From: Natranaerobius thermophilus JW/NM-WN-LF
GTDB taxonomy: Bacteria; Bacillota; Natranaerobiia; Natranaerobiales; Natranaerobiaceae
Length of the DNA: 64,000 nucleotides
NCBI RefSeq assembly: GCF_000020005.1
Contig: NC_010718.1
Span: forward strand, 1,555,001-1,619,000
Direction: 5' to 3'
The notes beneath the pieces are model-generated. The model was not told where the DNA came from, searched no databases, and worked only from the letters and a program-made list of their open reading frames with translations. Both the position numbers and the translations under genes were made by a program. Shown here one piece after another: positions 1 through 64,000 of this stretch. The first letter of the stretch is position 1. Every line of letters begins with the position of its first letter.

Positions 1-273
1 ACGAAGAGTGCTTGCAAAGAACTTAGAGCTAAAGGTAATCAAGTTGGTCATATTAGACTGCAAACAATTTGGCCTTTCCCTTACGATCAACTAAAAGAAC
101 AGCTTCAAGGCGTTGAAAGAGTGATCGTACCTGAAATGAATATGGGACAAATTGTCGGTGAAGTTGAAAAATGTGTCGGTACCGATCAACAAGTAGAGGG
201 AGTAAATCGAGTAGATACTCACTTGATTACTCCACAGGAAATAATTAGCACTGTAGAAAGGGAGGAAGGATAA
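1..273 (+). CDS. 2-oxoacid:ferredoxin oxidoreductase alpha subunit, C-terminal part
   Basis: Only the last 90 codons lie in the window; the frame is open from base 1. The visible part (RLQTIWPFP, then VIVPEMNMGQ) is the typical C-terminal domain of the alpha chain of 2-oxoacid:ferredoxin oxidoreductases, which binds the CoA/pyrophosphate side of the active site. Its stop (TAA, 271-273) overlaps the ATG of the beta gene in a TAATG junction, so the two are translationally coupled. By context with glutamate dehydrogenase and methylmalonyl-CoA enzymes the substrate is probably 2-oxoglutarate (a KorA/OorA role). That is inference; branched-chain 2-oxoacids are the main alternative. Confidence 0.85.
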   Translation, partial: TKSACKELRAKGNQVGHIRLQTIWPFPYDQLKEQLQGVERVIVPEMNMGQIVGEVEKCVGTDQQVEGVNRVDTHLITPQEIISTVEREEG

Positions 274-1094
274 TGAGCACTCATCTTAGAAAATATCTGC
301 GCCTGGATAAAATACCACATATTTGGTGTCCAGGTTGCGGGCACGGAATTATTTTAAATAGTTTAATAAGGGGCATCCACGAAGTTGGCCTAAAACAGGA
401 AAACACGGTAATTGTTTCAGGAATCGGCTGTTCTTCCCGGGCACCAGGTTATCTGAATTTCAACACTCTTCATACTACTCACGGCAGGGCTTTAGCCTTT
501 GCCACAGGTGTGAAACACTCCAATCCAGATTTGAATGTGATAGTTCTTACTGGTGATGGAGATAGTGCGGCCATTGGTGGAAATCATTTAATCCATGCTG
601 CTCGGAGAAATATAAATATTACCACAATTGTCTTTAACAATAATATTTACGGAATGACTAGTGGACAGTATTCTCCAATGACTCCGACAGATGCCATAGC
701 AACCACTTCCCCCTACGGAAATGTAGAAAAGTCTTTTGACCTCTGCAATATGGTGAAATCAGCAGGAGCCACTTTCGTAGGTCGGGGAGCCACCTTTAAT
801 ACTAAACAATTAATACAGCTTGTTTCAGGAGCCCTCAGTCATAATGGCTTTTCCTTTGTAGAAGCTTTAAGCCAGTGTCCCACATATTACGGTAGAAGAA
901 ATAATTTAAAATCGGCTATTGATATGTTGAAATGGCAAAAAGATAACTCTGTCAGTGTCAAGGCTTATGATAAACTTCCGGAAGAAAAGAAAGAGGGTAA
1001 AATTGTACTAGGTGAACTCTTCCGTGACGATTCCATCCCAGAATACACTGACAGGTATGCGGAAATGGTCAAAAATGTACAGAAAAGGAGTTGA
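273..1094 (+). CDS. 2-oxoacid:ferredoxin oxidoreductase beta subunit (TPP-binding)
   Basis: Catalytic thiamine-pyrophosphate subunit. It oxidatively decarboxylates a 2-oxoacid to an acyl-CoA and passes electrons through an Fe-S cluster to ferredoxin in the cytoplasm. Visible marks are the CPGCG motif at residues 19-23, a GIGCSSR cluster-ligand region near residue 50, and the TPP/Mg motif GDGD with a downstream NNNIYGMTSGQ near residues 94-130. At 273 residues it matches the family size. It lies between the alpha and gamma genes. The glutamate dehydrogenase and methylmalonyl-CoA mutase genes downstream favour 2-oxoglutarate as substrate and succinyl-CoA as product; specificity cannot be read from sequence alone. 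Confidence 0.9.
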   Translation: MSTHLRKYLRLDKIPHIWCPGCGHGIILNSLIRGIHEVGLKQENTVIVSGIGCSSRAPGYLNFNTLHTTHGRALAFATGVKHSNPDLNVIVLTGDGDSAAIGGNHLIHAARRNINITTIVFNNNIYGMTSGQYSPMTPTDAIATTSPYGNVEKSFDLCNMVKSAGATFVGRGATFNTKQLIQLVSGALSHNGFSFVEALSQCPTYYGRRNNLKSAIDMLKWQKDNSVSVKAYDKLPEEKKEGKIVLGELFRDDSIPEYTDRYAEMVKNVQKRS

Positions 1095-1098
1095 GAGT

Positions 1099-1644
1099 AT
1101 GAGTAGATGGGAGCTAAGATTAAGTGGTTCAGGTGGCCAAGGACTAATTTTATCAGGTATCATTTTAGCTTCTGCTGCCACAAAACAAGGAAAAAACGTA
1201 ATTCAAACTCAAAGTTATGGTCCAGAAGCTAGAGGTGGTGCAAGTAAAGCGGAAGTTGTCATCAGTGACGATGAGATCGATTATCCTGAAGTTACAAGTC
1301 CTAACTTTTTACTTACTTTAACGGAAGAGGCATTTTATAAATATAAAGAAGATATATCTTCTGATTGTAAAGTGCTTGTGGATAGCCAATTAAATGTGGA
1401 TGACAGTGACCTGTCTAACCTTGATTTGTATACCTTACCTTTTCTTGAAACTGCCGAGAAGGAACTTAAAAGAAAAATTGTTGCCAATATGGTGGCTCTA
1501 GGTGCTACTGTTTATTTCACTCAAGTCGTCTCCCATGATCATATGAAAGAAGCAATTTCAAATTATGTTCCTCAGGGAACCGAGGAACTTAACTGGGAAG
1601 CCTTTCAAAAAGGCTATCAGCTAGCAAAAGAAAAGGATAACTAA
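1099..1644 (+). CDS. 2-oxoacid:ferredoxin oxidoreductase gamma subunit
   Basis: Third subunit of the same complex, 181 residues. It has the glycine-rich GSGGQG motif near residue 10 and the family signature SYGPEARGG near residues 46-54. I place the start at ATG 1099 because an AAAGGAG ribosome site ends about 9 bases upstream; the longer open frame from 1012 would run inside the beta gene. The gap to beta is 4 bases, so alpha-beta-gamma form one operon. No separate ferredoxin-like delta subunit is seen downstream. Confidence 0.9.
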   Translation: MSRWELRLSGSGGQGLILSGIILASAATKQGKNVIQTQSYGPEARGGASKAEVVISDDEIDYPEVTSPNFLLTLTEEAFYKYKEDISSDCKVLVDSQLNVDDSDLSNLDLYTLPFLETAEKELKRKIVANMVALGATVYFTQVVSHDHMKEAISNYVPQGTEELNWEAFQKGYQLAKEKDN

Positions 1645-1676
1645 ATATATTTAAATATTTTAAGGAGGAGATTTAA

Positions 1677-2927
1677 ATGTCTGAAAACCTAAACATTTAT
1701 CACATTGTCCAGAGGCAAATAAAAGAAGCCGTGGAAATGTTAGGGGTTGACTTTACTGTATATGAAATCCTGAAACAGCCTCAAAATGTATTAGAAGTAT
1801 CTTTCCCCATCAAAATGGATGATGGTTCAATAAAAGTTTTCAGAGGCCTAAGATCACAGCACTGTGACGTTTTAGGACCATACAAAGGTGGTCTTAGATT
1901 TCATCCAACTGTAGAAATGGATGAGTCCAAAGCCTTATCAATGTGGATGACCTTTAAATGTGCCGTGGTAGGAGTTCCTTATGGTGGCGCCAAAGGTGGA
2001 GTTGAATGTAACCCTAAGGATCTGAGCCAGCGGGAAATGGAACGGCTCAGCCGTGGTTTCATTAAAAAAATAGCAAACTTTGTAGGGCCTGAAAAAGATA
2101 TTCCGGCCCCGGATGTTTATACTAATCCCCAGGTAATGGCCTGGATGATGGACGAATTTAGTAATGTAAGAGGATATAATAACTTTGGCTTAATTACAGG
2201 AAAGCCAATCATAGTCGGAGGTTCTAAAGGTAGAAGTGAAGCTACGGGTCGTGGTTGCGTTTATGTAACCAGGGAAGCTGTTAAAGAAATGGATTGGAAC
2301 ATGGAAGATATGAGAGTTGTAGTTCAAGGATTCGGGAATGCTGGACGGATCGCAGCTAAACTACTACACGATATGGGAGCTACTATAGTTGGCACCAACG
2401 ATTCAATCGCAGGAGTATATAATAAAGAAGGAATTAACCCTTATGATTTAGAAAACTTTAAGGAGGAGACTGGATCTGTAAAAGATTATCCTGGCTCAGA
2501 GCATGTTACTAATGACGAACTATTGACTGCAGATTGTGATATTTTAATCCCTGCAGCTTTGGAAAACCAAATTACTCAAGCTAATGCAGGGCAAATTAAA
2601 GCTAAAATTATTTCTGAAGCAGCCAATGGACCTACTACACCAGATGCTGATAAAATATTGTATGAAAATGGTATACTAACAATACCAGATATATTAGCTA
2701 ACGCTGGTGGCGTGACAGTTAGTTACTTCGAATGGGTACAAAACTTACAGAATTTCTACTGGACGGAAGATGAAGTGAATAATAGAATGGAAGAGATGAT
2801 GGTCAGTGCATTCAAAAACTGCTTTAAAGCCAGAGAAGGATATGGAGTACACATGAGGACAGCTGCTTATCTAGTAGCTATTCAAAGATTGGCTAATGCT
2901 ATGAAAATTCGAGGATGGTTAAACTAA
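1677..2927 (+). CDS. gdhA: NAD(P)-glutamate dehydrogenase
   Basis: Glu/Leu/Phe/Val dehydrogenase family, 416 residues, the length of hexameric catabolic enzymes. It interconverts glutamate with 2-oxoglutarate and ammonia. Visible marks are the substrate-binding segment GPYKGGLRFHP near residue 67, the catalytic-lysine segment GGAKGG near 105, PAPDVYTNPQVMAWM near 141 and a Rossmann GFGNAG motif near 220. AAGGAGGAG lies 6-10 bases before the ATG. It follows the oxidoreductase genes by 32 bases, which suggests it supplies their 2-oxoglutarate during amino-acid fermentation. Cofactor preference cannot be told from sequence. Confidence 0.95.
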   Translation: MSENLNIYHIVQRQIKEAVEMLGVDFTVYEILKQPQNVLEVSFPIKMDDGSIKVFRGLRSQHCDVLGPYKGGLRFHPTVEMDESKALSMWMTFKCAVVGVPYGGAKGGVECNPKDLSQREMERLSRGFIKKIANFVGPEKDIPAPDVYTNPQVMAWMMDEFSNVRGYNNFGLITGKPIIVGGSKGRSEATGRGCVYVTREAVKEMDWNMEDMRVVVQGFGNAGRIAAKLLHDMGATIVGTNDSIAGVYNKEGINPYDLENFKEETGSVKDYPGSEHVTNDELLTADCDILIPAALENQITQANAGQIKAKIISEAANGPTTPDADKILYENGILTIPDILANAGGVTVSYFEWVQNLQNFYWTEDEVNNRMEEMMVSAFKNCFKAREGYGVHMRTAAYLVAIQRLANAMKIRGWLN

Positions 2928-3020
2928 TTTTGTTTAATCTTGGTAGACTGAAATTAGGTTAATTTAAGAAATTTTTTGTAATTGAACTTTCGTAAAATCA
3001 TCTAAACAGGAGGGATCTTT

Positions 3021-4700
3021 TTGACCACTAATAAGAGGGATCAAAAAGAACTTGAACAACAGTACCAAAACTGGAAAGACGGAACCTTAAAAAAAGCTTT
3101 GGATCGTTTTCCTGAACGAAAAGAAGAATTCACCACTGTCTCCAATATACCAGTTGACCCAGTTTATACCCCTTTAAATGAAGATACAGATTATTCAGAA
3201 GATCTAGGTTTCCCAGGCGAGTATCCCTTTACAAGAGGTGTCCAGCCAACAATGTACAGGGGACGTTTCTGGACCATGCGCCAGTACGCAGGTTTTGCCT
3301 CAGCCCGGGAAACTAATAAACGTTTTAGATATTTATTAGATCAGGGGCAAACTGGATTGAGCGTGGCCTTTGATTTGCCAACACAGATCGGTTATGATTC
3401 TGATCATGCCATGGCGCAAGGTGAAGTGGGTAAAGTTGGAGTTGCCGTAGATTCTCTTGAAGATATGGAAATACTTTTAGATCAGATACCCCTAGACAAA
3501 GTCAGTACATCAATGACTATTAACGCACCGGCTGCGGTCTTATTAGCAATGTATATAGCCATTGGTGAAAAACAAGGTATTCCTAAGGAAAAATTAGCAG
3601 GTACCATTCAAAATGACATTTTAAAGGAATATGTGGCCCGAGGGACATATATATTCCCGCCAGAACCTTCAATGCGGCTAATTACAGATATTATTAAATA
3701 TTGCAGTAAAGAAGTTCCAAGATGGAATACCATTAGTATTAGCGGTTACCATATAAGGGAAGCGGGAAGTAATGCTATACAGGAGATCGCCTTTACTATC
3801 GCAAATGGCTTGGCTTATGTAGATGCCGCCTTAGAGAGTGGTTTGGATATTGATGAATTTGCCCCTAGATTGTCATTTTTCTTCAACTCTCACCTGGACT
3901 TCTTTGAAGAAATTGCTAAGTTCCGTGCTGCAAGAAGACTATGGGCCAAGCTAATGAAAGAACGATATGGCGCCCAAAACCCCAAGAGTATGAAAATGAG
4001 ATTTCACACTCAAACGGCTGGTTGTACTTTAACAGCTCAGCAACCAAATAACAATATTGTTAGAGTAACTCTACAGGCTCTAGCTGCAGTATTAGGTGGC
4101 ACTCAATCACTACATACCAATTCAAGGGATGAAGCTCTATCACTTCCCACAGAAGAATCTGTGCAAATAGCTTTAAGAACTCAGCAGATTATCGCAAATG
4201 AAAGTGGTGTAGCAGATACTGTTGATCCAATAGGTGGTAGTTACTATGTTGAATCCCTTACTAATCAATTAGAAGAAGAAGCTCAAAAATTAATTGATAA
4301 GATAGATGATTTAGGTGGTGCTCCTAAAGCCATTGAACAAGGATTTATCCAGAAAGAAATACAATACAGCGCCTATGAATGGCAAAAATCTGTCGAAGAA
4401 GAAGAACAGATAATTGTGGGACTTAACAAATATCAGGTTGAAGAAGAGTTTGACCTGACAACTCATAAAGTTGATCAAAGTGTGGCAGATGATCAGCGTA
4501 AAAGATTAAAAGATCTGCGCGATAAACGAGATAATGATACAGTTGAAAACAAATTGAGTGAATTAAAGAAAGCTGCCAATGGTGATGACAATCTAATGCC
4601 GTATATCATCGATGCAGTTAAAGAATATGCTACCCTTGGCGAAATTTGTGGAGCTTTACGAGAAGTATTTGGAGAATATGAAGCTGACAGCTATATCTAA
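3021..4700 (+). CDS. Methylmalonyl-CoA mutase, large (catalytic) subunit
   Basis: Adenosylcobalamin-dependent isomerase subunit that interconverts succinyl-CoA and methylmalonyl-CoA. At 559 residues it is the catalytic TIM-barrel half only; the B12-binding half is the next gene, as in archaeal and many clostridial-type enzymes. Recognisable segments are [24 protein letters not shown] near residues 68-92, [11 protein letters not shown] near 112 and the active-site segment [15 protein letters not shown] near 330. The start is a TTG at 3021 with CAGGAGGG just upstream. A 93-base gap separates it from gdhA, so it may have its own promoter. Confidence 0.95.
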
Positions 4701-4747
4701 AATTACCAGTTTAATTAAAACATAACATAAAAGGAGGTTATGTTAAC

Positions 4748-5155
4748 TTGTCTCCCAAAAGAGTGGTTGTGGCAAAACCAGGTTTAGATGGACATGATAG
4801 AGGTGCGAAATTTATCGCAAGAGCCTTAAGAGATGCAGGAATGGAAGTAATTTATACTGGGCTTAGACAAACTCCAGAACAAATAGCATCTATTACATTA
4901 CAGGAAGATGCTCAAGTTTTGGCATTAAGCTGCTTATCCGGTGCTCATAATGAGTTATTTCCCCAGATTGTATCTATGTTGAAGGATGAAGGTGCAGAAG
5001 ATGTCTTGGTCTTAGGAGGGGGGATTATTCCTGAAGAAGATATCCCTTATCTGAAAGAACAAGGAGTAGCAGAAGTATTTACTCCAGGTACTACTAGTCA
5101 GGAAATTATTGACTTTATAGAGAAAAATGTGGATAATAAGGAGGTATCTTCATGA
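4748..5155 (+). CDS. Methylmalonyl-CoA mutase, small B12-binding subunit
   Basis: Cobalamin-binding subunit, 135 residues. It carries the base-off B12 motif DxHxxG as D14-G-H16-D-R-G19, followed by the usual CLSGAH and LGGGIIP segments of the flavodoxin-like fold. It pairs with the preceding catalytic subunit to make a complete mutase. The start is TTG 4748 with AAAGGAGG upstream. Its last four bases overlap the ATG of the epimerase gene, so translation is coupled. There is no MeaB/ArgK chaperone gene next to it. Confidence 0.95.
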
Positions 5156-5556
5156 TTGATAAACTAGATCATATTGGTATTGCAGTGAAAGATCTGCAAG
5201 AAGCCCTGGACTTTTATGAAAATCAATTACAAATTGAAGCTACCGGCACGGAAGAGGTTTCCGAACAAAAAGTCAAAGTGGCTTTCTTACCTGTAGGTGA
5301 TACAAAATTGGAATTACTGGAGGGGACTACAGAAGACAGCCCCATAAATAAGTTTATTGAGAAAAAAGGTGCTGGTGTCCAACATATAGCCCTTCGCGTG
5401 GACGACATAGAACAAAGCTTGGAAGACTTAAAATCAAAAGGTGTTAAGCTGATTGATGAAAAGCCAAGATATGGTGCAGGTGGGGCAAAGATTGCCTTTG
5501 TACATCCAAAAAGTACGGGTGGCACTTTAATAGAGCTTTGCGAGCGTGAAGAATAA
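5152..5556 (+). CDS. mce: Methylmalonyl-CoA epimerase
   Basis: Vicinal-oxygen-chelate metalloenzyme, 134 residues, that interconverts the R and S forms of methylmalonyl-CoA, linking the mutase product to the decarboxylase. Metal ligands expected in this family are seen: H7 in DHIGIAV, a second histidine in GVQHIALRV near residue 75, and the C-terminal glutamate in LIELCE. The start overlaps the end of the mutase small subunit by four bases, and an AAGGAGG lies just before it. An ORF on the opposite strand here is a shadow. Confidence 0.95.
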
Positions 5557-5579
5557 CCCCAATTAAGGAGGTCATCCAT

Positions 5580-7136
5580 ATGGCAACTAATGATAAAGAC
5601 AAATTGGAAATGTTACAGGAAGAAAAAGAAAAGATATCTAAAGGCGGAGGAGAAAAACGGATCGCTAAACAGCATGAAAAAGGAAAATTAACAGCTCGAG
5701 AGCGCATAGAAAACTTTCTAGATAATGGAAGTTTTGTCGAATTGAACGCCTTTGTCAAGCATCGACAAACCCAATTGGGAATGGACAAAAAAGAAGCTCC
5801 TGGTGAAGGAGTTGTTACTGGATACGGAACTGTAGATGGGCGTTTAGTCTACGTTTTTGCTCAAGACTTTACAGTTCTTGGTGGAACTTTGGGTGAAATG
5901 CATGCGTATAAAATATGTGATGCCATGGATCGGGCTGCTAAAGTAGGTGCTCCTTTCATCGGTTTAAATGATTCTGGAGGGGCCCGTATTCAAGAAGGGG
6001 TAGATGCGCTTAAAGGTTATGGCAATATTTTCTACCGAAACACTATTTATTCCGGAGTTATACCGCAAATTTCCGCAATTATGGGTCCTTGTGCTGGAGG
6101 GGCTGTATACTCACCAGCCTTGACAGACTTTGTGTTTATGGTAAGAGACACCAGTCAAATGTTTATTACAGGCCCCCAAGTAATTAAAACAGTTACTGGT
6201 GAAGAGGTGTCTTTTGAAGAGCTAGGCGGTGCCGATACCCATAATTCAAAAAGCGGTGTGGGTCATTTTGCTGCTGATAATGATGAAGACTGTCTGGCAC
6301 AAATCCGGGAATTGCTTAGCTTTATTCCATCAAATAATGCTGAAGATCCACCAGCTGTGGAGCCTAGTGATGATCCCAACCGCAAAGAAGAAGATTTAAA
6401 AGATATAATCCCGGAAAATCCTAATAAACCTTATGATGTACGAGACGTTATTACCAGAATTACAGATGATGGCTATTTCTTTGAAATTCAAGAAAGTTAT
6501 GCCCAAAACATAATAATTGGATTTTCGCGTTTGAATGGCCGGACGGTAGGTATTATAGCAAATCAACCTGCTCATCTGGCTGGTTGTTTGGATATTAATG
6601 CCTCGGACAAAGCATCCAGATTTATCCGTTTCTGTGACTCCTTTAATATCCCTATTGTAACTTTCCAAGATGTACCGGGTTATTTACCGGGAACGGATCA
6701 AGAGCATGGTGGTATTATTCGCCATGGTGCCAAACTATTGTATGCCTATTCTGAAGCTACTGTTCCTAAGATTACTGTCATTCTTAGAAAATCCTATGGT
6801 GGCTCTTACTTAGCCATGTGTTCTAAATCATTACAGGCAGATGTAGTTTATGCCTATCCCAGTGCCGAAATTGCTGTTATGGGACCTGAAGGGGCTGCAA
6901 ATATAATTTTCAAAAAAGATATTGAAAACTCCGATGATCCAGAAAATACTCGACAAGAAAAGATTTCCGAATATCGGGAACAGTTTGCTAATCCTTATGT
7001 AGCTGCATCAAGAGGTAGGGTTGATGATATTATTGATCCAAAAGAAACCCGACCTAGATTAATCTATGCCCTAGAAACATTACAAACCAAGAGAGAGCAA
7101 CGGCCATCTAAAAAACATGGAAATATCCCTGTTTAA
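5580..7136 (+). CDS. mmdA: Methylmalonyl-CoA decarboxylase, carboxyltransferase (alpha) subunit
   Basis: Carboxyltransferase of the acyl-CoA carboxylase beta/MmdA family, 518 residues. It moves the carboxyl group of methylmalonyl-CoA to biotin on the carrier subunit. Seen are the two crotonase-like halves, with [10 protein letters not shown] and [16 protein letters not shown] in the first and [19 protein letters not shown] and [12 protein letters not shown] in the second. A ribosome site AAGGAGG precedes the ATG. The gamma-like, biotin-carrier and beta (sodium pump) genes follow directly, so the unit is a Na+-translocating decarboxylase rather than an ATP-dependent propionyl-CoA carboxylase; no biotin carboxylase gene is present. 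Confidence 0.93.
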
Positions 7137-7180
7137 TTTTCAGTGGGCTTTGAAATACTGGGACAAAGGATGTGATGATT

Positions 7181-7612
7181 ATGGATATGGATACTTTTGA
7201 TCAAGGAATTCAAATCACTATTATAGGGTTTTCAGTGGTGATTTTATCACTGGTGATATTATCCCTCGTTATGGCCGGTTTCAGTAGACTTATAAATCCT
7301 CAGGCAATCAAACCTGAAAGTAAAGGGGACAGCCCTGATGAAAAAACAGAGGGAGATTCGCAAGATACCCTCTCTAGATCGAAGGAAGGCAGTGAAACTA
7401 CTGTTGATTCACAACAAGAGATGCACCAAGCTGAAGATGATATTTCGCCCCAGGTAGTTGCAGCTATTTCAGCAGCTGTTTCTTTTGCCATGGCAGATAG
7501 CTCGGATCACGGTTTTCGTATCACCAGTATCCGGCCGGTAAAAGGAACTGAAGACTCTAGATGGAAATTTGTTGGTCGTCAGGAACAATTACAGGCCAGT
7601 AATAAACATTAA
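7181..7612 (+). CDS. OadG/MmdD-like sodium-pump decarboxylase small membrane subunit
   Basis: Small membrane subunit that holds the carboxyltransferase to the membrane pump. One strong transmembrane helix (about residues 9-32) is followed by an acidic, charged linker and a C-terminal segment PQVVAAISAAVSFAMAD that resembles the OadG tail. About 143 residues from the ATG chosen here; upstream in-frame GTG 7172 and ATG 7175 sit too close to the AAAGGA at 7165-7170. The family is defined more by position and shape than by catalytic residues, and its place between mmdA and the biotin carrier is the main support. Confidence 0.8.
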   Translation: MDMDTFDQGIQITIIGFSVVILSLVILSLVMAGFSRLINPQAIKPESKGDSPDEKTEGDSQDTLSRSKEGSETTVDSQQEMHQAEDDISPQVVAAISAAVSFAMADSSDHGFRITSIRPVKGTEDSRWKFVGRQEQLQASNKH

Positions 7613-7663
7613 AATTATAATTAAAATTGTTATCCTTCAATTTAATAAAAGGAGGACCTTGAT

Positions 7664-8098
7664 ATGAAGAAGTTTCGAGTAAATGTTGAGGGTAATACTT
7701 ATGAAGTTGAAGTGGAAGAAGTTACTTCCCAGGGAACAACTTCGGGCGCACAAGATAGTAGACCGGCGCCATCGAAACCTAGTCAAAGTACCCCTGAAAA
7801 ATCTGCGAAACCAAGTCAAGTACAATCTAAACCAAAAGAAACTCAGACAGAAAATAAATCTCAAGATAGTGCTCCGGCTGGTGATGGTGAGGCTATTACA
7901 GCCCCAATAGCAGGTAATGTTCTTGATATAAAAGTTAATTCAGGAGACGAAGTAGATAAAGGTCAAGTAGTTATGATTTTGGAAGCAATGAAAATGGAAA
8001 ACGAAATAACTGCAGACAGCCCAGGTAAAGTTAAAGAAGTTAGAGTCAACAAAGGGGCCACGGTGAATTCAGGCGACACTTTAATAGTGTTAGAGTAG
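7664..8098 (+). CDS. mmdC: Biotin carboxyl carrier subunit of methylmalonyl-CoA decarboxylase
   Basis: Carrier that shuttles carboxybiotin between the carboxyltransferase and the membrane beta subunit. 144 residues: an N-terminal strand region, a Pro/Ser/Lys/Gln-rich flexible linker (about residues 27-70) and a biotinyl domain whose EAMKMEN motif puts the biotinylated lysine at K110. AAAGGAGG precedes the ATG. The stop lies 15 bases before the next gene. A + strand ORF inside this gene in another frame is a shadow. Confidence 0.93.
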   Translation: MKKFRVNVEGNTYEVEVEEVTSQGTTSGAQDSRPAPSKPSQSTPEKSAKPSQVQSKPKETQTENKSQDSAPAGDGEAITAPIAGNVLDIKVNSGDEVDKGQVVMILEAMKMENEITADSPGKVKEVRVNKGATVNSGDTLIVLE

Positions 8099-8113
8099 AG
8101 AGGGGGAATAATC

Positions 8114-9226
8114 GTGGTATTCGAGCAAATTGGAAATTTTTTAGAAACGACGGCCTTTTACAATGTCTCTTTTGATCAATTGATCATGATTGTTATTGCC
8201 TTATTTTTATTATACCTAGCTATTGCTAAAAGATATGAGCCCCTATTATTGGTACCTATCAGCTTCGGGATGTTACTAGTTAATATTCCACAAGGGGATA
8301 TCATGGACCCGGGTGGATTATTGTATTATTTATATCAACCTGTTGATTGGGGAGTATATCCCCCCTTAATTTTCTTAGGTGTAGGGGCTATGACGGACTT
8401 TGGTCCTTTAATAGCTAATCCCAAAACCTTTTTACTAGGAGCTGCCGCCCAATTTGGAATTTTCATTACTTTCTTGGGTGCACTAGGGTTAGGCTTCACC
8501 CCTCAAGAGGCAGGTTCTATAGGAATTATCGGGGGAGCAGATGGTCCAACTGCTATTTTCTTAACAAGCCAATTGGCTCCTGAGTTATTGGGATCTGTTG
8601 CAATTGCCGCTTATGCATATATGGCCTTAGTACCAATAATCCAGCCACCCATAATGAAAGCTCTAACGAATGAAGAAGAACGACAAATAGTTATGGAACA
8701 GCTTAGACCAGTAAGCAAAAGAGAACGAATCTTATTTCCCATTATTGTGTTCATTTTGACTTCATTCTTGATTCCTTCAGCTATACCTTTACTTGGAATG
8801 TTAATGTTTGGTAATCTATTAAAAGAGTGTGGAGTTACTGATAGATTAAGTAATGCAGCTCAAAATGAATTAAACAACATAGTAGTCATTTTCTTAGGCC
8901 TAACTGTGGGAGCTACAGCAGATGCTGGTAGTTTTTTAAGGTTACAAACTATTGGTATAATAGGTCTGGGCTTAGGAGCTTTTGCAGTAGGAACTGCCGT
9001 TGGGGTATTACTTGGAAAATTAATGTGCAAGTTAACGGGAGGTAAAATTAATCCATTGATTGGCTCTGCAGGAGTGTCCGCTGTTCCCATGGCTGCACGA
9101 GTTTCACAAAGCGTGGGCAGAGAAGCCAATCCTAATAATTTCTTGTTAATGCATGCGATGGGACCTAATGTGGCTGGTGTTATCGGTTCAGCCATTGCCG
9201 CTGGTTTATTACTAGCCATGCTGTAA
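8114..9226 (+). CDS. mmdB: Na+-translocating decarboxylase beta subunit
   Basis: Integral membrane subunit, 370 residues, of the OadB/MmdB/GcdB family. It decarboxylates carboxybiotin and exports Na+. About nine to eleven hydrophobic segments are visible, together with the family motifs [14 protein letters not shown] near residue 140 and [11 protein letters not shown] near residue 320, which hold conserved polar residues for ion passage. The start is GTG 8114 with GAGGGGG upstream. It closes the operon; the hairpin at 9255-9307 follows. Together with genes from 1677 it makes a complete succinyl-CoA to propionyl-CoA branch. Confidence 0.95.
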
Positions 9227-9254
9227 ATTAAATCATTATAATATGCATAGTTAT

Positions 9255-9307
9255 AACCACCTGGCTATACATTATGTTATGAGTAGAATTTTTATAGCCG
9301 GGTGGTT
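9255..9307 (+). terminator. 15-bp stem-loop ending the decarboxylase operon and covering the next ribosome site
   Basis: Bases 9255-9269 (AACCACCTGGCTATA) pair with 9293-9307 (TATAGCCGGGTGGTT), with one G-U pair, leaving a 23-base loop. A short T-rich run follows. The 3' arm contains the GGTGG that must serve as ribosome site for the VanW gene starting at 9312. It can therefore act as a terminator for the upstream operon, a translational block on vanW, or both. Confidence 0.7.
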
Positions 9308-9311
9308 TTAT

Positions 9312-10874
9312 ATGTTTAAAAAGTATTATGACAATTTTGACAAAAAGTCTAAAAAGCTTATCAGTATTGTAATCCCTGTTATGATATTTTTTATGTTCAT
9401 GATGTTGGGCCTAGGAGGATATCAACAGTACAGATATCAAAACACTTTTATTCCCGGTATTTCAATTGCTGGGATTAATATAAGTGAAAAAAGTCATACT
9501 CAGGTAAAAAAATTGCTAGAACAAGAGCTTGAAAACATGTCTGATCAAAAGATTATTTTAGAACACCAAGAAAACACGTGGGAATACAATTTTCATGAAC
9601 TCGGGATGGATTGGATGGTTAAAGCTTCCTTTGATAAAGCCCTTGATAATGATGAATTATCCTTTTTTGAAGGGATAAAGCTGCTGTTAGCTGAAATATC
9701 TCAAGATCAAGAAATCCAATTAGAACATGAACTTGATGAATCTAAAACAAAAAGTATTGTTAGTAATTTGAGAGACGAGATTGCTCAGAAACCTCAGGAT
9801 GCTGAATATCAAGTCAATAAATATGCCCAGTCTGTTTCTATAAAACCCCATCAAAATGGAAAAGAAATCGATGAATCAAAATTTATATCTGAATTAAATT
9901 ACTTACTCGAACAAATAAGCCAAGATCTAAGAAGCTTTACTGATGCTGAATTTGTTATAGAAATTCCAACTACCACTGTGGAACCCGACACACTAACAGA
10001 AGAATTACAGGAATTGGGGATTGATACCCTGATAAGTACCTTTGAAACACATTACGACGAAGATGATGAGCAAAGAGTCACTAATATTGAACTTGCTTCT
10101 GAAAAGCTGGATAACAAAAAACTAGAGCCAGGAGAAAAATTATCTTTTAATGAAGTCGTAGGTCCCAGAACGAGAGAAAGGGGCTATCAAGAAGCCCCTG
10201 TTATCATAGATGGTGAACTGGTTGATGGTTTAGGCGGAGGTATTTGTCAGGTTTCTACTACTTTGTACAATTCTGTTTTAAAGGCAGGTATAATTCCAAT
10301 AGAAAGGTCTCCTCATGGCATACCAGTAGAATATGTTTCCCTGGGTAGAGATGCCGCAGTAGCATACGACTATCTTGACCTGGTGTTTGAAAATCACAGG
10401 GACAATGGAATTCTAATATCCACCCTGGTAGATGAAAACAGATTGAGGGTCGATATTTACGGAAGCCAAGAATCCCATGATTACACGATAAGAACGGAAG
10501 ATTATCAAGAAATCCACCCGGATACCATCTATTTTTTAAAAACAGATGATGGTGAACGGGTGGAAATTAGTCAAGAAGAAAAACAGGAATTGTTGGATAC
10601 CAATGAAAGTGATGAAAATGTGAATGAGAATGATTATGATAATGAAGAAAATGATCTTGAAGAAACCAACACAAATAATGATGACAAAGAACACATAGAA
10701 GATACTAACTACGAAATCACTGAACTTCAAAGGGGTAGACTTGGTTATCAGATAGAAGTCTGGTTACTAACATATAAAAACGATGAAAAAGTTGACAAAG
10801 AACATATAGCTACGGATATTTACCCATCAAGAGATGAAAAATACTTAATCGAATTAGAGGATTCTGATCAATAA
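9312..10874 (+). CDS. VanW-family membrane-anchored cell-wall protein
   Basis: Protein of 520 residues with a cytoplasmic basic N-terminus, one transmembrane helix (about residues 17-36) and an extracellular part. Residues about 70-220 look like the PG_binding_4 repeats found in YoaR-type proteins. The VanW domain follows (about 230-390) with its hallmark GLGGGICQVSTTLYN. A highly acidic Asn/Asp/Glu stretch (about 420-460) and a G5-like C-terminal strand region end it. The molecular role of VanW domains is not established; vancomycin resistance is not implied. I start at ATG 9312 because the membrane helix follows directly and GGTGG lies upstream; the 23 codons before it lie in the hairpin. 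Confidence 0.85.
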   Translation: MFKKYYDNFDKKSKKLISIVIPVMIFFMFMMLGLGGYQQYRYQNTFIPGISIAGINISEKSHTQVKKLLEQELENMSDQKIILEHQENTWEYNFHELGMDWMVKASFDKALDNDELSFFEGIKLLLAEISQDQEIQLEHELDESKTKSIVSNLRDEIAQKPQDAEYQVNKYAQSVSIKPHQNGKEIDESKFISELNYLLEQISQDLRSFTDAEFVIEIPTTTVEPDTLTEELQELGIDTLISTFETHYDEDDEQRVTNIELASEKLDNKKLEPGEKLSFNEVVGPRTRERGYQEAPVIIDGELVDGLGGGICQVSTTLYNSVLKAGIIPIERSPHGIPVEYVSLGRDAAVAYDYLDLVFENHRDNGILISTLVDENRLRVDIYGSQESHDYTIRTEDYQEIHPDTIYFLKTDDGERVEISQEEKQELLDTNESDENVNENDYDNEENDLEETNTNNDDKEHIEDTNYEITELQRGRLGYQIEVWLLTYKNDEKVDKEHIATDIYPSRDEKYLIELEDSDQ

Positions 10875-10879
10875 GTGAA

Positions 10880-11137
10880 TTATAAATTTATTTTATTGAT
10901 GGAAACATGCCAAGTAGATTCGCAATTAGGACAGATCACTTGATGTAGACAATCATTGGAATCATGTTTTACTTCTGAATTATCTAGCTTAACTTGTTGT
11001 GGTTCTTGATACTCATAAGGTGCATAGGGGTCTAAATCCTCGATAGGTTTTGAACCTTCTTCCATAATTTCACGACAGTTGGGGCAGTATTCTTCTAGAA
11101 CAACTAACCCATTACAAACTGGGCAGATATGATCGAT
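10880..11137 (-). CDS. Small zinc-ribbon protein, non-standard start
   Basis: About 85 residues with two CxxC pairs near the N-terminus (CPVC, CPNC) and another (CPNC) near the C-terminus, so it should bind zinc. The middle is acidic. An ATG exists at 11065, but this would discard both N-terminal CxxC pairs, and no ribosome site precedes it. The reading frame stays open upstream and a GGAGGTG (11147-11153) lies 9 bases before an ATC at 11137; no ATG, GTG or TTG is in that part of the frame. Either ATC initiates or a start was lost. It is convergent with vanW and divergent from miaB. Function unknown. Confidence 0.6.
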   Translation of the reverse strand: MDHICPVCNGLVVLEEYCPNCREIMEEGSKPIEDLDPYAPYEYQEPQQVKLDNSEVKHDSNDCLHQVICPNCESTWHVSINKINL

Positions 11138-11280
11138 AAATAAGCACCTCCAACGAAAACTAAATACTAATATTTTGATTATTAATTTTGGATTCAGTTA
11201 TAGTGTTTACAGGATTAATGTTTTTTCATTCCTTTTTTGATATAATATAAAAATGCTATAATCATACTGGAGGTGAGATT

Positions 11281-12636
11281 ATGACACTTTATCAACTAGG
11301 AAATGGAAAAAAATTTTATACTTTGACATTCGGTTGTCAGATGAACGAACATGATTCTGAAGTTTTGGCAGGAATGTTAGATCAAATGGGATTTGAAAAG
11401 GCTGCCTCTGAAGAAGAGGCGGATCTATTAATTATAAATACATGTGCGGTTAGAGAAAAAGCGGAACAAAAGGTTTTGGGCAAAATCGGAACTCTAAGAT
11501 ATTTAAAAGAAAACAAACCCGATATGAAGATAGCCATTGGAGGATGCATGGTTCAGCAGGAGCATGTAGCCAATAAAATTTATCGTGATTTCACCCATGT
11601 GGATATAATTTTTGGTACTCATAATATAAATAGATTCCCTCAGCTGCTCGAACATGTCATGCAAAAAGGGAAACGTGTTAAAGAAATTTCTCAAGACGAT
11701 AGTCAGGTATTTGAAAACTTGCCTCATAAAAGGGAAGATTCTATTAAGGCATGGGTAGTAATCAGTTACGGTTGCGATAATTATTGTAAATACTGTATAG
11801 TACCATATGTCCGAGGACAGCAAAGAAGTCGTGATCCAGAACATATTAAATACGAAGTGGAAAAGCTAGCTAAAGAGGGGTTAAAAGAAATAACTCTTTT
11901 AGGCCAAAATGTTAATAGCTATGGTAAAGATTTGGATCAGAATATTAGCTTTACTAATTTACTGGAAGAACTGTCTAAAATTGAAGGCATAGAACGGATC
12001 CGGTTTATGACTAGTCATCCCAAGGATTTTGATAAAGAATTAATTACTACGCTAAAAGAATCAAACAAGATCTGTGAGCATTTTCATTTACCAGTACAAG
12101 CTGGAAGTAATAAAATACTTAAAAAGATGGGCCGTGGATATACTCGAGAACATTACGTAGATATTGTCAATGATATCAGAGCTGAACTCCCCAATGCTAG
12201 TATAACTACAGATATAATTGTAGGTTATCCCGGGGAAGAGGAAGAAGATTTTCAAGAAACCCTTGACCTAGTTCAAAATGTGAAATTTGATAGTGCTTTT
12301 ACATTCGTGTATTCTAAAAGAAGTGGTACACCAGCCGCAGAAATGGCTGAACAAGTTGATGAACAAACAAAAAAAGGACGAATCCAAAAGTTGATTTCGG
12401 TACAACAAGAAATATCAGAACAGAGAAATAAAGATTTAGAGAATACCGTTCAAAGAATTCTTGTGGAGGGTGTCAGTAAAAATAACGAGGATATGCTGTC
12501 CGGCAGGACGAGAACGGATAAATTAGTACACTTTCCAGGCGATAAAGAGCTAATTGGGGAACTAGTTGATGTTAAAATTACTCGAGGACACAGTTGGAAT
12601 TTGTACGGAGAGATATTTGAGGATAGTCTAACATGA
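11281..12636 (+). CDS. miaB: tRNA-2-methylthio-N6-dimethylallyladenosine synthase MiaB
   Basis: Radical-SAM methylthiotransferase, 451 residues, acting on i6A37 made by MiaA, whose gene lies downstream in the same cluster. The N-terminal UPF0004 domain has its three cluster cysteines in FGCQMNEHDSE, NTCAVRE and GGCMVQQE. The radical-SAM CxxxCxxC is in GCDNYCKYCIVPYVRG near residue 165, and a TRAM RNA-binding domain forms the last 65 residues. GGAGGTGAG precedes the ATG. TATAAT-like boxes at 11241-11246 and 11257-11262 mark the probable promoter of the miaB-mutS-mutL-miaA-hfq run. Confidence 0.95.
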   Translation: MTLYQLGNGKKFYTLTFGCQMNEHDSEVLAGMLDQMGFEKAASEEEADLLIINTCAVREKAEQKVLGKIGTLRYLKENKPDMKIAIGGCMVQQEHVANKIYRDFTHVDIIFGTHNINRFPQLLEHVMQKGKRVKEISQDDSQVFENLPHKREDSIKAWVVISYGCDNYCKYCIVPYVRGQQRSRDPEHIKYEVEKLAKEGLKEITLLGQNVNSYGKDLDQNISFTNLLEELSKIEGIERIRFMTSHPKDFDKELITTLKESNKICEHFHLPVQAGSNKILKKMGRGYTREHYVDIVNDIRAELPNASITTDIIVGYPGEEEEDFQETLDLVQNVKFDSAFTFVYSKRSGTPAAEMAEQVDEQTKKGRIQKLISVQQEISEQRNKDLENTVQRILVEGVSKNNEDMLSGRTRTDKLVHFPGDKELIGELVDVKITRGHSWNLYGEIFEDSLT

Positions 12637-12675
12637 TATCATACCAGGTCAGTTTAGTTGATAGGGGGAATTGTT

Positions 12676-15285
12676 ATGGCTAAAAACACCCGTAAAATTA
12701 CACCTATGATCCAACAATATTTAGATATCAAGGAAGAATACCCTGATGCTATATTATTTTTCAGGGTAGGAGATTTCTATGAGATGTTCTTTGAGGATGC
12801 GGAATTGGCGGCTAAAGAGCTAGAAATAGTTTTAACTAAACGTAGTGTAGATAAAAAAGATTCTAATCCTATTCCCCTGGCGGGTATACCTTATCATTCA
12901 TGTGAGACATATATTGGGAAACTATTGGACAAGGGTTACAAAGTGGCTATTTGTGAGCAAGTCGAAGACCCTCAACAAGCCAAGGGAATTGTAAAACGTG
13001 AAGTAGTCCAACTGATTACTCCGGGTACTGTGTTGGACAGTAACTTTTTGAAAGAAAAAGAACATAATTTTTTAGTTGGACTCTGTGAAGACCACAATTA
13101 TTTTGGACTAGCAACAGTAGATGTTTCTACTGGCGATTTTTTTGTTACGGAAATTTCTAAAACTAATTACGATAAGGTTATTGATGAAATCTTAACAGTC
13201 TCTCCTCGTGAAATTATTATAGATGAGGAGAAGACTAGGGCAGATAAAATCTTATCCAAATTAAAAAATTACGGGATTTTAGTTACTAATAAGTCCCAAC
13301 CCACTTTTAATAAAGCCTGTGATATTTTAAAATCACAGTTTAATGTTGAATCCCTAGAAGGCTTTGGATTGGCTGATCAAAAAAGTTCGATTATAGCTGG
13401 TGGATTTTTAGTTCAATATTTAATAGACACCCAAAAAACCACACTGGAACATCTGCAAAATGTAAAACCTTATTCTACAGAATCTTATTTGGTTATGGAC
13501 TCTAATACCAGAAAAAATCTTGAGCTTTGCGAAACCATCAGACAACAGCGTAAAGAGGGCTCTTTACTTTGGGTATTGGACAAGACTTTAACTGCCATGG
13601 GCGGAAGAATGCTTAGGAATTGGATTCAACACCCACTTTTGAACGTGGATGCAATTAATCACAGGTTACAGGCTGTTGAGTTTTTCCTCAATTTTATGTA
13701 CAGAGAAGAATTAGCTAGAACTTTAAAAAATGTTTATGATTTAGAACGGGTACTAGGAAAGATAATTTATGATAGAGCAACTCCTAAGGATTTAATAGCA
13801 TTGAGCAATTCTTTAGAAATTTTGCCAGATGTAAAAGATCTGTTAAAGAATGATGAAGACGGAACTTTAAATGATTTAATGGACAGGCTTCCTGATCTTA
13901 TGGATCTTGTAGAGCTAATTAATTCTGCTATTGTTCCGGATCCCCCTGCGACTGTAAAAGAAGGTGGCATTATTAAAGATGGTTTTGATGAAGAACTAGA
14001 CAAAATCAAAGATCTTTCAAGGGGTGGCAAAGAATGGATTGCCAACTTAGAAGCTAAAGAAAAGGAAAGAACAGGTATAAAATCCCTCAAGGTAAGATAC
14101 AATAAAGTGTTTGGTTACTATATTGAAGTAACTAAAAAGAATCTTGATTTGGTACCTGAGGATTATATAAGAAAGCAAACCTTGGTCAATGCCGAAAGGT
14201 TTGTAACACCCGATTTAAAAGAATATGAAGACAAAATTCTTAAAGCAGAAGAAGAAATGACTGATTTAGAGTACAAGATTTTTCAAAAAATCAGATCAGA
14301 GGTTATATCTCGAATAAAAGAAATACAAGAAGCTGCAAAAATTCTGGCTGAACTCGATTGTTACAGATCACTGGCAGCATCTGCAGCAGAGTACGATTTT
14401 GTTCCACCTCAGGTTGATAATTCAGATATAATTGACATTAAGGAAGGAAGACATCCCGTGGTAGAACGTGTCAGCCAGGAAGAGCCATTTGTCCCCAATG
14501 ATACTTATCTGGACAATGGAACGGAACAGATTGCATTGATAACCGGACCCAATATGGCTGGTAAATCAACATATATGAGACAGGTAGCTTTAATAATAGT
14601 TATGGCACAAATGGGCTCCTATGTACCAGCAACTAGTGCTCGGATTGGAATTGTCGATAAAATATTCACAAGGGTAGGAGCGGCTGACGATTTAGTGAGC
14701 GGTCAATCTACTTTTATGGTAGAAATGAATGAAGTGGCTAATATTTTAAACAATGCAACTTCTAATAGTTTTGTGATTTTAGATGAAATCGGAAGAGGTA
14801 CAAGCACCTTTGATGGAATTTCTATTGCCAGGGCTGTTGTGGAATACTTACACCAAGAAGACAAGGTAGCATGTAAAACTCTTTTTGCAACTCATTTTCA
14901 TGAATTGATTGAACTGGCCGATGAATTTGCAAGAGTTGTTAATTATTCAGTATCTGTTAAAGAAGAGGGCGATGATATGATATTCTTGAGAGAAATAGAA
15001 AAAGGTGGTACCGATAGAAGTTATGGAGTCCAAGTAGCTAGATTAGCTGGTATTCCAAGAAAAGTTATTGGTAGAGCTAAAGAGATCTTATCATATTTGG
15101 AAAGTCGGGAAACTAATACGGAAATTCCTATGACCGGATATCAAGTAACCTTAGATGATCTATCGGCCGAGAAAAATAAACTGATTCAAGAACTAAATAA
15201 TATTAATCCCGATGAATTATCTCCCAAAGATGCCTTAGACAAGATTTATGAATTATACGATAAAGCTCAGAAATTTAAAGAATAG
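12676..15285 (+). CDS. mutS: DNA mismatch repair protein MutS
   Basis: Mismatch-recognition ATPase, about 869 residues, the normal MutS1 length. The N-terminal mismatch-binding motif is FRVGDFYEMFF near residue 30. The ABC-type ATPase has Walker A GPNMAGKST near 616, the signature region, Walker B VILDEIGRGTS near 695 and a C-terminal dimerisation helix. ATG 12676 is preceded by TAGGGGG; the frame opens 18 bases earlier at TTG. It is followed 73 bases later by mutL, the standard Firmicute pairing. Confidence 0.96.
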   Translation: MAKNTRKITPMIQQYLDIKEEYPDAILFFRVGDFYEMFFEDAELAAKELEIVLTKRSVDKKDSNPIPLAGIPYHSCETYIGKLLDKGYKVAICEQVEDPQQAKGIVKREVVQLITPGTVLDSNFLKEKEHNFLVGLCEDHNYFGLATVDVSTGDFFVTEISKTNYDKVIDEILTVSPREIIIDEEKTRADKILSKLKNYGILVTNKSQPTFNKACDILKSQFNVESLEGFGLADQKSSIIAGGFLVQYLIDTQKTTLEHLQNVKPYSTESYLVMDSNTRKNLELCETIRQQRKEGSLLWVLDKTLTAMGGRMLRNWIQHPLLNVDAINHRLQAVEFFLNFMYREELARTLKNVYDLERVLGKIIYDRATPKDLIALSNSLEILPDVKDLLKNDEDGTLNDLMDRLPDLMDLVELINSAIVPDPPATVKEGGIIKDGFDEELDKIKDLSRGGKEWIANLEAKEKERTGIKSLKVRYNKVFGYYIEVTKKNLDLVPEDYIRKQTLVNAERFVTPDLKEYEDKILKAEEEMTDLEYKIFQKIRSEVISRIKEIQEAAKILAELDCYRSLAASAAEYDFVPPQVDNSDIIDIKEGRHPVVERVSQEEPFVPNDTYLDNGTEQIALITGPNMAGKSTYMRQVALIIVMAQMGSYVPATSARIGIVDKIFTRVGAADDLVSGQSTFMVEMNEVANILNNATSNSFVILDEIGRGTSTFDGISIARAVVEYLHQEDKVACKTLFATHFHELIELADEFARVVNYSVSVKEEGDDMIFLREIEKGGTDRSYGVQVARLAGIPRKVIGRAKEILSYLESRETNTEIPMTGYQVTLDDLSAEKNKLIQELNNINPDELSPKDALDKIYELYDKAQKFKE

Positions 15286-15358
15286 GCGACTATAACTTAA
15301 AAAACGCCAAAGAGATAAAAAGCTAAAGGGGATCAAAAGGGATAGGGGGTTAGCTCAA

Positions 15359-17401
15359 ATGGGTCGGATAAACATATTGAGACATGAAATATCAGAAAAA
15401 ATAGCTGCTGGTGAAGTGGTGGAACGTCCCGCCTCTGTAGTTAAAGAATTAATTGAAAACTCCATTGATGCAGGTAGTGATAATATCCAAATATTCTTAT
15501 CTAAGGCCGGCAAAGAATTGATTCGCGTGATTGACAATGGCCTAGGGATTCATCCCGAAGATGTAGAGCTAGCTTTCTCTAGGCATGCCACAAGTAAGGT
15601 TAATAGTATCAAGGACCTTGATAAAATAAATACATTAGGTTTTCGGGGTGAAGCCCTGGCTAGTATTGCTGCAGTAAGTAAAATTGAAATGAATACCAGG
15701 CGCCACGATAGTAAAGAGGGAACTAGAGTGTTCCTTGAAGAGGGGAAAGTTCAACAACGAGGTAGTGCGGGGTGTCCACCTGGGACCGATATTGCAGTGA
15801 AAGATTTATTTTACAACACCCCCGCCAGGTTAAAATTTCTCAGCAAAGAAAGTACTGAAATTGCGTTAATCCATGATATAATTAATAAATTTGCACTGGC
15901 AAATCCTAATATTAGATTCAGGGCATTAAACGGGAATAAAAAGCTTTTGCAGACCTCAGGCAGAAACGATATGCTAGAAGTGATAGCTAATATATACGGC
16001 TATCAAACTGCGAAAAAACTGTTACCAATAAAATATTCTCAAGATGGTATTACCATTACAGGTTACATAGCAAAGCCGGAACTGACCCGATCTAATAGAA
16101 GTTATCAAACTTTTTTCGTAAACGATAGATATGTAAAAAGCACCTTTTTATCCGAAAGATTAGAAAAAGGGTATCATACATTGCTTCCAAAACATAGATA
16201 TCCTTTTTCAATATTGAAACTTCAAGTACCTGATGAGATATTAGATGTAAATGTGCACCCAGCGAAAATACATGTTAGATTCATAAATGAAAAACAAATT
16301 GGAAATATGTTAACAAAAGCTGTGACAGAGAAATTAAAACAAGAACAATTGATTTTTCAAGCTCCCAAAGTTAATAATACTAAGAAAAACCAAACTAAAC
16401 CGGAAGGCTCTCAACTTCGTTTTAGAGGTGTTAACAAGAATAATGCTCCCAGTTTCGAGAAAACCTCAAGTAAGTTTAAAAGTCAATTAAATAATAATGT
16501 TTATGATAACATTTCTTCTAAAACTAGTAACAACTACTTAAAAGAAAAACAGGAATATGATATTCCAAGAATTAATAATAAAGTAGACCACACAAAAAAC
16601 CATATAGAAAACCAAACAGAAAACCATATAGAAACACATCAAAAAACACAAGAAATAGGTGATCAAGAAAAGACTAGTGATAGTGTTCATTACGGTAGTA
16701 ATCCAAGTAGTAAACCAATTGGTGATTCAAGTGGTAAACTAAGTGATGATTCAAGTGGTGAATCATATAGTGATCATATAGATACCATAGATTTAGCTGA
16801 TAATAATGAAAACTTTTTACATGATTTACTTGAATATCGCGTCGTTGGCCAAATTTTTACTACTTATTGGATTCTAGAATCTAGTGATGAAATTTATTTA
16901 ATAGATCAACATGCTGCCCATGAACGAATAAATTATCAATTATTAATGGATAGATATCGCTCTTCTCAACTAAAAAGCCAACAGGTTATTCCCTATACAT
17001 TAGAGTTGGACAGTGCTGGTATAACAGCCCTAGAAGATAATTTAGATAAACTGCGCCAGTGTGGCTTGGAATTCGAATTCTTTGGTCAAAACACTTTATT
17101 AGTGAGAGGAGTTCCCTTTGCAATTAAAGATATCTTCGATCAAGATGCAATTTATGATCTGATTGATCAGTTGATAAAACATCCTGATAACGATCTGGAT
17201 ATAACAAGCCTGGAAGAAATGTTAATTACCATTGCTTGTAAAAAAAGTATTAAAGCTAATGAAAAGATCGGAGCAAAAGAATTAAAATCTTTGTTAAAGT
17301 CCCTTGTGGAAACACCTACGCCTTTTACCTGTCCTCATGGACGGCCTACAATTATAAACTTAACCAGAACAGATGTAGAAAAACTGTTTTACCGAGTTTA
17401 A
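15359..17401 (+). CDS. mutL: DNA mismatch repair protein MutL (endonuclease type)
   Basis: GHKL ATPase and latent endonuclease, 680 residues. The N-terminal ATPase shows AGEVVERPASVVKELIENS and DNGLGI. A long Asn/Ser/Lys-rich linker (about residues 345-480) contains short tandem-like runs. The C-terminal domain has DQHAAHE, ACKKSIKA, CPHGRPT and FYR, the marks of the Mn/Zn endonuclease seen in species without MutH. The nuclease motif normally written DQHA(X)2E(X)4E reads DQHAAHERINYQ here, so the last glutamate is a glutamine while the aspartate, histidine and first glutamate are kept. Confidence 0.95.
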   Translation: MGRINILRHEISEKIAAGEVVERPASVVKELIENSIDAGSDNIQIFLSKAGKELIRVIDNGLGIHPEDVELAFSRHATSKVNSIKDLDKINTLGFRGEALASIAAVSKIEMNTRRHDSKEGTRVFLEEGKVQQRGSAGCPPGTDIAVKDLFYNTPARLKFLSKESTEIALIHDIINKFALANPNIRFRALNGNKKLLQTSGRNDMLEVIANIYGYQTAKKLLPIKYSQDGITITGYIAKPELTRSNRSYQTFFVNDRYVKSTFLSERLEKGYHTLLPKHRYPFSILKLQVPDEILDVNVHPAKIHVRFINEKQIGNMLTKAVTEKLKQEQLIFQAPKVNNTKKNQTKPEGSQLRFRGVNKNNAPSFEKTSSKFKSQLNNNVYDNISSKTSNNYLKEKQEYDIPRINNKVDHTKNHIENQTENHIETHQKTQEIGDQEKTSDSVHYGSNPSSKPIGDSSGKLSDDSSGESYSDHIDTIDLADNNENFLHDLLEYRVVGQIFTTYWILESSDEIYLIDQHAAHERINYQLLMDRYRSSQLKSQQVIPYTLELDSAGITALEDNLDKLRQCGLEFEFFGQNTLLVRGVPFAIKDIFDQDAIYDLIDQLIKHPDNDLDITSLEEMLITIACKKSIKANEKIGAKELKSLLKSLVETPTPFTCPHGRPTIINLTRTDVEKLFYRV

Positions 17402-17456
17402 TAAACTTAGCAGAATGCTATAAAAAATTTTGCTAGTTATTGGGGTGAAAAAATTT

Positions 17457-18455
17457 ATGATGAACACATATGACAATCAACACCGTGAACAACAAAAGTT
17501 GAGTGAAAATATATTAAAAACAAAACCTCTTATAGCAATTGTAGGCCCTACAGCTGTTGGAAAGACGGATATTTCTATAAAAGTAGCCGAAAGATTACCT
17601 GTGTCTACTGGAATAATTTCGGCTGACTCTATGCAAGTATATAAAAAAATGGATATCGGAACAGCCAAACCTTCCCAAGAAATTAGAACCAAGATACCAC
17701 ATTATCTAGTTGATAATGTGGAACCAGACGAAGAATTTAGTGTAGGAAGATATCAAAAACATGCTAAATCAATTCTGAATCAACTTTATCAAAACAAAGA
17801 GCTGCCCCTTTTAGTAGGAGGTACGGGCTTATATGTAGATGCGCTTATTTATGACTTTTCAATGAATGAGCTTCCTAAATCAACGAAATATCGTCAAGAG
17901 TTACAGCAAAAAGCAGAACAAGATGGTTTAGAACAGTTGTACCGGAAACTAGAAAAAGTAGACCCCGATGCTGCTGATAGAATTCATCCCAATGATCAAA
18001 GGAGAATCATTCGCGCATTAGAAGTTTATTATTACACTGGTGAACCTATCAGCCAAAGACAAAAGAGAAGATACGACTCTCCTTATAATTTATTAATATT
18101 TGGCATAACAATGGATAGAAACAAATTATATAACAAAATAGAAACACGTGTAGATCAAATGATTGATCAAGGTTTAGTGGAGGAAGTAAAGTACTTATTA
18201 GAAAACGGTTATCACTTACAGCTCACTTCTATGCAAGGTTTGGGATATAAAGAGATAGCAGGGTATTTAATGGGTGATTATGATTTAGAAACTGCAGTTC
18301 AAAAGTTAAAGAAAAACACTAAAAGGTTTGCAAAAAGACAGCTTTCCTGGTTTCGAAGGGATCCCAATATAAAATGGTTAGATATTACTGAAACTGATAA
18401 AAGTGAAATTTGTGACAAGATTATTGATATGATCTTGAAGGAATATTTGGAATAA
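17457..18455 (+). CDS. miaA: tRNA dimethylallyltransferase MiaA
   Basis: Adds a dimethylallyl group to A37 of tRNAs reading UNN codons, the substrate of MiaB encoded upstream. 332 residues from ATG 17457, where GGGGTG lies about 10 bases upstream; an in-frame TTG at 17430 is less likely. Visible are the P-loop GPTAVGKTD, SADSMQVYKKMDIGTAKP, the LVGGTGLY segment and the tRNA-binding QRRIIRALEVY region. It sits 55 bases after mutL and 65 before hfq. Confidence 0.95.
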   Translation: MMNTYDNQHREQQKLSENILKTKPLIAIVGPTAVGKTDISIKVAERLPVSTGIISADSMQVYKKMDIGTAKPSQEIRTKIPHYLVDNVEPDEEFSVGRYQKHAKSILNQLYQNKELPLLVGGTGLYVDALIYDFSMNELPKSTKYRQELQQKAEQDGLEQLYRKLEKVDPDAADRIHPNDQRRIIRALEVYYYTGEPISQRQKRRYDSPYNLLIFGITMDRNKLYNKIETRVDQMIDQGLVEEVKYLLENGYHLQLTSMQGLGYKEIAGYLMGDYDLETAVQKLKKNTKRFAKRQLSWFRRDPNIKWLDITETDKSEICDKIIDMILKEYLE

Positions 18456-18520
18456 CATAGAAATATAGATATTAGGTAATAAAAATTATATAATATATAA
18501 ATTATATTGGAGGCGATAGC

Positions 18521-18775
18521 TTGTCAAAAAACACAATTAATTTACAGGATAATGTTTTAAACCAGGTGAGGAAGAACAAAATTACAGTAACTATTTTTTT
18601 GGTCAATGGCTATAAAATTCGCGGCCTAATTAAAAGTTTCGATAATTTCACACTATTGATGGAGGTTAATGGTGAACAACAGATGATTTATAAGCATGCA
18701 GTTAGTACCATAATCCCAGGTAAAACTCTCAATCTCTTCTCCGATCAATCCGATAAAAATGATCAAGAACAGTAA
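18521..18775 (+). CDS. hfq: RNA chaperone Hfq
   Basis: 84-residue Sm-like protein that forms a hexameric ring and pairs small RNAs with mRNAs. The Sm1 segment ([18 protein letters not shown]) and the Sm2 segment YKHAVSTI are both seen; the usual bacterial YKHA(I/V)ST motif is intact. The start is TTG 18521 with TTGGAGGCG upstream. The place directly after miaA is the conserved one in Firmicutes and proteobacteria. Confidence 0.96.
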
Positions 18776-19088
18776 TTGACGTGTATTGTAATTATTTAAA
18801 AATGACTTGGAATCAACTTGAAATCATAATGTATTTTTAATTTTAGTTATTATGAATTTATTTACTCGTGATTTGACAGAATTTTATGTAAACAAATAAT
18901 TAGTTAAAGACACCTGTATTTAAAAGTGCTGTTAAATTAAAGTTGATTGTTGATTCACTTCTTGTTTATTGGTTTAATTCTACTATCCCTCAAAGGATTT
19001 GTAATTTGCGGAAAGCAATACTTAACAGTTAGAATATAACCCTATTAAGTAATTTGATGTAATAACATCTCTTATAGAAGGAGTGCTA
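18776..19088. other. AT-rich intergenic stretch without recognisable genes
   Basis: About 310 bases between hfq and the aminopeptidase remnant. I see no open frame with a ribosome site, no tRNA shape and no clear terminator with a T-run. Confidence 0.6.
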
Positions 19089-19738
19089 ATGTATGATCCT
19101 CGAATTAACAAATTGTGTTTCAAGCAGGTCTATTAGACAAAGAGGATCCAATTTTCCACTGGCAAGAAATAGATGATAAGCAGCAGGAGATTATTGATTA
19201 TTAAGAAAGTAAATCTGAATTACAAATTATATCCCAAGATACCAATTTGTCTATGAATATCAAGGGGCGCAAGTGGATTAACTGTTCCGGGAAAGAAAAT
19301 TTCCCCGATGGTGAATTTTTACTGCTCCTATTGAAGATTCCGTAGAAGGCCATATTAGATTTACTTTTCCTGGTATCTATGAAGGCAAAGAAATTGAGGA
19401 TATTCGATTGGAGTTTCAAAATGGGAAAGTTGTTAATGCCAAAGCTATTAAAGGTCAAGACTTACTTACTGCGTTTTTAAATACCGATGAAGGTGTCCGA
19501 TATGTAGGGGAAATAGCCATAGGCACAAATTATAGGATTAAAATTTACAAAGAATATGTTATTCGATGAAAAAATAGGGGGTACCGTTCATCTATCTGTA
19601 GGTAGTGCTTTTCCTGAAAGTGGTGGTAAAAACCATTCAAGTATACACTGGGATATGTTATGTGATATGAAATCCCAGGGTGAAATTTATGCTGATGGTG
19701 AACTCATTTATAAAAACGGAGAATTTGTAATAAGTTAA
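19089..19738 (+). pseudogene. M29-family aminopeptidase (AmpS/PepS type), degraded
   Basis: Remnant of a metallo-aminopeptidase. An ATG with GAAGGAGTG upstream starts MYDPRINKL, as in the family, but the frame breaks soon after. Family segments then appear in shifting frames: GLLDKEDPIFHWQEI, KGRKWINCSGKENFPDGEF, a long piece with TFPGIYEGKEIEDIRLEF and [19 protein letters not shown], and finally [12 protein letters not shown] with [11 protein letters not shown] and [10 protein letters not shown] large N-terminal part (about 170 residues) is missing and at least three single-base shifts plus one stop are present. The metal-binding residues of the C-terminal part remain readable, so decay is recent. 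It cannot make an active enzyme. Confidence 0.85.
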
Positions 19739-19787
19739 AACAATATTAAAAATTGATTGTATAGCAGTATAAATCTCGAAATATAAG

Positions 19788-19823
19788 ACTCGAATTCTCT
19801 AATTAGAGATTCGAGTTTTTTAT
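19788..19823 (+). terminator. Rho-independent terminator
   Basis: A 12-bp stem (ACTCGAA..TCTCT with AGAGA.TCGAGT, one bulged T) and four-base loop AATT are followed by TTTTTT at 19817-19822. It ends the aminopeptidase pseudogene unit. Confidence 0.85.
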
Positions 19824-19976
19824 TTAGTTGGACAAACCCTCTAAAAGGTTATAGTTGCTCAGAAGAAAGACGTGCTATGAGTAGTCAAGTATAAAATTAT
19901 CAAAGATCAGTGAATTTACTTGACTATGAAAATAGCATGTCGCGAAACTAACTCTATTGTACAAGGAGGCTAATAG

Positions 19977-20768
19977 ATGTTGGAAAAAAATAAACCCTCT
20001 CCGTGGTTTTTTCTTATTGGCACTGTTATTTGGACCTGGACATTTTTAGGTTTGACGTTTTTGACTGGTCAAAGTTATTTGCAATTTCCTACTGTTCTTT
20101 TATCTCTGACAGGTGGGCTTGGGCCTTTATTTTTACCATTAATATTAATTAAACTTGGTTATTGGGATACAGAACTTGATGAGACTCCTTTCCAATTTAT
20201 TCGTCGAGTTTTAAATCCTGCCACATTAGAATTTAAATGGTATTTATATGTAATTATTTTGGTATTAGCATTAAGGGTTACATCTATTTTGTTAAATAAT
20301 TTCCTGTATGACCAACAAGGCTTTTTTGATATTGGCTCCATGATGTTTATTTTAATTGGAGTAATTATTGGTGGAATGGAAGAAATAGGTTGGAGAGCTT
20401 ATGCCTTAGAAGGACTGCAGAGGCGAGTTCCTATTATTCTAGCTAGTTTGATTATCGGATTTTTCTGGGCAATTTGGCACTTACCTTTATTTTTTATGGA
20501 GGGTACATATCAATATCAATTAGGAGTGGGCACAACAGCATTTTGGTCTTTTCATATCGGTATACTGGTAGGATCGCCAATTTATGCTTGGTTGTATAAT
20601 AAAAGTGGAAGGATAGCTTTTGTTGTGGTATTATATCACGCATTAGGAAATTTAAGTGGTGAATTATTTGTAAGTGTTTTTGTTATTAATTTGGTAACAG
20701 AATTAGCGCTAGTTTTAATATTAACAACTTATTCCTGGAAATGGATGAAAAAGAAAGTGTATTTATAG
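19977..20768 (+). CDS. CPBP-family intramembrane metalloprotease
   Basis: Membrane protein of 263 residues with about eight hydrophobic helices and the CPBP (CAAX protease and bacteriocin-processing) motifs: EEIGWR near residue 133, WHLP near 165 and a histidine in LYHALGN near 222. These form a membrane-embedded zinc protease site. ACAAGGAGG precedes the ATG. It lies alone between the aminopeptidase remnant and spoVK, a place that is not part of the usual hfq-spoVK order, so it may be a local insertion. Substrate unknown; prenyl-protein cleavage, self-immunity and anti-sigma cleavage are all known in the family. Confidence 0.85.
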   Translation: MLEKNKPSPWFFLIGTVIWTWTFLGLTFLTGQSYLQFPTVLLSLTGGLGPLFLPLILIKLGYWDTELDETPFQFIRRVLNPATLEFKWYLYVIILVLALRVTSILLNNFLYDQQGFFDIGSMMFILIGVIIGGMEEIGWRAYALEGLQRRVPIILASLIIGFFWAIWHLPLFFMEGTYQYQLGVGTTAFWSFHIGILVGSPIYAWLYNKSGRIAFVVVLYHALGNLSGELFVSVFVINLVTELALVLILTTYSWKWMKKKVYL

Positions 20769-20887
20769 TGTAATTAAATATTGCAATTTACGAATTTAAT
20801 ATTAACTTTTTTATTTGATATTACGTACAATAAAATAGAGTTATCTAATTTTTGAACCACGCCATCAAAAAGGTGGTGGTTTTATTT

Positions 20888-21853
20888 ATGGTAAAGATAA
20901 ATATAAATGGGAAAACCGAAGATAGTGATCAATACATTCTTTCTCATGAATCAATGGCCAAAGATAATTCAAAAGTATTTAATAATGAAAATTCAGGGAT
21001 TAACAGCAATGGAGAAAGCTTTTTTCATCTAAGTGATAATGTACTAAGAAGTCTAAATAAAATGGAACGATTGGTGGGTCTGGAAAAAGTCAAACGCAAT
21101 ATTTATGAGATATGTGCATATATAGCAATCCAGAATAAAAGGCAGCAGCTAAATTTATCAGTCGAATCACAGACTTTGCACATGCTTTTTATGGGATCTC
21201 CAGGGACAGGTAAAACTACAGTAGCAAGAATACTAGGAGAAATCTTTAAAGAACTTGATTATCTTCCATCAGGTCACTTAGTGGAAGTCGAGAGGGCCGA
21301 TTTGGTAGGCGAGTATATTGGCCAGACTGCTCAAAAGACTAAAAAACAAATTGACAATGCACTGGGAGGAATTTTGTTCATTGACGAGGCTTATGCTCTT
21401 GCACGAGGTGGCAGTACTGATTTTGGGAAAGAAGCTATAGATACTTTGGTGAAATCCATGGAAGACTATAAAGACCGCCTAGTTGTAATATTAGCAGGCT
21501 ATAAAGATGAAATGAAATTATTTCTAAAATCTAATCCCGGCTTATCTAGTAGATTTCCTATTCATATTGAGTTTCCCAATTATACTGGGGAACAATTGCT
21601 TGCTATTGCTGAGAAAATGCTAGAAGAAAGACAATACTATATGGATAAAGTCGCTAGGAAATATTTATTTGAAATAATAAATTCTGAATTATCTCAAAGG
21701 GAAATAAACTTTTCCAATGCCCGTTTTATCCGTAATCTAATAGAGAAAAGTATCCGAAGACAGGCGATTAGACTAATCAATAAGGAAAAAATCAAAAAAA
21801 ATGACTTAATTTATCTAAAAGCCGAAGATATTGATCATCCTGGCTCTTCATAA
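20888..21853 (+). CDS. spoVK: SpoVK-type AAA ATPase (CbxX/CfxQ family)
   Basis: Cytoplasmic AAA protein of 321 residues, the length of Bacillus SpoVK, needed there for spore maturation. Walker A GSPGTGKTT lies near residue 100, Walker B ILFIDEAYAL near 160, and the C-terminal lid segment ARFIRNLIEKSIRRQA near 275. I start at ATG 20888 with AGGTGG 12 bases upstream; the longer frame from 20852 runs through a small stem-loop (AACCAC 20855-20860 with GTGGTT 20876-20881) that covers this ribosome site. It lies between hfq and ynbB as in Bacillus. Confidence 0.85.
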   Translation: MVKININGKTEDSDQYILSHESMAKDNSKVFNNENSGINSNGESFFHLSDNVLRSLNKMERLVGLEKVKRNIYEICAYIAIQNKRQQLNLSVESQTLHMLFMGSPGTGKTTVARILGEIFKELDYLPSGHLVEVERADLVGEYIGQTAQKTKKQIDNALGGILFIDEAYALARGGSTDFGKEAIDTLVKSMEDYKDRLVVILAGYKDEMKLFLKSNPGLSSRFPIHIEFPNYTGEQLLAIAEKMLEERQYYMDKVARKYLFEIINSELSQREINFSNARFIRNLIEKSIRRQAIRLINKEKIKKNDLIYLKAEDIDHPGSS

Positions 21854-21991
21854 TTTGACAATATCAAATAACAATAGATAAAATTCATAATATATGCCAT
21901 GATATAAATAGAAAAAATGCCAATAATTGCTGAGATTTGCGCTTACCCGGGAAATGAAAGAGCTGTATATATTAGGAGGTGGGAAATATTG

Positions 21992-23272
21992 TTGGATTAT
22001 ATAAAGAAGTCAGAGAGATGGGATATAAATGAAGATGTACTAAATGCAGCTGAAAAAGTTATGTATGAACTAACTACCAGATTCAGCGAAATTGATAATA
22101 CCTGTGCCAGTAATCAATTAAAAGTTATCAATGCAATGCAGGAATTAGGTTTAAGTGAACATCACTTTTCTGGTAGTACGGGTTACGGCTACGGTGATCT
22201 TGGAAGAGAATTTGTTGATGATTTAATGGCTAGGGTTATGGGTACTGAGGATGCCCTAGTTCGGCATTTATGGGTATCGGGTACCCATACTATTTATAGC
22301 TGTTTAGCAAGTCTTTTAAATCAAGGTGATACTTTACTCTCTGTTACTGGAAGGCCTTATGATACTCTGGCCAAATTAATAGGGATTACTCAGGATGCTC
22401 CTTCTAATTCCTTGATAGAACAAGGAATCAACTATAAAGAAGTGAGTTTAACTGAGGGAGGCTTAATTGATTATCAAGCAGTAAACACTCGAATCAAAGA
22501 ATTACAACCAGAAGTGGCCTTTATTCAAAAATCAAGAGGATATAGCAGTAGAAAAACTTTAACTAATGAGGATATTAAAAAATTGGTATCTTTAATTAAA
22601 GAGGCCAGTCCCAACACGAAAATTTTCTTAGATAATTGCTACGGTGAATTTGTTGAACACAATGAACCTGGAGAATTGGAAATTGATTTGCTGGCGGGTT
22701 CATTGATAAAAAACCCGGGAGGGGGGTTAGCCCCTTATGGCGGATACATAGCTGGAAAGTCCGACTTAGTAGAGCGTGTTTCCTATGAACTGACTGCTCC
22801 TGGACTGGGGAGGGACATGGGAGCTACTCCCGAAGAATTTAATCGTTTATTTATACAGGGTTTATATATGTCTCCTACAACAGTGGCCTCTGCTGTAAAG
22901 GGAGCAATATTTAGTGCAGGCTTGTTTCAAGAACTTGGCTATAGTGTATCACCTCATCCTGAAGATAAGAGGGGAGATATCATACAAGAGATAAGTTTGC
23001 ATAACGAAGATAAGTTAAAAGCTTTCATTACTGGTATTCAAAAAGCAGGTGTGGTAGATAGTCAGATAGCACCTGAACCAGGGGAGATGCCTGGTTATGA
23101 CTGTCCTGTAATGATGGCAGCCGGAACATTTATTCAAGGTGCTTCATTGGAATTAAGTGCTGATGCCCCCCTACGACCTCCCTATCGAGTTTATCAGCAG
23201 GGAGGACTTACTTTTCCACATGCTGTTTTAGGAAGCCTAATTGCAGCAAATTATGTATCTAAAGAATCATAA
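21992..23272 (+). CDS. ynbB: PLP-dependent methionine gamma-lyase-like protein (YnbB family)
   Basis: Fold-type I PLP protein of about 427 residues, of the family also labelled aluminium resistance protein. Seen are GSTGYGYGDLGRE near residue 65, LFLDNCYGEF near 210 and the PLP-lysine segment LIKNPGGGLAPYGGY near 235. The real enzymatic reaction of this family is not settled. I choose TTG 21992 because AGGAGGTGG (21974-21982) lies 9 bases before it; the ATG at 21917 has no ribosome site. Its place after spoVK is conserved in Firmicutes. Confidence 0.85.
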   Translation: MDYIKKSERWDINEDVLNAAEKVMYELTTRFSEIDNTCASNQLKVINAMQELGLSEHHFSGSTGYGYGDLGREFVDDLMARVMGTEDALVRHLWVSGTHTIYSCLASLLNQGDTLLSVTGRPYDTLAKLIGITQDAPSNSLIEQGINYKEVSLTEGGLIDYQAVNTRIKELQPEVAFIQKSRGYSSRKTLTNEDIKKLVSLIKEASPNTKIFLDNCYGEFVEHNEPGELEIDLLAGSLIKNPGGGLAPYGGYIAGKSDLVERVSYELTAPGLGRDMGATPEEFNRLFIQGLYMSPTTVASAVKGAIFSAGLFQELGYSVSPHPEDKRGDIIQEISLHNEDKLKAFITGIQKAGVVDSQIAPEPGEMPGYDCPVMMAAGTFIQGASLELSADAPLRPPYRVYQQGGLTFPHAVLGSLIAANYVSKES

Positions 23273-23284
23273 GTAAAATACATA

Positions 23285-23334
23285 AAAAACTCCTCAATCA
23301 GTGATAACTTGAGTAACTGATTGGGGAGTTTTTT
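23285..23334. terminator. Bidirectional terminator between ynbB and lexA
   Basis: A 15-bp stem (AACTCCTCAATCAGT with ACTGATTGGGGAGTT, one G-U pair) has A-rich sequence on one side and TTTTTTT on the other, so it can stop transcription from both convergent genes. Confidence 0.9.
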
Positions 23335-23360
23335 TGTGAGTTAGTTTCAAGTTAAATTGC

Positions 23361-24029
23361 TTATAGTGTTTGTTCGGCAAAGTTTCTAAATAGACCAACT
23401 ACTTTTCCTATTATGCTAACATCTCTTGAATATATAGGTGAATAAGCTTTGTTTTCAGGCTGAAGCCTAATGTATTCATTCTCTTTATAGAATCTCTTAA
23501 CTGTTGCTTCATCTTCTAATAAAGCTACGATTATCTCTCCATTATTAGCAGTATTCTGCTTATTGACAATCACCAAATCTGAATCGTATATTCCTGCTTC
23601 TATCATGCTATCACCCTTGATCTGTAACATAAACAACTCTTTTCCGTAACTCAACTGTTTTGGTATGGGGAAGTATTCTAAAATGTTTTCTTCTGCTAAT
23701 ATAGGTTCACCGGCGGTTACCTGGCCAACTATAGGAATTTTCGTAGTATTCAAATCTTCATTATCGATTTTTTCATTGTTGTTACTTTTCTCTTGATCAG
23801 TATTTTTATTATTATTCTTTGATAATATTTCAATGGCTCGGGGTCTAGTTGAATCTCTTCTAATATAACCTTGTTTTTCTAAACTAGATAAATGGAGATG
23901 TACAGTTGATGTAGAACTCAATCCAACCCCTTGGCAAATTTCTCTAACAGAAGGCGGGTATCCATTTTTTGATGCGTAGTCATTTATAAAATTATATATT
24001 TGCATTGGTTTATTTGATTTTTTGCTCAT
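23361..24029 (-). CDS. lexA: SOS repressor LexA
   Basis: Repressor of the DNA-damage response, 222 residues. The winged helix-turn-helix covers about residues 1-65 (YPPSVREICQGVGLSSTSTVHLHL). The self-cleavage site is the Ala-Gly of GQVTAGEP, followed by the catalytic serine in KGDSMIEAGI and the lysine in EATVKRF. A polar Asn/Lys-rich linker (about 73-95) is longer than usual. Start ATG 24029 is preferred because AAGGGG lies 9-13 bases upstream, while the alternative GTG 24041 abuts it. It faces yneA across a region with three LexA-type boxes. Confidence 0.95.
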   Translation of the reverse strand: MSKKSNKPMQIYNFINDYASKNGYPPSVREICQGVGLSSTSTVHLHLSSLEKQGYIRRDSTRPRAIEILSKNNNKNTDQEKSNNNEKIDNEDLNTTKIPIVGQVTAGEPILAEENILEYFPIPKQLSYGKELFMLQIKGDSMIEAGIYDSDLVIVNKQNTANNGEIIVALLEDEATVKRFYKENEYIRLQPENKAYSPIYSRDVSIIGKVVGLFRNFAEQTL

Positions 24030-24106
24030 AATTATGCTCACCCCTTAATAAGATATAATAGACAAGCGTAATTCCCACGTTTTCAATACACTAAATCTTT
24101 GAATTA

Positions 24107-24147
24107 AGTATATCATTCCAGATAATGTAAGTCAAAACATATGTTCT
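24107..24147 (-). promoter_or_regulatory. lexA promoter with overlapping LexA box
   Basis: On the - strand TTGACT (24135-24130) and TATACT (24112-24107) are 17 bases apart. The sequence AGAAC-ATAT-GTTTT (24147-24134), a good match to the Firmicute LexA box GAAC-N4-GTTC, covers the -35 box, which fits autoregulation. Confidence 0.75.
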
Positions 24148-24166
24148 AATAAACTATAGAACATTC

Positions 24167-24221
24167 TTGACATCGAACAGGTGTTTGATATAATGTAATT
24201 AACCAATCGAACGCTTGTTTG
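24167..24221 (+). promoter_or_regulatory. yneA promoter with two LexA boxes
   Basis: TTGACA (24167-24172) and TATAAT (24189-24194) are 16 bases apart, a near-consensus promoter. A LexA box CGAAC-AGGT-GTTTG (24174-24187) fills the spacer and a second, CGAAC-GCTT-GTTTG (24208-24221), lies just downstream. Binding at both would block the promoter until DNA damage. Confidence 0.88.
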
Positions 24222-24322
24222 GTATCGTACAAATCAAAATCAATGATAGATAATTAGGATAGTTTAGGATTGATTGATTAGAACTGGAATAAGAAATTGT
24301 AAATTCAAAGGGGTGAATATTA

Positions 24323-24712
24323 ATGCCAGCTAGTATTTATGAAACAAACAAATCAAATGGAAAAAATAGAATTAAGTTAAAGAAAAAGTCCATATGTTTA
24401 ATTATATTTATATTCGCAATAGTGGCAATAACAAGTGTTTTATTACATACAACAATTTTAGCATCAGATAAACAAGATGATATTATTAATGAAGATAAGG
24501 TAAGTTATCAAAATAAAGATGCAAATGATGATGAATTAGAATATGAAAAGGTTATTATTAATGAAGGTGATACATTATGGAACATAGCTATTGAACATAC
24601 AAATGAAAATCAAGATCCCAGAAAATCCATTGAAGAAATCCGCCAGTTAAATGATATGGATTGTGCAAATATAACAGTTGGTGAGAAAATCAAAGTTCCT
24701 GAAAGCAATTAA
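24323..24712 (+). CDS. yneA: YneA-like SOS cell-division inhibitor (TM + LysM)
   Basis: 129 residues: a basic N-terminus, one transmembrane helix (about residues 26-47), an acidic spacer and a C-terminal LysM domain (INEGDTLWNIA to ITVGEKIKVPE). This is the plan of YneA, which stops division during the SOS response in Bacillus. The divergent lexA neighbour and LexA-box promoter support the role. AAAGGGGTG precedes the ATG. The protein is slightly longer than Bacillus YneA (about 105 residues), mostly in the N-terminal and acidic parts. Confidence 0.85.
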   Translation: MPASIYETNKSNGKNRIKLKKKSICLIIFIFAIVAITSVLLHTTILASDKQDDIINEDKVSYQNKDANDDELEYEKVIINEGDTLWNIAIEHTNENQDPRKSIEEIRQLNDMDCANITVGEKIKVPESN

Positions 24713-24736
24713 TTATAATAACAAAAATAGAAAAAG

Positions 24737-24836
24737 GTTTTAGTTATGTGGGATGCGGTTTAAACCGGGATAACTAATTTCGGCTGGGATAATAACTATT
24801 GTTTATGAATTTATGAGGCCTTGCAGGCCTCTTTTT
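24737..24836 (+). terminator. yneA terminator with an upstream folded region
   Basis: GAGGCC-TTGCA-GGCCTC followed by TTTTT (24815-24836) is a clear terminator. The 80 bases before it can also pair: TAGTTAT near 24744 with ATAACTA near 24767 or again near 24790, enclosing CGG-TTTAAA-CCG. The two alternative partners resemble a switch, but I match no known RNA family. Confidence 0.7.
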
Positions 24837-24842
24837 AATTTT

Positions 24843-25345
24843 ACCCTTAACGTCCTATAATAAATCTTATGTAAACTAGGAAAATTTAAAGGGAGAGAGC
24901 CTGTGATTTCAAACAAGAATTATGATTACGCTGCAATAAAATGGTTATGGAACGCAAGATAAATTTCAATTTGGCTCCCTCCCCTACCTGAAACAAAAGT
25001 ATTTTTTAGTTAAGTTGAAAAGCTGGTCAACTAGATTTTCGATCGTCATCTTATTTTCAATTTTTTATATTGTACTTTTCTTTCGATTGGATTGTAATCA
25101 TATCTTGTTAATTGTTATCTTATCCAAACTTGATCAATTTTGAATTATTAAGATTTTTAGATTTATTACAAGAAAATCTGCCGATCAACACATATTTTTA
25201 GTTATTTGTATTTTAATGTGTGTTGTATCGTATTTAAGCCCTTCTATTAAATGCATAGCAAAATTAAGCCATACTATTCCCCTCTGAAGAAAATAGGAAG
25301 CCCTTCACGGGCAAATATGAAGGGCAATAATTTTGGGGTTTAGTA
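24843..25345. repeat. Long non-coding repeat, left copy (about 500 bp)
   Basis: Aligns by eye over its whole length with 41582-42088, at an estimated three quarters or more identity with small indels. Shared landmarks in the same order include CTTATGTAAACTAGGAAAA, TTATGGAACGCA, AATTTGGCTCCCTCCCCTAC, TAATGTGTGTT and GTATTTAAGCCC, ending in the structured element at 25268. No frame is open across it in either copy. GGGAGAGAGCC (from 24890) can pair with GGCTCCCTCCC near 24975. It marks the left edge of the accessory island. Confidence 0.85.
25268..25344. repeat. Structured boundary element, copy 1
   Basis: About 77 bp shared with 42009-42087 and 58332-58410. An inner stem GCCCTTCAC / (A)TGAAGGGC around GGGCAAAT sits inside an outer CCCC / GGGG pair, with a constant GAAGAAAATAGGAA on the left. 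In this copy one inner pair is lost (A in place of G). It is the left outer boundary of the island. Confidence 0.85.
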
Positions 25346-25518
25346 AGAATTAGTCTACTGGGTTGTTTTCAAGTGAAAACAAAATTTGATCACAGATAAA
25401 CTAAACAATTAATTAAATCTAAATTTTAAAACTAAATTTTATCAATAACTTAACACCAAGACAAGATAAATAAGTTGAATGGACTTAGGTCAAAATTTTG
25501 GACACCAAAAGTTAAGTA

Positions 25519-25905
25519 TTAAGCAGATTGCTTTGCTAGATCCTCAACATGTTGAGGAGTTAAAAACTCCAAACTTCCATGAATTCTCGTTTTGTTGTAC
25601 CAGCTCTCAATGAACCTAAATAGAGCAATTTCAGCTGATTTGAAGTCTAAGTACTTAACTTTGTAGCCTTTATTTTTTAGCACAGTGTAGATCTTTGGTG
25701 CACCATATCGCTTTTTACTGTTTTTATGAATTTGAGTTATTTGATCTAATAGTTCTCTGTTTTCTTTGTCACGATTAGATTCAACTCGATTTATTGTTTC
25801 GTAATAAGTACTTCTCGGAAAGTTTAGAGCATCACAAATAGCTTTGATAGTATGCTCGTCCTTTTGTTCTTTTATAAATTCAGTAAGCTCTGTATTGTCT
25901 ACTTT
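25519..25905 (-). pseudogene. IS3-family OrfB, in-frame internal deletion
   Basis: Starts by frameshift from orfA as in the complete copies (see the copy at 53414). The HTH_21 part up to KRYGAPKI and the extreme C-terminus from VKYLDFKSAEIALF remain and are joined in frame at a KGYK-VKYLDF junction. The deleted block, about 165 codons, held the first two catalytic aspartates and probably the glutamate. It could give a truncated DNA-binding protein without catalytic activity. Confidence 0.8.
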
Positions 25906-26177
25906 TTGGCGAATATGGTCATAGCCTTTTTTAAGATTTCATTCTCCTCTTTCAAGCGAGCCATTTCTTTTTGCATTTCTTCCATATCTTTTGAAGTGGC
26001 TCCCTCACTGCCAGATTGTTGGTTTGGAGAGAAATCTTTGATCCATTTATAAATAGTAACCTCTGTCACACCATATTCGCTAGACAAATCCCTTACAGAA
26101 CTACCTGAATGGTATAAATCTACAATTGTTCTTTTAAAGTCTTCATTATATCGCTTATTACTCATTACTGGACACAT
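25899..26177 (-). CDS. IS3-family transposase OrfA
   Basis: 92 residues with an HTH_Tnp_1 domain (NEDFKRTIVDLYHSGSSV to GVTEVTIYKWIK) and a C-terminal leucine-zipper-like coiled coil (about residues 58-88). It binds the IS ends and, through a -1 shift at its 3' AAAAAG run, starts the OrfAB fusion. It differs from the other two copies at four residues (H23, R29, I67, and silent sites), so this is the older or separately diverged copy. Confidence 0.9.
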   Translation of the reverse strand: MCPVMSNKRYNEDFKRTIVDLYHSGSSVRDLSSEYGVTEVTIYKWIKDFSPNQQSGSEGATSKDMEEMQKEMARLKEENEILKKAMTIFAKK

Positions 26178-26241
26178 CCTTTCGTTATTAATATTGTAAG
26201 TGACTTAACCATGATGTGTCCAAGAATTTATACTAACACCA

Positions 26242-26557
26242 GAATTTTAAATCAAGGATTGCTTAATTAGCAAAACACAAATTATCTAAAGTGAGAAATT
26301 TCTTGTAGAGTCTTTAAGTTTATTATTTAAAAATAAAACTGGATTTCAAATGACTATAAATATTAGCTTGATATGAGTTTGATTATTTAAAAAAGTAATA
26401 CTTTAAGTAAGAACAATATTATGTAAACTAATAAAGGTTATAGTTAAAGGACTTTTGGATTCAGCATACAATTTTTTATTAAGCCCCTACCTCACTTGTA
26501 AAATTTAAGTAATAAATAATGTCTCAATTCCTTGATCACTACGAAAAATAATTTAAA
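26242..26557. other. AT-rich intergenic stretch with a short relative of the island repeat
   Basis: No open frame. Bases 26420-26500 contain TTATGTAAACT followed by AAAGG and, 60 bases on, CCCCTACCTC, the same landmarks that open the long repeats at 24861 and 41598 and the hairpin element at 41497. Confidence 0.5.
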
Positions 26558-27364
26558 TTAATCTAAATATAGAGAAGATTGCATGAAAAGGTTCAAATAT
26601 GAAAAATCGTCATCAAAATTTTTAGTCAATTTAATTTGACTTAATTTATCTAGAAGTTGCGAATAAAACAAAGCAAAAGCGACTTTTTCTTTTGTCACCT
26701 TATAATTTTCTTCAGTTGTATAAGGGTCGTTCCAACCAGAAGATTGCCCTAGTATATTACGATATTTGTATTCTCTCTTTTCCTCATCGTAATAATAGTC
26801 AAATACACCTAAATTGGCACAGAATATTAAATCGATATTTTTGTTTTCTAGTTTATTCAAAGCAGTTAATAATTTTTGTTCATCTAAATAGCTACGATAA
26901 GCAAACAGTATCGTTAAGGGTTCTCCATATAATAAATTTTTGATCTCTGGATCTTCTCTGTATAGTTTTTTTATAGATTCAAATTTTTCGTTTTCTTTAG
27001 TAATCATATTTGAATCACTTAAATTCATTTTTGATTCTATAACTGCTCTTAAACTCAAGATATGAATTACTTTATTTGCATGACCTGAAAATAAATTTGG
27101 CATTTCAATATCGTCATAAATTAATATGTCACATTGGTTGCTTATTCCTCTGTTATGATTTAATACAAATCCTGTACTTATTTTATATTTTTTAGGTATA
27201 TATTCGCTTAAAAATGCTGACAAAATTTTTTCGGCTTCTCTACCCTTCTCAGGATTATGATTTAATTGATAGACTAAGTCCAATTCAGCTAAAATTTTAT
27301 CAAAATTTTTAAAGAGAGTGTAACAATAATGTTTTTTATGAGATGTATTTGTACTATGATTCAT
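26558..27364 (-). CDS. DUF6602-like putative PD-(D/E)xK nuclease
   Basis: 268 residues from ATG 27364, which has GGGGG about 8 bases upstream; a TTG at 27379 overlaps that site. The order GREAEKILSAFLSEYIP, NQCDILIYD and AVIESKMNL fits a PD-(D/E)xK-type fold in which D of CDI and E/K of ESK would be catalytic. I recall this arrangement from DUF6602 proteins of defence islands. It is the last gene of a - strand run after a KAP-type NTPase and a protein kinase, 47 bases after the kinase stop, so it is a good candidate for the toxic effector of that operon. Substrate, DNA or RNA, is unknown. Confidence 0.65.
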   Translation of the reverse strand: MNHSTNTSHKKHYCYTLFKNFDKILAELDLVYQLNHNPEKGREAEKILSAFLSEYIPKKYKISTGFVLNHNRGISNQCDILIYDDIEMPNLFSGHANKVIHILSLRAVIESKMNLSDSNMITKENEKFESIKKLYREDPEIKNLLYGEPLTILFAYRSYLDEQKLLTALNKLENKNIDLIFCANLGVFDYYYDEEKREYKYRNILGQSSGWNDPYTTEENYKVTKEKVAFALFYSQLLDKLSQIKLTKNFDDDFSYLNLFMQSSLYLD

Positions 27365-27411
27365 AAAAACAACCCCCAATCAACTTTTGATTCTTTAAAT
27401 TTCAAATAATC

Positions 27412-28467
27412 CTAAAATTTGGTATCAACCCTTTCATTAAATGCCTTAATTTTTTTGATATACGTTTTTCTCCAATTTTTATATTTATTAGCCGTTAAAT
27501 TTATATTTTTATCATTTAAAGACAAGGGAACTGTCCTAATAGTTGAAATGTTAGGGTCTTTAATATATTGTTTACTAAAATAGTAAACTTGTCCTAAAAA
27601 CTGTTCAATTGAACCTTGGGAAAGTTTTAGAGTTTTTAGTTCTTTTAATATATTTGAAAAATTAAATAGAGGGATCTTTACCATGTGAAGACTAACTGCA
27701 GAAACTAATTCAAGTTCATCTGCTGAATCTATCTGTTTATTTTTTATAATTTCTTTGTAATTTTCAATAGCTCTTATTATTTCACTTAAAGAAAAAATAG
27801 CTTGACATGTTGTTTTTTGAGGAAAGTCATCGTATTTTTCAATATCTAATAAGTTTAACTGTTTTTCCTCATGAAGAAGTTTAAAAGAAGTACTTAATAA
27901 TTTTTCATTTTGCTTGAATACAGACTCTTTATTGCTTTTTGCAAATAAACTGGTGCTAAAATCAAGAATTTTGACATCATACGACTTTGTTATCATAATG
28001 TTCTCAGGATGTAAATCTCCATGAGTTATTCCTTTTTCATGGGCATCATTTAAACCTGTTAAAATACTATCTAATATAGATTTTCTTAATATAAATTCTT
28101 TATTGTTATTAATATCCTTTAACCACTCATCTAAAGTATTACCTTGAATATATTCCATAACCATATAATAGAAGCTGTTACCCTTGGTAATATCAGGATA
28201 ATGAACTTTTACAATTTTATTGCTATTTAAACTAGCCATTTTTCTAACTTCTGCATAAAAACGTTTAGGATCAGGTTTTTTAAACTTGGGATTTCTTGGC
28301 ACCCAAACTTTAATTGCAACAATTCTATTAGAATAGTCTTCTTCTCCTTTAAATACAACAGCGTTTTTGCCTTGTCCCAACTCATCTATTATTTTAATAT
28401 TCGGTATCTCCACTTTTTCACCATTTAAATACGGTATTTTATTATTATCCCATGTTACTTCACTCAT
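27412..28467 (-). CDS. Eukaryotic-type protein kinase with DFS in place of DFG
   Basis: 351 residues. Kinase elements in order: glycine loop LGQGKNAVVF, lysine in VAIKVW, glutamate in FYAEVRK, hinge VMEYIQGNTLDEWL, catalytic HGDLHPENIMI and the metal-binding aspartate in ILDFSTS, where DFG reads DFS. The activation loop is short and the C-lobe beyond residue 210 is unlike standard kinases. Start ATG 28467 has AAAGGGG upstream. It lies 36 bases after the KAP NTPase gene and 47 before the nuclease gene. Kinases in anti-phage islands often sense infection or modify host targets; here the target is unknown. Confidence 0.8.
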   Translation of the reverse strand: MSEVTWDNNKIPYLNGEKVEIPNIKIIDELGQGKNAVVFKGEEDYSNRIVAIKVWVPRNPKFKKPDPKRFYAEVRKMASLNSNKIVKVHYPDITKGNSFYYMVMEYIQGNTLDEWLKDINNNKEFILRKSILDSILTGLNDAHEKGITHGDLHPENIMITKSYDVKILDFSTSLFAKSNKESVFKQNEKLLSTSFKLLHEEKQLNLLDIEKYDDFPQKTTCQAIFSLSEIIRAIENYKEIIKNKQIDSADELELVSAVSLHMVKIPLFNFSNILKELKTLKLSQGSIEQFLGQVYYFSKQYIKDPNISTIRTVPLSLNDKNINLTANKYKNWRKTYIKKIKAFNERVDTKF

Positions 28468-28503
28468 CAAGATTACCCCTTTTATGTTATTGCAAATAAG
28501 AGC

Positions 28504-30435
28504 CTATTTGAGATTCAACTTATTTTCTAAAGTTAATTTGATTTTATATAGTATAATTTTTCTTAATTTAGAAGTAGTATTATCTTGTAATAAATTATTT
28601 ATAATATTATACATTTCCTTTAAGAAAGCTAACTCATTTTCATTTAAATCAAAGTTTTTTTGCCTATACTCTAGCAGTTCGTATAAATAATTAACCATAT
28701 TTATTGAGCTATCACATAAAATGGATCTAATATCTTCAGTAGATAAGCTATAGTACCAATAATCAATAGGATCGTTAAAAATATTCCAAAGTTCATTTTT
28801 CTCCTCCTTTTCAAACCATTCACATACCATTTTCGATTTATTTTTGTAAAATTGACTTTTCAATTCATCATTTAGTTCTTTTAATTTATCTTCTATTTCT
28901 TTAAAATCATTTGACTCTTTTGACGATAAATCTTTATATATACTTGACGGAAAATGTAGATCAGTATCTTTTAAATAATTGTTGGGTTCAGTTTGTGTAG
29001 AAGATTCTATCATACCATTCAAAATAAATTGTTTTAGACTATCAGAATCAAGAGGCAGTTCAATTATTTTAGACATGTTTCTAAATGTAAGATAGGCTTT
29101 TGGGTATTCACTTAAATACATTTCACCATTTGATAATTTTATTATTGTATTCTTTAAAGCTTCATCAAAAAATTCTTCACAAATTTGTTCAGGGTTTGTA
29201 AATGTATAATCAAATATTAAATTATGATCCGAAATTTCTTGTTGCTTATCTTGTATTATTTTAGTGATTTCTTTTTTAAAATCATTTTTATGAAATATTC
29301 CCGTAGTTATAAAAAGATGAATGGATTCGAAGAAAATCCTAACTTTTTTAAAATTAGTATAACCAAAATATTTTCTTCTGAAATCGTCTAACAGACTTGC
29401 TCTAGTAGGCTCTTCCTGTTGAGTATCCTTTTTCATAGCTTTTTCCATAGAATATTGTATTATAAGCGACATAAATTCCTGATTACTTTTAATGTTGTGC
29501 AAAGCAGAACTAATACTACTATTTTTTCTTATCTCAAATGAACAAGATAAAGTGAAACAAAGCATATTTTCTATTTCATTTTCAATAATTGTTAAATTTT
29601 CTTTATTGTAATTACTATCTAATTCATTATAGATTAATTCAAAGTCGTGTAAAGTTTGCTTTATTATTCTGAAATTTTCCATTTCGCTTTTTTTAAAAGT
29701 CTCTAATATTAGTGATTGATGAGTTAATAAAAACTCTGCATATCTGTTATTCTTAAAGGATGATTCTATTAAATTATATAGGATTAAATTTGGGTCGTTT
29801 TTAATGCGTATAGTTCTACCGATACTTTTTTCCTTTAAATCAAAATAATCATCATCTTTTTCTATTTGTTCTTCATTAGCTATTATAATAGTTGGTATGT
29901 TATCACGTTCTAAATAATTATTGATATGACCTAATATTTCTTTTGTTGTTAAACTACTTCTTTCAAGATCATCAAAACACAAAACAACTTTTCCTAGAGA
30001 ATATAATTCGGACACATTGACTCTATATTTATCTCTTTTTAACAGTCCAAAAGAACTAGCAGTGTTTAATAACATTTTTCCATGTTCTTTATTAAATTTA
30101 AGCTCTCGCACAGATTTTTTTACTGATGGAAGTGAAGAAAAAATTTCAAAAAATATCTTAACATCAATTTCGTTGACTTCTTTTACACCATACAGAGAAA
30201 CATATACAGGTGTTTTACTCTCTTGTTTAACTATTTCTGAAAGGTAATTATTCCAAAAAAAAGTTTTTCCACATCCCCAAGGCCCTGTAAGAACGATAGC
30301 AAAATCATTAGAATCCTTAATAATATAATTTCTCAAAGTTTCAATAATGTCATTATTAACACATATTTTATTACTAAGCATTGTTTCATCTTTATTTTGA
30401 TTACTCACAAAAAAATTTTTTAAATGCTTAATCAA
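28504..30435 (-). CDS. KAP-family P-loop NTPase
   Basis: 643 residues. Walker A GPWGCGKTFFW lies near residue 53, Walker B VVLCFDDLERSS near 150, followed by NYLERDNIPTIIIANEEQI, which is the KAP/STAND-like sensor region. The remaining 420 residues are helical and unlike anything I recognise; no membrane helices are evident, although many KAP proteins have them. TTG start with AGGAGGAG directly upstream. It leads the kinase and nuclease genes, so it is probably the sensor or switch of a three-gene unit. It begins 63 bases after the Zn-ribbon protein gene at 30499, which may be a fourth member. Confidence 0.75.
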   Translation of the reverse strand: MIKHLKNFFVSNQNKDETMLSNKICVNNDIIETLRNYIIKDSNDFAIVLTGPWGCGKTFFWNNYLSEIVKQESKTPVYVSLYGVKEVNEIDVKIFFEIFSSLPSVKKSVRELKFNKEHGKMLLNTASSFGLLKRDKYRVNVSELYSLGKVVLCFDDLERSSLTTKEILGHINNYLERDNIPTIIIANEEQIEKDDDYFDLKEKSIGRTIRIKNDPNLILYNLIESSFKNNRYAEFLLTHQSLILETFKKSEMENFRIIKQTLHDFELIYNELDSNYNKENLTIIENEIENMLCFTLSCSFEIRKNSSISSALHNIKSNQEFMSLIIQYSMEKAMKKDTQQEEPTRASLLDDFRRKYFGYTNFKKVRIFFESIHLFITTGIFHKNDFKKEITKIIQDKQQEISDHNLIFDYTFTNPEQICEEFFDEALKNTIIKLSNGEMYLSEYPKAYLTFRNMSKIIELPLDSDSLKQFILNGMIESSTQTEPNNYLKDTDLHFPSSIYKDLSSKESNDFKEIEDKLKELNDELKSQFYKNKSKMVCEWFEKEEKNELWNIFNDPIDYWYYSLSTEDIRSILCDSSINMVNYLYELLEYRQKNFDLNENELAFLKEMYNIINNLLQDNTTSKLRKIILYKIKLTLENKLNLK

Positions 30436-30498
30436 AGACTCCTCCTATCTAAAAATTTAATTAAAAATATATGCCGCTATAAGTGATCGCATACAGTC

Positions 30499-31560
30499 TT
30501 ACTTCTCTTTTACATCAAAATTAGTATAATATCTACATATGTTGTGTTTCCCATGGCACGATGTACACGTAACAAACCAATTATATATAAATTGATTTAA
30601 AATATCTTTGTTTAGTTCTATTACTTCATTACATAATTCGCATTCAAATGTTATTGAAGCATTCTGCTCGTCTAATATTTCTAAAATATTAGAAGGGTTA
30701 TTTTTAAACATGCTTGTTTCAATAAATTCTGATACATCAGAATATTTGGCTAATCTAATCATCCTATTTAATAAAATATTAAACTCATCTACCTCTAATA
30801 TACTTAAAAAAATAGCTTCACAAATTTCTAATACATAAGCCATTAATTGTGGAAGTACAGTATAATAATAGTCCCAAAATTTATTCCAATCATCTAAATT
30901 AGCAAATATAAAATTCAAATTATTTCTTTCAGTCCTATAATTATTAGATCGAGTTACTATGTGCATCGATCTGTTCCATATTTTTTGTAAACTCATTTCT
31001 TCTTTGCTTTCAAATCTAAATTTGTATATTAAATTATTTGTATTTAAACTTTCTCCCATATAACTTTTTGAACTTGCTAATTTTATAATCTTTTTAACCC
31101 TTTCATTTGTAAAAACTTTCCTATTTGAGACATCATACTCATCAATATCTTGGTACATAATTTTCTGATAAAATTCCTCATTATTAGCTAGTAACCACTC
31201 TAAATATAATAAATTATCTCTTAATGGTTTTCTTAATAAACTATAAGCAACTGTTACTTTACCTCTTTCAGAACAACTAATAGATTCATAAATATAGTAG
31301 CAAAAATCCTTAAGTAATGAGAAAAATACATGACTTGTAAATTGTGATAAAGCAATTTTATGATATCCGTTATTATCTAACCATTCAAAAATATCTTCTG
31401 CATTTTCAAACGACTCAACTTCATCTTCTTTTAAATTAAATTTTACAGTAGATAGACTTTTAGAATCAGCTTGTCTCAACATGTTGCCCAAGATATCATA
31501 AGAATAAAGAAGATAATCATGTTTTTTCCAGTGTTTTTTCGGTAAAATACTATAACTCAA
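30499..31560 (-). CDS. Unknown helical protein with C-terminal zinc ribbon
   Basis: 353 residues, TTG start with AAGGAGGAGGAG upstream. Mostly alpha-helical; the segment SLLRKPLRDNLLYLEWLL resembles helices of AbiV/HEPN-like or DUF5677-like proteins, but I find no clear R-x4-6-H motif. The C-terminal 45 residues carry CELC and CTSCH, a zinc ribbon. It precedes the KAP NTPase gene by 63 bases on the same strand and may belong to that operon. I do not recognise the family. Confidence 0.6.
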   Translation of the reverse strand: MSYSILPKKHWKKHDYLLYSYDILGNMLRQADSKSLSTVKFNLKEDEVESFENAEDIFEWLDNNGYHKIALSQFTSHVFFSLLKDFCYYIYESISCSERGKVTVAYSLLRKPLRDNLLYLEWLLANNEEFYQKIMYQDIDEYDVSNRKVFTNERVKKIIKLASSKSYMGESLNTNNLIYKFRFESKEEMSLQKIWNRSMHIVTRSNNYRTERNNLNFIFANLDDWNKFWDYYYTVLPQLMAYVLEICEAIFLSILEVDEFNILLNRMIRLAKYSDVSEFIETSMFKNNPSNILEILDEQNASITFECELCNEVIELNKDILNQFIYNWFVTCTSCHGKHNICRYYTNFDVKEK

Positions 31561-31705
31561 ATATTCTTCTCCTCCTCCTTAAAAAATACCGTTCGCATTG
31601 TTTGTAAATGCTTGGACTTACCACAACCGATCTACAATACCATCTTGTATTAAAACTACTAAATCGATTATTCAATGTTTATGAAAGAGGCATTTTATCT
31701 GATCA

Positions 31706-32620
31706 TTAGTTAAGTTCTTTTTGCATTGGATCAATAATTTTTAGGTTTAAGGCACAATTTGTATTCACTTCTTTTACATACCATTTCCCAGAAATCTTAA
31801 CTAGCTTAAAATTAGGTCCTTCAGGAGCTATAACCCCTTGTTGTCTCATTTGCTTTATAATCTTTTCTGTATTTTCTTTAACTAACTTTTCCAAATCCTG
31901 AATTTCTTGCACTAATTTTTGATAAATCATAACATCTGCAACCGAAGTTCCAGCAGTAGTTATACCCCATCCAGGCGGTGCGATTGGCAATAAATTTCCT
32001 TTTTCATCTTGTAAGTTAATTAATATATTTCCACCTGATTTTCTCAATTTCAAATGTTCATCTTCTTCAAAATCAGGGGTTACAGCTGAAACCCCATTTA
32101 GTTTAAAGGGGTCTAACACCCAAGGCCAGTTATCATACATGATTTGCAACACATCTTTTTTTGCCCAATTTCCATGTTCATATATATTAATTAAATAAGC
32201 TGCTTTTTCCTGATTATTATAATAAGCAAATAAAATAGGTCCTGTTCTCTCGATATAACCTCTATTGTCCAAATTATTTCCTAAATGTAAGTGAAGTACC
32301 CCCCAATCATTAAACATGCCATCATCTTTTAATTGCTTTGCACGTGTACTAAGGTAAGGGGAGATATCTCTTTCTTTTTCAATCGTATCTATAAGTTTTT
32401 CTAAGCCTTTTTCGTGTTCTGGTGGGCAATAGAATTCTTTTGATTTATATATATATTTAGCTTCTTGAATTTCTATTTTTCTTAAATAATTAAGATATTT
32501 AATTATTAGTTTATCCTTTTCGTGTTCTTCAGTAGAAAATTCTAATCCTACTTCTTTCATCTCTTTAATAAGTTCTTCCTGCCAGTCCTTTACAAAATCT
32601 ATAGACTTACTCTCAATAAT
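31706..32620 (-). CDS. Conserved unknown accessory protein, probable ATT start
   Basis: 284 residues from ATG 32560, or 304 if it starts at ATT 32620. The longer form is favoured: AAAGGAGGG lies 6 bases before ATT 32620, no good ribosome site precedes the ATG, and the 20 added codons are open and protein-like. The protein has WGVLHLHLGN, ERTGPILFAYY, YEHGNWAKKDVLQIM and APPGWGITTAG, which I associate with an uncharacterised family scattered in mobile islands. A coiled-coil-like stretch (LVQEIQDLEKLVKENTEKI) lies near residue 225. Function unknown. It stands alone between the GIY-YIG gene and the Zn-ribbon gene, 145 bases from the latter. Confidence 0.6.
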   Translation of the reverse strand: MIESKSIDFVKDWQEELIKEMKEVGLEFSTEEHEKDKLIIKYLNYLRKIEIQEAKYIYKSKEFYCPPEHEKGLEKLIDTIEKERDISPYLSTRAKQLKDDGMFNDWGVLHLHLGNNLDNRGYIERTGPILFAYYNNQEKAAYLINIYEHGNWAKKDVLQIMYDNWPWVLDPFKLNGVSAVTPDFEEDEHLKLRKSGGNILINLQDEKGNLLPIAPPGWGITTAGTSVADVMIYQKLVQEIQDLEKLVKENTEKIIKQMRQQGVIAPEGPNFKLVKISGKWYVKEVNTNCALNLKIIDPMQKELN

Positions 32621-32739
32621 TGCTTCCCTCCTTTAAACGTACCTTGGATAAAAAGTTCTAATATTTGTATACCGTATGAAAACTGCAAACTATGTATGGA
32701 AGCAATTGAACATGTCATCCTAACGTTCCGCTAAAAGAA

Positions 32740-33606
32740 TTAAAAATCTATTTTTATATTGGCCAATTTATAATCTGAAATAAGTATGTTATCTACACCC
32801 TTCTTATTACTCAACAATGCTGCATAATCTCTTATAATCATTCTTTCGATTGCTCTCCTTTGATTGTCTGAAGATATTTCATCGGGTAAAACATTGTATC
32901 TATAATAATTCCAATATGGTATTTCTTTGTGCTTACCAAACTTAAGTCTTTTAACCAAATCTTTTGCTTCACCAATATATAACAGCTTATTTGTTGTATC
33001 AATCAAAAAATATATTATATTTTCAGCACCTATTTCTGTTTCAATATCTTTTCTAGGTTTCCAATTTTGTTTATATATTCTAAAATCAGTTTTATCCCTT
33101 AATTCATCATCAATTTTATGCAGTGTTGGTGATTCTATCATTCTTCTAAATAACTCTGGGAAACTAGGTTTTTGAGTATAATGAGAAACAAAATAAAATA
33201 TTTTATTGTCTTCATCATATTCTATATCAAGAAACTCCCAGAATGGTATTTCTTCTTCGATATTATCTTTTTCTTCTCGTAACCTAATTTCAATATCTCT
33301 CATATAGCTCATTAAATAAACATCTTTCAATCTATATAAAAGCTCATCAGAAAACCAAAGTCTATAAGCTGGTGTTTTACGTCCTTTAGATGCTACAGTA
33401 ACTTGCCCTTCATAATATATATTTTCAAAGTATACACTAACTTGTGCTTTTTCATGCTTTTTAGAAGTGCAGTCATAATATTCATTTTGAATATTCCACA
33501 TGTTACATACCCATTTTGGTATTGTTGTGCCCTTATCATTAAAAAGTGATGAATCTACTTTTTTCCGCCATAAAGGGAATTGAACATCTTTTCTTTCTGT
33601 TTTCAT
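32740..33606 (-). CDS. GIY-YIG nuclease-domain protein
   Basis: 288 residues. The C-terminal 90 residues form a GIY-YIG domain: IIYFLIDT as the GIY strand, LLYIGEAKDLVKRL as the YIG strand with the catalytic arginine, and a glutamate in RRAIERMIIRDYA. The N-terminal 190 residues (KWVCNMWNI, GRKTPAYRLWFSDELL) look like a separate target-recognition domain I do not recognise. ATG with GTGGAGGTAG upstream. It may be a homing-type or restriction-like nuclease; no methyltransferase partner is encoded nearby. Confidence 0.75.
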   Translation of the reverse strand: MKTERKDVQFPLWRKKVDSSLFNDKGTTIPKWVCNMWNIQNEYYDCTSKKHEKAQVSVYFENIYYEGQVTVASKGRKTPAYRLWFSDELLYRLKDVYLMSYMRDIEIRLREEKDNIEEEIPFWEFLDIEYDEDNKIFYFVSHYTQKPSFPELFRRMIESPTLHKIDDELRDKTDFRIYKQNWKPRKDIETEIGAENIIYFLIDTTNKLLYIGEAKDLVKRLKFGKHKEIPYWNYYRYNVLPDEISSDNQRRAIERMIIRDYAALLSNKKGVDNILISDYKLANIKIDF

Positions 33607-33625
33607 ATATAACTACCTCCACAAT

Positions 33626-33715
33626 TCAACAGTATAGTAGTGAACTTGGTTTAAATTCACCCCTTAATTGGACTATGACATCAATATCTTCATCTTTAAT
33701 TTTCTGTTGTTTCAT
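33626..33715 (-). CDS. Possible 29-residue leader peptide
   Basis: An ATG with ATAGGA just before it opens MKQQKIKDEDIDVIVQLRG and ends 20 bases before the GIY-YIG start. Composition is protein-like, but with this length it could be chance or a remnant of a larger protein. Confidence 0.25.
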   Translation of the reverse strand: MKQQKIKDEDIDVIVQLRGEFKPSSLLYC

Positions 33716-33931
33716 TTCCTATTCTAATGATATTCCGACATTCCCCCAAGTTAATCATCTGTAACGTCTTAACTATCTATTCTACAACTATTCTACAAAA
33801 CCCGTAATGGGCGGGAAGTAGGAATTATTTGGGGTTTGAGAAAAAAATTATGTGGAGTGTTGACAAATAAAAGAATTAAAATGGTTTACAGATTAACTTT
33901 AAAAAAATAATTATATAGCCAACAAACTAAT
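33716..33931. other. Intergenic stretch
   Basis: Holds TATTCTACAACTATTCTACA direct repeats (about 33777-33798) and the G-rich CCCGTAATGGGCGGG; no gene seen. Confidence 0.4.
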
Positions 33932-34945
33932 TTAACTTAACACTTCGTATTGAGAGCTTTCAGAACAATCTGAGCAGATACTATAATAATCATGATTTTC
34001 TCCATTAAATATTGCAGCAAGTCTTAGGTATCTATCAGGATATGTTTCTCCACAGTCATCACAATTCCAGCTAATAAACTCATCATTGCAACTTAAACAC
34101 TCCCATACTTCTTTGTAGGGTATATACAATAAACTCTCATAATCACAAGTTGGACATATTTTAAGATTTATATCTATCATTCTTCTTTTTAGCTCTCTTA
34201 AAATTGTGTCTCTAATTATAAGCATCTCATCTTCTCCAAATAAAACATTTCTATCCTCATAGTCACTAAAACAAAATCGACATTCAATGGTATTATCGTT
34301 ACTTTTAGTCAACAGTTTTTCTGAGCAATTTGGACAAGGTATTTTTAGAAATTTCTCAGGTGCATATTCTAATCTTAATACCTCCATTTGTTTTCTTTTA
34401 ATTTCATTATTTACGTCTTTTCTATACTTTTGTAGGTAGTCTTTATCTTGTTCTAATTCTTTTAAACTTTCTAAACTAACTATACCATCATAGTCTTCAA
34501 AACTTTCCCCCAAAATATTTTTTAAAATGTATTTTATAGTAATAAATGAGTTAATTACTATTCTCTTTGCATATTCATGCTCTATTGTAAACTCATAGTG
34601 TTGTATTCGATTTCTATATTTAGATAAATCATCTAAATATTGAAGGTATCTCTGCTCCAACTCAATTTTACAAGCATTTTTCATTCTTTTTAAGGCTTGA
34701 GAAAAATTTATTGTCTTATCGTAAGTATTATTTTCATTAATTTTATCAATATCTTCAAATATAAGAGAGTCATGTTGCTGTCTTAAAACTTCTTTAAGTA
34801 GCAATTCAGCACTATGGTGAAGAAGTAATATACAATATTTATATTGTCTACTGTCATTGTACTCTTTACCTTTAATATAATAATTTATGCTTTCTTCAAA
34901 TGAATCCATAGAGTTTTCAATTAAATTAAACTTAATTATGGTCAC
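33932..34945 (-). CDS. HEPN-domain protein with multiple zinc ribbons
   Basis: 337 residues, GTG start with GGAGG 8 bases upstream. The first 140 residues form a HEPN-like four-helix unit with the RNase-type motif R-N-R-I-Q-H (Rx4H) near residue 112. The rest carries zinc-binding pairs: CPNC/CRFC, CPTC/CLSC and CDDC/CSDC, giving three ribbons. HEPN proteins in such islands are usually RNases acting in abortive infection. The gene follows the Gabija-like helicase gene by 86 bases on the same strand and may work with it or alone. Confidence 0.7.
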   Translation of the reverse strand: MTIIKFNLIENSMDSFEESINYYIKGKEYNDSRQYKYCILLLHHSAELLLKEVLRQQHDSLIFEDIDKINENNTYDKTINFSQALKRMKNACKIELEQRYLQYLDDLSKYRNRIQHYEFTIEHEYAKRIVINSFITIKYILKNILGESFEDYDGIVSLESLKELEQDKDYLQKYRKDVNNEIKRKQMEVLRLEYAPEKFLKIPCPNCSEKLLTKSNDNTIECRFCFSDYEDRNVLFGEDEMLIIRDTILRELKRRMIDINLKICPTCDYESLLYIPYKEVWECLSCNDEFISWNCDDCGETYPDRYLRLAAIFNGENHDYYSICSDCSESSQYEVLS

Positions 34946-35030
34946 CTAATCAACCTCCATCAATTAATAATTTAATTATCTAGGTACCCAAATTCCACTT
35001 CAATTCTATCAGATACCTATTCATTTGAGT

Positions 35031-36758
35031 CTACTCAATTAAAATGCAAGGATCTTTTGTAGGAGTGAATATATATGTGTTTCTACGTGCACGAGTACAA
35101 GCGACACGCAAATTTAACCTTGCTTTATCAACATTGTTTCTATGTCTAACTAGCCTTTCTTGGTAGAACCCCTCATAGATGATCACCTCATCAAATTCTT
35201 TTCCTTTAGATTTATGTATAGTCATTAAATGTATCCCGTTAATTTCATTTGATGAAGCAATAAAATGTTCTTGTAGTATAAAATCTTGGAATACTCTTCT
35301 AGCACCAACATAACTATTTTTTTCTCGCCATAACTCTACTAATTTTGAAAGCATCTTTGATGTCCTGTATAAAAGTTTTAAATTAGAAGCATCAATTATT
35401 AGATCTTTAAATACTTTTGATTCTGATTGCTTTAATATCTCAGTAACAAAATGCCAGTCACTTATAGGATCCCCTGTAAGTTCAATATTTTTGCTATCTT
35501 TTATTATTCTGCTAATATCCGCAATAAGTATTTTACGGTTTTTTCCTCTTATTTTTTCTGATTCTAAATAATTTTCAAGTGCACTTACTAATTTAAGTTC
35601 ATCTTGAGTGGGGGATTTGTCCCCTTTTCTTCCACGGAAGTATTTTACAAGATCTGAAATTATATCGTCTTCATTAACAGATTGGAGAGATATATTTTCG
35701 ATTATTCCTAATATTAATTCTGCTGCAAGTAGTGTACCTTCTTTACTGACAGCAACATGGTGTTTGAGTCCTGGAAGTTTGTTGCCACTTTTAAAAGATT
35801 GCCAACTACCAAGGTAGTTTGATACATCAGCCATTAAGTTGTTTGTCGGTACCAAAATGGCTAACGACCAATTTTTTTTATGTTTTCTTAATTTATCTCT
35901 AACTTTAAGTGTTTGATACTTTAGTTTTGAATGTCTCCCTTTACCCTTTTTAAAATCATATTTTATTATTTTTACGTTTCTATAATTTTTGCTTTTATTT
36001 GCTCCAGATAGTAAATCATTCCCAAACTGAATTAGATCGGTACCATTACTTCTATTATTTATACTAGCAAAGTCAAACTGAAAAGGCTCAAATTCCTTAA
36101 TATAATCGCTAATTCTTGCAGGGTCAGCCCCTCTAAATTCATATATTCTTTGATCTGGATCGGCAAGTGCAACCAATGTACTTCTTTTCCCTAAAATGTT
36201 AATTAATCTCCATTCGTCATAACTTGTATCTTGAAATTCATCGAGAATAATGTATGGGTATGAACTAGATATAACATTTAATAGCTTATCACTTCTGCTT
36301 AGCAATTCATAACACAGTTCAGCAAATAAATCAAAATCCACTACGCCTTCTTCTTTAAAAAGTTTTATTTTTTCTTTCCTACGCCTTTTTCCATCTCTTA
36401 TGGTAGAAAACCTTGAACAAGCTTCTTGAGGAGGTAGAATTTTAAGAGGGCTTATTGAATTGAGTAAGTAACCGTGACTCCTTAAAATATTCCATGCAAA
36501 TCCGTGATAAGTATTTACTTCGATACTTTTATTAATAAGATCTGATTCATATAAACCTGCCTGTTCCTCTACCCTAGCTATTGTAGCTCTAGCAAAGCTT
36601 AAAAACAAAATTTTTTGTTCATTTTTTAAGTGTTCATTTTTGATTAAATTCTTTGCTTTTATTAATGAAGTTGTGGTTTTTCCTGAACCAGGTCCACCTA
36701 GAACTAAACAGTTTCCTTCAGCTTTCAAGAATTCTTGTTGTTGCTTTGAGAATTCCAC
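35031..36758 (-). CDS. gajB: UvrD-like helicase, GajB-like
   Basis: Superfamily 1 helicase of 575 residues. Motif I GGPGSGKTTT near residue 18, Ia LSFARATI, motif II ILDEFQDTS near 172, motif III LADPDQRIYEFRGA, motif V MTIHKSKGKEFDEVII near 512 and motif VI RVACTRARRNTY near 550. GTG start with AAAGGAAGAGG upstream. It follows an OLD-type nuclease gene by 34 bases, the layout of the Gabija defence pair. GajB of Bacillus is shorter (about 494 residues, from memory). A lone UvrD helicase is the alternative, but gene order argues for the pair. Confidence 0.8.
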   Translation of the reverse strand: MEFSKQQQEFLKAEGNCLVLGGPGSGKTTTSLIKAKNLIKNEHLKNEQKILFLSFARATIARVEEQAGLYESDLINKSIEVNTYHGFAWNILRSHGYLLNSISPLKILPPQEACSRFSTIRDGKRRRKEKIKLFKEEGVVDFDLFAELCYELLSRSDKLLNVISSSYPYIILDEFQDTSYDEWRLINILGKRSTLVALADPDQRIYEFRGADPARISDYIKEFEPFQFDFASINNRSNGTDLIQFGNDLLSGANKSKNYRNVKIIKYDFKKGKGRHSKLKYQTLKVRDKLRKHKKNWSLAILVPTNNLMADVSNYLGSWQSFKSGNKLPGLKHHVAVSKEGTLLAAELILGIIENISLQSVNEDDIISDLVKYFRGRKGDKSPTQDELKLVSALENYLESEKIRGKNRKILIADISRIIKDSKNIELTGDPISDWHFVTEILKQSESKVFKDLIIDASNLKLLYRTSKMLSKLVELWREKNSYVGARRVFQDFILQEHFIASSNEINGIHLMTIHKSKGKEFDEVIIYEGFYQERLVRHRNNVDKARLNLRVACTRARRNTYIFTPTKDPCILIE

Positions 36759-36792
36759 AGTAACCTCTTCCTTTCAAATATTAAGTTACGGA

Positions 36793-38544
36793 CTAACTTT
36801 CACCTTCAACAAACTCTCGTATCTTATTTAAAACGCTAATTATATAGTTAGGAATTTCATCTTTGCTACATGTTCCAAGAAAATCCGCAATACTACCTGA
36901 ACCTTTTGCCCACTTGAAATATTCAAATAAGGACTTTTGTATTTCTTCAGAAGTCATCGCTTCATTTGGCTTTAAATTGTTAAGGTGTGGTGGCCACTCT
37001 TCTTCAACTATCATAAAAGCATATCTTTTTAATGCATCTTCGTCAGAGTGTTTTAAGACAATATTCTCGAACCCATCTTCTTCTGACACAAGTGGTAAAT
37101 CGACATTCTCAGAAATAGCTTGTCTATTTTCATCAGATTGTTTATCACATATAGCAAATACTTGCTTATTCAGGTTTTTAAAGTGTTCAGCTAGTTGAGC
37201 AATGTAGGAGTCACCTTTAGCATTTATCACTGAAATACCTAACTCCTCAAAAGTTTTAAACTCGTCTGGTGATAATTGTTGTAACCTTCTTGCAACTGTA
37301 GGCAGAGCATCGTATTCTGTTTTACCTTCAACAATTAGAACTCGGCGAGATAGCAAAGATTCACAAAACCTTCTTCTAAACTCATCACGATATAGTTTAG
37401 GTTTCACTCTTGGTGGATAGGTAGCTTCTTTCCCAGTAATAATCCCATCAGATTTACTAAGAACTAATATTTGGCTTGGATCGAATTCTTCTAAGACATA
37501 TGGAGAATGTGAAGTGAAAATTGCTTGATCAGATTTGGAACAGATGCTATGGATTATACGTTTCTGTGTATGAGGGGGTATGGCTATTTCTGGTTCTTCC
37601 ATAGCAAAAATAACATTTTGCTGTTGTTTTAGTTCCGCAATCATTGATAATAAAGTTAGAACCATGGTATTAATAGTACCTGTCCCTTGATATTTAAAAG
37701 GGGCTGAATGTTCAGATCCATCTGATCTTGTAGCTCCAGTACCCATAAAAAAAGTGATTATTTTCTTTAAGTTTTGCCGAGTTAAACCTGAAACTTTCAT
37801 TTGAGGATTATTAGCCCATTCATTGGGGACAAAGGAGTGAATAGAGCTTTCAATTTCCCTTAGAATTTGATTGATTTCAGAATCAGGAGCGGCTATTTTT
37901 AGTTGATCAAGCTGTTTTAAAATTTCTTCCCAAATAGGTAGCTTTAATTCTTGTAAACGTAAAATGATGTCAAGAAGCGAACCGTTTTCTAAACTTAATG
38001 CTCTTGAGCCTGTCCTTAAAGTTCTTAAAAACAAAAAACCACAGTATCGCTTATCTTTTTTTGTGAAGGATGTCATGCTTCCATCTTCAACTTCAGGTGA
38101 GGCATAATAAGTACGGCCAAAAAAATCATCTTCTTCTGAATCATAATTTCCTTCAAATCTAACTCTTAATGCAGGTTGTACAGATTCTTTATCAGTTTTT
38201 TCGGGTGGAGGTTCGTTTATAAGTGCTTGTTCATCTTGGTCCCACCACTCTATATTATTTCTAAAGTAACGTGATTGCTCTTCGTTAAGATTTATAATTA
38301 CTACTTCAATTTCTATATTTATGGGATTATTATCATTATCTAGATATTCTCCTGCGTAAAAATCATGTTCGTCAATTACTGGGGTTCGGAACAATCTTTC
38401 TGGTCCTAAAGTTAAATCAAGTGCTTCTAAAATTGTAGATTTACCTGAATTGTTATCGCCTACAAAAACTGTATGCTCAGGAAATATTAACTCACTAAAT
38501 TTTATACCTCTAAAATTATTAATTTTAATCTTTGCAACTCTAAT
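36793..38544 (-). CDS. gajA: OLD-family ATPase/TOPRIM nuclease, GajA-like
   Basis: About 583 residues. The N-terminal ABC-type ATPase has KINNFRGIK and GDNNSGKSTIL near residue 30, a Q/signature region, and AMEEPEIAIPP with SHSPYVLEEF near 320-350. The C-terminal TOPRIM domain starts at RVLIVEGKTEYDALP (glutamate) and has AICDKQSD as its D-x-D-like motif, so metal ligands are there. In Gabija, GajA cuts DNA when nucleotide falls during phage growth. The start is probably ATT 38544: AGGAG lies 8 bases upstream, whereas ATG 38568 lies before that ribosome site and GTG 38553 overlaps it. Confidence 0.8.
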   Translation of the reverse strand: MRVAKIKINNFRGIKFSELIFPEHTVFVGDNNSGKSTILEALDLTLGPERLFRTPVIDEHDFYAGEYLDNDNNPINIEIEVVIINLNEEQSRYFRNNIEWWDQDEQALINEPPPEKTDKESVQPALRVRFEGNYDSEEDDFFGRTYYASPEVEDGSMTSFTKKDKRYCGFLFLRTLRTGSRALSLENGSLLDIILRLQELKLPIWEEILKQLDQLKIAAPDSEINQILREIESSIHSFVPNEWANNPQMKVSGLTRQNLKKIITFFMGTGATRSDGSEHSAPFKYQGTGTINTMVLTLLSMIAELKQQQNVIFAMEEPEIAIPPHTQKRIIHSICSKSDQAIFTSHSPYVLEEFDPSQILVLSKSDGIITGKEATYPPRVKPKLYRDEFRRRFCESLLSRRVLIVEGKTEYDALPTVARRLQQLSPDEFKTFEELGISVINAKGDSYIAQLAEHFKNLNKQVFAICDKQSDENRQAISENVDLPLVSEEDGFENIVLKHSDEDALKRYAFMIVEEEWPPHLNNLKPNEAMTSEEIQKSLFEYFKWAKGSGSIADFLGTCSKDEIPNYIISVLNKIREFVEGES

Positions 38545-38611
38545 TTTGATCACTCCTATGTATAACAAAGATAAATGTATATGGAATTAAGCTAGAATTG
38601 ATTTCTAGTGC

Positions 38612-38768
38612 TTAATTTAAGTCATTACACAAACGTTTTAGGTAATCATAAATTTTTGTCATATCACCTTTTTTGTATATATAATAATATTCTTTACCAT
38701 CTTCGAAGTCTTTTTCCATACCATAGTTTTGAAGTACAGACTTTACGTGTTTTCCAAATCTTCAACAT
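38612..38768 (-). pseudogene. Short frameshifted ORF upstream of gajA
   Basis: ATG 38768 with AGGGGATGGG upstream opens a frame that breaks after a few codons; one base out of step a clean frame reads HVKSVLQNYGMEKDF and KIYDYLKRLCNDLN to a stop at 38612. The total length is not a multiple of three. It would be about 52 residues and lies 67 bases before the gajA start. Not recognised. Confidence 0.4.
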
Positions 38769-39348
38769 AGCCCATCCCCTACTCTCTTCTTTTTCAAAGA
38801 ATAACTTTAATTCAAAAGTCAAAATATTGTGTAACATTATTTTAAATAATTCGTGACATTGGATAAAAATTCCTGTTTATTATACAAATTCGTTCTATTT
38901 TGATATGAGATTTTAACATAAAAGTTAGCTACTTCCTGTAAACAATTTGAGTATTAGAGAAAATCCAGTTTATATTGACAAATATACTAGATAATAGCAA
39001 AATAAAACCTTATGTATTTTTCTGACCTTCAAACGTTTGACAAATTAATTTAGTTAACTACTAAAGATTGAGTCATATATTAGGTTCAATCCTTTTTTTG
39101 TTTAATAAGCATTATCATAGCGAAAATGTACTCCTACTATTTTTATAAATACTAGAAAAAATCTAGTGTATAGCACTAAATATACTAGAAAATAGATAGC
39201 ATAACCTAATTATTTTATCCATTTTTAAAAAAATATATACATTTTTTTGTATAAAAATATTTTTTTTAGTAAACAATTAACAATAAGTCAATGTTGAGAG
39301 GTAATAGATTTACTAACACTATTAAAGTCAATGAAAAGGAGGCATAGA
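38769..39348. other. Very AT-rich non-coding stretch with CTAG-centred repeats
   Basis: No gene seen over 580 bases between the divergent gajA and recombinase units. AATATACTAGA-AATAG occurs at 38981 and again at 39179, and ACTAGA-N5-TCTAGT forms an inverted repeat at 39151-39167. These could be binding sites for the recombinases downstream or an origin-like iteron set. Confidence 0.5.
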
Positions 39349-39486
39349 ATGAGAAATCACACTAAACAGGTAACTTTATCAAAAGAAGACGTATTAAATT
39401 AAGTGAAGTTTGTCAAAAAGGTAGTTTAGAAAGTATCATAAAAACTTACTTACTGAAATTCAGAGAAACTTTCCAAAAAGAATAAC
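39349..39486 (+). pseudogene. Small frameshifted ORF before the recombinases
   Basis: AAAAGGAGG precedes ATG 39349, which gives MRNHTKQVTLSKEDV and then a stop at codon 18. With one base inserted the frame continues KLSEVCQKGSLESIIK to KFRETFQKE and stops at 39484-39486. The ribosome site is the best in this stretch, so a protein of about 45 residues probably existed. It may be a small accessory factor of the recombinases; not recognised. Confidence 0.45.
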
Positions 39487-39523
39487 GATTTATCAGGGCT
39501 TAAATGCCTTGATAAATCGTTAT
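39482..39523. repeat. 18-bp-arm inverted repeat with 6-bp centre (possible recombination core site)
   Basis: ATAACGATTTATCAGGGC (39482-39499) and its near-perfect complement (39506-39523) flank TTAAAT; one G-T pair is the only flaw. No T-run follows, so it is a poor terminator. The plan of two arms around a 6-base centre resembles a Xer/tyrosine-recombinase crossover site, and two such recombinases begin 215 bases downstream. Confidence 0.6.
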
Positions 39524-39552
39524 CATCTGGACTGACTTGAGGTGAACTAAAT

Positions 39553-39693
39553 ATGCCAAACTCCTCTTCCAAACAATTAAAGGAAAGATATTTAGAGGAA
39601 CTTATCGAAGAATATGTATTTCAAAAAGAACCGAGAATGGGAACTAGACAAAAGATCATTGAAGTATTATATGATGATGAAAAAGAAAATTAA
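39553..39693 (+). CDS. Small charged helical protein
   Basis: 46 residues (MPNSSSKQLKERYLEELIEE to VLYDDEKEN), rich in Glu and Lys, predicted helical. AGGTG lies 8 bases before ATG 39553. It ends 44 bases before the first recombinase, so it is probably cotranscribed. I do not recognise it; a small DNA-binding or directionality factor is possible. Confidence 0.55.
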   Translation: MPNSSSKQLKERYLEELIEEYVFQKEPRMGTRQKIIEVLYDDEKEN

Positions 39694-39737
39694 ACTGCCA
39701 TAACTCTTTTTCCTATTATTCTGCAAGGGGGTATTAG

Positions 39738-40609
39738 ATGACTAAACCAGCAATTGACCCAGAAATAGCTAATATTATTGAGTCACTTATTAAAAAGAAA
39801 AGACGCAAGTGGTCAGATAACACAGTAAGAGCTGTGAGGACAGTTTTATATAACTTTTTTTCTGATGTTAGGAAGAAAATTTCTGAGATTGAACAGGATG
39901 ATGTTTTAAAATGGCTTAACAAGTATAAAGTTGATAAAGCACCAAAAACGGTTAATCAAAGGTTAAATATTATTAAAACTTTTTTCAAATTTGCAAAAAA
40001 AAGAATTACATAGACGAAATTCCAATTTACGATAAATGGTTTGCAAAAACAGAGAAAAGTTTACCCCGACATCTTACAAATGAAGAGTATGCAACAATTT
40101 TGTCAAAAATAGAAACGATGAAAGTACGAGATCAGGCTATGATATTGATAGCATTCGAAACAGGTCTTCGAGCTTCAGAGCTTTTATCTCTTAAAAGAGA
40201 TGATATATCTCTAGAAGACAATTCTATAGGAATAAAGTCAGGGATAAGTACCAAGGGTAATAAGAAAAGAACAGCGTATATGAGTAAAAAAACAAGCTTT
40301 ATAGTAGAGAAACTATTCGAAGAACTTCCCAAAGATTCAAATGATATATTCTTAAATAAATATGGTAACCCAATTTCGGCGAGGTCAGTCAGAAGAATTT
40401 TTAATAACATAGGATACGATATAGAATTGACTAGAAGGTTCACCCCTCATGTCTGTAGACATACATTTGCAAATAGGGTTTTAGAAAAAGATGGAAGTTT
40501 GCTTATTTTGCAAGAACTACTAGACCACGATGACCCTAATACAACAAGAATTTACGGGAAATCTTCATCAAGAAAAAAGCGAGAAGAATATGACAAATAT
40601 ATGACATAG
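39738..40609 (+). pseudogene. Tyrosine recombinase (XerC/D-like), split by a frameshift in an A-run
   Basis: Two adjoining frames make one recombinase of about 290 residues. The N-terminal SAM-like DNA-binding domain (39738-40013) runs into an A8 tract at 39994-40001 and stops soon after; one extra A would join it to KNYIDEIPIYDKW and the catalytic domain. The latter has R in TGLRASELLSL, K in GNKKRTAYM, HVCRHTFA, LLDHDDPNTT and the nucleophile tyrosine in RIYGKSS. All catalytic residues are present. Slippage at A8 could give active protein, so it may not be dead. AAGGGGG precedes the ATG. Confidence 0.8.
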
Positions 40610-40621
40610 GAGGATAATGAT

Positions 40622-41461
40622 ATGATAAAAGAGAAGCTACTTAAGGACTTTATTGAAAATTCCAGTAATCAGCACTCAGCCTCAACACTAGAAACATATG
40701 AGCGTTATATAAGAAAATTTTTAATGTCTTGGAAAAATGACCTATCGGAAGTTACCGACGATGATATTGATGATTTTCTTAATGAGTATGAAGAAAAAGG
40801 ATATAACTCACGAACTATACACGTTATCATTGCAGCGTTACATGATTTTTTCTCCCATTTAAAATATAAGAAATATATTAGTGTAATTCCAACGGTAGAT
40901 GTTGAAATACCAAACCATGAAAAAAAATTACCAAAGCCTTTAAGCGAAATAAAAATTATAAAGTTAAAAAATGAAGCAAAAGACCATCTACGAGATAGAG
41001 CTATTATAGAAGTTTTACATTGGACAGGAGTGCGTGTAAGTGAACTAATAAACATTAGAATTGAAGATATTTGGTGGGATACAAGAGAAATTTGGATTAG
41101 AAAAGGCAAAGGTCTTAAAGAAAGAAATGTAATAATTAACTATATATGTAAACAGTATCTTATAGAATATCTAGATACAAGAAGCGACGACATACCATAT
41201 TTATTTATAACCAAGAGAAAAAGACCTTTTACTCGCCAAGGTGTTAATAAGCTACTGAATAAATATGCAATTAAAGCTGGCATTAAAGAAAATGTGACAC
41301 CACATATGTTTAGACATACTTTTATCACAGACTTAATTAATAAAGGAGCTGAAGAAGGAGTTGTAGCAGATCTTGCTGGACATGAAGATATAAAACGGTT
41401 AAAAGATTATACAGAAGTAGCTCGTAAAAGGAAAAAACTAGAATATGAAAAACTCCATTAA
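40622..41461 (+). CDS. Tyrosine recombinase/integrase
   Basis: 279 residues, complete. N-terminal core-binding domain (about 1-95), then the catalytic domain with R in HWTGVRVSELINI, K in RKGKGLKERNV, HMFRHTFITD, LAGHEDIKRLKDYTEV with the histidine and the tyrosine nucleophile (Y in KDYTEV). TAGGAGGATAATGAT precedes ATG 40622, 12 bases after the previous recombinase. Paired recombinases of this size occur in Tn554-like and XerC/D-like systems. It is followed directly by the hairpin element and long repeat, which are its likely targets. Confidence 0.88.
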   Translation: MIKEKLLKDFIENSSNQHSASTLETYERYIRKFLMSWKNDLSEVTDDDIDDFLNEYEEKGYNSRTIHVIIAALHDFFSHLKYKKYISVIPTVDVEIPNHEKKLPKPLSEIKIIKLKNEAKDHLRDRAIIEVLHWTGVRVSELINIRIEDIWWDTREIWIRKGKGLKERNVIINYICKQYLIEYLDTRSDDIPYLFITKRKRPFTRQGVNKLLNKYAIKAGIKENVTPHMFRHTFITDLINKGAEEGVVADLAGHEDIKRLKDYTEVARKRKKLEYEKLH

Positions 41462-41496
41462 AAAATTATGTTATAAAAGTTGGAGAACCTCAGATA

Positions 41497-41572
41497 AAAA
41501 ATGTTATGTAAACTTAAAGGATGTGAGGTAAATTGCCTTGCATCCTTTAATTATGGGTTCGACCTCCCCTAC
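41497..41572. repeat. Hairpin element related to the long repeat
   Basis: TTATGTAAACT is followed by a 13-bp stem AAAGGATGTGAGG / CCTTGCATCCTTT (two G-U pairs, loop TAAATTG, 41508-41540) and ends in CTCCCCTACCA. The same opening and closing words frame the stems at 24866-24990 and 41603-41730. It looks like a shortened member of that family lying immediately before the right long repeat. Confidence 0.6.
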
Positions 41573-41581
41573 CATAATCTT

Positions 41582-42088
41582 CCTTAACCTCAGATACTAA
41601 ATCTTATGTAAACTAGGAAAATTTAAAGGGAGAGGGCCTTGAATTTCGAATAAGAATTATGATTACATTGAATAAATTGATTATGGAACGCAGGATAAAT
41701 TTCAATTTGGCTCCCTCCCCTACTCCTGGAACTTATTTTTTTAGTTAAATTGATAAGTTGGTCAACTAAATTTCGATCAGCATCTCATTTTCAATTTATA
41801 ATGTTGCTTTTCTTTTGATTGAATTTTTAATCCTGTATACTGTTAATTGTGTTTTTGTATCCCAGGCTTGATCATTTTTTGAATTAGTTAAGGGTTTACT
41901 GATTTATTATAAGAAAATTTGCTGATCAATACAAATTTTCAAATAAATGAATTTTAATGTGTGTTTTACCGTATTTAAGCCCATCTATTCAAAGCACCGT
42001 AAAACTTAGCCATACTATACCCCTCTGAAGAAAATAGGAACCCCTTCACGGGCAAATGTGAAGGGCGAAAATTTTGAGGGATTATAGA
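41582..42088. repeat. Long non-coding repeat, right copy (about 500 bp)
   Basis: Direct-repeat partner of 24843-25345 with the same landmarks in order. The stem opening reads GGGAGAGGGCC here against GGGAGAGAGCC on the left, still pairing with GGCTCCCTCCC through a G-U pair, so pairing is kept although the base changed. It ends in boundary element copy 2. Lies between the recombinase genes and the second cassette. Confidence 0.85.
42009..42087. repeat. Structured boundary element, copy 2
   Basis: Same two-tier hairpin as at 25268 and 58332: inner CCCTTCAC / GTGAAGGG around GGGCAAAT, outer CCCCTC / GAGGG. It separates the two cassettes of the island. Confidence 0.85.
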
Positions 42089-42479
42089 ATAGTTCATCAA
42101 AACTCAATTTATCTATAATTTAACGTAAAAGCATTATGATATAAGCTTGCCTAATGCAATTTGATTTAGAAATCATTAGAAATCAGAGGATTGTCAAAAA
42201 TAACTTTGTCATATAACTGAAGTAATTCCTTGCAGATCTCTTTCAGTTTATTTAGAAATAGTTATAAAACTTGATGTTTCAATGCACTATAATTATGAAC
42301 TCTATGTGAGATTATTATTGGAATGGAAAATATTAAGCTAAATACATCTTATGATAACTTGAACAATTTAAAATGATAAGCCCTTTGTTTTGCAAATTAA
42401 TATAACGTTGCAAAAAATTATTAGAAATAGACTGAGTAATTTTACATTCTATAGCAATTTTCACTAACTATTATATATA
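42089..42479. other. AT-rich non-coding stretch
   Basis: About 390 bases between the right repeat and the kinase gene stop. It contains near-direct words (AGAAATCATTAGAAATCAGAGG) but no open frame or terminator I can support. Confidence 0.5.
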
Positions 42480-43964
42480 TTATAAATTGAGTTTTTCTAT
42501 TTCATCAAGATAATCTTCAGCGTTATACCTATATTCTGCACAACCTTCCAAAATATCTTTTGCTATAGAAAAAATTTTAGATTCATCAGTATTCAAACAA
42601 ACAAAATAAGCAATTCTTGCAAAAATATCGTAATTATGAAATTGACCGAATCCTGTGGCATCAATATAGCCATAATTAATTGTTTGAAGTATATTAATTT
42701 GATCTGTTTTTTCAAATTGAACTATAATGTTACCAAATGAATATAATTTATGTTTGACTAAATAATCACATAGTCTATCACTTCGTACTAATCTTAAAAT
42801 ATAATCACTAACTTGCATATCAAATATACCTTTATGTATTTTATTATCTACTTTTTTCTTATCCAGTTCTCTATTTTGCTCTTTTAATTTCAACTCAATA
42901 TCACTTAATACCTGATCAACTGTTTCATACCTTTTTTCCTTATTCCTACTAGTACATTTCTCAACAACAAAAGTGAATAAATGCTGTGATTTAGATTCAT
43001 CAACACTTGCAGTAAAAACATAATCTATGACTTTTCCTAAAGAGTAAATATCACTTTTTTTATCTAACTTCTTGAAATCACCAATCGCTAATGGATCAAG
43101 AAATATATGATTATTCTTCTCTGTTGAAGATGATTTTAGACTTCTCTCTATTGATTCATCTTTACTCAATCCGAAATCACATAATACGAAGTCATTTCGT
43201 AATTTTAATATATTGCCAAGGTGTAAATCTCTATGAATTATACTATGATTATGAGCGTACTTCATTCCATTTAATACATCATATATAATCTTCATTTTTT
43301 GCTCAAATGGAATATTTATTTCAGTTGTTATATATTCATGTAAATTCATATCAGCTTCTTCCATTAAATAAGAATGGGTTTCTGAGTCGTAACCGTATAC
43401 ATTTAAAACGTAAGGACAGTCATGTAACTTTAACATATTTTCATATTCATATTTCATCCTCTTTTGAAAATCTGGATTTTCTCGATAAAATGGTTTCAAC
43501 TCTTTTCTTAAAATTCCCTCATGAACTTTGATTATAGAACAATAAGAACCTTCATCAACAATGTTATTATATTTCAATGCCAAAAAACCGTTAGAAAAAT
43601 TATTGATCATTATTCTGTTTCTTTTTAAAAATACTAAAGTTTTAGAATTAATAGTTTCTGAAACCTCTGTATTATATGAGGATAAATTAAATATATTTAA
43701 AATATTTTCTATAAGCTTTAATTTTTTATCAGGATTTTTTACTTCTTTAAATTGTTCGGAAAGTAATTTAGTTTCATCGTACTTAAATTTTCCATTACAA
43801 TCAAAAAAATCTTCAATATCAAGGTAATCAATACTTAAGATAGACAGTTCGAAATAAGCATCTAATATTAATCCATTATAATTATAATTGGTTTCTCCAA
43901 CTTTTTTATCCCAAAGATAATTATCAAAATATCTTAACAATTTTATGTATTCAGTATAATTCAT
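42480..43964 (-). CDS. Serine/threonine protein kinase with extra N- and C-terminal domains
   Basis: 494 residues. The kinase core lies at about residues 135-350: a degenerate glycine loop (DEGSYCSIIKV), the lysine in LRKELK, glutamate in YEYENML, catalytic HRDLHLGNIL and an intact DFGLSK. An N-terminal 130-residue helical domain and a C-terminal domain (about 370-494) are not recognised. It is downstream of the PHP-ATPase/small-protein pair by 165 bases on the same strand. It differs from the cassette A kinase (HGDLHPEN, DFS), so the two are not recent duplicates. It may be a stand-alone phage-sensing kinase. Confidence 0.8.
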   Translation of the reverse strand: MNYTEYIKLLRYFDNYLWDKKVGETNYNYNGLILDAYFELSILSIDYLDIEDFFDCNGKFKYDETKLLSEQFKEVKNPDKKLKLIENILNIFNLSSYNTEVSETINSKTLVFLKRNRIMINNFSNGFLALKYNNIVDEGSYCSIIKVHEGILRKELKPFYRENPDFQKRMKYEYENMLKLHDCPYVLNVYGYDSETHSYLMEEADMNLHEYITTEINIPFEQKMKIIYDVLNGMKYAHNHSIIHRDLHLGNILKLRNDFVLCDFGLSKDESIERSLKSSSTEKNNHIFLDPLAIGDFKKLDKKSDIYSLGKVIDYVFTASVDESKSQHLFTFVVEKCTSRNKEKRYETVDQVLSDIELKLKEQNRELDKKKVDNKIHKGIFDMQVSDYILRLVRSDRLCDYLVKHKLYSFGNIIVQFEKTDQINILQTINYGYIDATGFGQFHNYDIFARIAYFVCLNTDESKIFSIAKDILEGCAEYRYNAEDYLDEIEKLNL

Positions 43965-44129
43965 AATTAAAACTCCTCACTTTCGTACTACCTAGGTGAT
44001 TTGAGGATTCACCTTTTACCTATTTAGTTTGGTAAAGTTACCTTTTTATGTTTCTAAATTCATAGAGTACAAAAGAAATACTGTATAATACAATGTTGAT
44101 TTGTTTTGAAATTAACCCACTCAAGATAA

Positions 44130-44426
44130 TTATTTTGATTCTTCAATCATATCGTAATACTCCATTTCTTCGTAAACATTTTGAAGCTCATCATTTAGAT
44201 GCATTATATATTCATGGCTAATTTGATAATAGAGATTACTTTTTTCTTCTTTTAATTCGAATTTAAAAATCCCCTTTTTTAGTTCCAAGATTAATTGATT
44301 AAAAACATTTTTAATTTCATCTGGTTTATCTTCTGTAAGTGGAATTTCTAAACTTTTGTCTTTTAAATTTAACTGTAGTATGTATTGGTCATCTTCTTCG
44401 ATCAAATTAGCATCATAAACTTCCAT
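44130..44426 (-). CDS. Small acidic partner of the PHP-ATPase
   Basis: 98 residues from ATG 44426, which has AAAGGGGG 7 bases upstream. The first 14 bases overlap the end of the PHP-ATPase gene, so the two are translationally coupled. The protein is acidic, with alternating strands (YILQLNLKDKSLEIPL) and a C-terminal helix (LNDELQNVYEEMEYYD). Not recognised; an inhibitor, immunity or regulatory subunit of the PHP-ATPase is a fair inference from coupling. Confidence 0.7.
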   Translation of the reverse strand: MEVYDANLIEEDDQYILQLNLKDKSLEIPLTEDKPDEIKNVFNQLILELKKGIFKFELKEEKSNLYYQISHEYIMHLNDELQNVYEEMEYYDMIEESK

Positions 44427-46542
44427 AAATTTGCCCCCTTTCACCAAAAGCTTGTCTTCCCCCTTCTAATATATTCATACTTGTTTCTTTCCAGTCGAGC
44501 AAGTCCGAATCATCATTTACATTAACCAAACTATTTGTAAAAGGATTACCAATATAGGTGGTATAATAATTATTTTCATGTATTCTATAAACCGTTCTAT
44601 ATGGAAGAGTCCTTACAGCGATATTTGCATCATGCGTTGCAATAATTATTTTTTTCCCCATTTGTGCTCGTTCTTTAAGCTTAGGAACAATAACATTATT
44701 AATATAGTCATTACCCAAACTTTTTTCAGGTTCATCTAATAAATAAATATCTTTCTCATCAATCAATTCTTTATGTAATAAGAGCATTGAAGATTCTCCT
44801 TTCGATGGTTCATAAGGTTTGTTATTAATTGTAAAGTAGCGATTAAAAAGAATTAAGTCGTCAATATCTCTTATCTCCTCAATTTTAAACAATTCAGAAA
44901 TTATTTCAAATAAATTACTGCTATATAAGTTCTTTTTTATTTCAAAAATGTTCTTTGTAAATTCCTTTTGCGGCGTTTTATTAACATTCCTTAATGGGTT
45001 AAAATTAGCATCAGAAATATTTCCATCTTGCAATATTATTTCTGTTTTACAATACAGTTCTCCCTTTTCTCCTAAATTTCCGACATAAACATTTTGTGGT
45101 TCGGTTCTTTTTTGGATACAATTAACAATCTTATCAACATTTCTTTCAATGTTGATTCTATTACTAGCATATTCTTGAAATCCAGTTTTCATTGGCTTGC
45201 TTGGTGTGCCTGTTTTTTTAGATATTTCATCATTAAAAACTTTAATCAGATCATTAAACATTTCAGTTGCTTTAAAATCAATAAATGTTTCTTCTTTCTT
45301 TTCATTAATTGTTTTAGCTACACGATTCAAAATATCATTTAGTTCATCAAATAATTGTTTTGTTAAAACTTCCTTTAAAATTGTATTTCTTATAAAATTT
45401 AAAAAATTGTTTAGCCTGGTAGAAATATTATTGAACTCAGAAAGTTTTCTTTCTAACAGTTTAGAGTTTTTATAAGAGAAGTCTTTAATAGATATAGTTT
45501 TAGCTCTCTCATTAGTAATTTGATATGAAAAGTAATTAAGATAATTTGACACATTAGTAATATTTTTTTCAGATGCTGATTTTATTTGTTTTATTTCAGA
45601 ATAACAAGTTTCTATATTCAGATCCTCCAATTCAACATCAAAATTATCTCCTTTAATATCAAAAGTTTCTTCTAAATTCTCAGAGCTTGATTCAAAAACA
45701 CGAGTTTTCAAGCCAGTTGAATTATAATAATCTGATATTGCTCGCAATATCTCTGTTTTACCTGTTCCTTTGGAACCAAATAATATATTAATATCATTAA
45801 AGAAATTTAGGGTTATAGGTTCCTCTCTTCCAAAAGGGTATATAGTTATTTCTTCAGGTTTTTTTTGATCTAATAACGTATTAATTGTGGGTTCATCTTT
45901 TTCCAAAAGTAAGCAAAATTGCTCAAAGCTTTCAACGGGTAAACGAAGTTCAGGCAAATCTTTTGATATTTCGATATAATAATTCCAATCATCGATATCT
46001 GATCCATAAATTGATCTATGACCGTGGCTGATATAAATTCCTGCTGATATCGAATTAGTTGCTTCTTTAATAACCCTGTTTTTATTTTTAACATGTGTAT
46101 ATAATTTTTCTATATCATCATCTGTTAAGTTAGGTTTTTTTGCGTAGTAATGAACAATATAGATTGCGTCCATCTGATCAAAATAATGAACAGTATCACT
46201 AATAGATATTGCAAAATCATCCTCTTTTGTGTCTAGTAACAACTCATCAATTTGATTTGATAATAATTGAGCATTATTTGGATTAACAATTACAATCAAA
46301 TGTCCTCTCCTTCCATTTTCTTCTATATCTAACTCTATACCAGGCCATAATTGGCACGTTCCTTTTACTTTATTTACAAATTCATTATATTGTTCAATAT
46401 CAAAATGATTATGATTAGTAATAGCTAATATTTTAACATCTGTTGCTTTTATTATTTCTTCAAAACAAGTGGCATCAATATTTCTTTTATGTGAGTCCCC
46501 ACTCTTTGTTTTTTTAGTATGAGCGTGAATGTCAATTTTCAT
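44413..46542 (-). CDS. PHP-domain/ABC-type ATPase fusion (Ppl- or TrlF-like)
   Basis: 709 residues from ATG 46542 (AAAGGGGTG upstream). The N-terminal PHP phosphoesterase domain has its metal motifs HAH (residues 5-7), ITNHNHFD near 49, PGIELDI near 75 and YIVHYYAKK near 136. The ATPase follows with Walker A FGSKGTGKTEIL near 265, a long coiled-coil-like middle and LLDEPEKSLG with IATHDANIAV near the C-terminus, as in SMC/RecF-like proteins. PHP-ATPase fusions of this plan include the defence protein Ppl and TrlF-type proteins. It would be a nuclease or phosphatase gated by ATP. Partner gene overlaps its end. Confidence 0.75.
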   Translation of the reverse strand: MKIDIHAHTKKTKSGDSHKRNIDATCFEEIIKATDVKILAITNHNHFDIEQYNEFVNKVKGTCQLWPGIELDIEENGRRGHLIVIVNPNNAQLLSNQIDELLLDTKEDDFAISISDTVHYFDQMDAIYIVHYYAKKPNLTDDDIEKLYTHVKNKNRVIKEATNSISAGIYISHGHRSIYGSDIDDWNYYIEISKDLPELRLPVESFEQFCLLLEKDEPTINTLLDQKKPEEITIYPFGREEPITLNFFNDINILFGSKGTGKTEILRAISDYYNSTGLKTRVFESSSENLEETFDIKGDNFDVELEDLNIETCYSEIKQIKSASEKNITNVSNYLNYFSYQITNERAKTISIKDFSYKNSKLLERKLSEFNNISTRLNNFLNFIRNTILKEVLTKQLFDELNDILNRVAKTINEKKEETFIDFKATEMFNDLIKVFNDEISKKTGTPSKPMKTGFQEYASNRINIERNVDKIVNCIQKRTEPQNVYVGNLGEKGELYCKTEIILQDGNISDANFNPLRNVNKTPQKEFTKNIFEIKKNLYSSNLFEIISELFKIEEIRDIDDLILFNRYFTINNKPYEPSKGESSMLLLHKELIDEKDIYLLDEPEKSLGNDYINNVIVPKLKERAQMGKKIIIATHDANIAVRTLPYRTVYRIHENNYYTTYIGNPFTNSLVNVNDDSDLLDWKETSMNILEGGRQAFGERGQIYGSL

Positions 46543-46693
46543 ATAAATCACCCCTTTCATTATAGGCAGACATAAACTTCTTTCATTTTTTCAACTAAAA
46601 GGTTGTCCTAATATTATAAGTTTCAACACAGACAAGATTTGATAAATATTTCTCTGTAAATCAATGCTAGTCCAACGAATACTCGTATTCATT

Positions 46694-48829
46694 TTATAGC
46701 TTAATTTCCTTAATCTTTTTATTTTCTAAAAAAGTCTTAACCCCTTCAATATCTACAAGGTGTGCTATATGCATTTTATCTTGTAAATCTTTAGGTAAAT
46801 ATGGACTGAATTTTGATTTGAACTTTTCTTGCTCTAATGTAAAATCAAGTAAATATTCTGGTCGCCAATCTGTTTCTTTTATATCTTGTAAAACCCCTGG
46901 TAAATCAATACCACCTTCAATGTTAATCCTACCAATTCCATCAATCTCTTTTATATTCACATTATAAGATCGTAAAATCCATGCCAAAGTTTGAAATATT
47001 TTTGTTCCAGTATAGGTTTCAAATAAGATTTCATCACCATTATTCCAAATTACTCGTTCGTTTGGTTTTATATTGTATAACTCAAAAGGTTTTCTCTGTT
47101 CTTCTAAGTGGTTTTGAGCCATATTATCAATAAACTCGAAGTTTTTCCTTTCACACAGTATTTTGTGCATTCTTTCAGGTATTTTGGGATTTAATATAAA
47201 ACCTCCTCCAGAGTATTTAGGAGGTTTTCCGTCAACAGCTTTAGCTACATAAATAATATCACGCTCAATATCGATATTTTTTATAGTCCATAATTGTCCT
47301 GCCAATATAATATTGTCACCTTCAGATACCATTAAACTTTTGTCTATACTTCCAATTTTTCTGATACCTTCCCGCACTTCAAATTCTTCTTGAGTCATAA
47401 AAACAGCATAGAATTCTTTACCCCTCAATAATCTTTCCCCTTCTAGTCCTACAATTAATTCAGCACTATTTCTAATTAACTGCAAAAAGTCGTTTTCTAT
47501 CATGTAATTAATAACATGATTAATATCTTCTTCTTTTAGTTTATAAAAAGCTGCATTTGCTTTGATATTATCTATAAGTGGATCAAGTCTAACTCCATTT
47601 GCTTCGTGGCAAATAGAAATAATTTGATGGAATAAAATATCTAAAGGTAAAGGATATTCCGTTGCTGGCTCAATCCACTTTTCTAATAATAAATCAATTA
47701 CTGCTAAAGATTGAACTAGACTATCATTAGTTGTACTATATACTTGTAAAACCTGATTTGTTCCAAGCTTTCTACCAGATCTACCTAACCTCTGTTTTAA
47801 AGAAGAAACGGTATGCGTATCATCAATTTGAACAACATAATCAATAGCTCCAATATCAATACCTAATTCAAGGGAACTAGTGGTTACTACACTTTTGGGT
47901 GATTTAGAATTGGCCATAGTTTTTTCTACATATTCTCTTTCTTTCTTATCTATAGAAGAGTGATGAGCAAGATAAAGTTCTGTATTAACTTCTCTATTTG
48001 CTAGACGATTTAAATAAAGTGTTGTTTCTTCTACTTCGGCACGGCTATTACAGAAAATTAAGGAATGTACATTCTTAGTTAATTCTCTAAGGTCTTGATA
48101 TAAATCAATAGGTTTCTTATAGTCTTTTCCTTTATCGAAATGCATTAAACTAAGTAATAAATCCTTGTCGTCTTCATTAGAATCTATTATTTCAACATTT
48201 TTAATATCATTATAGTTAATCCATTCTTTTATTAATTTAAAATTGTTTAGAGTTGCTGAAAGTGCGAAGTATCTAGGTTTTTCTTTTATGTAATTCTCTA
48301 ACCGAGAAAGTAAGGAACGTAAATGTACTCCCCTTTCATTATCTAAAAAAGCATGTAATTCATCTATAATGATAAATTCTATATCACTAAGAATGTAATT
48401 TAGCTCATTTGTTCGATTAATAAATAAACTTTCTATTGATTCTGGGGTAATTTGAAGAATCCCAGCAGGATTTTTTGTTAACTGTTTCTTTTTATTTTGG
48501 TTTACATCTCCGTGCCAACGATGAATAGGAATATATGATTTTTCACAAAGTTTAATAATACGCTCAAACTGATCATTAATTAAAGCTTTAAGGGGAGAAA
48601 TATATAGTATTTTTAAATCTTTGGTTGCATCTTTTTCTATTTGGCTCAAAATTGGTAAAAAGACGGCTTCTGTCTTTCCTGATGCAGTTCCAGAAGAAAC
48701 AACAACATCTTTATTAGTGTTCATAACAATAGGTATGGTTTTATCTTGAACAGGAGTGAATTCATCCCAACCCATTTCCCATATTTTCTTTTGCATTCTT
48801 TCAGACAATAAATAAAATGTCTCGCTCAA
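46694..48829 (-). CDS. sngC: Lhr-like DEAD/DEAH helicase, Shango SngC-like
   Basis: Superfamily 2 helicase of 711 residues. Q-motif region FTPVQDKTIPIV, motif I SSGTASGKTEA near 44, motif II IIDELHAF near 150, SATL near 197, and the second RecA domain with TTSSLELGIDIGAIDYVVQ and QRLGRSGRK near 365. The C-terminal 330 residues resemble the winged-helix parts of Lhr/BrxHI helicases. TTG start. It is third in the run TerB protein, ATPase, helicase, which is the gene set of the Shango defence system. BREX BrxHI is the closest alternative, but no other BREX genes are here. Confidence 0.75.
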   Translation of the reverse strand: MSETFYLLSERMQKKIWEMGWDEFTPVQDKTIPIVMNTNKDVVVSSGTASGKTEAVFLPILSQIEKDATKDLKILYISPLKALINDQFERIIKLCEKSYIPIHRWHGDVNQNKKKQLTKNPAGILQITPESIESLFINRTNELNYILSDIEFIIIDELHAFLDNERGVHLRSLLSRLENYIKEKPRYFALSATLNNFKLIKEWINYNDIKNVEIIDSNEDDKDLLLSLMHFDKGKDYKKPIDLYQDLRELTKNVHSLIFCNSRAEVEETTLYLNRLANREVNTELYLAHHSSIDKKEREYVEKTMANSKSPKSVVTTSSLELGIDIGAIDYVVQIDDTHTVSSLKQRLGRSGRKLGTNQVLQVYSTTNDSLVQSLAVIDLLLEKWIEPATEYPLPLDILFHQIISICHEANGVRLDPLIDNIKANAAFYKLKEEDINHVINYMIENDFLQLIRNSAELIVGLEGERLLRGKEFYAVFMTQEEFEVREGIRKIGSIDKSLMVSEGDNIILAGQLWTIKNIDIERDIIYVAKAVDGKPPKYSGGGFILNPKIPERMHKILCERKNFEFIDNMAQNHLEEQRKPFELYNIKPNERVIWNNGDEILFETYTGTKIFQTLAWILRSYNVNIKEIDGIGRINIEGGIDLPGVLQDIKETDWRPEYLLDFTLEQEKFKSKFSPYLPKDLQDKMHIAHLVDIEGVKTFLENKKIKEIKL

Positions 48830-48840
48830 GCCTTAACCTC

Positions 48841-50172
48841 CTAATAGCTTTCTTTTTTAAAACGGTTATTCAAATCAGTAGTTTGATTAGTCATTGAAGT
48901 TTCTTGAGAAGTTTCCATATTAATTTCGCCAAATAGTTTAGCCCTATCTATGTTTGGATTTTCATATAAAATATTTAACCTGCTAATAAATCCTTTGATA
49001 ATATCACCTATAATCACATATTTTTCTGCACCTGGCATTTCGTAATATTTATTTAGATAATTCTTGATTTCTTCATCTGAAACTATGGGATTGTATTTGT
49101 AATGTGCTGCATGAATATCTCTTAAGTTCATTAGTAAAGCTAAAGTTTCATTTGCAGATATAGGTTTCAATTTGATAACTGGTTCTTTCAAATCTTGAAA
49201 TTCTGCATCTTGAAAACCAGGTCTTAATCTTCTTTGCAGAGCTCTATAGCTATATATACCACGCCTCTCATCTTCTAAAAATTCTGGTGTTCCACTGAAT
49301 GTGATATATAAATTTTCTACATCTCCTTGAAATATATCATTATAAATAGTTAAAATCATTTCATAATTCTTATTTCTTGCTAATGAGTGAGTAATTTTAT
49401 ATAGGTTTACTGCTTCATCAAGATTAATAACCAAACCCGAATATCCAATTTGGTTGACAAATTTGGCTATCACCTTTAGATAACCATAATAATTGTCATC
49501 ATTTATTATTTCTCTAATACCTAAGTCATTTTTTGCATCTGTTTTAGTTGTATATTCTCCTCTAATCCAACGTAAAACAGCTCTTTTTTGATCTTGATTT
49601 TTTTCAATAAAACTACGATAGTAAATATTTAATACCCTAGCAAAGTCATAACCTCCTGTTAATTCATCCATGTTGGAAACGATATGTTCTATTTTTGTTT
49701 CAACATCTCTATTAAAATCTTTATTTTCTAAATCTATCTTTTCATAACCTCTAGCTTCAACTACTTGTTCTTGTATATTAAATATCCATTGATCTAAAAT
49801 ATTTGTTAATGCATTTCCTTCTGGAGCACTTTTAGTTGATAAATTTTTCATCAATTCATTATATAAAGCAAGAGCTTGACCATCGTTTCCATATAAGCGA
49901 CGATCAGGACTGAAATCGGCTTGTGCTACTACAAAGTTTTCCTTTAAGCCTACTTGTTTAATATAAGCTTGCATAAAACTTTTACCAGTTCCAAAATCAC
50001 CTATAAAAAATTTAATCAATGAGTTTCCATTACTTACTTCATCTAAATCAAGTTCTATTTGTTTCATTTCCTTTTCTCTTCCGATAATAATATACTGTAA
50101 TCCTCTATTTGGAACTACTCCTGCAGATAGAGATTTTAATATAGCTGTGGAGTCTCTTTTTCTGATTTTCAC
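48841..50172 (-). CDS. sngB: DUF2791/BrxD-like P-loop ATPase, Shango SngB-like
   Basis: 443 residues. Typical opening SLSAGVVPNRGLQYIIIGREKE, Walker A GDFGTGKSFMQAY near residue 58, Walker B LVINLDEAVNLYK near 248 and sensor FSGTPEFLED near 295 are those of the BrxD/DUF2791 ATPases. The start is GTG 50172, sharing its G with the stop TAG of the TerB gene, so the two are coupled. It ends 11 bases before the helicase gene. A DUF2791 ATPase with an Lhr helicase and a TerB protein is what defines Shango, as far as I know. Confidence 0.78.
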   Translation of the reverse strand: MKIRKRDSTAILKSLSAGVVPNRGLQYIIIGREKEMKQIELDLDEVSNGNSLIKFFIGDFGTGKSFMQAYIKQVGLKENFVVAQADFSPDRRLYGNDGQALALYNELMKNLSTKSAPEGNALTNILDQWIFNIQEQVVEARGYEKIDLENKDFNRDVETKIEHIVSNMDELTGGYDFARVLNIYYRSFIEKNQDQKRAVLRWIRGEYTTKTDAKNDLGIREIINDDNYYGYLKVIAKFVNQIGYSGLVINLDEAVNLYKITHSLARNKNYEMILTIYNDIFQGDVENLYITFSGTPEFLEDERRGIYSYRALQRRLRPGFQDAEFQDLKEPVIKLKPISANETLALLMNLRDIHAAHYKYNPIVSDEEIKNYLNKYYEMPGAEKYVIIGDIIKGFISRLNILYENPNIDRAKLFGEINMETSQETSMTNQTTDLNNRFKKESY

Positions 50173-52121
50173 TATTCTTCCTCCTCTTTGAGAGTTTCTA
50201 CTAACTCTTCAAAATCTTCGTTAATTATAAAATGCTCTCCTCTTTGCTCAAGAATCACATCTCCTAGTATTTCATCTGATTTTTCGTTTAGTTTTGAAAT
50301 AAACACTCCAGTAGTAACACCTATATCCCTTAAAAAATTATTAACTTCTTCTATGATCAGCTGTCCATCCTCAAATAATCTTTTTAATAGTAGTCTTTCA
50401 TTTTCTGTAAGCTCACTAATGAACTTTTTTAAATCCAGGTCCTCTTCAAATATTTCAGGTTCTTCAAAAATATCTTTCTTGTTCTTACCTTCTTTATCTT
50501 CTGTTGATTCCTCTATTGCATCAACTTCATCTTCTACATTTTCTTGGAATTGGTTAATAAAACTTTCGTGATTTAATTTTATCTCCTTTGCTTCATTTTC
50601 ATCTAGTTGAATTTTTTCTCTATTAGTAGATTTATGAAGCTCCGTACTATGTTCGTTATTTTTTGGTATTTCGCTACCATAATTTTCGGATTTCTCTTTT
50701 TCTTTCTTAGCATGTTTAAAACGACTAGGTACTTCATTTTCTTCCTCTTTAACTTTGTTTATGTCTTCCTTTGATAGATGATCTAATAGTCTGTTTTTAA
50801 AGCCTTCTGGAAGTACTTGCTCTTCTACTTTAATTTGCCTCTTTTCGCCACTTAGCTTCCTAGCAACGTTTTCAGATAATCTGAATAGAGCTGTTATTTC
50901 ATTAAATAAATATTGTGTAGGAACCATTTCCTTATATTCAACATCATATTGATAAACTCTCCTTCTTACTACAGCACTATTGAATAAATAACGTTTTTCT
51001 TGCCATACTTTTTCCTCAAACCACGCTTCTTCTAAATCTTGACCTTCTTCTTTGTTTTCTTCTTGAAATAATTTTAGAGCTTTTTTGAAAGTTGTATATA
51101 CTTTCTTCTTGTTATTTTTAAAGAATTTAGTTTCATTGTATCTTTGTATTATTGAGTTCCATTGGTTCATTGAAATTTTACTAATATCGTCTTTATGCTT
51201 TTTGAATGTTTTGTAAAATTTTTCATAAGGGTTTCGGCTTCTTCTGGTATATGTCCCCCAACTTTGAGCTAATTCTTTTTCATCCAGCTCTATTAACATA
51301 TCATGAATCCAAGTAGGTAAATAATTATTTATCTTTGGTACTCTATCTTTATATGCTTCATACAATTGAACCATCATGCTAACATTAAATGCAGCATTTA
51401 AATTGAAAGTGTAATTGATCAGTTCATAAGTAAACAAAATTATATAGCTCAAATCAGTGTCTAGGAAATTACCTTTTACAACCTGTTCACGCCAGTAAAA
51501 ATACCACTGTTTTTGATTTTCATCTAAAGACTCAAATGTAGTCCAATATTTATATAAAGGCACAAATTCTGTCTCAAACCCAGGAGTTGATTTATATTTT
51601 AGTGAGTCTTTAACAAATTTTTCATCGCCTAAACCTTCTATTCTGACTGTTACCCTAATCTCATTATCCTGACTATGGTTGTCACCTTGTTTGTCTTTTG
51701 AAAGGCGTTCAATTTCATTTTTAATAAAATCTGGTGTTTCCAAATCTGCATACTCAGGCAAGATTATATCCTCTTCATTATAGGTTAATTTATTATCAGA
51801 CTTCTTTGGTTTGTTCTGGGGGACAGTTTCAATTTGCATTTTTTCTTTAGTTAAAGGATTTTTATGTTGAGCTTTTTGCGGAGTACTATAATCAACTTTT
51901 TGTGTTTGTGAATGAGTTTTAATAATGGCATTTATCTTTTTCAGTAATTTATATAGACCAAAGCCTATTATAGCAAAAAAAATAGATATAATAATTTCTC
52001 CATCAATCAAGCCAAACAAGACGAAGAGTCCGACAGATATCATCAATAAATATATTGTTATTTTTACAGGGTATTTCAATAATTTTGTCCACACGTCATT
52101 TACCCCCTCAAAAGTTAACAA
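50172..52121 (-). CDS. sngA: TerB-domain membrane protein, Shango SngA-like
   Basis: 649 residues. Two close transmembrane helices (about residues 20-38 and 43-60) anchor the protein; a charged region follows, then a TerB-N type domain (about 185-400: GFETEFVPLYKYWTTFESLDENQKQWYFYWR starts it and has the conserved W and Y) and, after a highly charged linker (about 470-560), a C-terminal TerB-C-like domain (LTENERLLLKRLFED). ATG near AGGGGG. It opens the three-gene Shango-like unit, so membrane anchoring may place the sensor at the envelope. A further gene upstream (52229) has been broken by an IS. Confidence 0.75.
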   Translation of the reverse strand: MLTFEGVNDVWTKLLKYPVKITIYLLMISVGLFVLFGLIDGEIIISIFFAIIGFGLYKLLKKINAIIKTHSQTQKVDYSTPQKAQHKNPLTKEKMQIETVPQNKPKKSDNKLTYNEEDIILPEYADLETPDFIKNEIERLSKDKQGDNHSQDNEIRVTVRIEGLGDEKFVKDSLKYKSTPGFETEFVPLYKYWTTFESLDENQKQWYFYWREQVVKGNFLDTDLSYIILFTYELINYTFNLNAAFNVSMMVQLYEAYKDRVPKINNYLPTWIHDMLIELDEKELAQSWGTYTRRSRNPYEKFYKTFKKHKDDISKISMNQWNSIIQRYNETKFFKNNKKKVYTTFKKALKLFQEENKEEGQDLEEAWFEEKVWQEKRYLFNSAVVRRRVYQYDVEYKEMVPTQYLFNEITALFRLSENVARKLSGEKRQIKVEEQVLPEGFKNRLLDHLSKEDINKVKEEENEVPSRFKHAKKEKEKSENYGSEIPKNNEHSTELHKSTNREKIQLDENEAKEIKLNHESFINQFQENVEDEVDAIEESTEDKEGKNKKDIFEEPEIFEEDLDLKKFISELTENERLLLKRLFEDGQLIIEEVNNFLRDIGVTTGVFISKLNEKSDEILGDVILEQRGEHFIINEDFEELVETLKEEEE

Positions 52122-52228
52122 ATATGATCTTAAAGTTATGATTTTAATATTTTTTCTCTATTCACTTTAAATGTAAAAAAAAGTAACTATAAACATATCA
52201 TTACAACAATTTTAAAAGAGGAATAATT

Positions 52229-53371
52229 TTATCTATCCATGGTGTTAGTTTTGATTTTATAGGACGCTAAATGCTTATATATATGATATATTCCATCTAG
52301 AACATGAAAAAAATCATTATACCAGTTTTCCATTTCTTCAAAGTTTAATTTGATATTATAATCTTCAGTTTGATTATCCATTTCAGTTGGTAGAAGATTT
52401 GTATAAATAACTTCAATCCCATTAAATATTTCTTGTAATTCTGCATTTTCTTTAATATTATTTTCTGAAAAATCTAGAGAATTTAGTAAATAAGAACAAT
52501 AATCTATACATAATTGTACTCTTTTATTAATTAAATCGGTGGCTGAATTAATATATTCTTGAGTAATATTTAAACCTACTGTATCTTCTTTGTTTTGTAT
52601 TAATTCTTCAAGGTATTTAAATTGTATAACATGAGAAATGTAATTGTAACATTCACTTAACTTGAACATTATTTTTTCAGTATAATTTAGGTCAGGGATA
52701 GAAGTTGTCCATTTTTCTAAATTCAGCTTTTTAATTAAGCTATCTTCAAGATAAACTGGCATCATTAAATCTAGGAAAGATAATTTATTGTTATTATTAC
52801 CTTCTAACACTCTGTATAATGGGAATGAATACATAACTGAATTCAAAATTTTACCACATTCTAATATAATAACATTAATTTTTGTGTAATTTTGTTCTAA
52901 ATATAGCTTTTTAAAGTCAAATTGTTCTTCTATTTTAAAAGCGTTTTGTAAAGCATTGAATATATCTTTTAATATTTTTTCTTCATTTAAAAATATATTT
53001 TTATAATCTACGATTAATATATTGTTAAGCCCATTCTGATTTTTAACAAGATTTGTTTCTAAATCTCTATTTTTTAGTTCATTAACTAAACTACTATGAA
53101 GTCTTTTCTCAATATTTCTCATTTCTTTATATACACTATTTTCTATCTTTTGATATGGCTTGAATTTGTCATTAGCAAATTTTTTCCATAAAAGCGAAGT
53201 TAAATGATAAAATCTCCTTTCTTCTTTTTCTAAACGATTTAATTCATCTTCACTAACATAATTCATGAAATGTTTTCTAAATTCATTTTGTAATTTTGGT
53301 AGTAGTATTAAGGCATCATATAAGCATTGTATAGACCTATAAATATCATTAGAGGAATAATATATGTTCTT
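52229..53371 (-). pseudogene. Unknown protein, C-terminal part, cut by IS copy 2
   Basis: An ATG at 53266 gives 345 residues, but the frame is open another 35 codons up to the IS boundary (reading KNIYYSSNDIYRSIQCLYDALILLPKL), so the gene once began beyond the IS. The 41-residue frame at 54634-54759 on the other side is the probable N-terminus: both sides share AAAGAA at the junction and the frames join there. No ribosome site precedes ATG 53266. The protein is helical, with no motif I recognise. It lies 107 bases before the Shango-like sngA on the same strand. Confidence 0.65.
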
Positions 53372-53413
53372 TTTGGACTTAGGTCAAAATTTTGGACACC
53401 AAAAAGTTAAGTA

Positions 53414-54295
53414 TTAAGCAGATTGCTTTGCTAGATCCTCAACATGTTGAGGAGTTAAAAACTCCAAACTTCCATGGATTCTTGTTCTGTTGTACCAGCT
53501 CTCAATGAACCTAAATAGAGCAATTTCAGCCGATTTGAAGTCTAAGTACTTAACATGGTTAACTTCTTCCTTTTTCAAAGTAGCATGAAATGATTCGATA
53601 TGTGCATTGTCATAAGGGCAGCCTTTTCTGCTAAATGATTGCTTGATCCCTTTGTACCTTAAAAAACGCTTAAAGTCATCGCTAGTGTACTGGGTACCTA
53701 GATCACTATGTAGAATAAGTCCATTGCCAGGTTTCTGTGTATCATAAGCATTTTTAACAGCTTTAATAACTAAATCTGTTGTCATGGTCTTGCTAAAAGA
53801 GTATCCAACAATTTTATGGGTGTGTAAATCCATTACAGAGGCTAAGTAGCACCAGCCGTCTTTAACAGTATCAATGTATGTAATATCAGTAACCCACTTT
53901 TGATTGACAAATGTAGTTGAAAAGTCTTGTTTTAGGAGATTCTCTCGTTCGACTACTTTTTCTCTACTAGGATAAGGCCGATATTTTTTCCTGACAATTG
54001 ATTTGATACCCTCTTTTCTCATTAATCGTTGGACTCTTTTTAAGCTGACTTTGTATCCTTTATTGATTAGCACAGCGTGGATCTTTGGTGCACCATATCG
54101 CTTTTTACTGTTTTTATGAATTTGAGTTATTTGATCTAATAGTTCTCTGTTTTCTTTGTCACGATTAGATTCAACTCGATTTATTGTTTCGTAATAAGTA
54201 CTTCTCGGAAAGTCTAGAGCATCACAAATAGCTTTGATAGTATGCTCGTCCTTTTGTTCTTTTATAAATTCAGTAAGCTCTGTATTGTCTACTTT
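53414..54295 (-). CDS. IS3-family transposase OrfB (copy 2)
   Basis: About 293 codons entered by a -1 shift from orfA at AAAAAG (54297-54292). After HTH_21 (KAICDALDFPRSTYYE to KKRYGAPKIHAVL) comes the rve/DDE integrase core: D in WVTDITYID, D in LHSDLGTQY and E in HIESFHATLKKEE, all present. The first ATG, 54073, would give only 219 residues and lose the N-terminal HTH. The enzyme cuts and joins the IS ends through a circular intermediate. Confidence 0.92.
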   Translation of the reverse strand, partial: KVDNTELTEFIKEQKDEHTIKAICDALDFPRSTYYETINRVESNRDKENRELLDQITQIHKNSKKRYGAPKIHAVLINKGYKVSLKRVQRLMRKEGIKSIVRKKYRPYPSREKVVERENLLKQDFSTTFVNQKWVTDITYIDTVKDGWCYLASVMDLHTHKIVGYSFSKTMTTDLVIKAVKNAYDTQKPGNGLILHSDLGTQYTSDDFKRFLRYKGIKQSFSRKGCPYDNAHIESFHATLKKEEVNHVKYLDFKSAEIALFRFIESWYNRTRIHGSLEFLTPQHVEDLAKQSA

Positions 54296-54567
54296 TTGGC
54301 GAATATGGTCATAGCCTTTTTTAAGATTTCATTCTCCTCTTTCAAGCGAGCCATTTCTTTTTGCATTTCTTCCACATCTTTTGAAGTGGCTCCCTCACTG
54401 CCAGATTGTTGGTTTGGAGAGAAATCTTTGATCCATTTATAAATAGTAACCTCTGTCACACCATATTCGCTAGACAAATCCTTCACAGAACTACCTGAAT
54501 TATATAAATCTACAATTGTTCTTTTGAAGTCTTCATTATATCTCTTATTACTCATTACTGGACACAT
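54289..54567 (-). CDS. IS3-family transposase OrfA (copy 2)
   Basis: 92 residues, HTH_Tnp_1 plus coiled coil, identical to OrfA of copy 3. It ends in GCC-AAA-AAG-TAG, whose A5G run is the slip site for OrfAB. Confidence 0.92.
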   Translation of the reverse strand: MCPVMSNKRYNEDFKRTIVDLYNSGSSVKDLSSEYGVTEVTIYKWIKDFSPNQQSGSEGATSKDVEEMQKEMARLKEENEILKKAMTIFAKK

Positions 54568-54633
54568 CCTTTCGTTATTAATATTGTAAGTGACTTAACC
54601 ATGATGTGTCCAAGAATTTATACTAACACCACC

Positions 54634-54759
54634 CTATTTCTTTGAAAGCTTCTTAACAGCTGATGCATTTCTAGTACTATTTTGCATTGCATAAATTAAC
54701 TTAGGTAATTCTTTTATTAGACCTTGAACGCCAATATTTTTTATTTCAGATGTATCCAT
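54634..54759 (-). pseudogene. N-terminal fragment of the IS-split gene (41 codons)
   Basis: ATG 54759 reads MDTSEIKNIGVQGLIKELPK to NASAVKKLSKK and stops at 54634, three bases from IS copy 2. If IS copy 3 and one CTA duplication are removed, an AAAGGAAG (from 56031-56038) falls 10 bases before this ATG, so the start is genuine. Reading across copy 2 at the shared AAAGAA continues in frame into 52229-53371 (LSK-NIYYSS), giving about 420 residues. Alternatively it was always a 41-residue protein. Confidence 0.55.
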
Positions 54760-54805
54760 AAACTATGGACTTAGGTCAAAATTTTGGACACCAAAAAGTT
54801 AAGTA

Positions 54806-55687
54806 TTAAGCAGATTGCTTTGCTAGATCCTCAACATGTTGAGGAGTTAAAAACTCCAAACTTCCATGGATTCTTGTTCTGTTGTACCAGCTCTCAATGA
54901 ACCTAAATAGAGCAATTTCAGCCGATTTGAAGTCTAAGTACTTAACATGGTTAACTTCTTCCTTTTTCAAAGTAGCATGAAATGATTCGATATGTGCATT
55001 GTCATAAGGGCAGCCTTTTCTGCTAAATGATTGCTTGATCCCTTTGTACCTTAAAAAACGCTTAAAGTCATCGCTAGTGTACTGGGTACCTAGATCACTA
55101 TGTAGAATAAGTCCATTGCCAGGTTTCTGTGTATCATAAGCATTTTTAACAGCTTTAATAACTAAATCTGTTGTCATGGTCTTGCTAAAAGAGTATCCAA
55201 CAATTTTATGGGTGTGTAAATCCATTACAGAGGCTAAGTAGCACCAGCCGTCTTTAACAGTATCAATGTATGTAATATCAGTAACCCACTTTTGATTGAC
55301 AAATGTAGTTGAAAAGTCTTGTTTTAGGAGATTCTCTCGTTCGACTACTTTTTCTCTATTAGGATAAGGCCGATATTTTTTCCTGACAATTGATTTGATA
55401 CCCTCTTTTCTCATTAATCGTTGGACTCTTTTTAAGCTGACTTTGTATCCTTTATTGATTAGCACAGCGTGGATCTTTGGTGCACCATATCGCTTTTTAC
55501 TGTTTTTATGAATTTGAGTTATTTGATCTAATAGTTCTCTGTTTTCTTTGTCACGATTAGATTCAACTCGATTTATTGTTTCGTAATAAGTACTTCTCGG
55601 AAAGTCTAGAGCATCACAAATAGCTTTGATAGTATGCTCGTCCTTTTGTTCTTTTATAAATTCAGTAAGCTCTGTATTGTCTACTTT
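54806..55687 (-). CDS. IS3-family transposase OrfB (copy 3)
   Basis: Same as the copy at 53414 except for single residues (an Asn for Ser in YRPYP(S/N)REK). DDE residues and HTH_21 are complete; expressed by -1 slippage from orfA at 55689-55684. Confidence 0.92.
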   Translation of the reverse strand, partial: KVDNTELTEFIKEQKDEHTIKAICDALDFPRSTYYETINRVESNRDKENRELLDQITQIHKNSKKRYGAPKIHAVLINKGYKVSLKRVQRLMRKEGIKSIVRKKYRPYPNREKVVERENLLKQDFSTTFVNQKWVTDITYIDTVKDGWCYLASVMDLHTHKIVGYSFSKTMTTDLVIKAVKNAYDTQKPGNGLILHSDLGTQYTSDDFKRFLRYKGIKQSFSRKGCPYDNAHIESFHATLKKEEVNHVKYLDFKSAEIALFRFIESWYNRTRIHGSLEFLTPQHVEDLAKQSA

Positions 55688-55959
55688 TTGGCGAATATGG
55701 TCATAGCCTTTTTTAAGATTTCATTCTCCTCTTTCAAGCGAGCCATTTCTTTTTGCATTTCTTCCACATCTTTTGAAGTGGCTCCCTCACTGCCAGATTG
55801 TTGGTTTGGAGAGAAATCTTTGATCCATTTATAAATAGTAACCTCTGTCACACCATATTCGCTAGACAAATCCTTCACAGAACTACCTGAATTATATAAA
55901 TCTACAATTGTTCTTTTGAAGTCTTCATTATATCTCTTATTACTCATTACTGGACACAT
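55681..55959 (-). CDS. IS3-family transposase OrfA (copy 3)
   Basis: 92 residues, identical in sequence to OrfA of copy 2, with the same AAAAAG slip site before the stop. Confidence 0.92.
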   Translation of the reverse strand: MCPVMSNKRYNEDFKRTIVDLYNSGSSVKDLSSEYGVTEVTIYKWIKDFSPNQQSGSEGATSKDVEEMQKEMARLKEENEILKKAMTIFAKK

Positions 55960-56293
55960 CCTTTCGTTATTAATATTGTAAGTGACTTAACCATGATGTG
56001 TCCAAGAATTTATACTAACACCACTATTTTCTTCCTTTCTAGCATTTATTGGTTTTTCAAATTAACCATGATTAAAACTATGTTATAACATAAAAAAATT
56101 AATGACTAGCTTTTTTTCATTACTATTGAGTGCATGAAATCACTTTTTAACAAAATTTTGGTATTTATAGACTTCAAAGTAATAGCGTTACTTTTTGCAT
56201 ATGCTAGACTGCATTTATACTTCTGATATAAAAAATAAATGGTAACTAATTTTACTTTATAACACCAAAACTATCGGGGCTATAAGTTTATTC

Positions 56294-57325
56294 TTAACGT
56301 GAATCGTACTGTGAAATATCATTTTTAATAGCTGCACCAACTTCAAAAGAATTGCAGCCATCTTTCCTTTTTATTTTATATTTTTTAATGCATATACGAT
56401 TAAAACGACAGTTCTCGCAACTTTTCCGAGGTTTCTTAACTTTTGTGGTATCTTTCAAACTTTGATCATTTAATGAGTAGTATTCTGGTATATATGAAGC
56501 GAGATATGCCTTCAAGAATGTCAGTGTAGGAAAATTTGTCTCATTATTGATTGTTAAATTAGTTGTATTATATAAAAAGCGATCAAACCAAAAATTAATG
56601 AAATCATTGATATTTATAAAAATTTTATTATTTTCCTCGTATTTTTTAAGGGTTTTTATAAAATCATTATATAAATCATAGTTGATTTCTCTAAATATTT
56701 TATCCATTGAAAAATAATTTAAATCAAAAGATTCTTTTTTTGCAACCTCAATGTCGGACACAGTAATATTCTTTTCTGTTTTATTATATTTAATGTTTGT
56801 ATTCTTTTTGAGTCCTTGTTTATTTTTGTAAAAATCATCTTCTAACTTTCGTAATTCTTTAAATTGACATTTATAATTTTTGGGAAATTTAACGCTTTTT
56901 ACTTGACCTTCATTAACCTCTATTACCAAATGATACTTTTTAGAAATCTTCCATACACTAATATAAAACATAAAAATAACTATTTCTTTTAATATTTTTA
57001 TCCAACTATCATTTAAAAAGCAGGAAGAATCTTTAATTAAATCACAAGAATTATGCCACATGAGAAAATAACCTAGTCGCTTGTATTTTATGTTTTTTTT
57101 AATTCTATTGTGCTCTTCTAACTTCAGATAAGCTTTTTTAACATAAATTCTTTTTCCAAATTCAGCATCAGCACAATAATTGAAATGAAAGCTAATTAGT
57201 TGTCCCTCATGTTCTATAATAACATACAAATTATCCTTAGAAATTTTAGCGTTTATGGGGGACCTTAAGTTAGATTTAGTCATTAATATAGTGCCAATCC
57301 GAATAAATTTATTCAAAGCTCTCAT
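56294..57325 (-). CDS. Unknown protein with C-terminal cysteine cluster
   Basis: 343 residues, Lys/Asn/Ile-rich. The only clear motif is near the C-terminus: CENCRFNRIC followed 11 residues later by DGC, a four-cysteine pattern as in Fe-S or zinc sites. The N-terminal half is strand-rich (LYVIIEHEGQLISFHF). I do not recognise it. The first codon is uncertain because several in-frame starts lie near the N-terminus. It stands alone between IS copy 3 and the PD-(D/E)xK gene. Confidence 0.55.
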   Translation of the reverse strand: MRALNKFIRIGTILMTKSNLRSPINAKISKDNLYVIIEHEGQLISFHFNYCADAEFGKRIYVKKAYLKLEEHNRIKKNIKYKRLGYFLMWHNSCDLIKDSSCFLNDSWIKILKEIVIFMFYISVWKISKKYHLVIEVNEGQVKSVKFPKNYKCQFKELRKLEDDFYKNKQGLKKNTNIKYNKTEKNITVSDIEVAKKESFDLNYFSMDKIFREINYDLYNDFIKTLKKYEENNKIFININDFINFWFDRFLYNTTNLTINNETNFPTLTFLKAYLASYIPEYYSLNDQSLKDTTKVKKPRKSCENCRFNRICIKKYKIKRKDGCNSFEVGAAIKNDISQYDSR

Positions 57326-57492
57326 CTCCCTAATTATGAAAAAAGATAATTTTCCGCTTATATTAATGCCTGTTTTTTGAATTTTTACACATACTCTAAA
57401 AGGATATTTATAATAATATTTCGAAATTTATCAACAGAAATCCTTCCATATTTTACTGATGTTTCAAAAAGTGATTATATAAAGTAATTCAA

Positions 57493-58227
57493 CTACATAT
57501 CATTTGCAAAATACTTCCGATTTAAATACCCCTTTAAATCTTGCCCCACCTTTGATGTTAACTCCTGCCATGTAACAAATTTAGTACGTTTTCTTAAATC
57601 TTCATCTTTACAAGCCTCCCTAACCTCATAAAATTTCCTAATTAAATCTGGTCTTCTTTCATCAACTAAAAGTGTAAATGAAAACTCCTCTTCAAAAGCA
57701 ACCAAAAAATTTCTAATCAACTGATAGGATTCTATCTTACCATTTCTTTTAAGTAGCATGTCTGGATTGAAGACTTCCTGGAAGTTTAGGTAGCCTTTAA
57801 TTACTTGGACTTCTTTATCAGTAAAATTTTCTTCTGTAAGCTTGGCTTCGAATATATGGCTGCCTATTTTCATATCTATTTCTGTAGCTCGTCCATGTTT
57901 TTCGTTGGGAAAACTGGCCTGCCATCCAAACTTTATTTCGTCTGGTTCAATTTCCAACAAATCAGTTAATCCCTTCCACTTGAACACTTCAGGGTAGCAG
58001 AAAATGTTCATTAATAGCGCATCTGAACTGTTTAGGGACTGCATTTCGAGTGTTCCGTCATCAAAATGATTATGCTTCTTTTCTAGTCTTTGTATATACT
58101 CACAATTTTCATCAACACATATTAAATAATTATTTCTATCCTTGTCTAGATATTTAACAGCTTTTGTGCAATGGGGACAGAGGATTATTTGATTATTAGG
58201 AACCTCAACATATCCAGTGTCTTGCAT
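57493..58227 (-). CDS. PD-(D/E)xK nuclease-like protein with N-terminal zinc finger
   Basis: 244 residues. An N-terminal ribbon (CPHC and CVDENC) is followed by GWQASFPNEKHGRATEIDMKIGSHIFEAKLTE, in which EID and EAK match the D-x(n)-E-x-K catalytic pattern of restriction-like nucleases. The second half, YQLIRNFLVAFEEEFSFTLLVDERRPDLIRKF, fits the PGN_0703-type putative restriction enzymes I recall. No methyltransferase gene is adjacent. It is the last gene of cassette B, 105 bases before boundary element 3. Confidence 0.65.
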   Translation of the reverse strand: MQDTGYVEVPNNQIILCPHCTKAVKYLDKDRNNYLICVDENCEYIQRLEKKHNHFDDGTLEMQSLNSSDALLMNIFCYPEVFKWKGLTDLLEIEPDEIKFGWQASFPNEKHGRATEIDMKIGSHIFEAKLTEENFTDKEVQVIKGYLNFQEVFNPDMLLKRNGKIESYQLIRNFLVAFEEEFSFTLLVDERRPDLIRKFYEVREACKDEDLRKRTKFVTWQELTSKVGQDLKGYLNRKYFANDM

Positions 58228-58331
58228 TTTTTACAAAAGATAACGTTTACAACTTTTACGTACTTGTTGTTATAAATTGTCTTATCGGTATCACACATAT
58301 CACAGGTCGAATTACCATGCTATATGATTAA

Positions 58332-58410
58332 CCCATACTTACACCCCTCTAAAGAAAATAGGAAGCCCTTCACGGGCAAATGTGAAGGGCAAAAGTTTTG
58401 GGGTTTATAG
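58332..58410. repeat. Structured boundary element, copy 3
   Basis: ACCCATACTT-ACACCCCTCT, then GAAAATAGGAA, the 9-bp stem GCCCTTCAC / GTGAAGGGC around GGGCAAAT, and GTTTTGGGGTTTATAG. The rest of the 500-bp repeat is absent. It is the right outer boundary of the island. Downstream to 58528 there is only a small GGGTCTT / AAGACCC hairpin (58456-58479). Confidence 0.85.
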
Positions 58411-58528
58411 AAATAATAAATATTTCGCTGCTAAATAACCCAAAGAGATTAAAGGAGGGTCTTTTTCTTTCAAGACCCTTAATAACCAATGAACTCCTGT
58501 ATGAATTTACCATATTTTGTGTAATTAT

Positions 58529-58884
58529 CTAATTAATTTTACCTATGCCTATCTCATCAAGGTAATGTATTTTTCCTTCCCCGGTCATTGTTAACTCTTT
58601 CAGGTCGTTATTATTACCGAACCATTTTCTACTATCTGCAACATCTGAAGGATATGCAAAGTTTGAATAAGTACCAAGAGCTAGCATAAAAGAAGCTCCA
58701 ATACCAGTTTCGGGCATAGTACCGCCCCACACTCTTACGTCAAAAGAATAATCTGTGGTATTAGTAATAGAAATTTCTTCTGTACCATCTAAATAATCCT
58801 CATATAAATCAACTCTGATTTCATAGTGAGTTTTTATATGTTCCCAAAAAAAGGGGTATTATTTTGAGATAAGCTGTTAGTCAT
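58529..58884 (-). pseudogene. Unknown small protein, frameshifted in a T-run
   Basis: ATG 58884 starts MTNSLSQNNTPFF, then a T7 run puts the frame into an early stop. One extra T joins it to WEHIKTHYEIRVDLYEDY, TEEISITNTTDYSFDVRVWGGT and the visible C-terminal 67 codons ending in IHYLDEIGIGKIN. The whole would be about 118 residues, strand-rich and acidic. Not recognised. Either a true pseudogene or a slip site. Confidence 0.6.
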
Positions 58885-59100
58885 TAAAACTCCTTCACCT
58901 CCAAAGTTTTGTTTAATAAAATATCTACTACATATTAGTGACTTGAGCAGGGAATAGCGCAAACAATTTGATTATCTGTTGCATATGAATTTGGCGCTAA
59001 GAATTATTCCATATAATTATCGTTTGATTTTCATAGTGACATTGACTTGGGTAGGTTTTTTCTGTATAATGTGCATAAACTAACAACAAGGAGAGTAGAG

Positions 59101-59619
59101 ATGAGTGAAATAACAATTAGAAACTTGGAATCAAAAGACTTGCACCGTGTTCTTGAACTGAATGAAGAATCTGTACACTTTTTATCTCCACTGGATATGG
59201 ATCAGCTTAAGGAATTGATTTATGAAGTGGATGTCGCAAAAGTGGTTGAAGTGAGTGGAAGTGTTGAAGCGTTTGTTTTGGCGTTTCGTGAGAACAGACG
59301 TTACGACAGTGTGAATTATCAATGGTTTGCTGAAAAGTATGATTCGTTCCTCTATATTGATCGCGTGGTGGTGTCGGTGGCGATGCATGGTAATGGTATT
59401 GGGAAGGCACTTTATGAATCCATTTTGGAGTCTGCGCGTGTCATGGAGGTTCCGGTAGTTGCTGCAGAAATTGACATTGAGCCTGAAAACCCTGTTTCAC
59501 TGCAGTTTCACAAACACTTCGGTTTTGAAGAAGTTGGTAAACAATCAGTGGCCAATGGTAAAAAAGTAGTCTCTTTACAAGTGGTTACTCTAAATAATAC
59601 TTCAAGAAAAATTAATTAG
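59101..59619 (+). CDS. GNAT-family N-acetyltransferase
   Basis: 172 residues from ATG 59101, with AAGGAGAG upstream; an earlier in-frame ATG at 59047 has no ribosome site. Acetyl-CoA-binding motif A is seen as YIDRVVVSVAMHGNGIGKALYESIL near residues 85-105, and the C-terminal half has PENPVSLQFHKHFGFEEVG. This fits acetyltransferases of the RimI-like group that act on amines; the substrate is unknown. Its GC content is clearly higher than that of the island to its left. Confidence 0.85.
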   Translation: MSEITIRNLESKDLHRVLELNEESVHFLSPLDMDQLKELIYEVDVAKVVEVSGSVEAFVLAFRENRRYDSVNYQWFAEKYDSFLYIDRVVVSVAMHGNGIGKALYESILESARVMEVPVVAAEIDIEPENPVSLQFHKHFGFEEVGKQSVANGKKVVSLQVVTLNNTSRKIN

Positions 59620-59701
59620 TTAAAAACCTCGTTATGCTCAAGTCATCAGATTGATCATAATCGTTGGGGCCTATTCAAAATAATTACATAATAATTAGAG
59701 G

Positions 59702-59775
59702 TGGCTATCCGGGGAGAGAACATAACCTCCTAGTCAGTGAGACTGCTTAAAAAGAACTGTCTTCCCCGGATACCA
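59702..59775. other. Conserved-looking structured element, possible small RNA
   Basis: TGG-C-TATCCGGGGA (59702-59715) pairs with TCCCCGGATA-CCA (59763-59775), 13 pairs with one bulge, around a 47-base loop that contains a smaller hairpin AGTC-AGTGA-GACT. No T-run follows, so it is not a simple terminator. GC is far above the surroundings. Confidence 0.5.
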
Positions 59776-59810
59776 TAAGTAGCAGTTACAGACTATAGTT
59801 GTGCCTCGAG

Positions 59811-59948
59811 TTATTCGTCGCTATTTTTATCTTTTGCTTCGTTTAGACCTTTCTTTACAGCATTTTTAATTAATTGATATATTATAAATCCTCCACCCAA
59901 AAATACAAACAAAACTATTACTAACTCTGGCATTCCTATTCTCCCCAT
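59811..59948 (-). CDS. Small TatA-like membrane protein
   Basis: 45 residues: MGRIGMPELVIVLFVFLGGG, one membrane helix (about 8-26), then an amphipathic, lysine-rich helix (KNAVKKGLNEAKDKN). The start GRIGMPEL and the helix-helix plan match TatA/TatE, the pore subunit of twin-arginine export, but the FGxxxLP hinge is missing. GGAGGTGC lies 5 bases before ATG 59948. No tatC is near. It may be a degenerate TatA or an unrelated small membrane protein. Confidence 0.55.
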   Translation of the reverse strand: MGRIGMPELVIVLFVFLGGGFIIYQLIKNAVKKGLNEAKDKNSDE

Positions 59949-60113
59949 AATAGCACCTCCACAGTTTTTGTATTTCTAAGCATAATACTGAATGGTACTT
60001 TCTGTTTAAAACCACTTTCATATTTAATCATTCTTTCACCAATCTAATGATTTCTTCTAATTGTTCACCGTCTTTTTTCCATTCAATGATTACTTCTGTT
60101 TGCTCATCACTAA

Positions 60114-60461
60114 TATGCTTTTCAGCAATTAATAGGAGGTTTATTTCTAGCGTCTGCTACTTTTCTGTTAAAAATTATTATAAACACCGTAGCAAATAAT
60201 ACACCTTTTTGCTATGAAAATATAGTAAGATTCAGAAAGATTGGTTATATTCTATTAGGATTTGCCATGTTTGATTTCATCATCAATATACAAAACTTTG
60301 GGACTTTTTTAAATTTCTATCCATATTTTAGCATCGGATTGGATACATTGATATATTTTCTTCTAGCTTTCTTAACACTAACACTAGCTGAAATATTTAG
60401 ACTCGGATACAAAATAAGTCTGAATAATCATTATCCTTTTAAACATTATTTAATCCACTGA
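60114..60461 (+). pseudogene. DUF2975 membrane protein, C-terminal remnant
   Basis: The frame is open from 60114 and reads GLFLASATFLLKIIINTV, NTPFCYENIVRFRKIGYILLGFAMF and YFLLAFLTLTLAEIFRLGYKISL, the C-terminal half of DUF2975 proteins with NPF-ENV-RLRKIG as hallmark. The N-terminal part is missing; an ATG at 60267 would give only 64 residues. On the opposite strand at 60030-60157 a short startless frame suggests that two broken genes meet here. Confidence 0.6.
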
Positions 60462-60497
60462 GATAGGACCTCTCCTACCTCAGTGGATTTTCTTTTT
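60452..60497 (+). terminator. Rho-independent terminator
   Basis: AATCCACTGAG (60452-60462) pairs with CTCAGTGGATT (60479-60489), then TTCTTTTTTT. It overlaps the stop of the DUF2975 remnant. Confidence 0.88.
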
Positions 60498-60660
60498 TTC
60501 TATAGTCAACTTATTACCTTTTTCTTTTATATCTAAATCATAAACTTTTTCTCTTTCTGGATCAGTAGTTTCCTTTGTTATTTTTTCTGATTTATTTTGT
60601 TGATTACTTTCAGATTAAAACGAATTAGATTGATCAGATAAATGTATTTAAACATTTAGA

Positions 60661-61656
60661 TTAAACATTTAACGGAATTTCAACAACAAACTGTTTAGAA
60701 CCGTCTTTCATACTTGTGCTATAAAGTTTTAATGTTATTTCTTCATCTACATCTGAAGGTATTTCAACTTCCTCTTCAAAGTATCCCCAGTCTCCCATAG
60801 CAGCTGTTGTATGATCTTTGTAAACTACTTCACCATCTTCTGTAACTAAATCATAGGAAACTGTGCCCTCAAAAACACTAGCAAGTCCTGTTAATTTAAC
60901 TTTGTCCTCTATTTCATCTCCCGGTTCAGGACTAAATACTTTAATATATTCAGATTCTGCAACTATAGGTGATTCAATAGTATCAATGCCAATAAAACTT
61001 TTAAAATATCTGTCGGGATCTTCAACATCGATGAAATTCAAGGGGAGATCATTATTCTCTACGATAATTAAATCATAGGGATAAGTTAAAGCTTCCGTAA
61101 CTAGCTCATCTTCTCCAGGTTCTGTTGAACGAACTTTTATATCTATTTGATCCGAACCTTCCACTACTTCTGTTACTTCTACATCATAACCTCCAGTGGG
61201 TTTAGTTCCCTCAGTTACTAATACAAATCTATAACCTTCATATTGTTTTTCTTGAACAGCCGGGACCTCTTTTGAATAATTGATCCATTCTTGAATTTCA
61301 TTAGGTATATTATTTTGTTCTGGTCTGTAATAGCCATCTTCAAATTCTATTTTCTCTTCCCAGTTACTTTTATCTGATTCATTTGCGTCGTCACTGTCTG
61401 AATTGTCAGTTTTATCTTTATCGGTATCTATCACTACTTTATTATTATCGCCATCCCAAGTTACATCAGCATCGAATTTTTCTGCAATAACTCTCAACGG
61501 AACCAAGGTCCTACCGTTCTCAATAATTGGTTCAGTATCGGATTCCAATTCCTCACCATCAAAAATAATTGTTACTGAGGAAAGTGCGTTAACGGATACT
61601 GCTAAAATAATAGATAGCATTGCTACAACTGCGATTGTTAATATTTTCTTATTCAT
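60661..61656 (-). CDS. Secreted stalk-like protein: Cu-amine-oxidase-N, PrcB and Gmad2 domains
   Basis: 331 residues. Signal peptide at residues 1-25. A copper-amine-oxidase-N-like domain (ITIIFDGEEL to TWDGDNNKVVIDT) with GRTLVPLRVIAEKF follows, then an acidic linker. Residues about 140-215 (GYRFVLVTEGTKPTGGYDVEV and VTEALTYPYDLIIV) are the PrcB C-terminal domain; about 235-331 are a Gmad2 immunoglobulin-like domain (VFSPEPGDEI to KQFVVEIPL). ATG with AAAGGAGTG upstream. It is probably exported and cell-wall associated, as a protease cofactor or germination/spore-related factor. Very acidic, as expected in a halophile. Confidence 0.8.
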   Translation of the reverse strand: MNKKILTIAVVAMLSIILAVSVNALSSVTIIFDGEELESDTEPIIENGRTLVPLRVIAEKFDADVTWDGDNNKVVIDTDKDKTDNSDSDDANESDKSNWEEKIEFEDGYYRPEQNNIPNEIQEWINYSKEVPAVQEKQYEGYRFVLVTEGTKPTGGYDVEVTEVVEGSDQIDIKVRSTEPGEDELVTEALTYPYDLIIVENNDLPLNFIDVEDPDRYFKSFIGIDTIESPIVAESEYIKVFSPEPGDEIEDKVKLTGLASVFEGTVSYDLVTEDGEVVYKDHTTAAMGDWGYFEEEVEIPSDVDEEITLKLYSTSMKDGSKQFVVEIPLNV

Positions 61657-61840
61657 AGATCAACACTCCTTTGTTTTGTTATTCATCTATATATGACGAT
61701 CAAGTATTAAAAAAGTTACTATGAGTTAATTACCAAAAAAATCTTTGATTCTACTTTCCTATGAATATTTTCAATAAGTTAAAGGATTAGAAAAAGATCG
61801 ACGAATGATCATATTATTGTCAAATGACCACATAATGAAT

Positions 61841-63556
61841 TTAATCCTGTATTCTTTCATCAAGTTGAATAATGCCCTCTTTAATAATATCGTACGCCAA
61901 ATTTAGTCGTTTGGCAGAAATATTATCTTCTACAGTATCTAAAGGAGTGTGATAAACTGGTTCTAATCCTCGTTCCCCCATCCATACCAGGCATACTGCT
62001 GGGATTCCTTTATCATCGAAGGCAACATGATCAGAATTGATATTGACCTGAGCATCAAAAGTAGCTACATCATAATCTAATATTTCCTGTCCTTCAAGTA
62101 AACTATTGGTCACTTCATTTTCACTTTGGTCTAAGGAAGTGATAAACAATTCATCATTTTTCGGATAACTGGTTCCAATCATGTCAGGATTAATATTATA
62201 ATGATTTTCAAGTTCTTCCTCAGAAAGTTGTTCAACATAGTGATATGCTCCAAACAAACCAACTTCTTCAGCACCCAGATTAGCAAAGCGAAGTTCTGCA
62301 TCTAGGTCTTTATTTTTTAATGATTCTGCCAGTTTGAGTAAAGTGGTAGTTCCTGAAGCATTATCACTGGCGCCGGGAGAACCAGGCACACTGTCCAAAT
62401 GGGCTGTGACTGTGATAATCGGAGCATCTTCCTTATCTGACTTCTTTGTGGCCACCACATTATATGACTTTAAATCAATATTTTTATAGCTGCTGATTTC
62501 TAACTCTGGAGGATTTGCATGTTCTTTTTCCATTTCTTGTAACCACTGACCATGAATTGATGATGCTCCAAGGATAGGTATATTCACTTCCTTTTCTTTT
62601 CCTTCTTTATCTTGTATCAGTGGTACCATAGTTTGAGCTTCAGTATTTCCTTGATGATGTTCATCATCAAGGAAGGTAAAAATAACCGCCTCTGCTCCGG
62701 CCTCTTTTGCATTTTCGATTTGCTGTTCACTTATTTCGAAAGTTCTCAGATTTAAATCTTCATTAAATTCCCATTCGACTTCTGTATCATCTACTTTGAT
62801 CAAAGCAATATTACCATCAACTTCTTCAGGGAAATCACCTTCTTCCATACCAGTTCCACTATAATACATTTCCCCTTCTACAGAAGCTGTTTCACCATGG
62901 GGAGAAGTCATTGCTTGCCAAACAGTATCGTGATATTTTTCATAAGTCCAGCTTTGATCAGCTAATTCTGCTGAAACATTTCCAAAATGTTCTTCTCCGT
63001 CCATCACAGAAATATCTGCTAGTTTCATATTTTCTGGCCCTTTAAGATCTTCAAACCCTGTTTGCTCGCTTAACTTAAACTCTTGTAGTTCCAGTTCATA
63101 TCCTTCTTCATCATATCCTAAATCACGGTAAACATCCTTTAGGAATAGGGCTGCTTCCTTTTCCGCTTCAGATCCAGGTGGACGAGGACCTATCTCTAAT
63201 AAATCTTCAATATATCCCTGGATAACCTCCCCTTCCCCTGGTTTCATTTCAGCGACTAAATTACGACTTTCTGTTACTGAAAAAGTATATTCTTGTTCTT
63301 TACTAACCTTTTCTCCGTCTTCAAACCATCCAATAAACTCCCAACTTTCTCCGGTATCAACTGATACCGTTATTTCTTCGCCTTGCTCATAAGTTCCACT
63401 TCCTGAAACTTCACCGGCTTCTTCTGGTTCTAAATTTAAAAAAACCATATATCCGTGATCACCACATCCTGTTAACTTAACTGTTATTAATACAGCGATT
63501 AACAGTATAAAAAATAATTTTGTAATTGAGAGACTACTTTCGACTGTAAATCTCAT
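61841..63556 (-). CDS. Lipoprotein aminopeptidase of peptidase family M28
   Basis: 571 residues. A lipoprotein signal ends in LTGC with the lipid cysteine at C31. A short beta domain of the bacterial-repeat/InlB type (GEEITVSVDTGESWEFIGWFEDG) lies at about residues 50-105, a PA-like insert in the middle, and the M28 core from about 370: H and D in HLDSVPGSPGASDNASGT, E-E in GAEEVGLFGAYHY, D in PDMIGTSY and H in NSDHVAF, the full two-zinc set. GGGGAGG precedes the ATG. It probably trims peptides at the outer face of the membrane. Confidence 0.88.
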   Translation of the reverse strand: MRFTVESSLSITKLFFILLIAVLITVKLTGCGDHGYMVFLNLEPEEAGEVSGSGTYEQGEEITVSVDTGESWEFIGWFEDGEKVSKEQEYTFSVTESRNLVAEMKPGEGEVIQGYIEDLLEIGPRPPGSEAEKEAALFLKDVYRDLGYDEEGYELELQEFKLSEQTGFEDLKGPENMKLADISVMDGEEHFGNVSAELADQSWTYEKYHDTVWQAMTSPHGETASVEGEMYYSGTGMEEGDFPEEVDGNIALIKVDDTEVEWEFNEDLNLRTFEISEQQIENAKEAGAEAVIFTFLDDEHHQGNTEAQTMVPLIQDKEGKEKEVNIPILGASSIHGQWLQEMEKEHANPPELEISSYKNIDLKSYNVVATKKSDKEDAPIITVTAHLDSVPGSPGASDNASGTTTLLKLAESLKNKDLDAELRFANLGAEEVGLFGAYHYVEQLSEEELENHYNINPDMIGTSYPKNDELFITSLDQSENEVTNSLLEGQEILDYDVATFDAQVNINSDHVAFDDKGIPAVCLVWMGERGLEPVYHTPLDTVEDNISAKRLNLAYDIIKEGIIQLDERIQD

Positions 63557-63679
63557 AATAATCCTCCCCGATATTAATAGTTCTTTATCAGTTGCTTTTA
63601 GAGTTGTTAACTTTTTAAGTTTCTCTTTAGTTAGTATAATCGTATCTTTAGGTACTGCTGTTTTGCGTGACGAGAGTAT

Positions 63680-64000
63680 CTAAACTGTATATATAATTTT
63701 ATTATTTTCATCTAAAAAGCTTATATCTTCTCCTACCATATCCTTTATATTTGTAAAAGTGCATGGTAATCCTCGGGCAGTTAAAAAATCCGATCCAGAC
63801 ATTAATTGAAAATGAAGATGAGGTGCATCTGAATTACCAGAATTGCCTATCTCACCTATTATATCTCCTTGATGCACTTTATCCCTTGTAGTTACTTTTA
63901 AACTTCTTGGAATTAAATGGGCATAAAGTGAATATTCATTCCTTCCATGTTTTATTGTTATATAGTTACCAAGCATACTGGTAACAAAACCATGTTTATA
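63680..64000 (-). CDS. M23-family (LytM) metallopeptidase, C-terminal part
   Basis: The frame runs off the window end (YKHGFVTS before the first internal ATG 63976). Seen are GNYITIKHG, YSLYAHLIP with its HxH-type partner, GEIGNSGNSDAPHLHFQL with the zinc motif HLHF, as in endopeptidases that cut peptidoglycan cross-links. The upstream zinc ligands lie outside the window. The C-terminal 35 residues extend beyond the usual domain end. Confidence 0.85.
   Translation of the reverse strand, partial: YKHGFVTSMLGNYITIKHGRNEYSLYAHLIPRSLKVTTRDKVHQGDIIGEIGNSGNSDAPHLHFQLMSGSDFLTARGLPCTFTNIKDMVGEDISFLDENNKIIYTV

Follow-up and report, generated by a model that had tools for sequence, protein, structure and literature searches.

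The described system closest to the locus analysed here is Shango (SngABC), with which Millman et al. in 2022 are reportedly also credited. It is a three-gene TerB, ATPase and helicase system that protects Pseudomonas aeruginosa PAO1 from phage (Johnson et al. 2023; PMC10250203). In BREX type 2, the ATPase BrxD is proposed to load the BrxHI helicase (PMC12839542). Avs/AVAST and other nSTAND defence proteins enter the comparison through a neighbouring gene.

The window, meaning the whole stretch of DNA that was analysed, covers 64,000 nucleotides of the Natranaerobius thermophilus JW/NM-WN-LF chromosome (NC_010718.1, positions 1,555,001 to 1,619,000). It holds a same-strand trio, a further frame upstream of it and two copies of an insertion sequence (IS):

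46694-48829, minus strand: sngC, Lhr-like superfamily 2 helicase (PADLOC and Pfam)
48841-50172, minus strand: sngB, BrxC/BrxD-type ATPase, formerly DUF2791 (PADLOC and Pfam)
50172-52121, minus strand: sngA, TerB_N and TerB_C protein with an N-terminal hydrophobic (membrane) segment (PADLOC and Pfam)
52229-53371, minus strand: 3' remnant (~381 codons) of a nuclease-nSTAND NTPase gene of ~1,400 codons (homology to the L090 protein and family HMM)
53374-54631, minus strand: IS3-type IS, copy 1, 1,258 bp, touching the remnant; flanked by TTT and CCC, no target duplication
54766-56023, minus strand: the same IS, copy 2, with a 3-bp target duplication (CTA) and one mismatch to copy 1

Judged by its profile matches, gene order and lengths, the trio is an ordinary, intact Shango operon. 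The initial annotation had proposed a Shango-like operon of overlapping or nearly overlapping genes at this place, and both the spacing and a search with SngA, SngB and SngC models bear it out. sngB overlaps sngA by one base, at the sngA stop, and 11 bases separate sngB from sngC; the probable sngA start is the GTG at 52094, preceded by GAGGGGG. All three proteins match the corresponding PADLOC Shango profile best: SngA at 1.8e-46 over residues 103-645, SngB at 2.5e-160 (532 bits) and SngC at 5.9e-207 (688 bits). Pfam agrees, with TerB_N (6e-40) and TerB_C (6e-31) in SngA, both over the Pfam cut-offs, PF10923 (BrxC_BrxD, 5e-155) in SngB, and DEAD, Helicase_C and WH_Lhr in SngC. The genes are full length and, by eye, their P-loop and DExH-type motifs are intact. 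The A-B-C order on one strand is that of nearly all Shango loci surveyed, and in a SngB tree the Natranaerobius protein falls inside a 14-row Bacillota Shango clade with support of 100/100. Despite its profile match, the Natranaerobius SngA has no Pfam match to PF05099, the central TerB domain; SngA of Pantoea, Azospirillum, Cetobacterium and a haloarchaeon has this domain. PDB searches with the SngA profile and the SngB sequence returned P-loop or chance matches, or none.

The operon sits in a defence island of this Bacillota chromosome. Other genes of the window with matches of this kind, or next to them, are:

28504-30435: PDC-S49 candidate defence protein (1.6e-63)
33932-34945: PDC-S64 candidate, after Gabija (5.9e-141)
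35031-36758: Gabija GajB (1.3e-214)
36793-38568: Gabija GajA (5.5e-260)
42480-43964: Stk2-like serine/threonine kinase (PADLOC Stk2, 1.2e-55)
44413-46560: TrlF/PDC-M49A-like protein (PHP-like N-terminus, ABC-type ATPase), directly downstream of sngC
57493-58227: PF22558 protein, restriction endonuclease associating with ARP (Pfam, 6e-58)

Gabija and the PDC-S64 candidate together span 33932-38568. A 105-codon open reading frame (44130-44447) overlaps the 3' end of the TrlF/PDC-M49A-like gene, which shows no link to Shango at the other surveyed loci, and a 343-aa gene of no named family (56294-57325) adjoins the PF22558 gene.

The frame upstream of sngA lies 107 bp from it on the same strand. 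Its 381 codons are open right up to the IS edge at 53374, because the 5' part of the gene is missing. Searches of Pfam, PADLOC, NCBIfam and PHROGs gave nothing credible (a PHROG, at E = 0.04, came closest), and no relative of the frame appeared in genome and viral contigs by a pattern-based scan or in plasmids and phages by tblastn. Among 398 Bacillota genomes, however, it has one clear relative, at 5e-27, in a 1,435-codon open frame (L090). The alignment covers residues 1062-1413 of the 1,426-aa L090 protein at 29% identity over 358 columns, and the match is restricted to the C-terminal quarter of that protein. An HMM of three full-length relatives, built with the remnant left out, matches it at 6.7e-32. 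The missing ~1,030 codons of the parent gene are found nowhere in the Natranaerobius genome (3,191,453 bp, three contigs), so the frame has the C-terminal part of the family and lacks the N-terminal effector and STAND NTPase domains. The C-terminal-only match, the HMM match and the absent codons together mark the frame, on sequence grounds, as the surviving 3' end of a large nuclease-nSTAND gene of Avs-like type and as no component of Shango. A weak match in another genome (L091, E = 4e-5) falls in an iron-sulphur protein and was set aside as a chance similarity; an AlphaFold model of the remnant alone had a mean pLDDT of 36 and was left unused. The initial annotation had described a gene of about 420 codons, of unknown family, broken by an IS. 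A same-strand frame cut by an IS is indeed there; its size and its standing as a gene of its own gave way to the 381-codon end of a ~1,400-codon gene, and its family now has an nSTAND relative.

How was the parent gene broken? The genome carries thirteen full, nearly identical copies of the 1,258-bp IS. Duplications of 3-4 bp flank four copies other than copy 1, namely CTA at copy 2 and AGG, TGA and GTGC at three other sites. Copy 1 has none, and the 5' part of the parent gene was therefore probably lost by deletion between IS copies. Recombination between the two same-direction copies would have removed ~3.1 kb from the 5' end of the nSTAND gene. This most likely course is drawn from one missing target duplication, and an IS-adjacent deletion would leave the same picture. 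A 41-codon open reading frame between the two copies has no relative that could be found.

Taken as a whole, the locus is read with high confidence as an intact Shango operon in a defence island, with an unrelated Avs-like 3' remnant beside it by chance. Could the remnant nevertheless be expressed, as a short C-terminal fragment that has gained a new role, such as that of a decoy or a bound Shango regulator? In favour of this, 345 codons from the ATG at 53266 are still open and free of stops. However, no clear ribosome-binding site precedes this ATG by eye, no collection searched holds a conserved standalone version, and the break may simply be recent, because the IS copies are nearly identical. 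An expressed, functional fragment is thus improbable.

The initial annotation had also suggested that the upstream gene might be an accessory or regulator of Shango, and had proposed a neighbourhood survey for its homologues beside sngA. A true accessory that is only occasionally linked, and happens to be IS-broken here, would fit the shared strand, the 107-bp distance and the setting in a defence island. The survey took in 44 Shango loci, 20 from the 398 Bacillota genomes and 24 found by scanning 84,980 species, with one organism in both sets and one genome contributing a partial locus only; five further loci from plasmids of other phyla brought the total to 49, about 48 of them independent. 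At E values up to 10, the family HMM found the remnant family in none of the six frames of the 49 loci, and zero in about 48 independent loci puts the 95% upper bound on linkage at ~6%. The reverse search gave no SngB match in any of the three Bacillota genomes that carry an intact nuclease-nSTAND relative. Neighbours upstream of sngA also change between loci, and a DUF4209 protein is one of them; in the closest relatives this place is taken by an AbiA end, a sugar epimerase, GmrSD, an IS21 gene or an unknown gene. In an all-versus-all comparison of Shango neighbourhoods, only the trio and a few general families recur beyond related strains. Together with a homology confined to the C-terminal quarter of a protein of ~1,400 residues, these results make an accessory role very improbable, and the plausible lead of a fourth Shango gene can be closed, with no sign of one at the Natranaerobius locus. 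The remnant's position beside Shango, as part of the overall reading given above, is chance proximity within the island.

The survey also brought out two arrangements at other loci. In the closest Shango relative (L046), a truncated AbiA C-terminal part (11297-12265; PADLOC AbiA, 2.5e-102) directly precedes sngA, so that there too a broken defence gene stands in this place. Two further Shango loci (L068:10659-15141 and L070:11558-16080) carry a tandem pair of sngC-like helicase genes.

The probability that the trio matches another system better, as a BREX-like BrxD-BrxHI pair plus a TerB gene, is negligible: the BrxD (1.6e-58, 197 bits) and BrxHI (8e-134, 445 bits) profiles do score significantly, but far below those of SngB and SngC, the SngA profile matches the TerB protein over residues 103-645, and no neighbouring gene scanned has a BREX component as its main match, with BrxC, PglZ, PglX and PglW all absent from the part of the window's open reading frames that was scanned.

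With the trio taken as Shango, its neighbour still points to a family of separate interest. In the L090 protein, P-loop domains of the nSTAND5 and nSTAND3 families score close to their curated Pfam cut-offs. Two more Bacillota genomes carry copies 96-98% identical to it, which suggests recent transfer, and plasmids of Pseudanabaena (32% identity) and Deinococcus (26%) encode homologues of ~1,400 aa that share its layout. A PD-(D/E)XK-like N-terminus is followed by an nSTAND NTPase and then by a long, conserved C-terminus, and the homologues have in common the N-terminal motifs E-G-x-E-D ... Q-V-K and the P-loop GASGQGK. By eye, the invariant N-terminal residues of PD-(D/E)XK type are E58, E61-D62, Q77 and K79. 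The N-terminal domain has no Pfam match, and it is this invariant E-x2-E-D ... Q-x-K pattern that makes it a putative nuclease; the C-terminal part is presumably the sensing part. A PDB profile search with the STAND family gave P-loop or chance matches, or none. Intact genes lie at:

L090:3333-7613: intact ~1,400-aa nuclease-nSTAND gene, no PADLOC model
L098:4992-9185: intact gene of the same family, no PADLOC model
L099:4001-8197: intact gene of the same family, no PADLOC model

That these ~1,400-residue proteins of Bacillota, Pseudanabaena and Deinococcus form an undescribed Avs-like anti-phage family is a tentative proposal, with somewhat less than an even chance of being right. It is a moderate side lead, and intact copies elsewhere make it testable.

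In Shango itself, the N-terminus of SngA deserves attention. Strongly hydrophobic helices stand there in the Natranaerobius protein (peak 2.59 at residue 21), with no TM2 match. An N-terminal hydrophobic segment is found in SngA of 13 of the 14 rows of the Bacillota clade, the fourteenth SngA being cut by a contig end, and in the ten proteins of the clade that were tested this segment is a TM2 domain. Pantoea and Cetobacterium SngA have membrane segments in the same place and SngA of one haloarchaeon has a TM2 domain, whereas the Paenibacillus, Hymenobacter and Azospirillum proteins are without an N-terminal membrane segment. A limited literature text search found no paper mentioning such a segment in SngA. 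Its spread across the Bacillota clade points to the membrane as a possible place of action of Shango. In one possible model, SngA would anchor the SngB-SngC complex there through its N-terminal segment, and the ORC/Cdc6-like ATPase SngB would load the SngC helicase onto invading DNA or activate it there. Helicase loading by SngB is proposed by analogy with BrxD and BrxHI, and membrane holding by SngA would follow from the hydrophobic segment.

Set against the known systems, the remnant's parent family has a nuclease-like N-terminal motif, a STAND NTPase and a long C-terminus in common with Avs/AVAST and other nSTAND defence proteins; unlike these, its intact relative matches no PADLOC Avs model, and the Natranaerobius locus keeps the C-terminal part only. 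SngB and SngC form the same kind of ATPase-helicase pairing as the BrxD-BrxHI dyad of BREX type 2, with detectable homology to it, but here SngA is present, the BREX scores are lower and the other BREX genes are not seen nearby. In comparison with Shango as described, the Natranaerobius locus stands apart in a SngA with an N-terminal hydrophobic segment and without detectable PF05099, whereas the gene order, all three protein families, their full length and the operon-like spacing are those of Shango.
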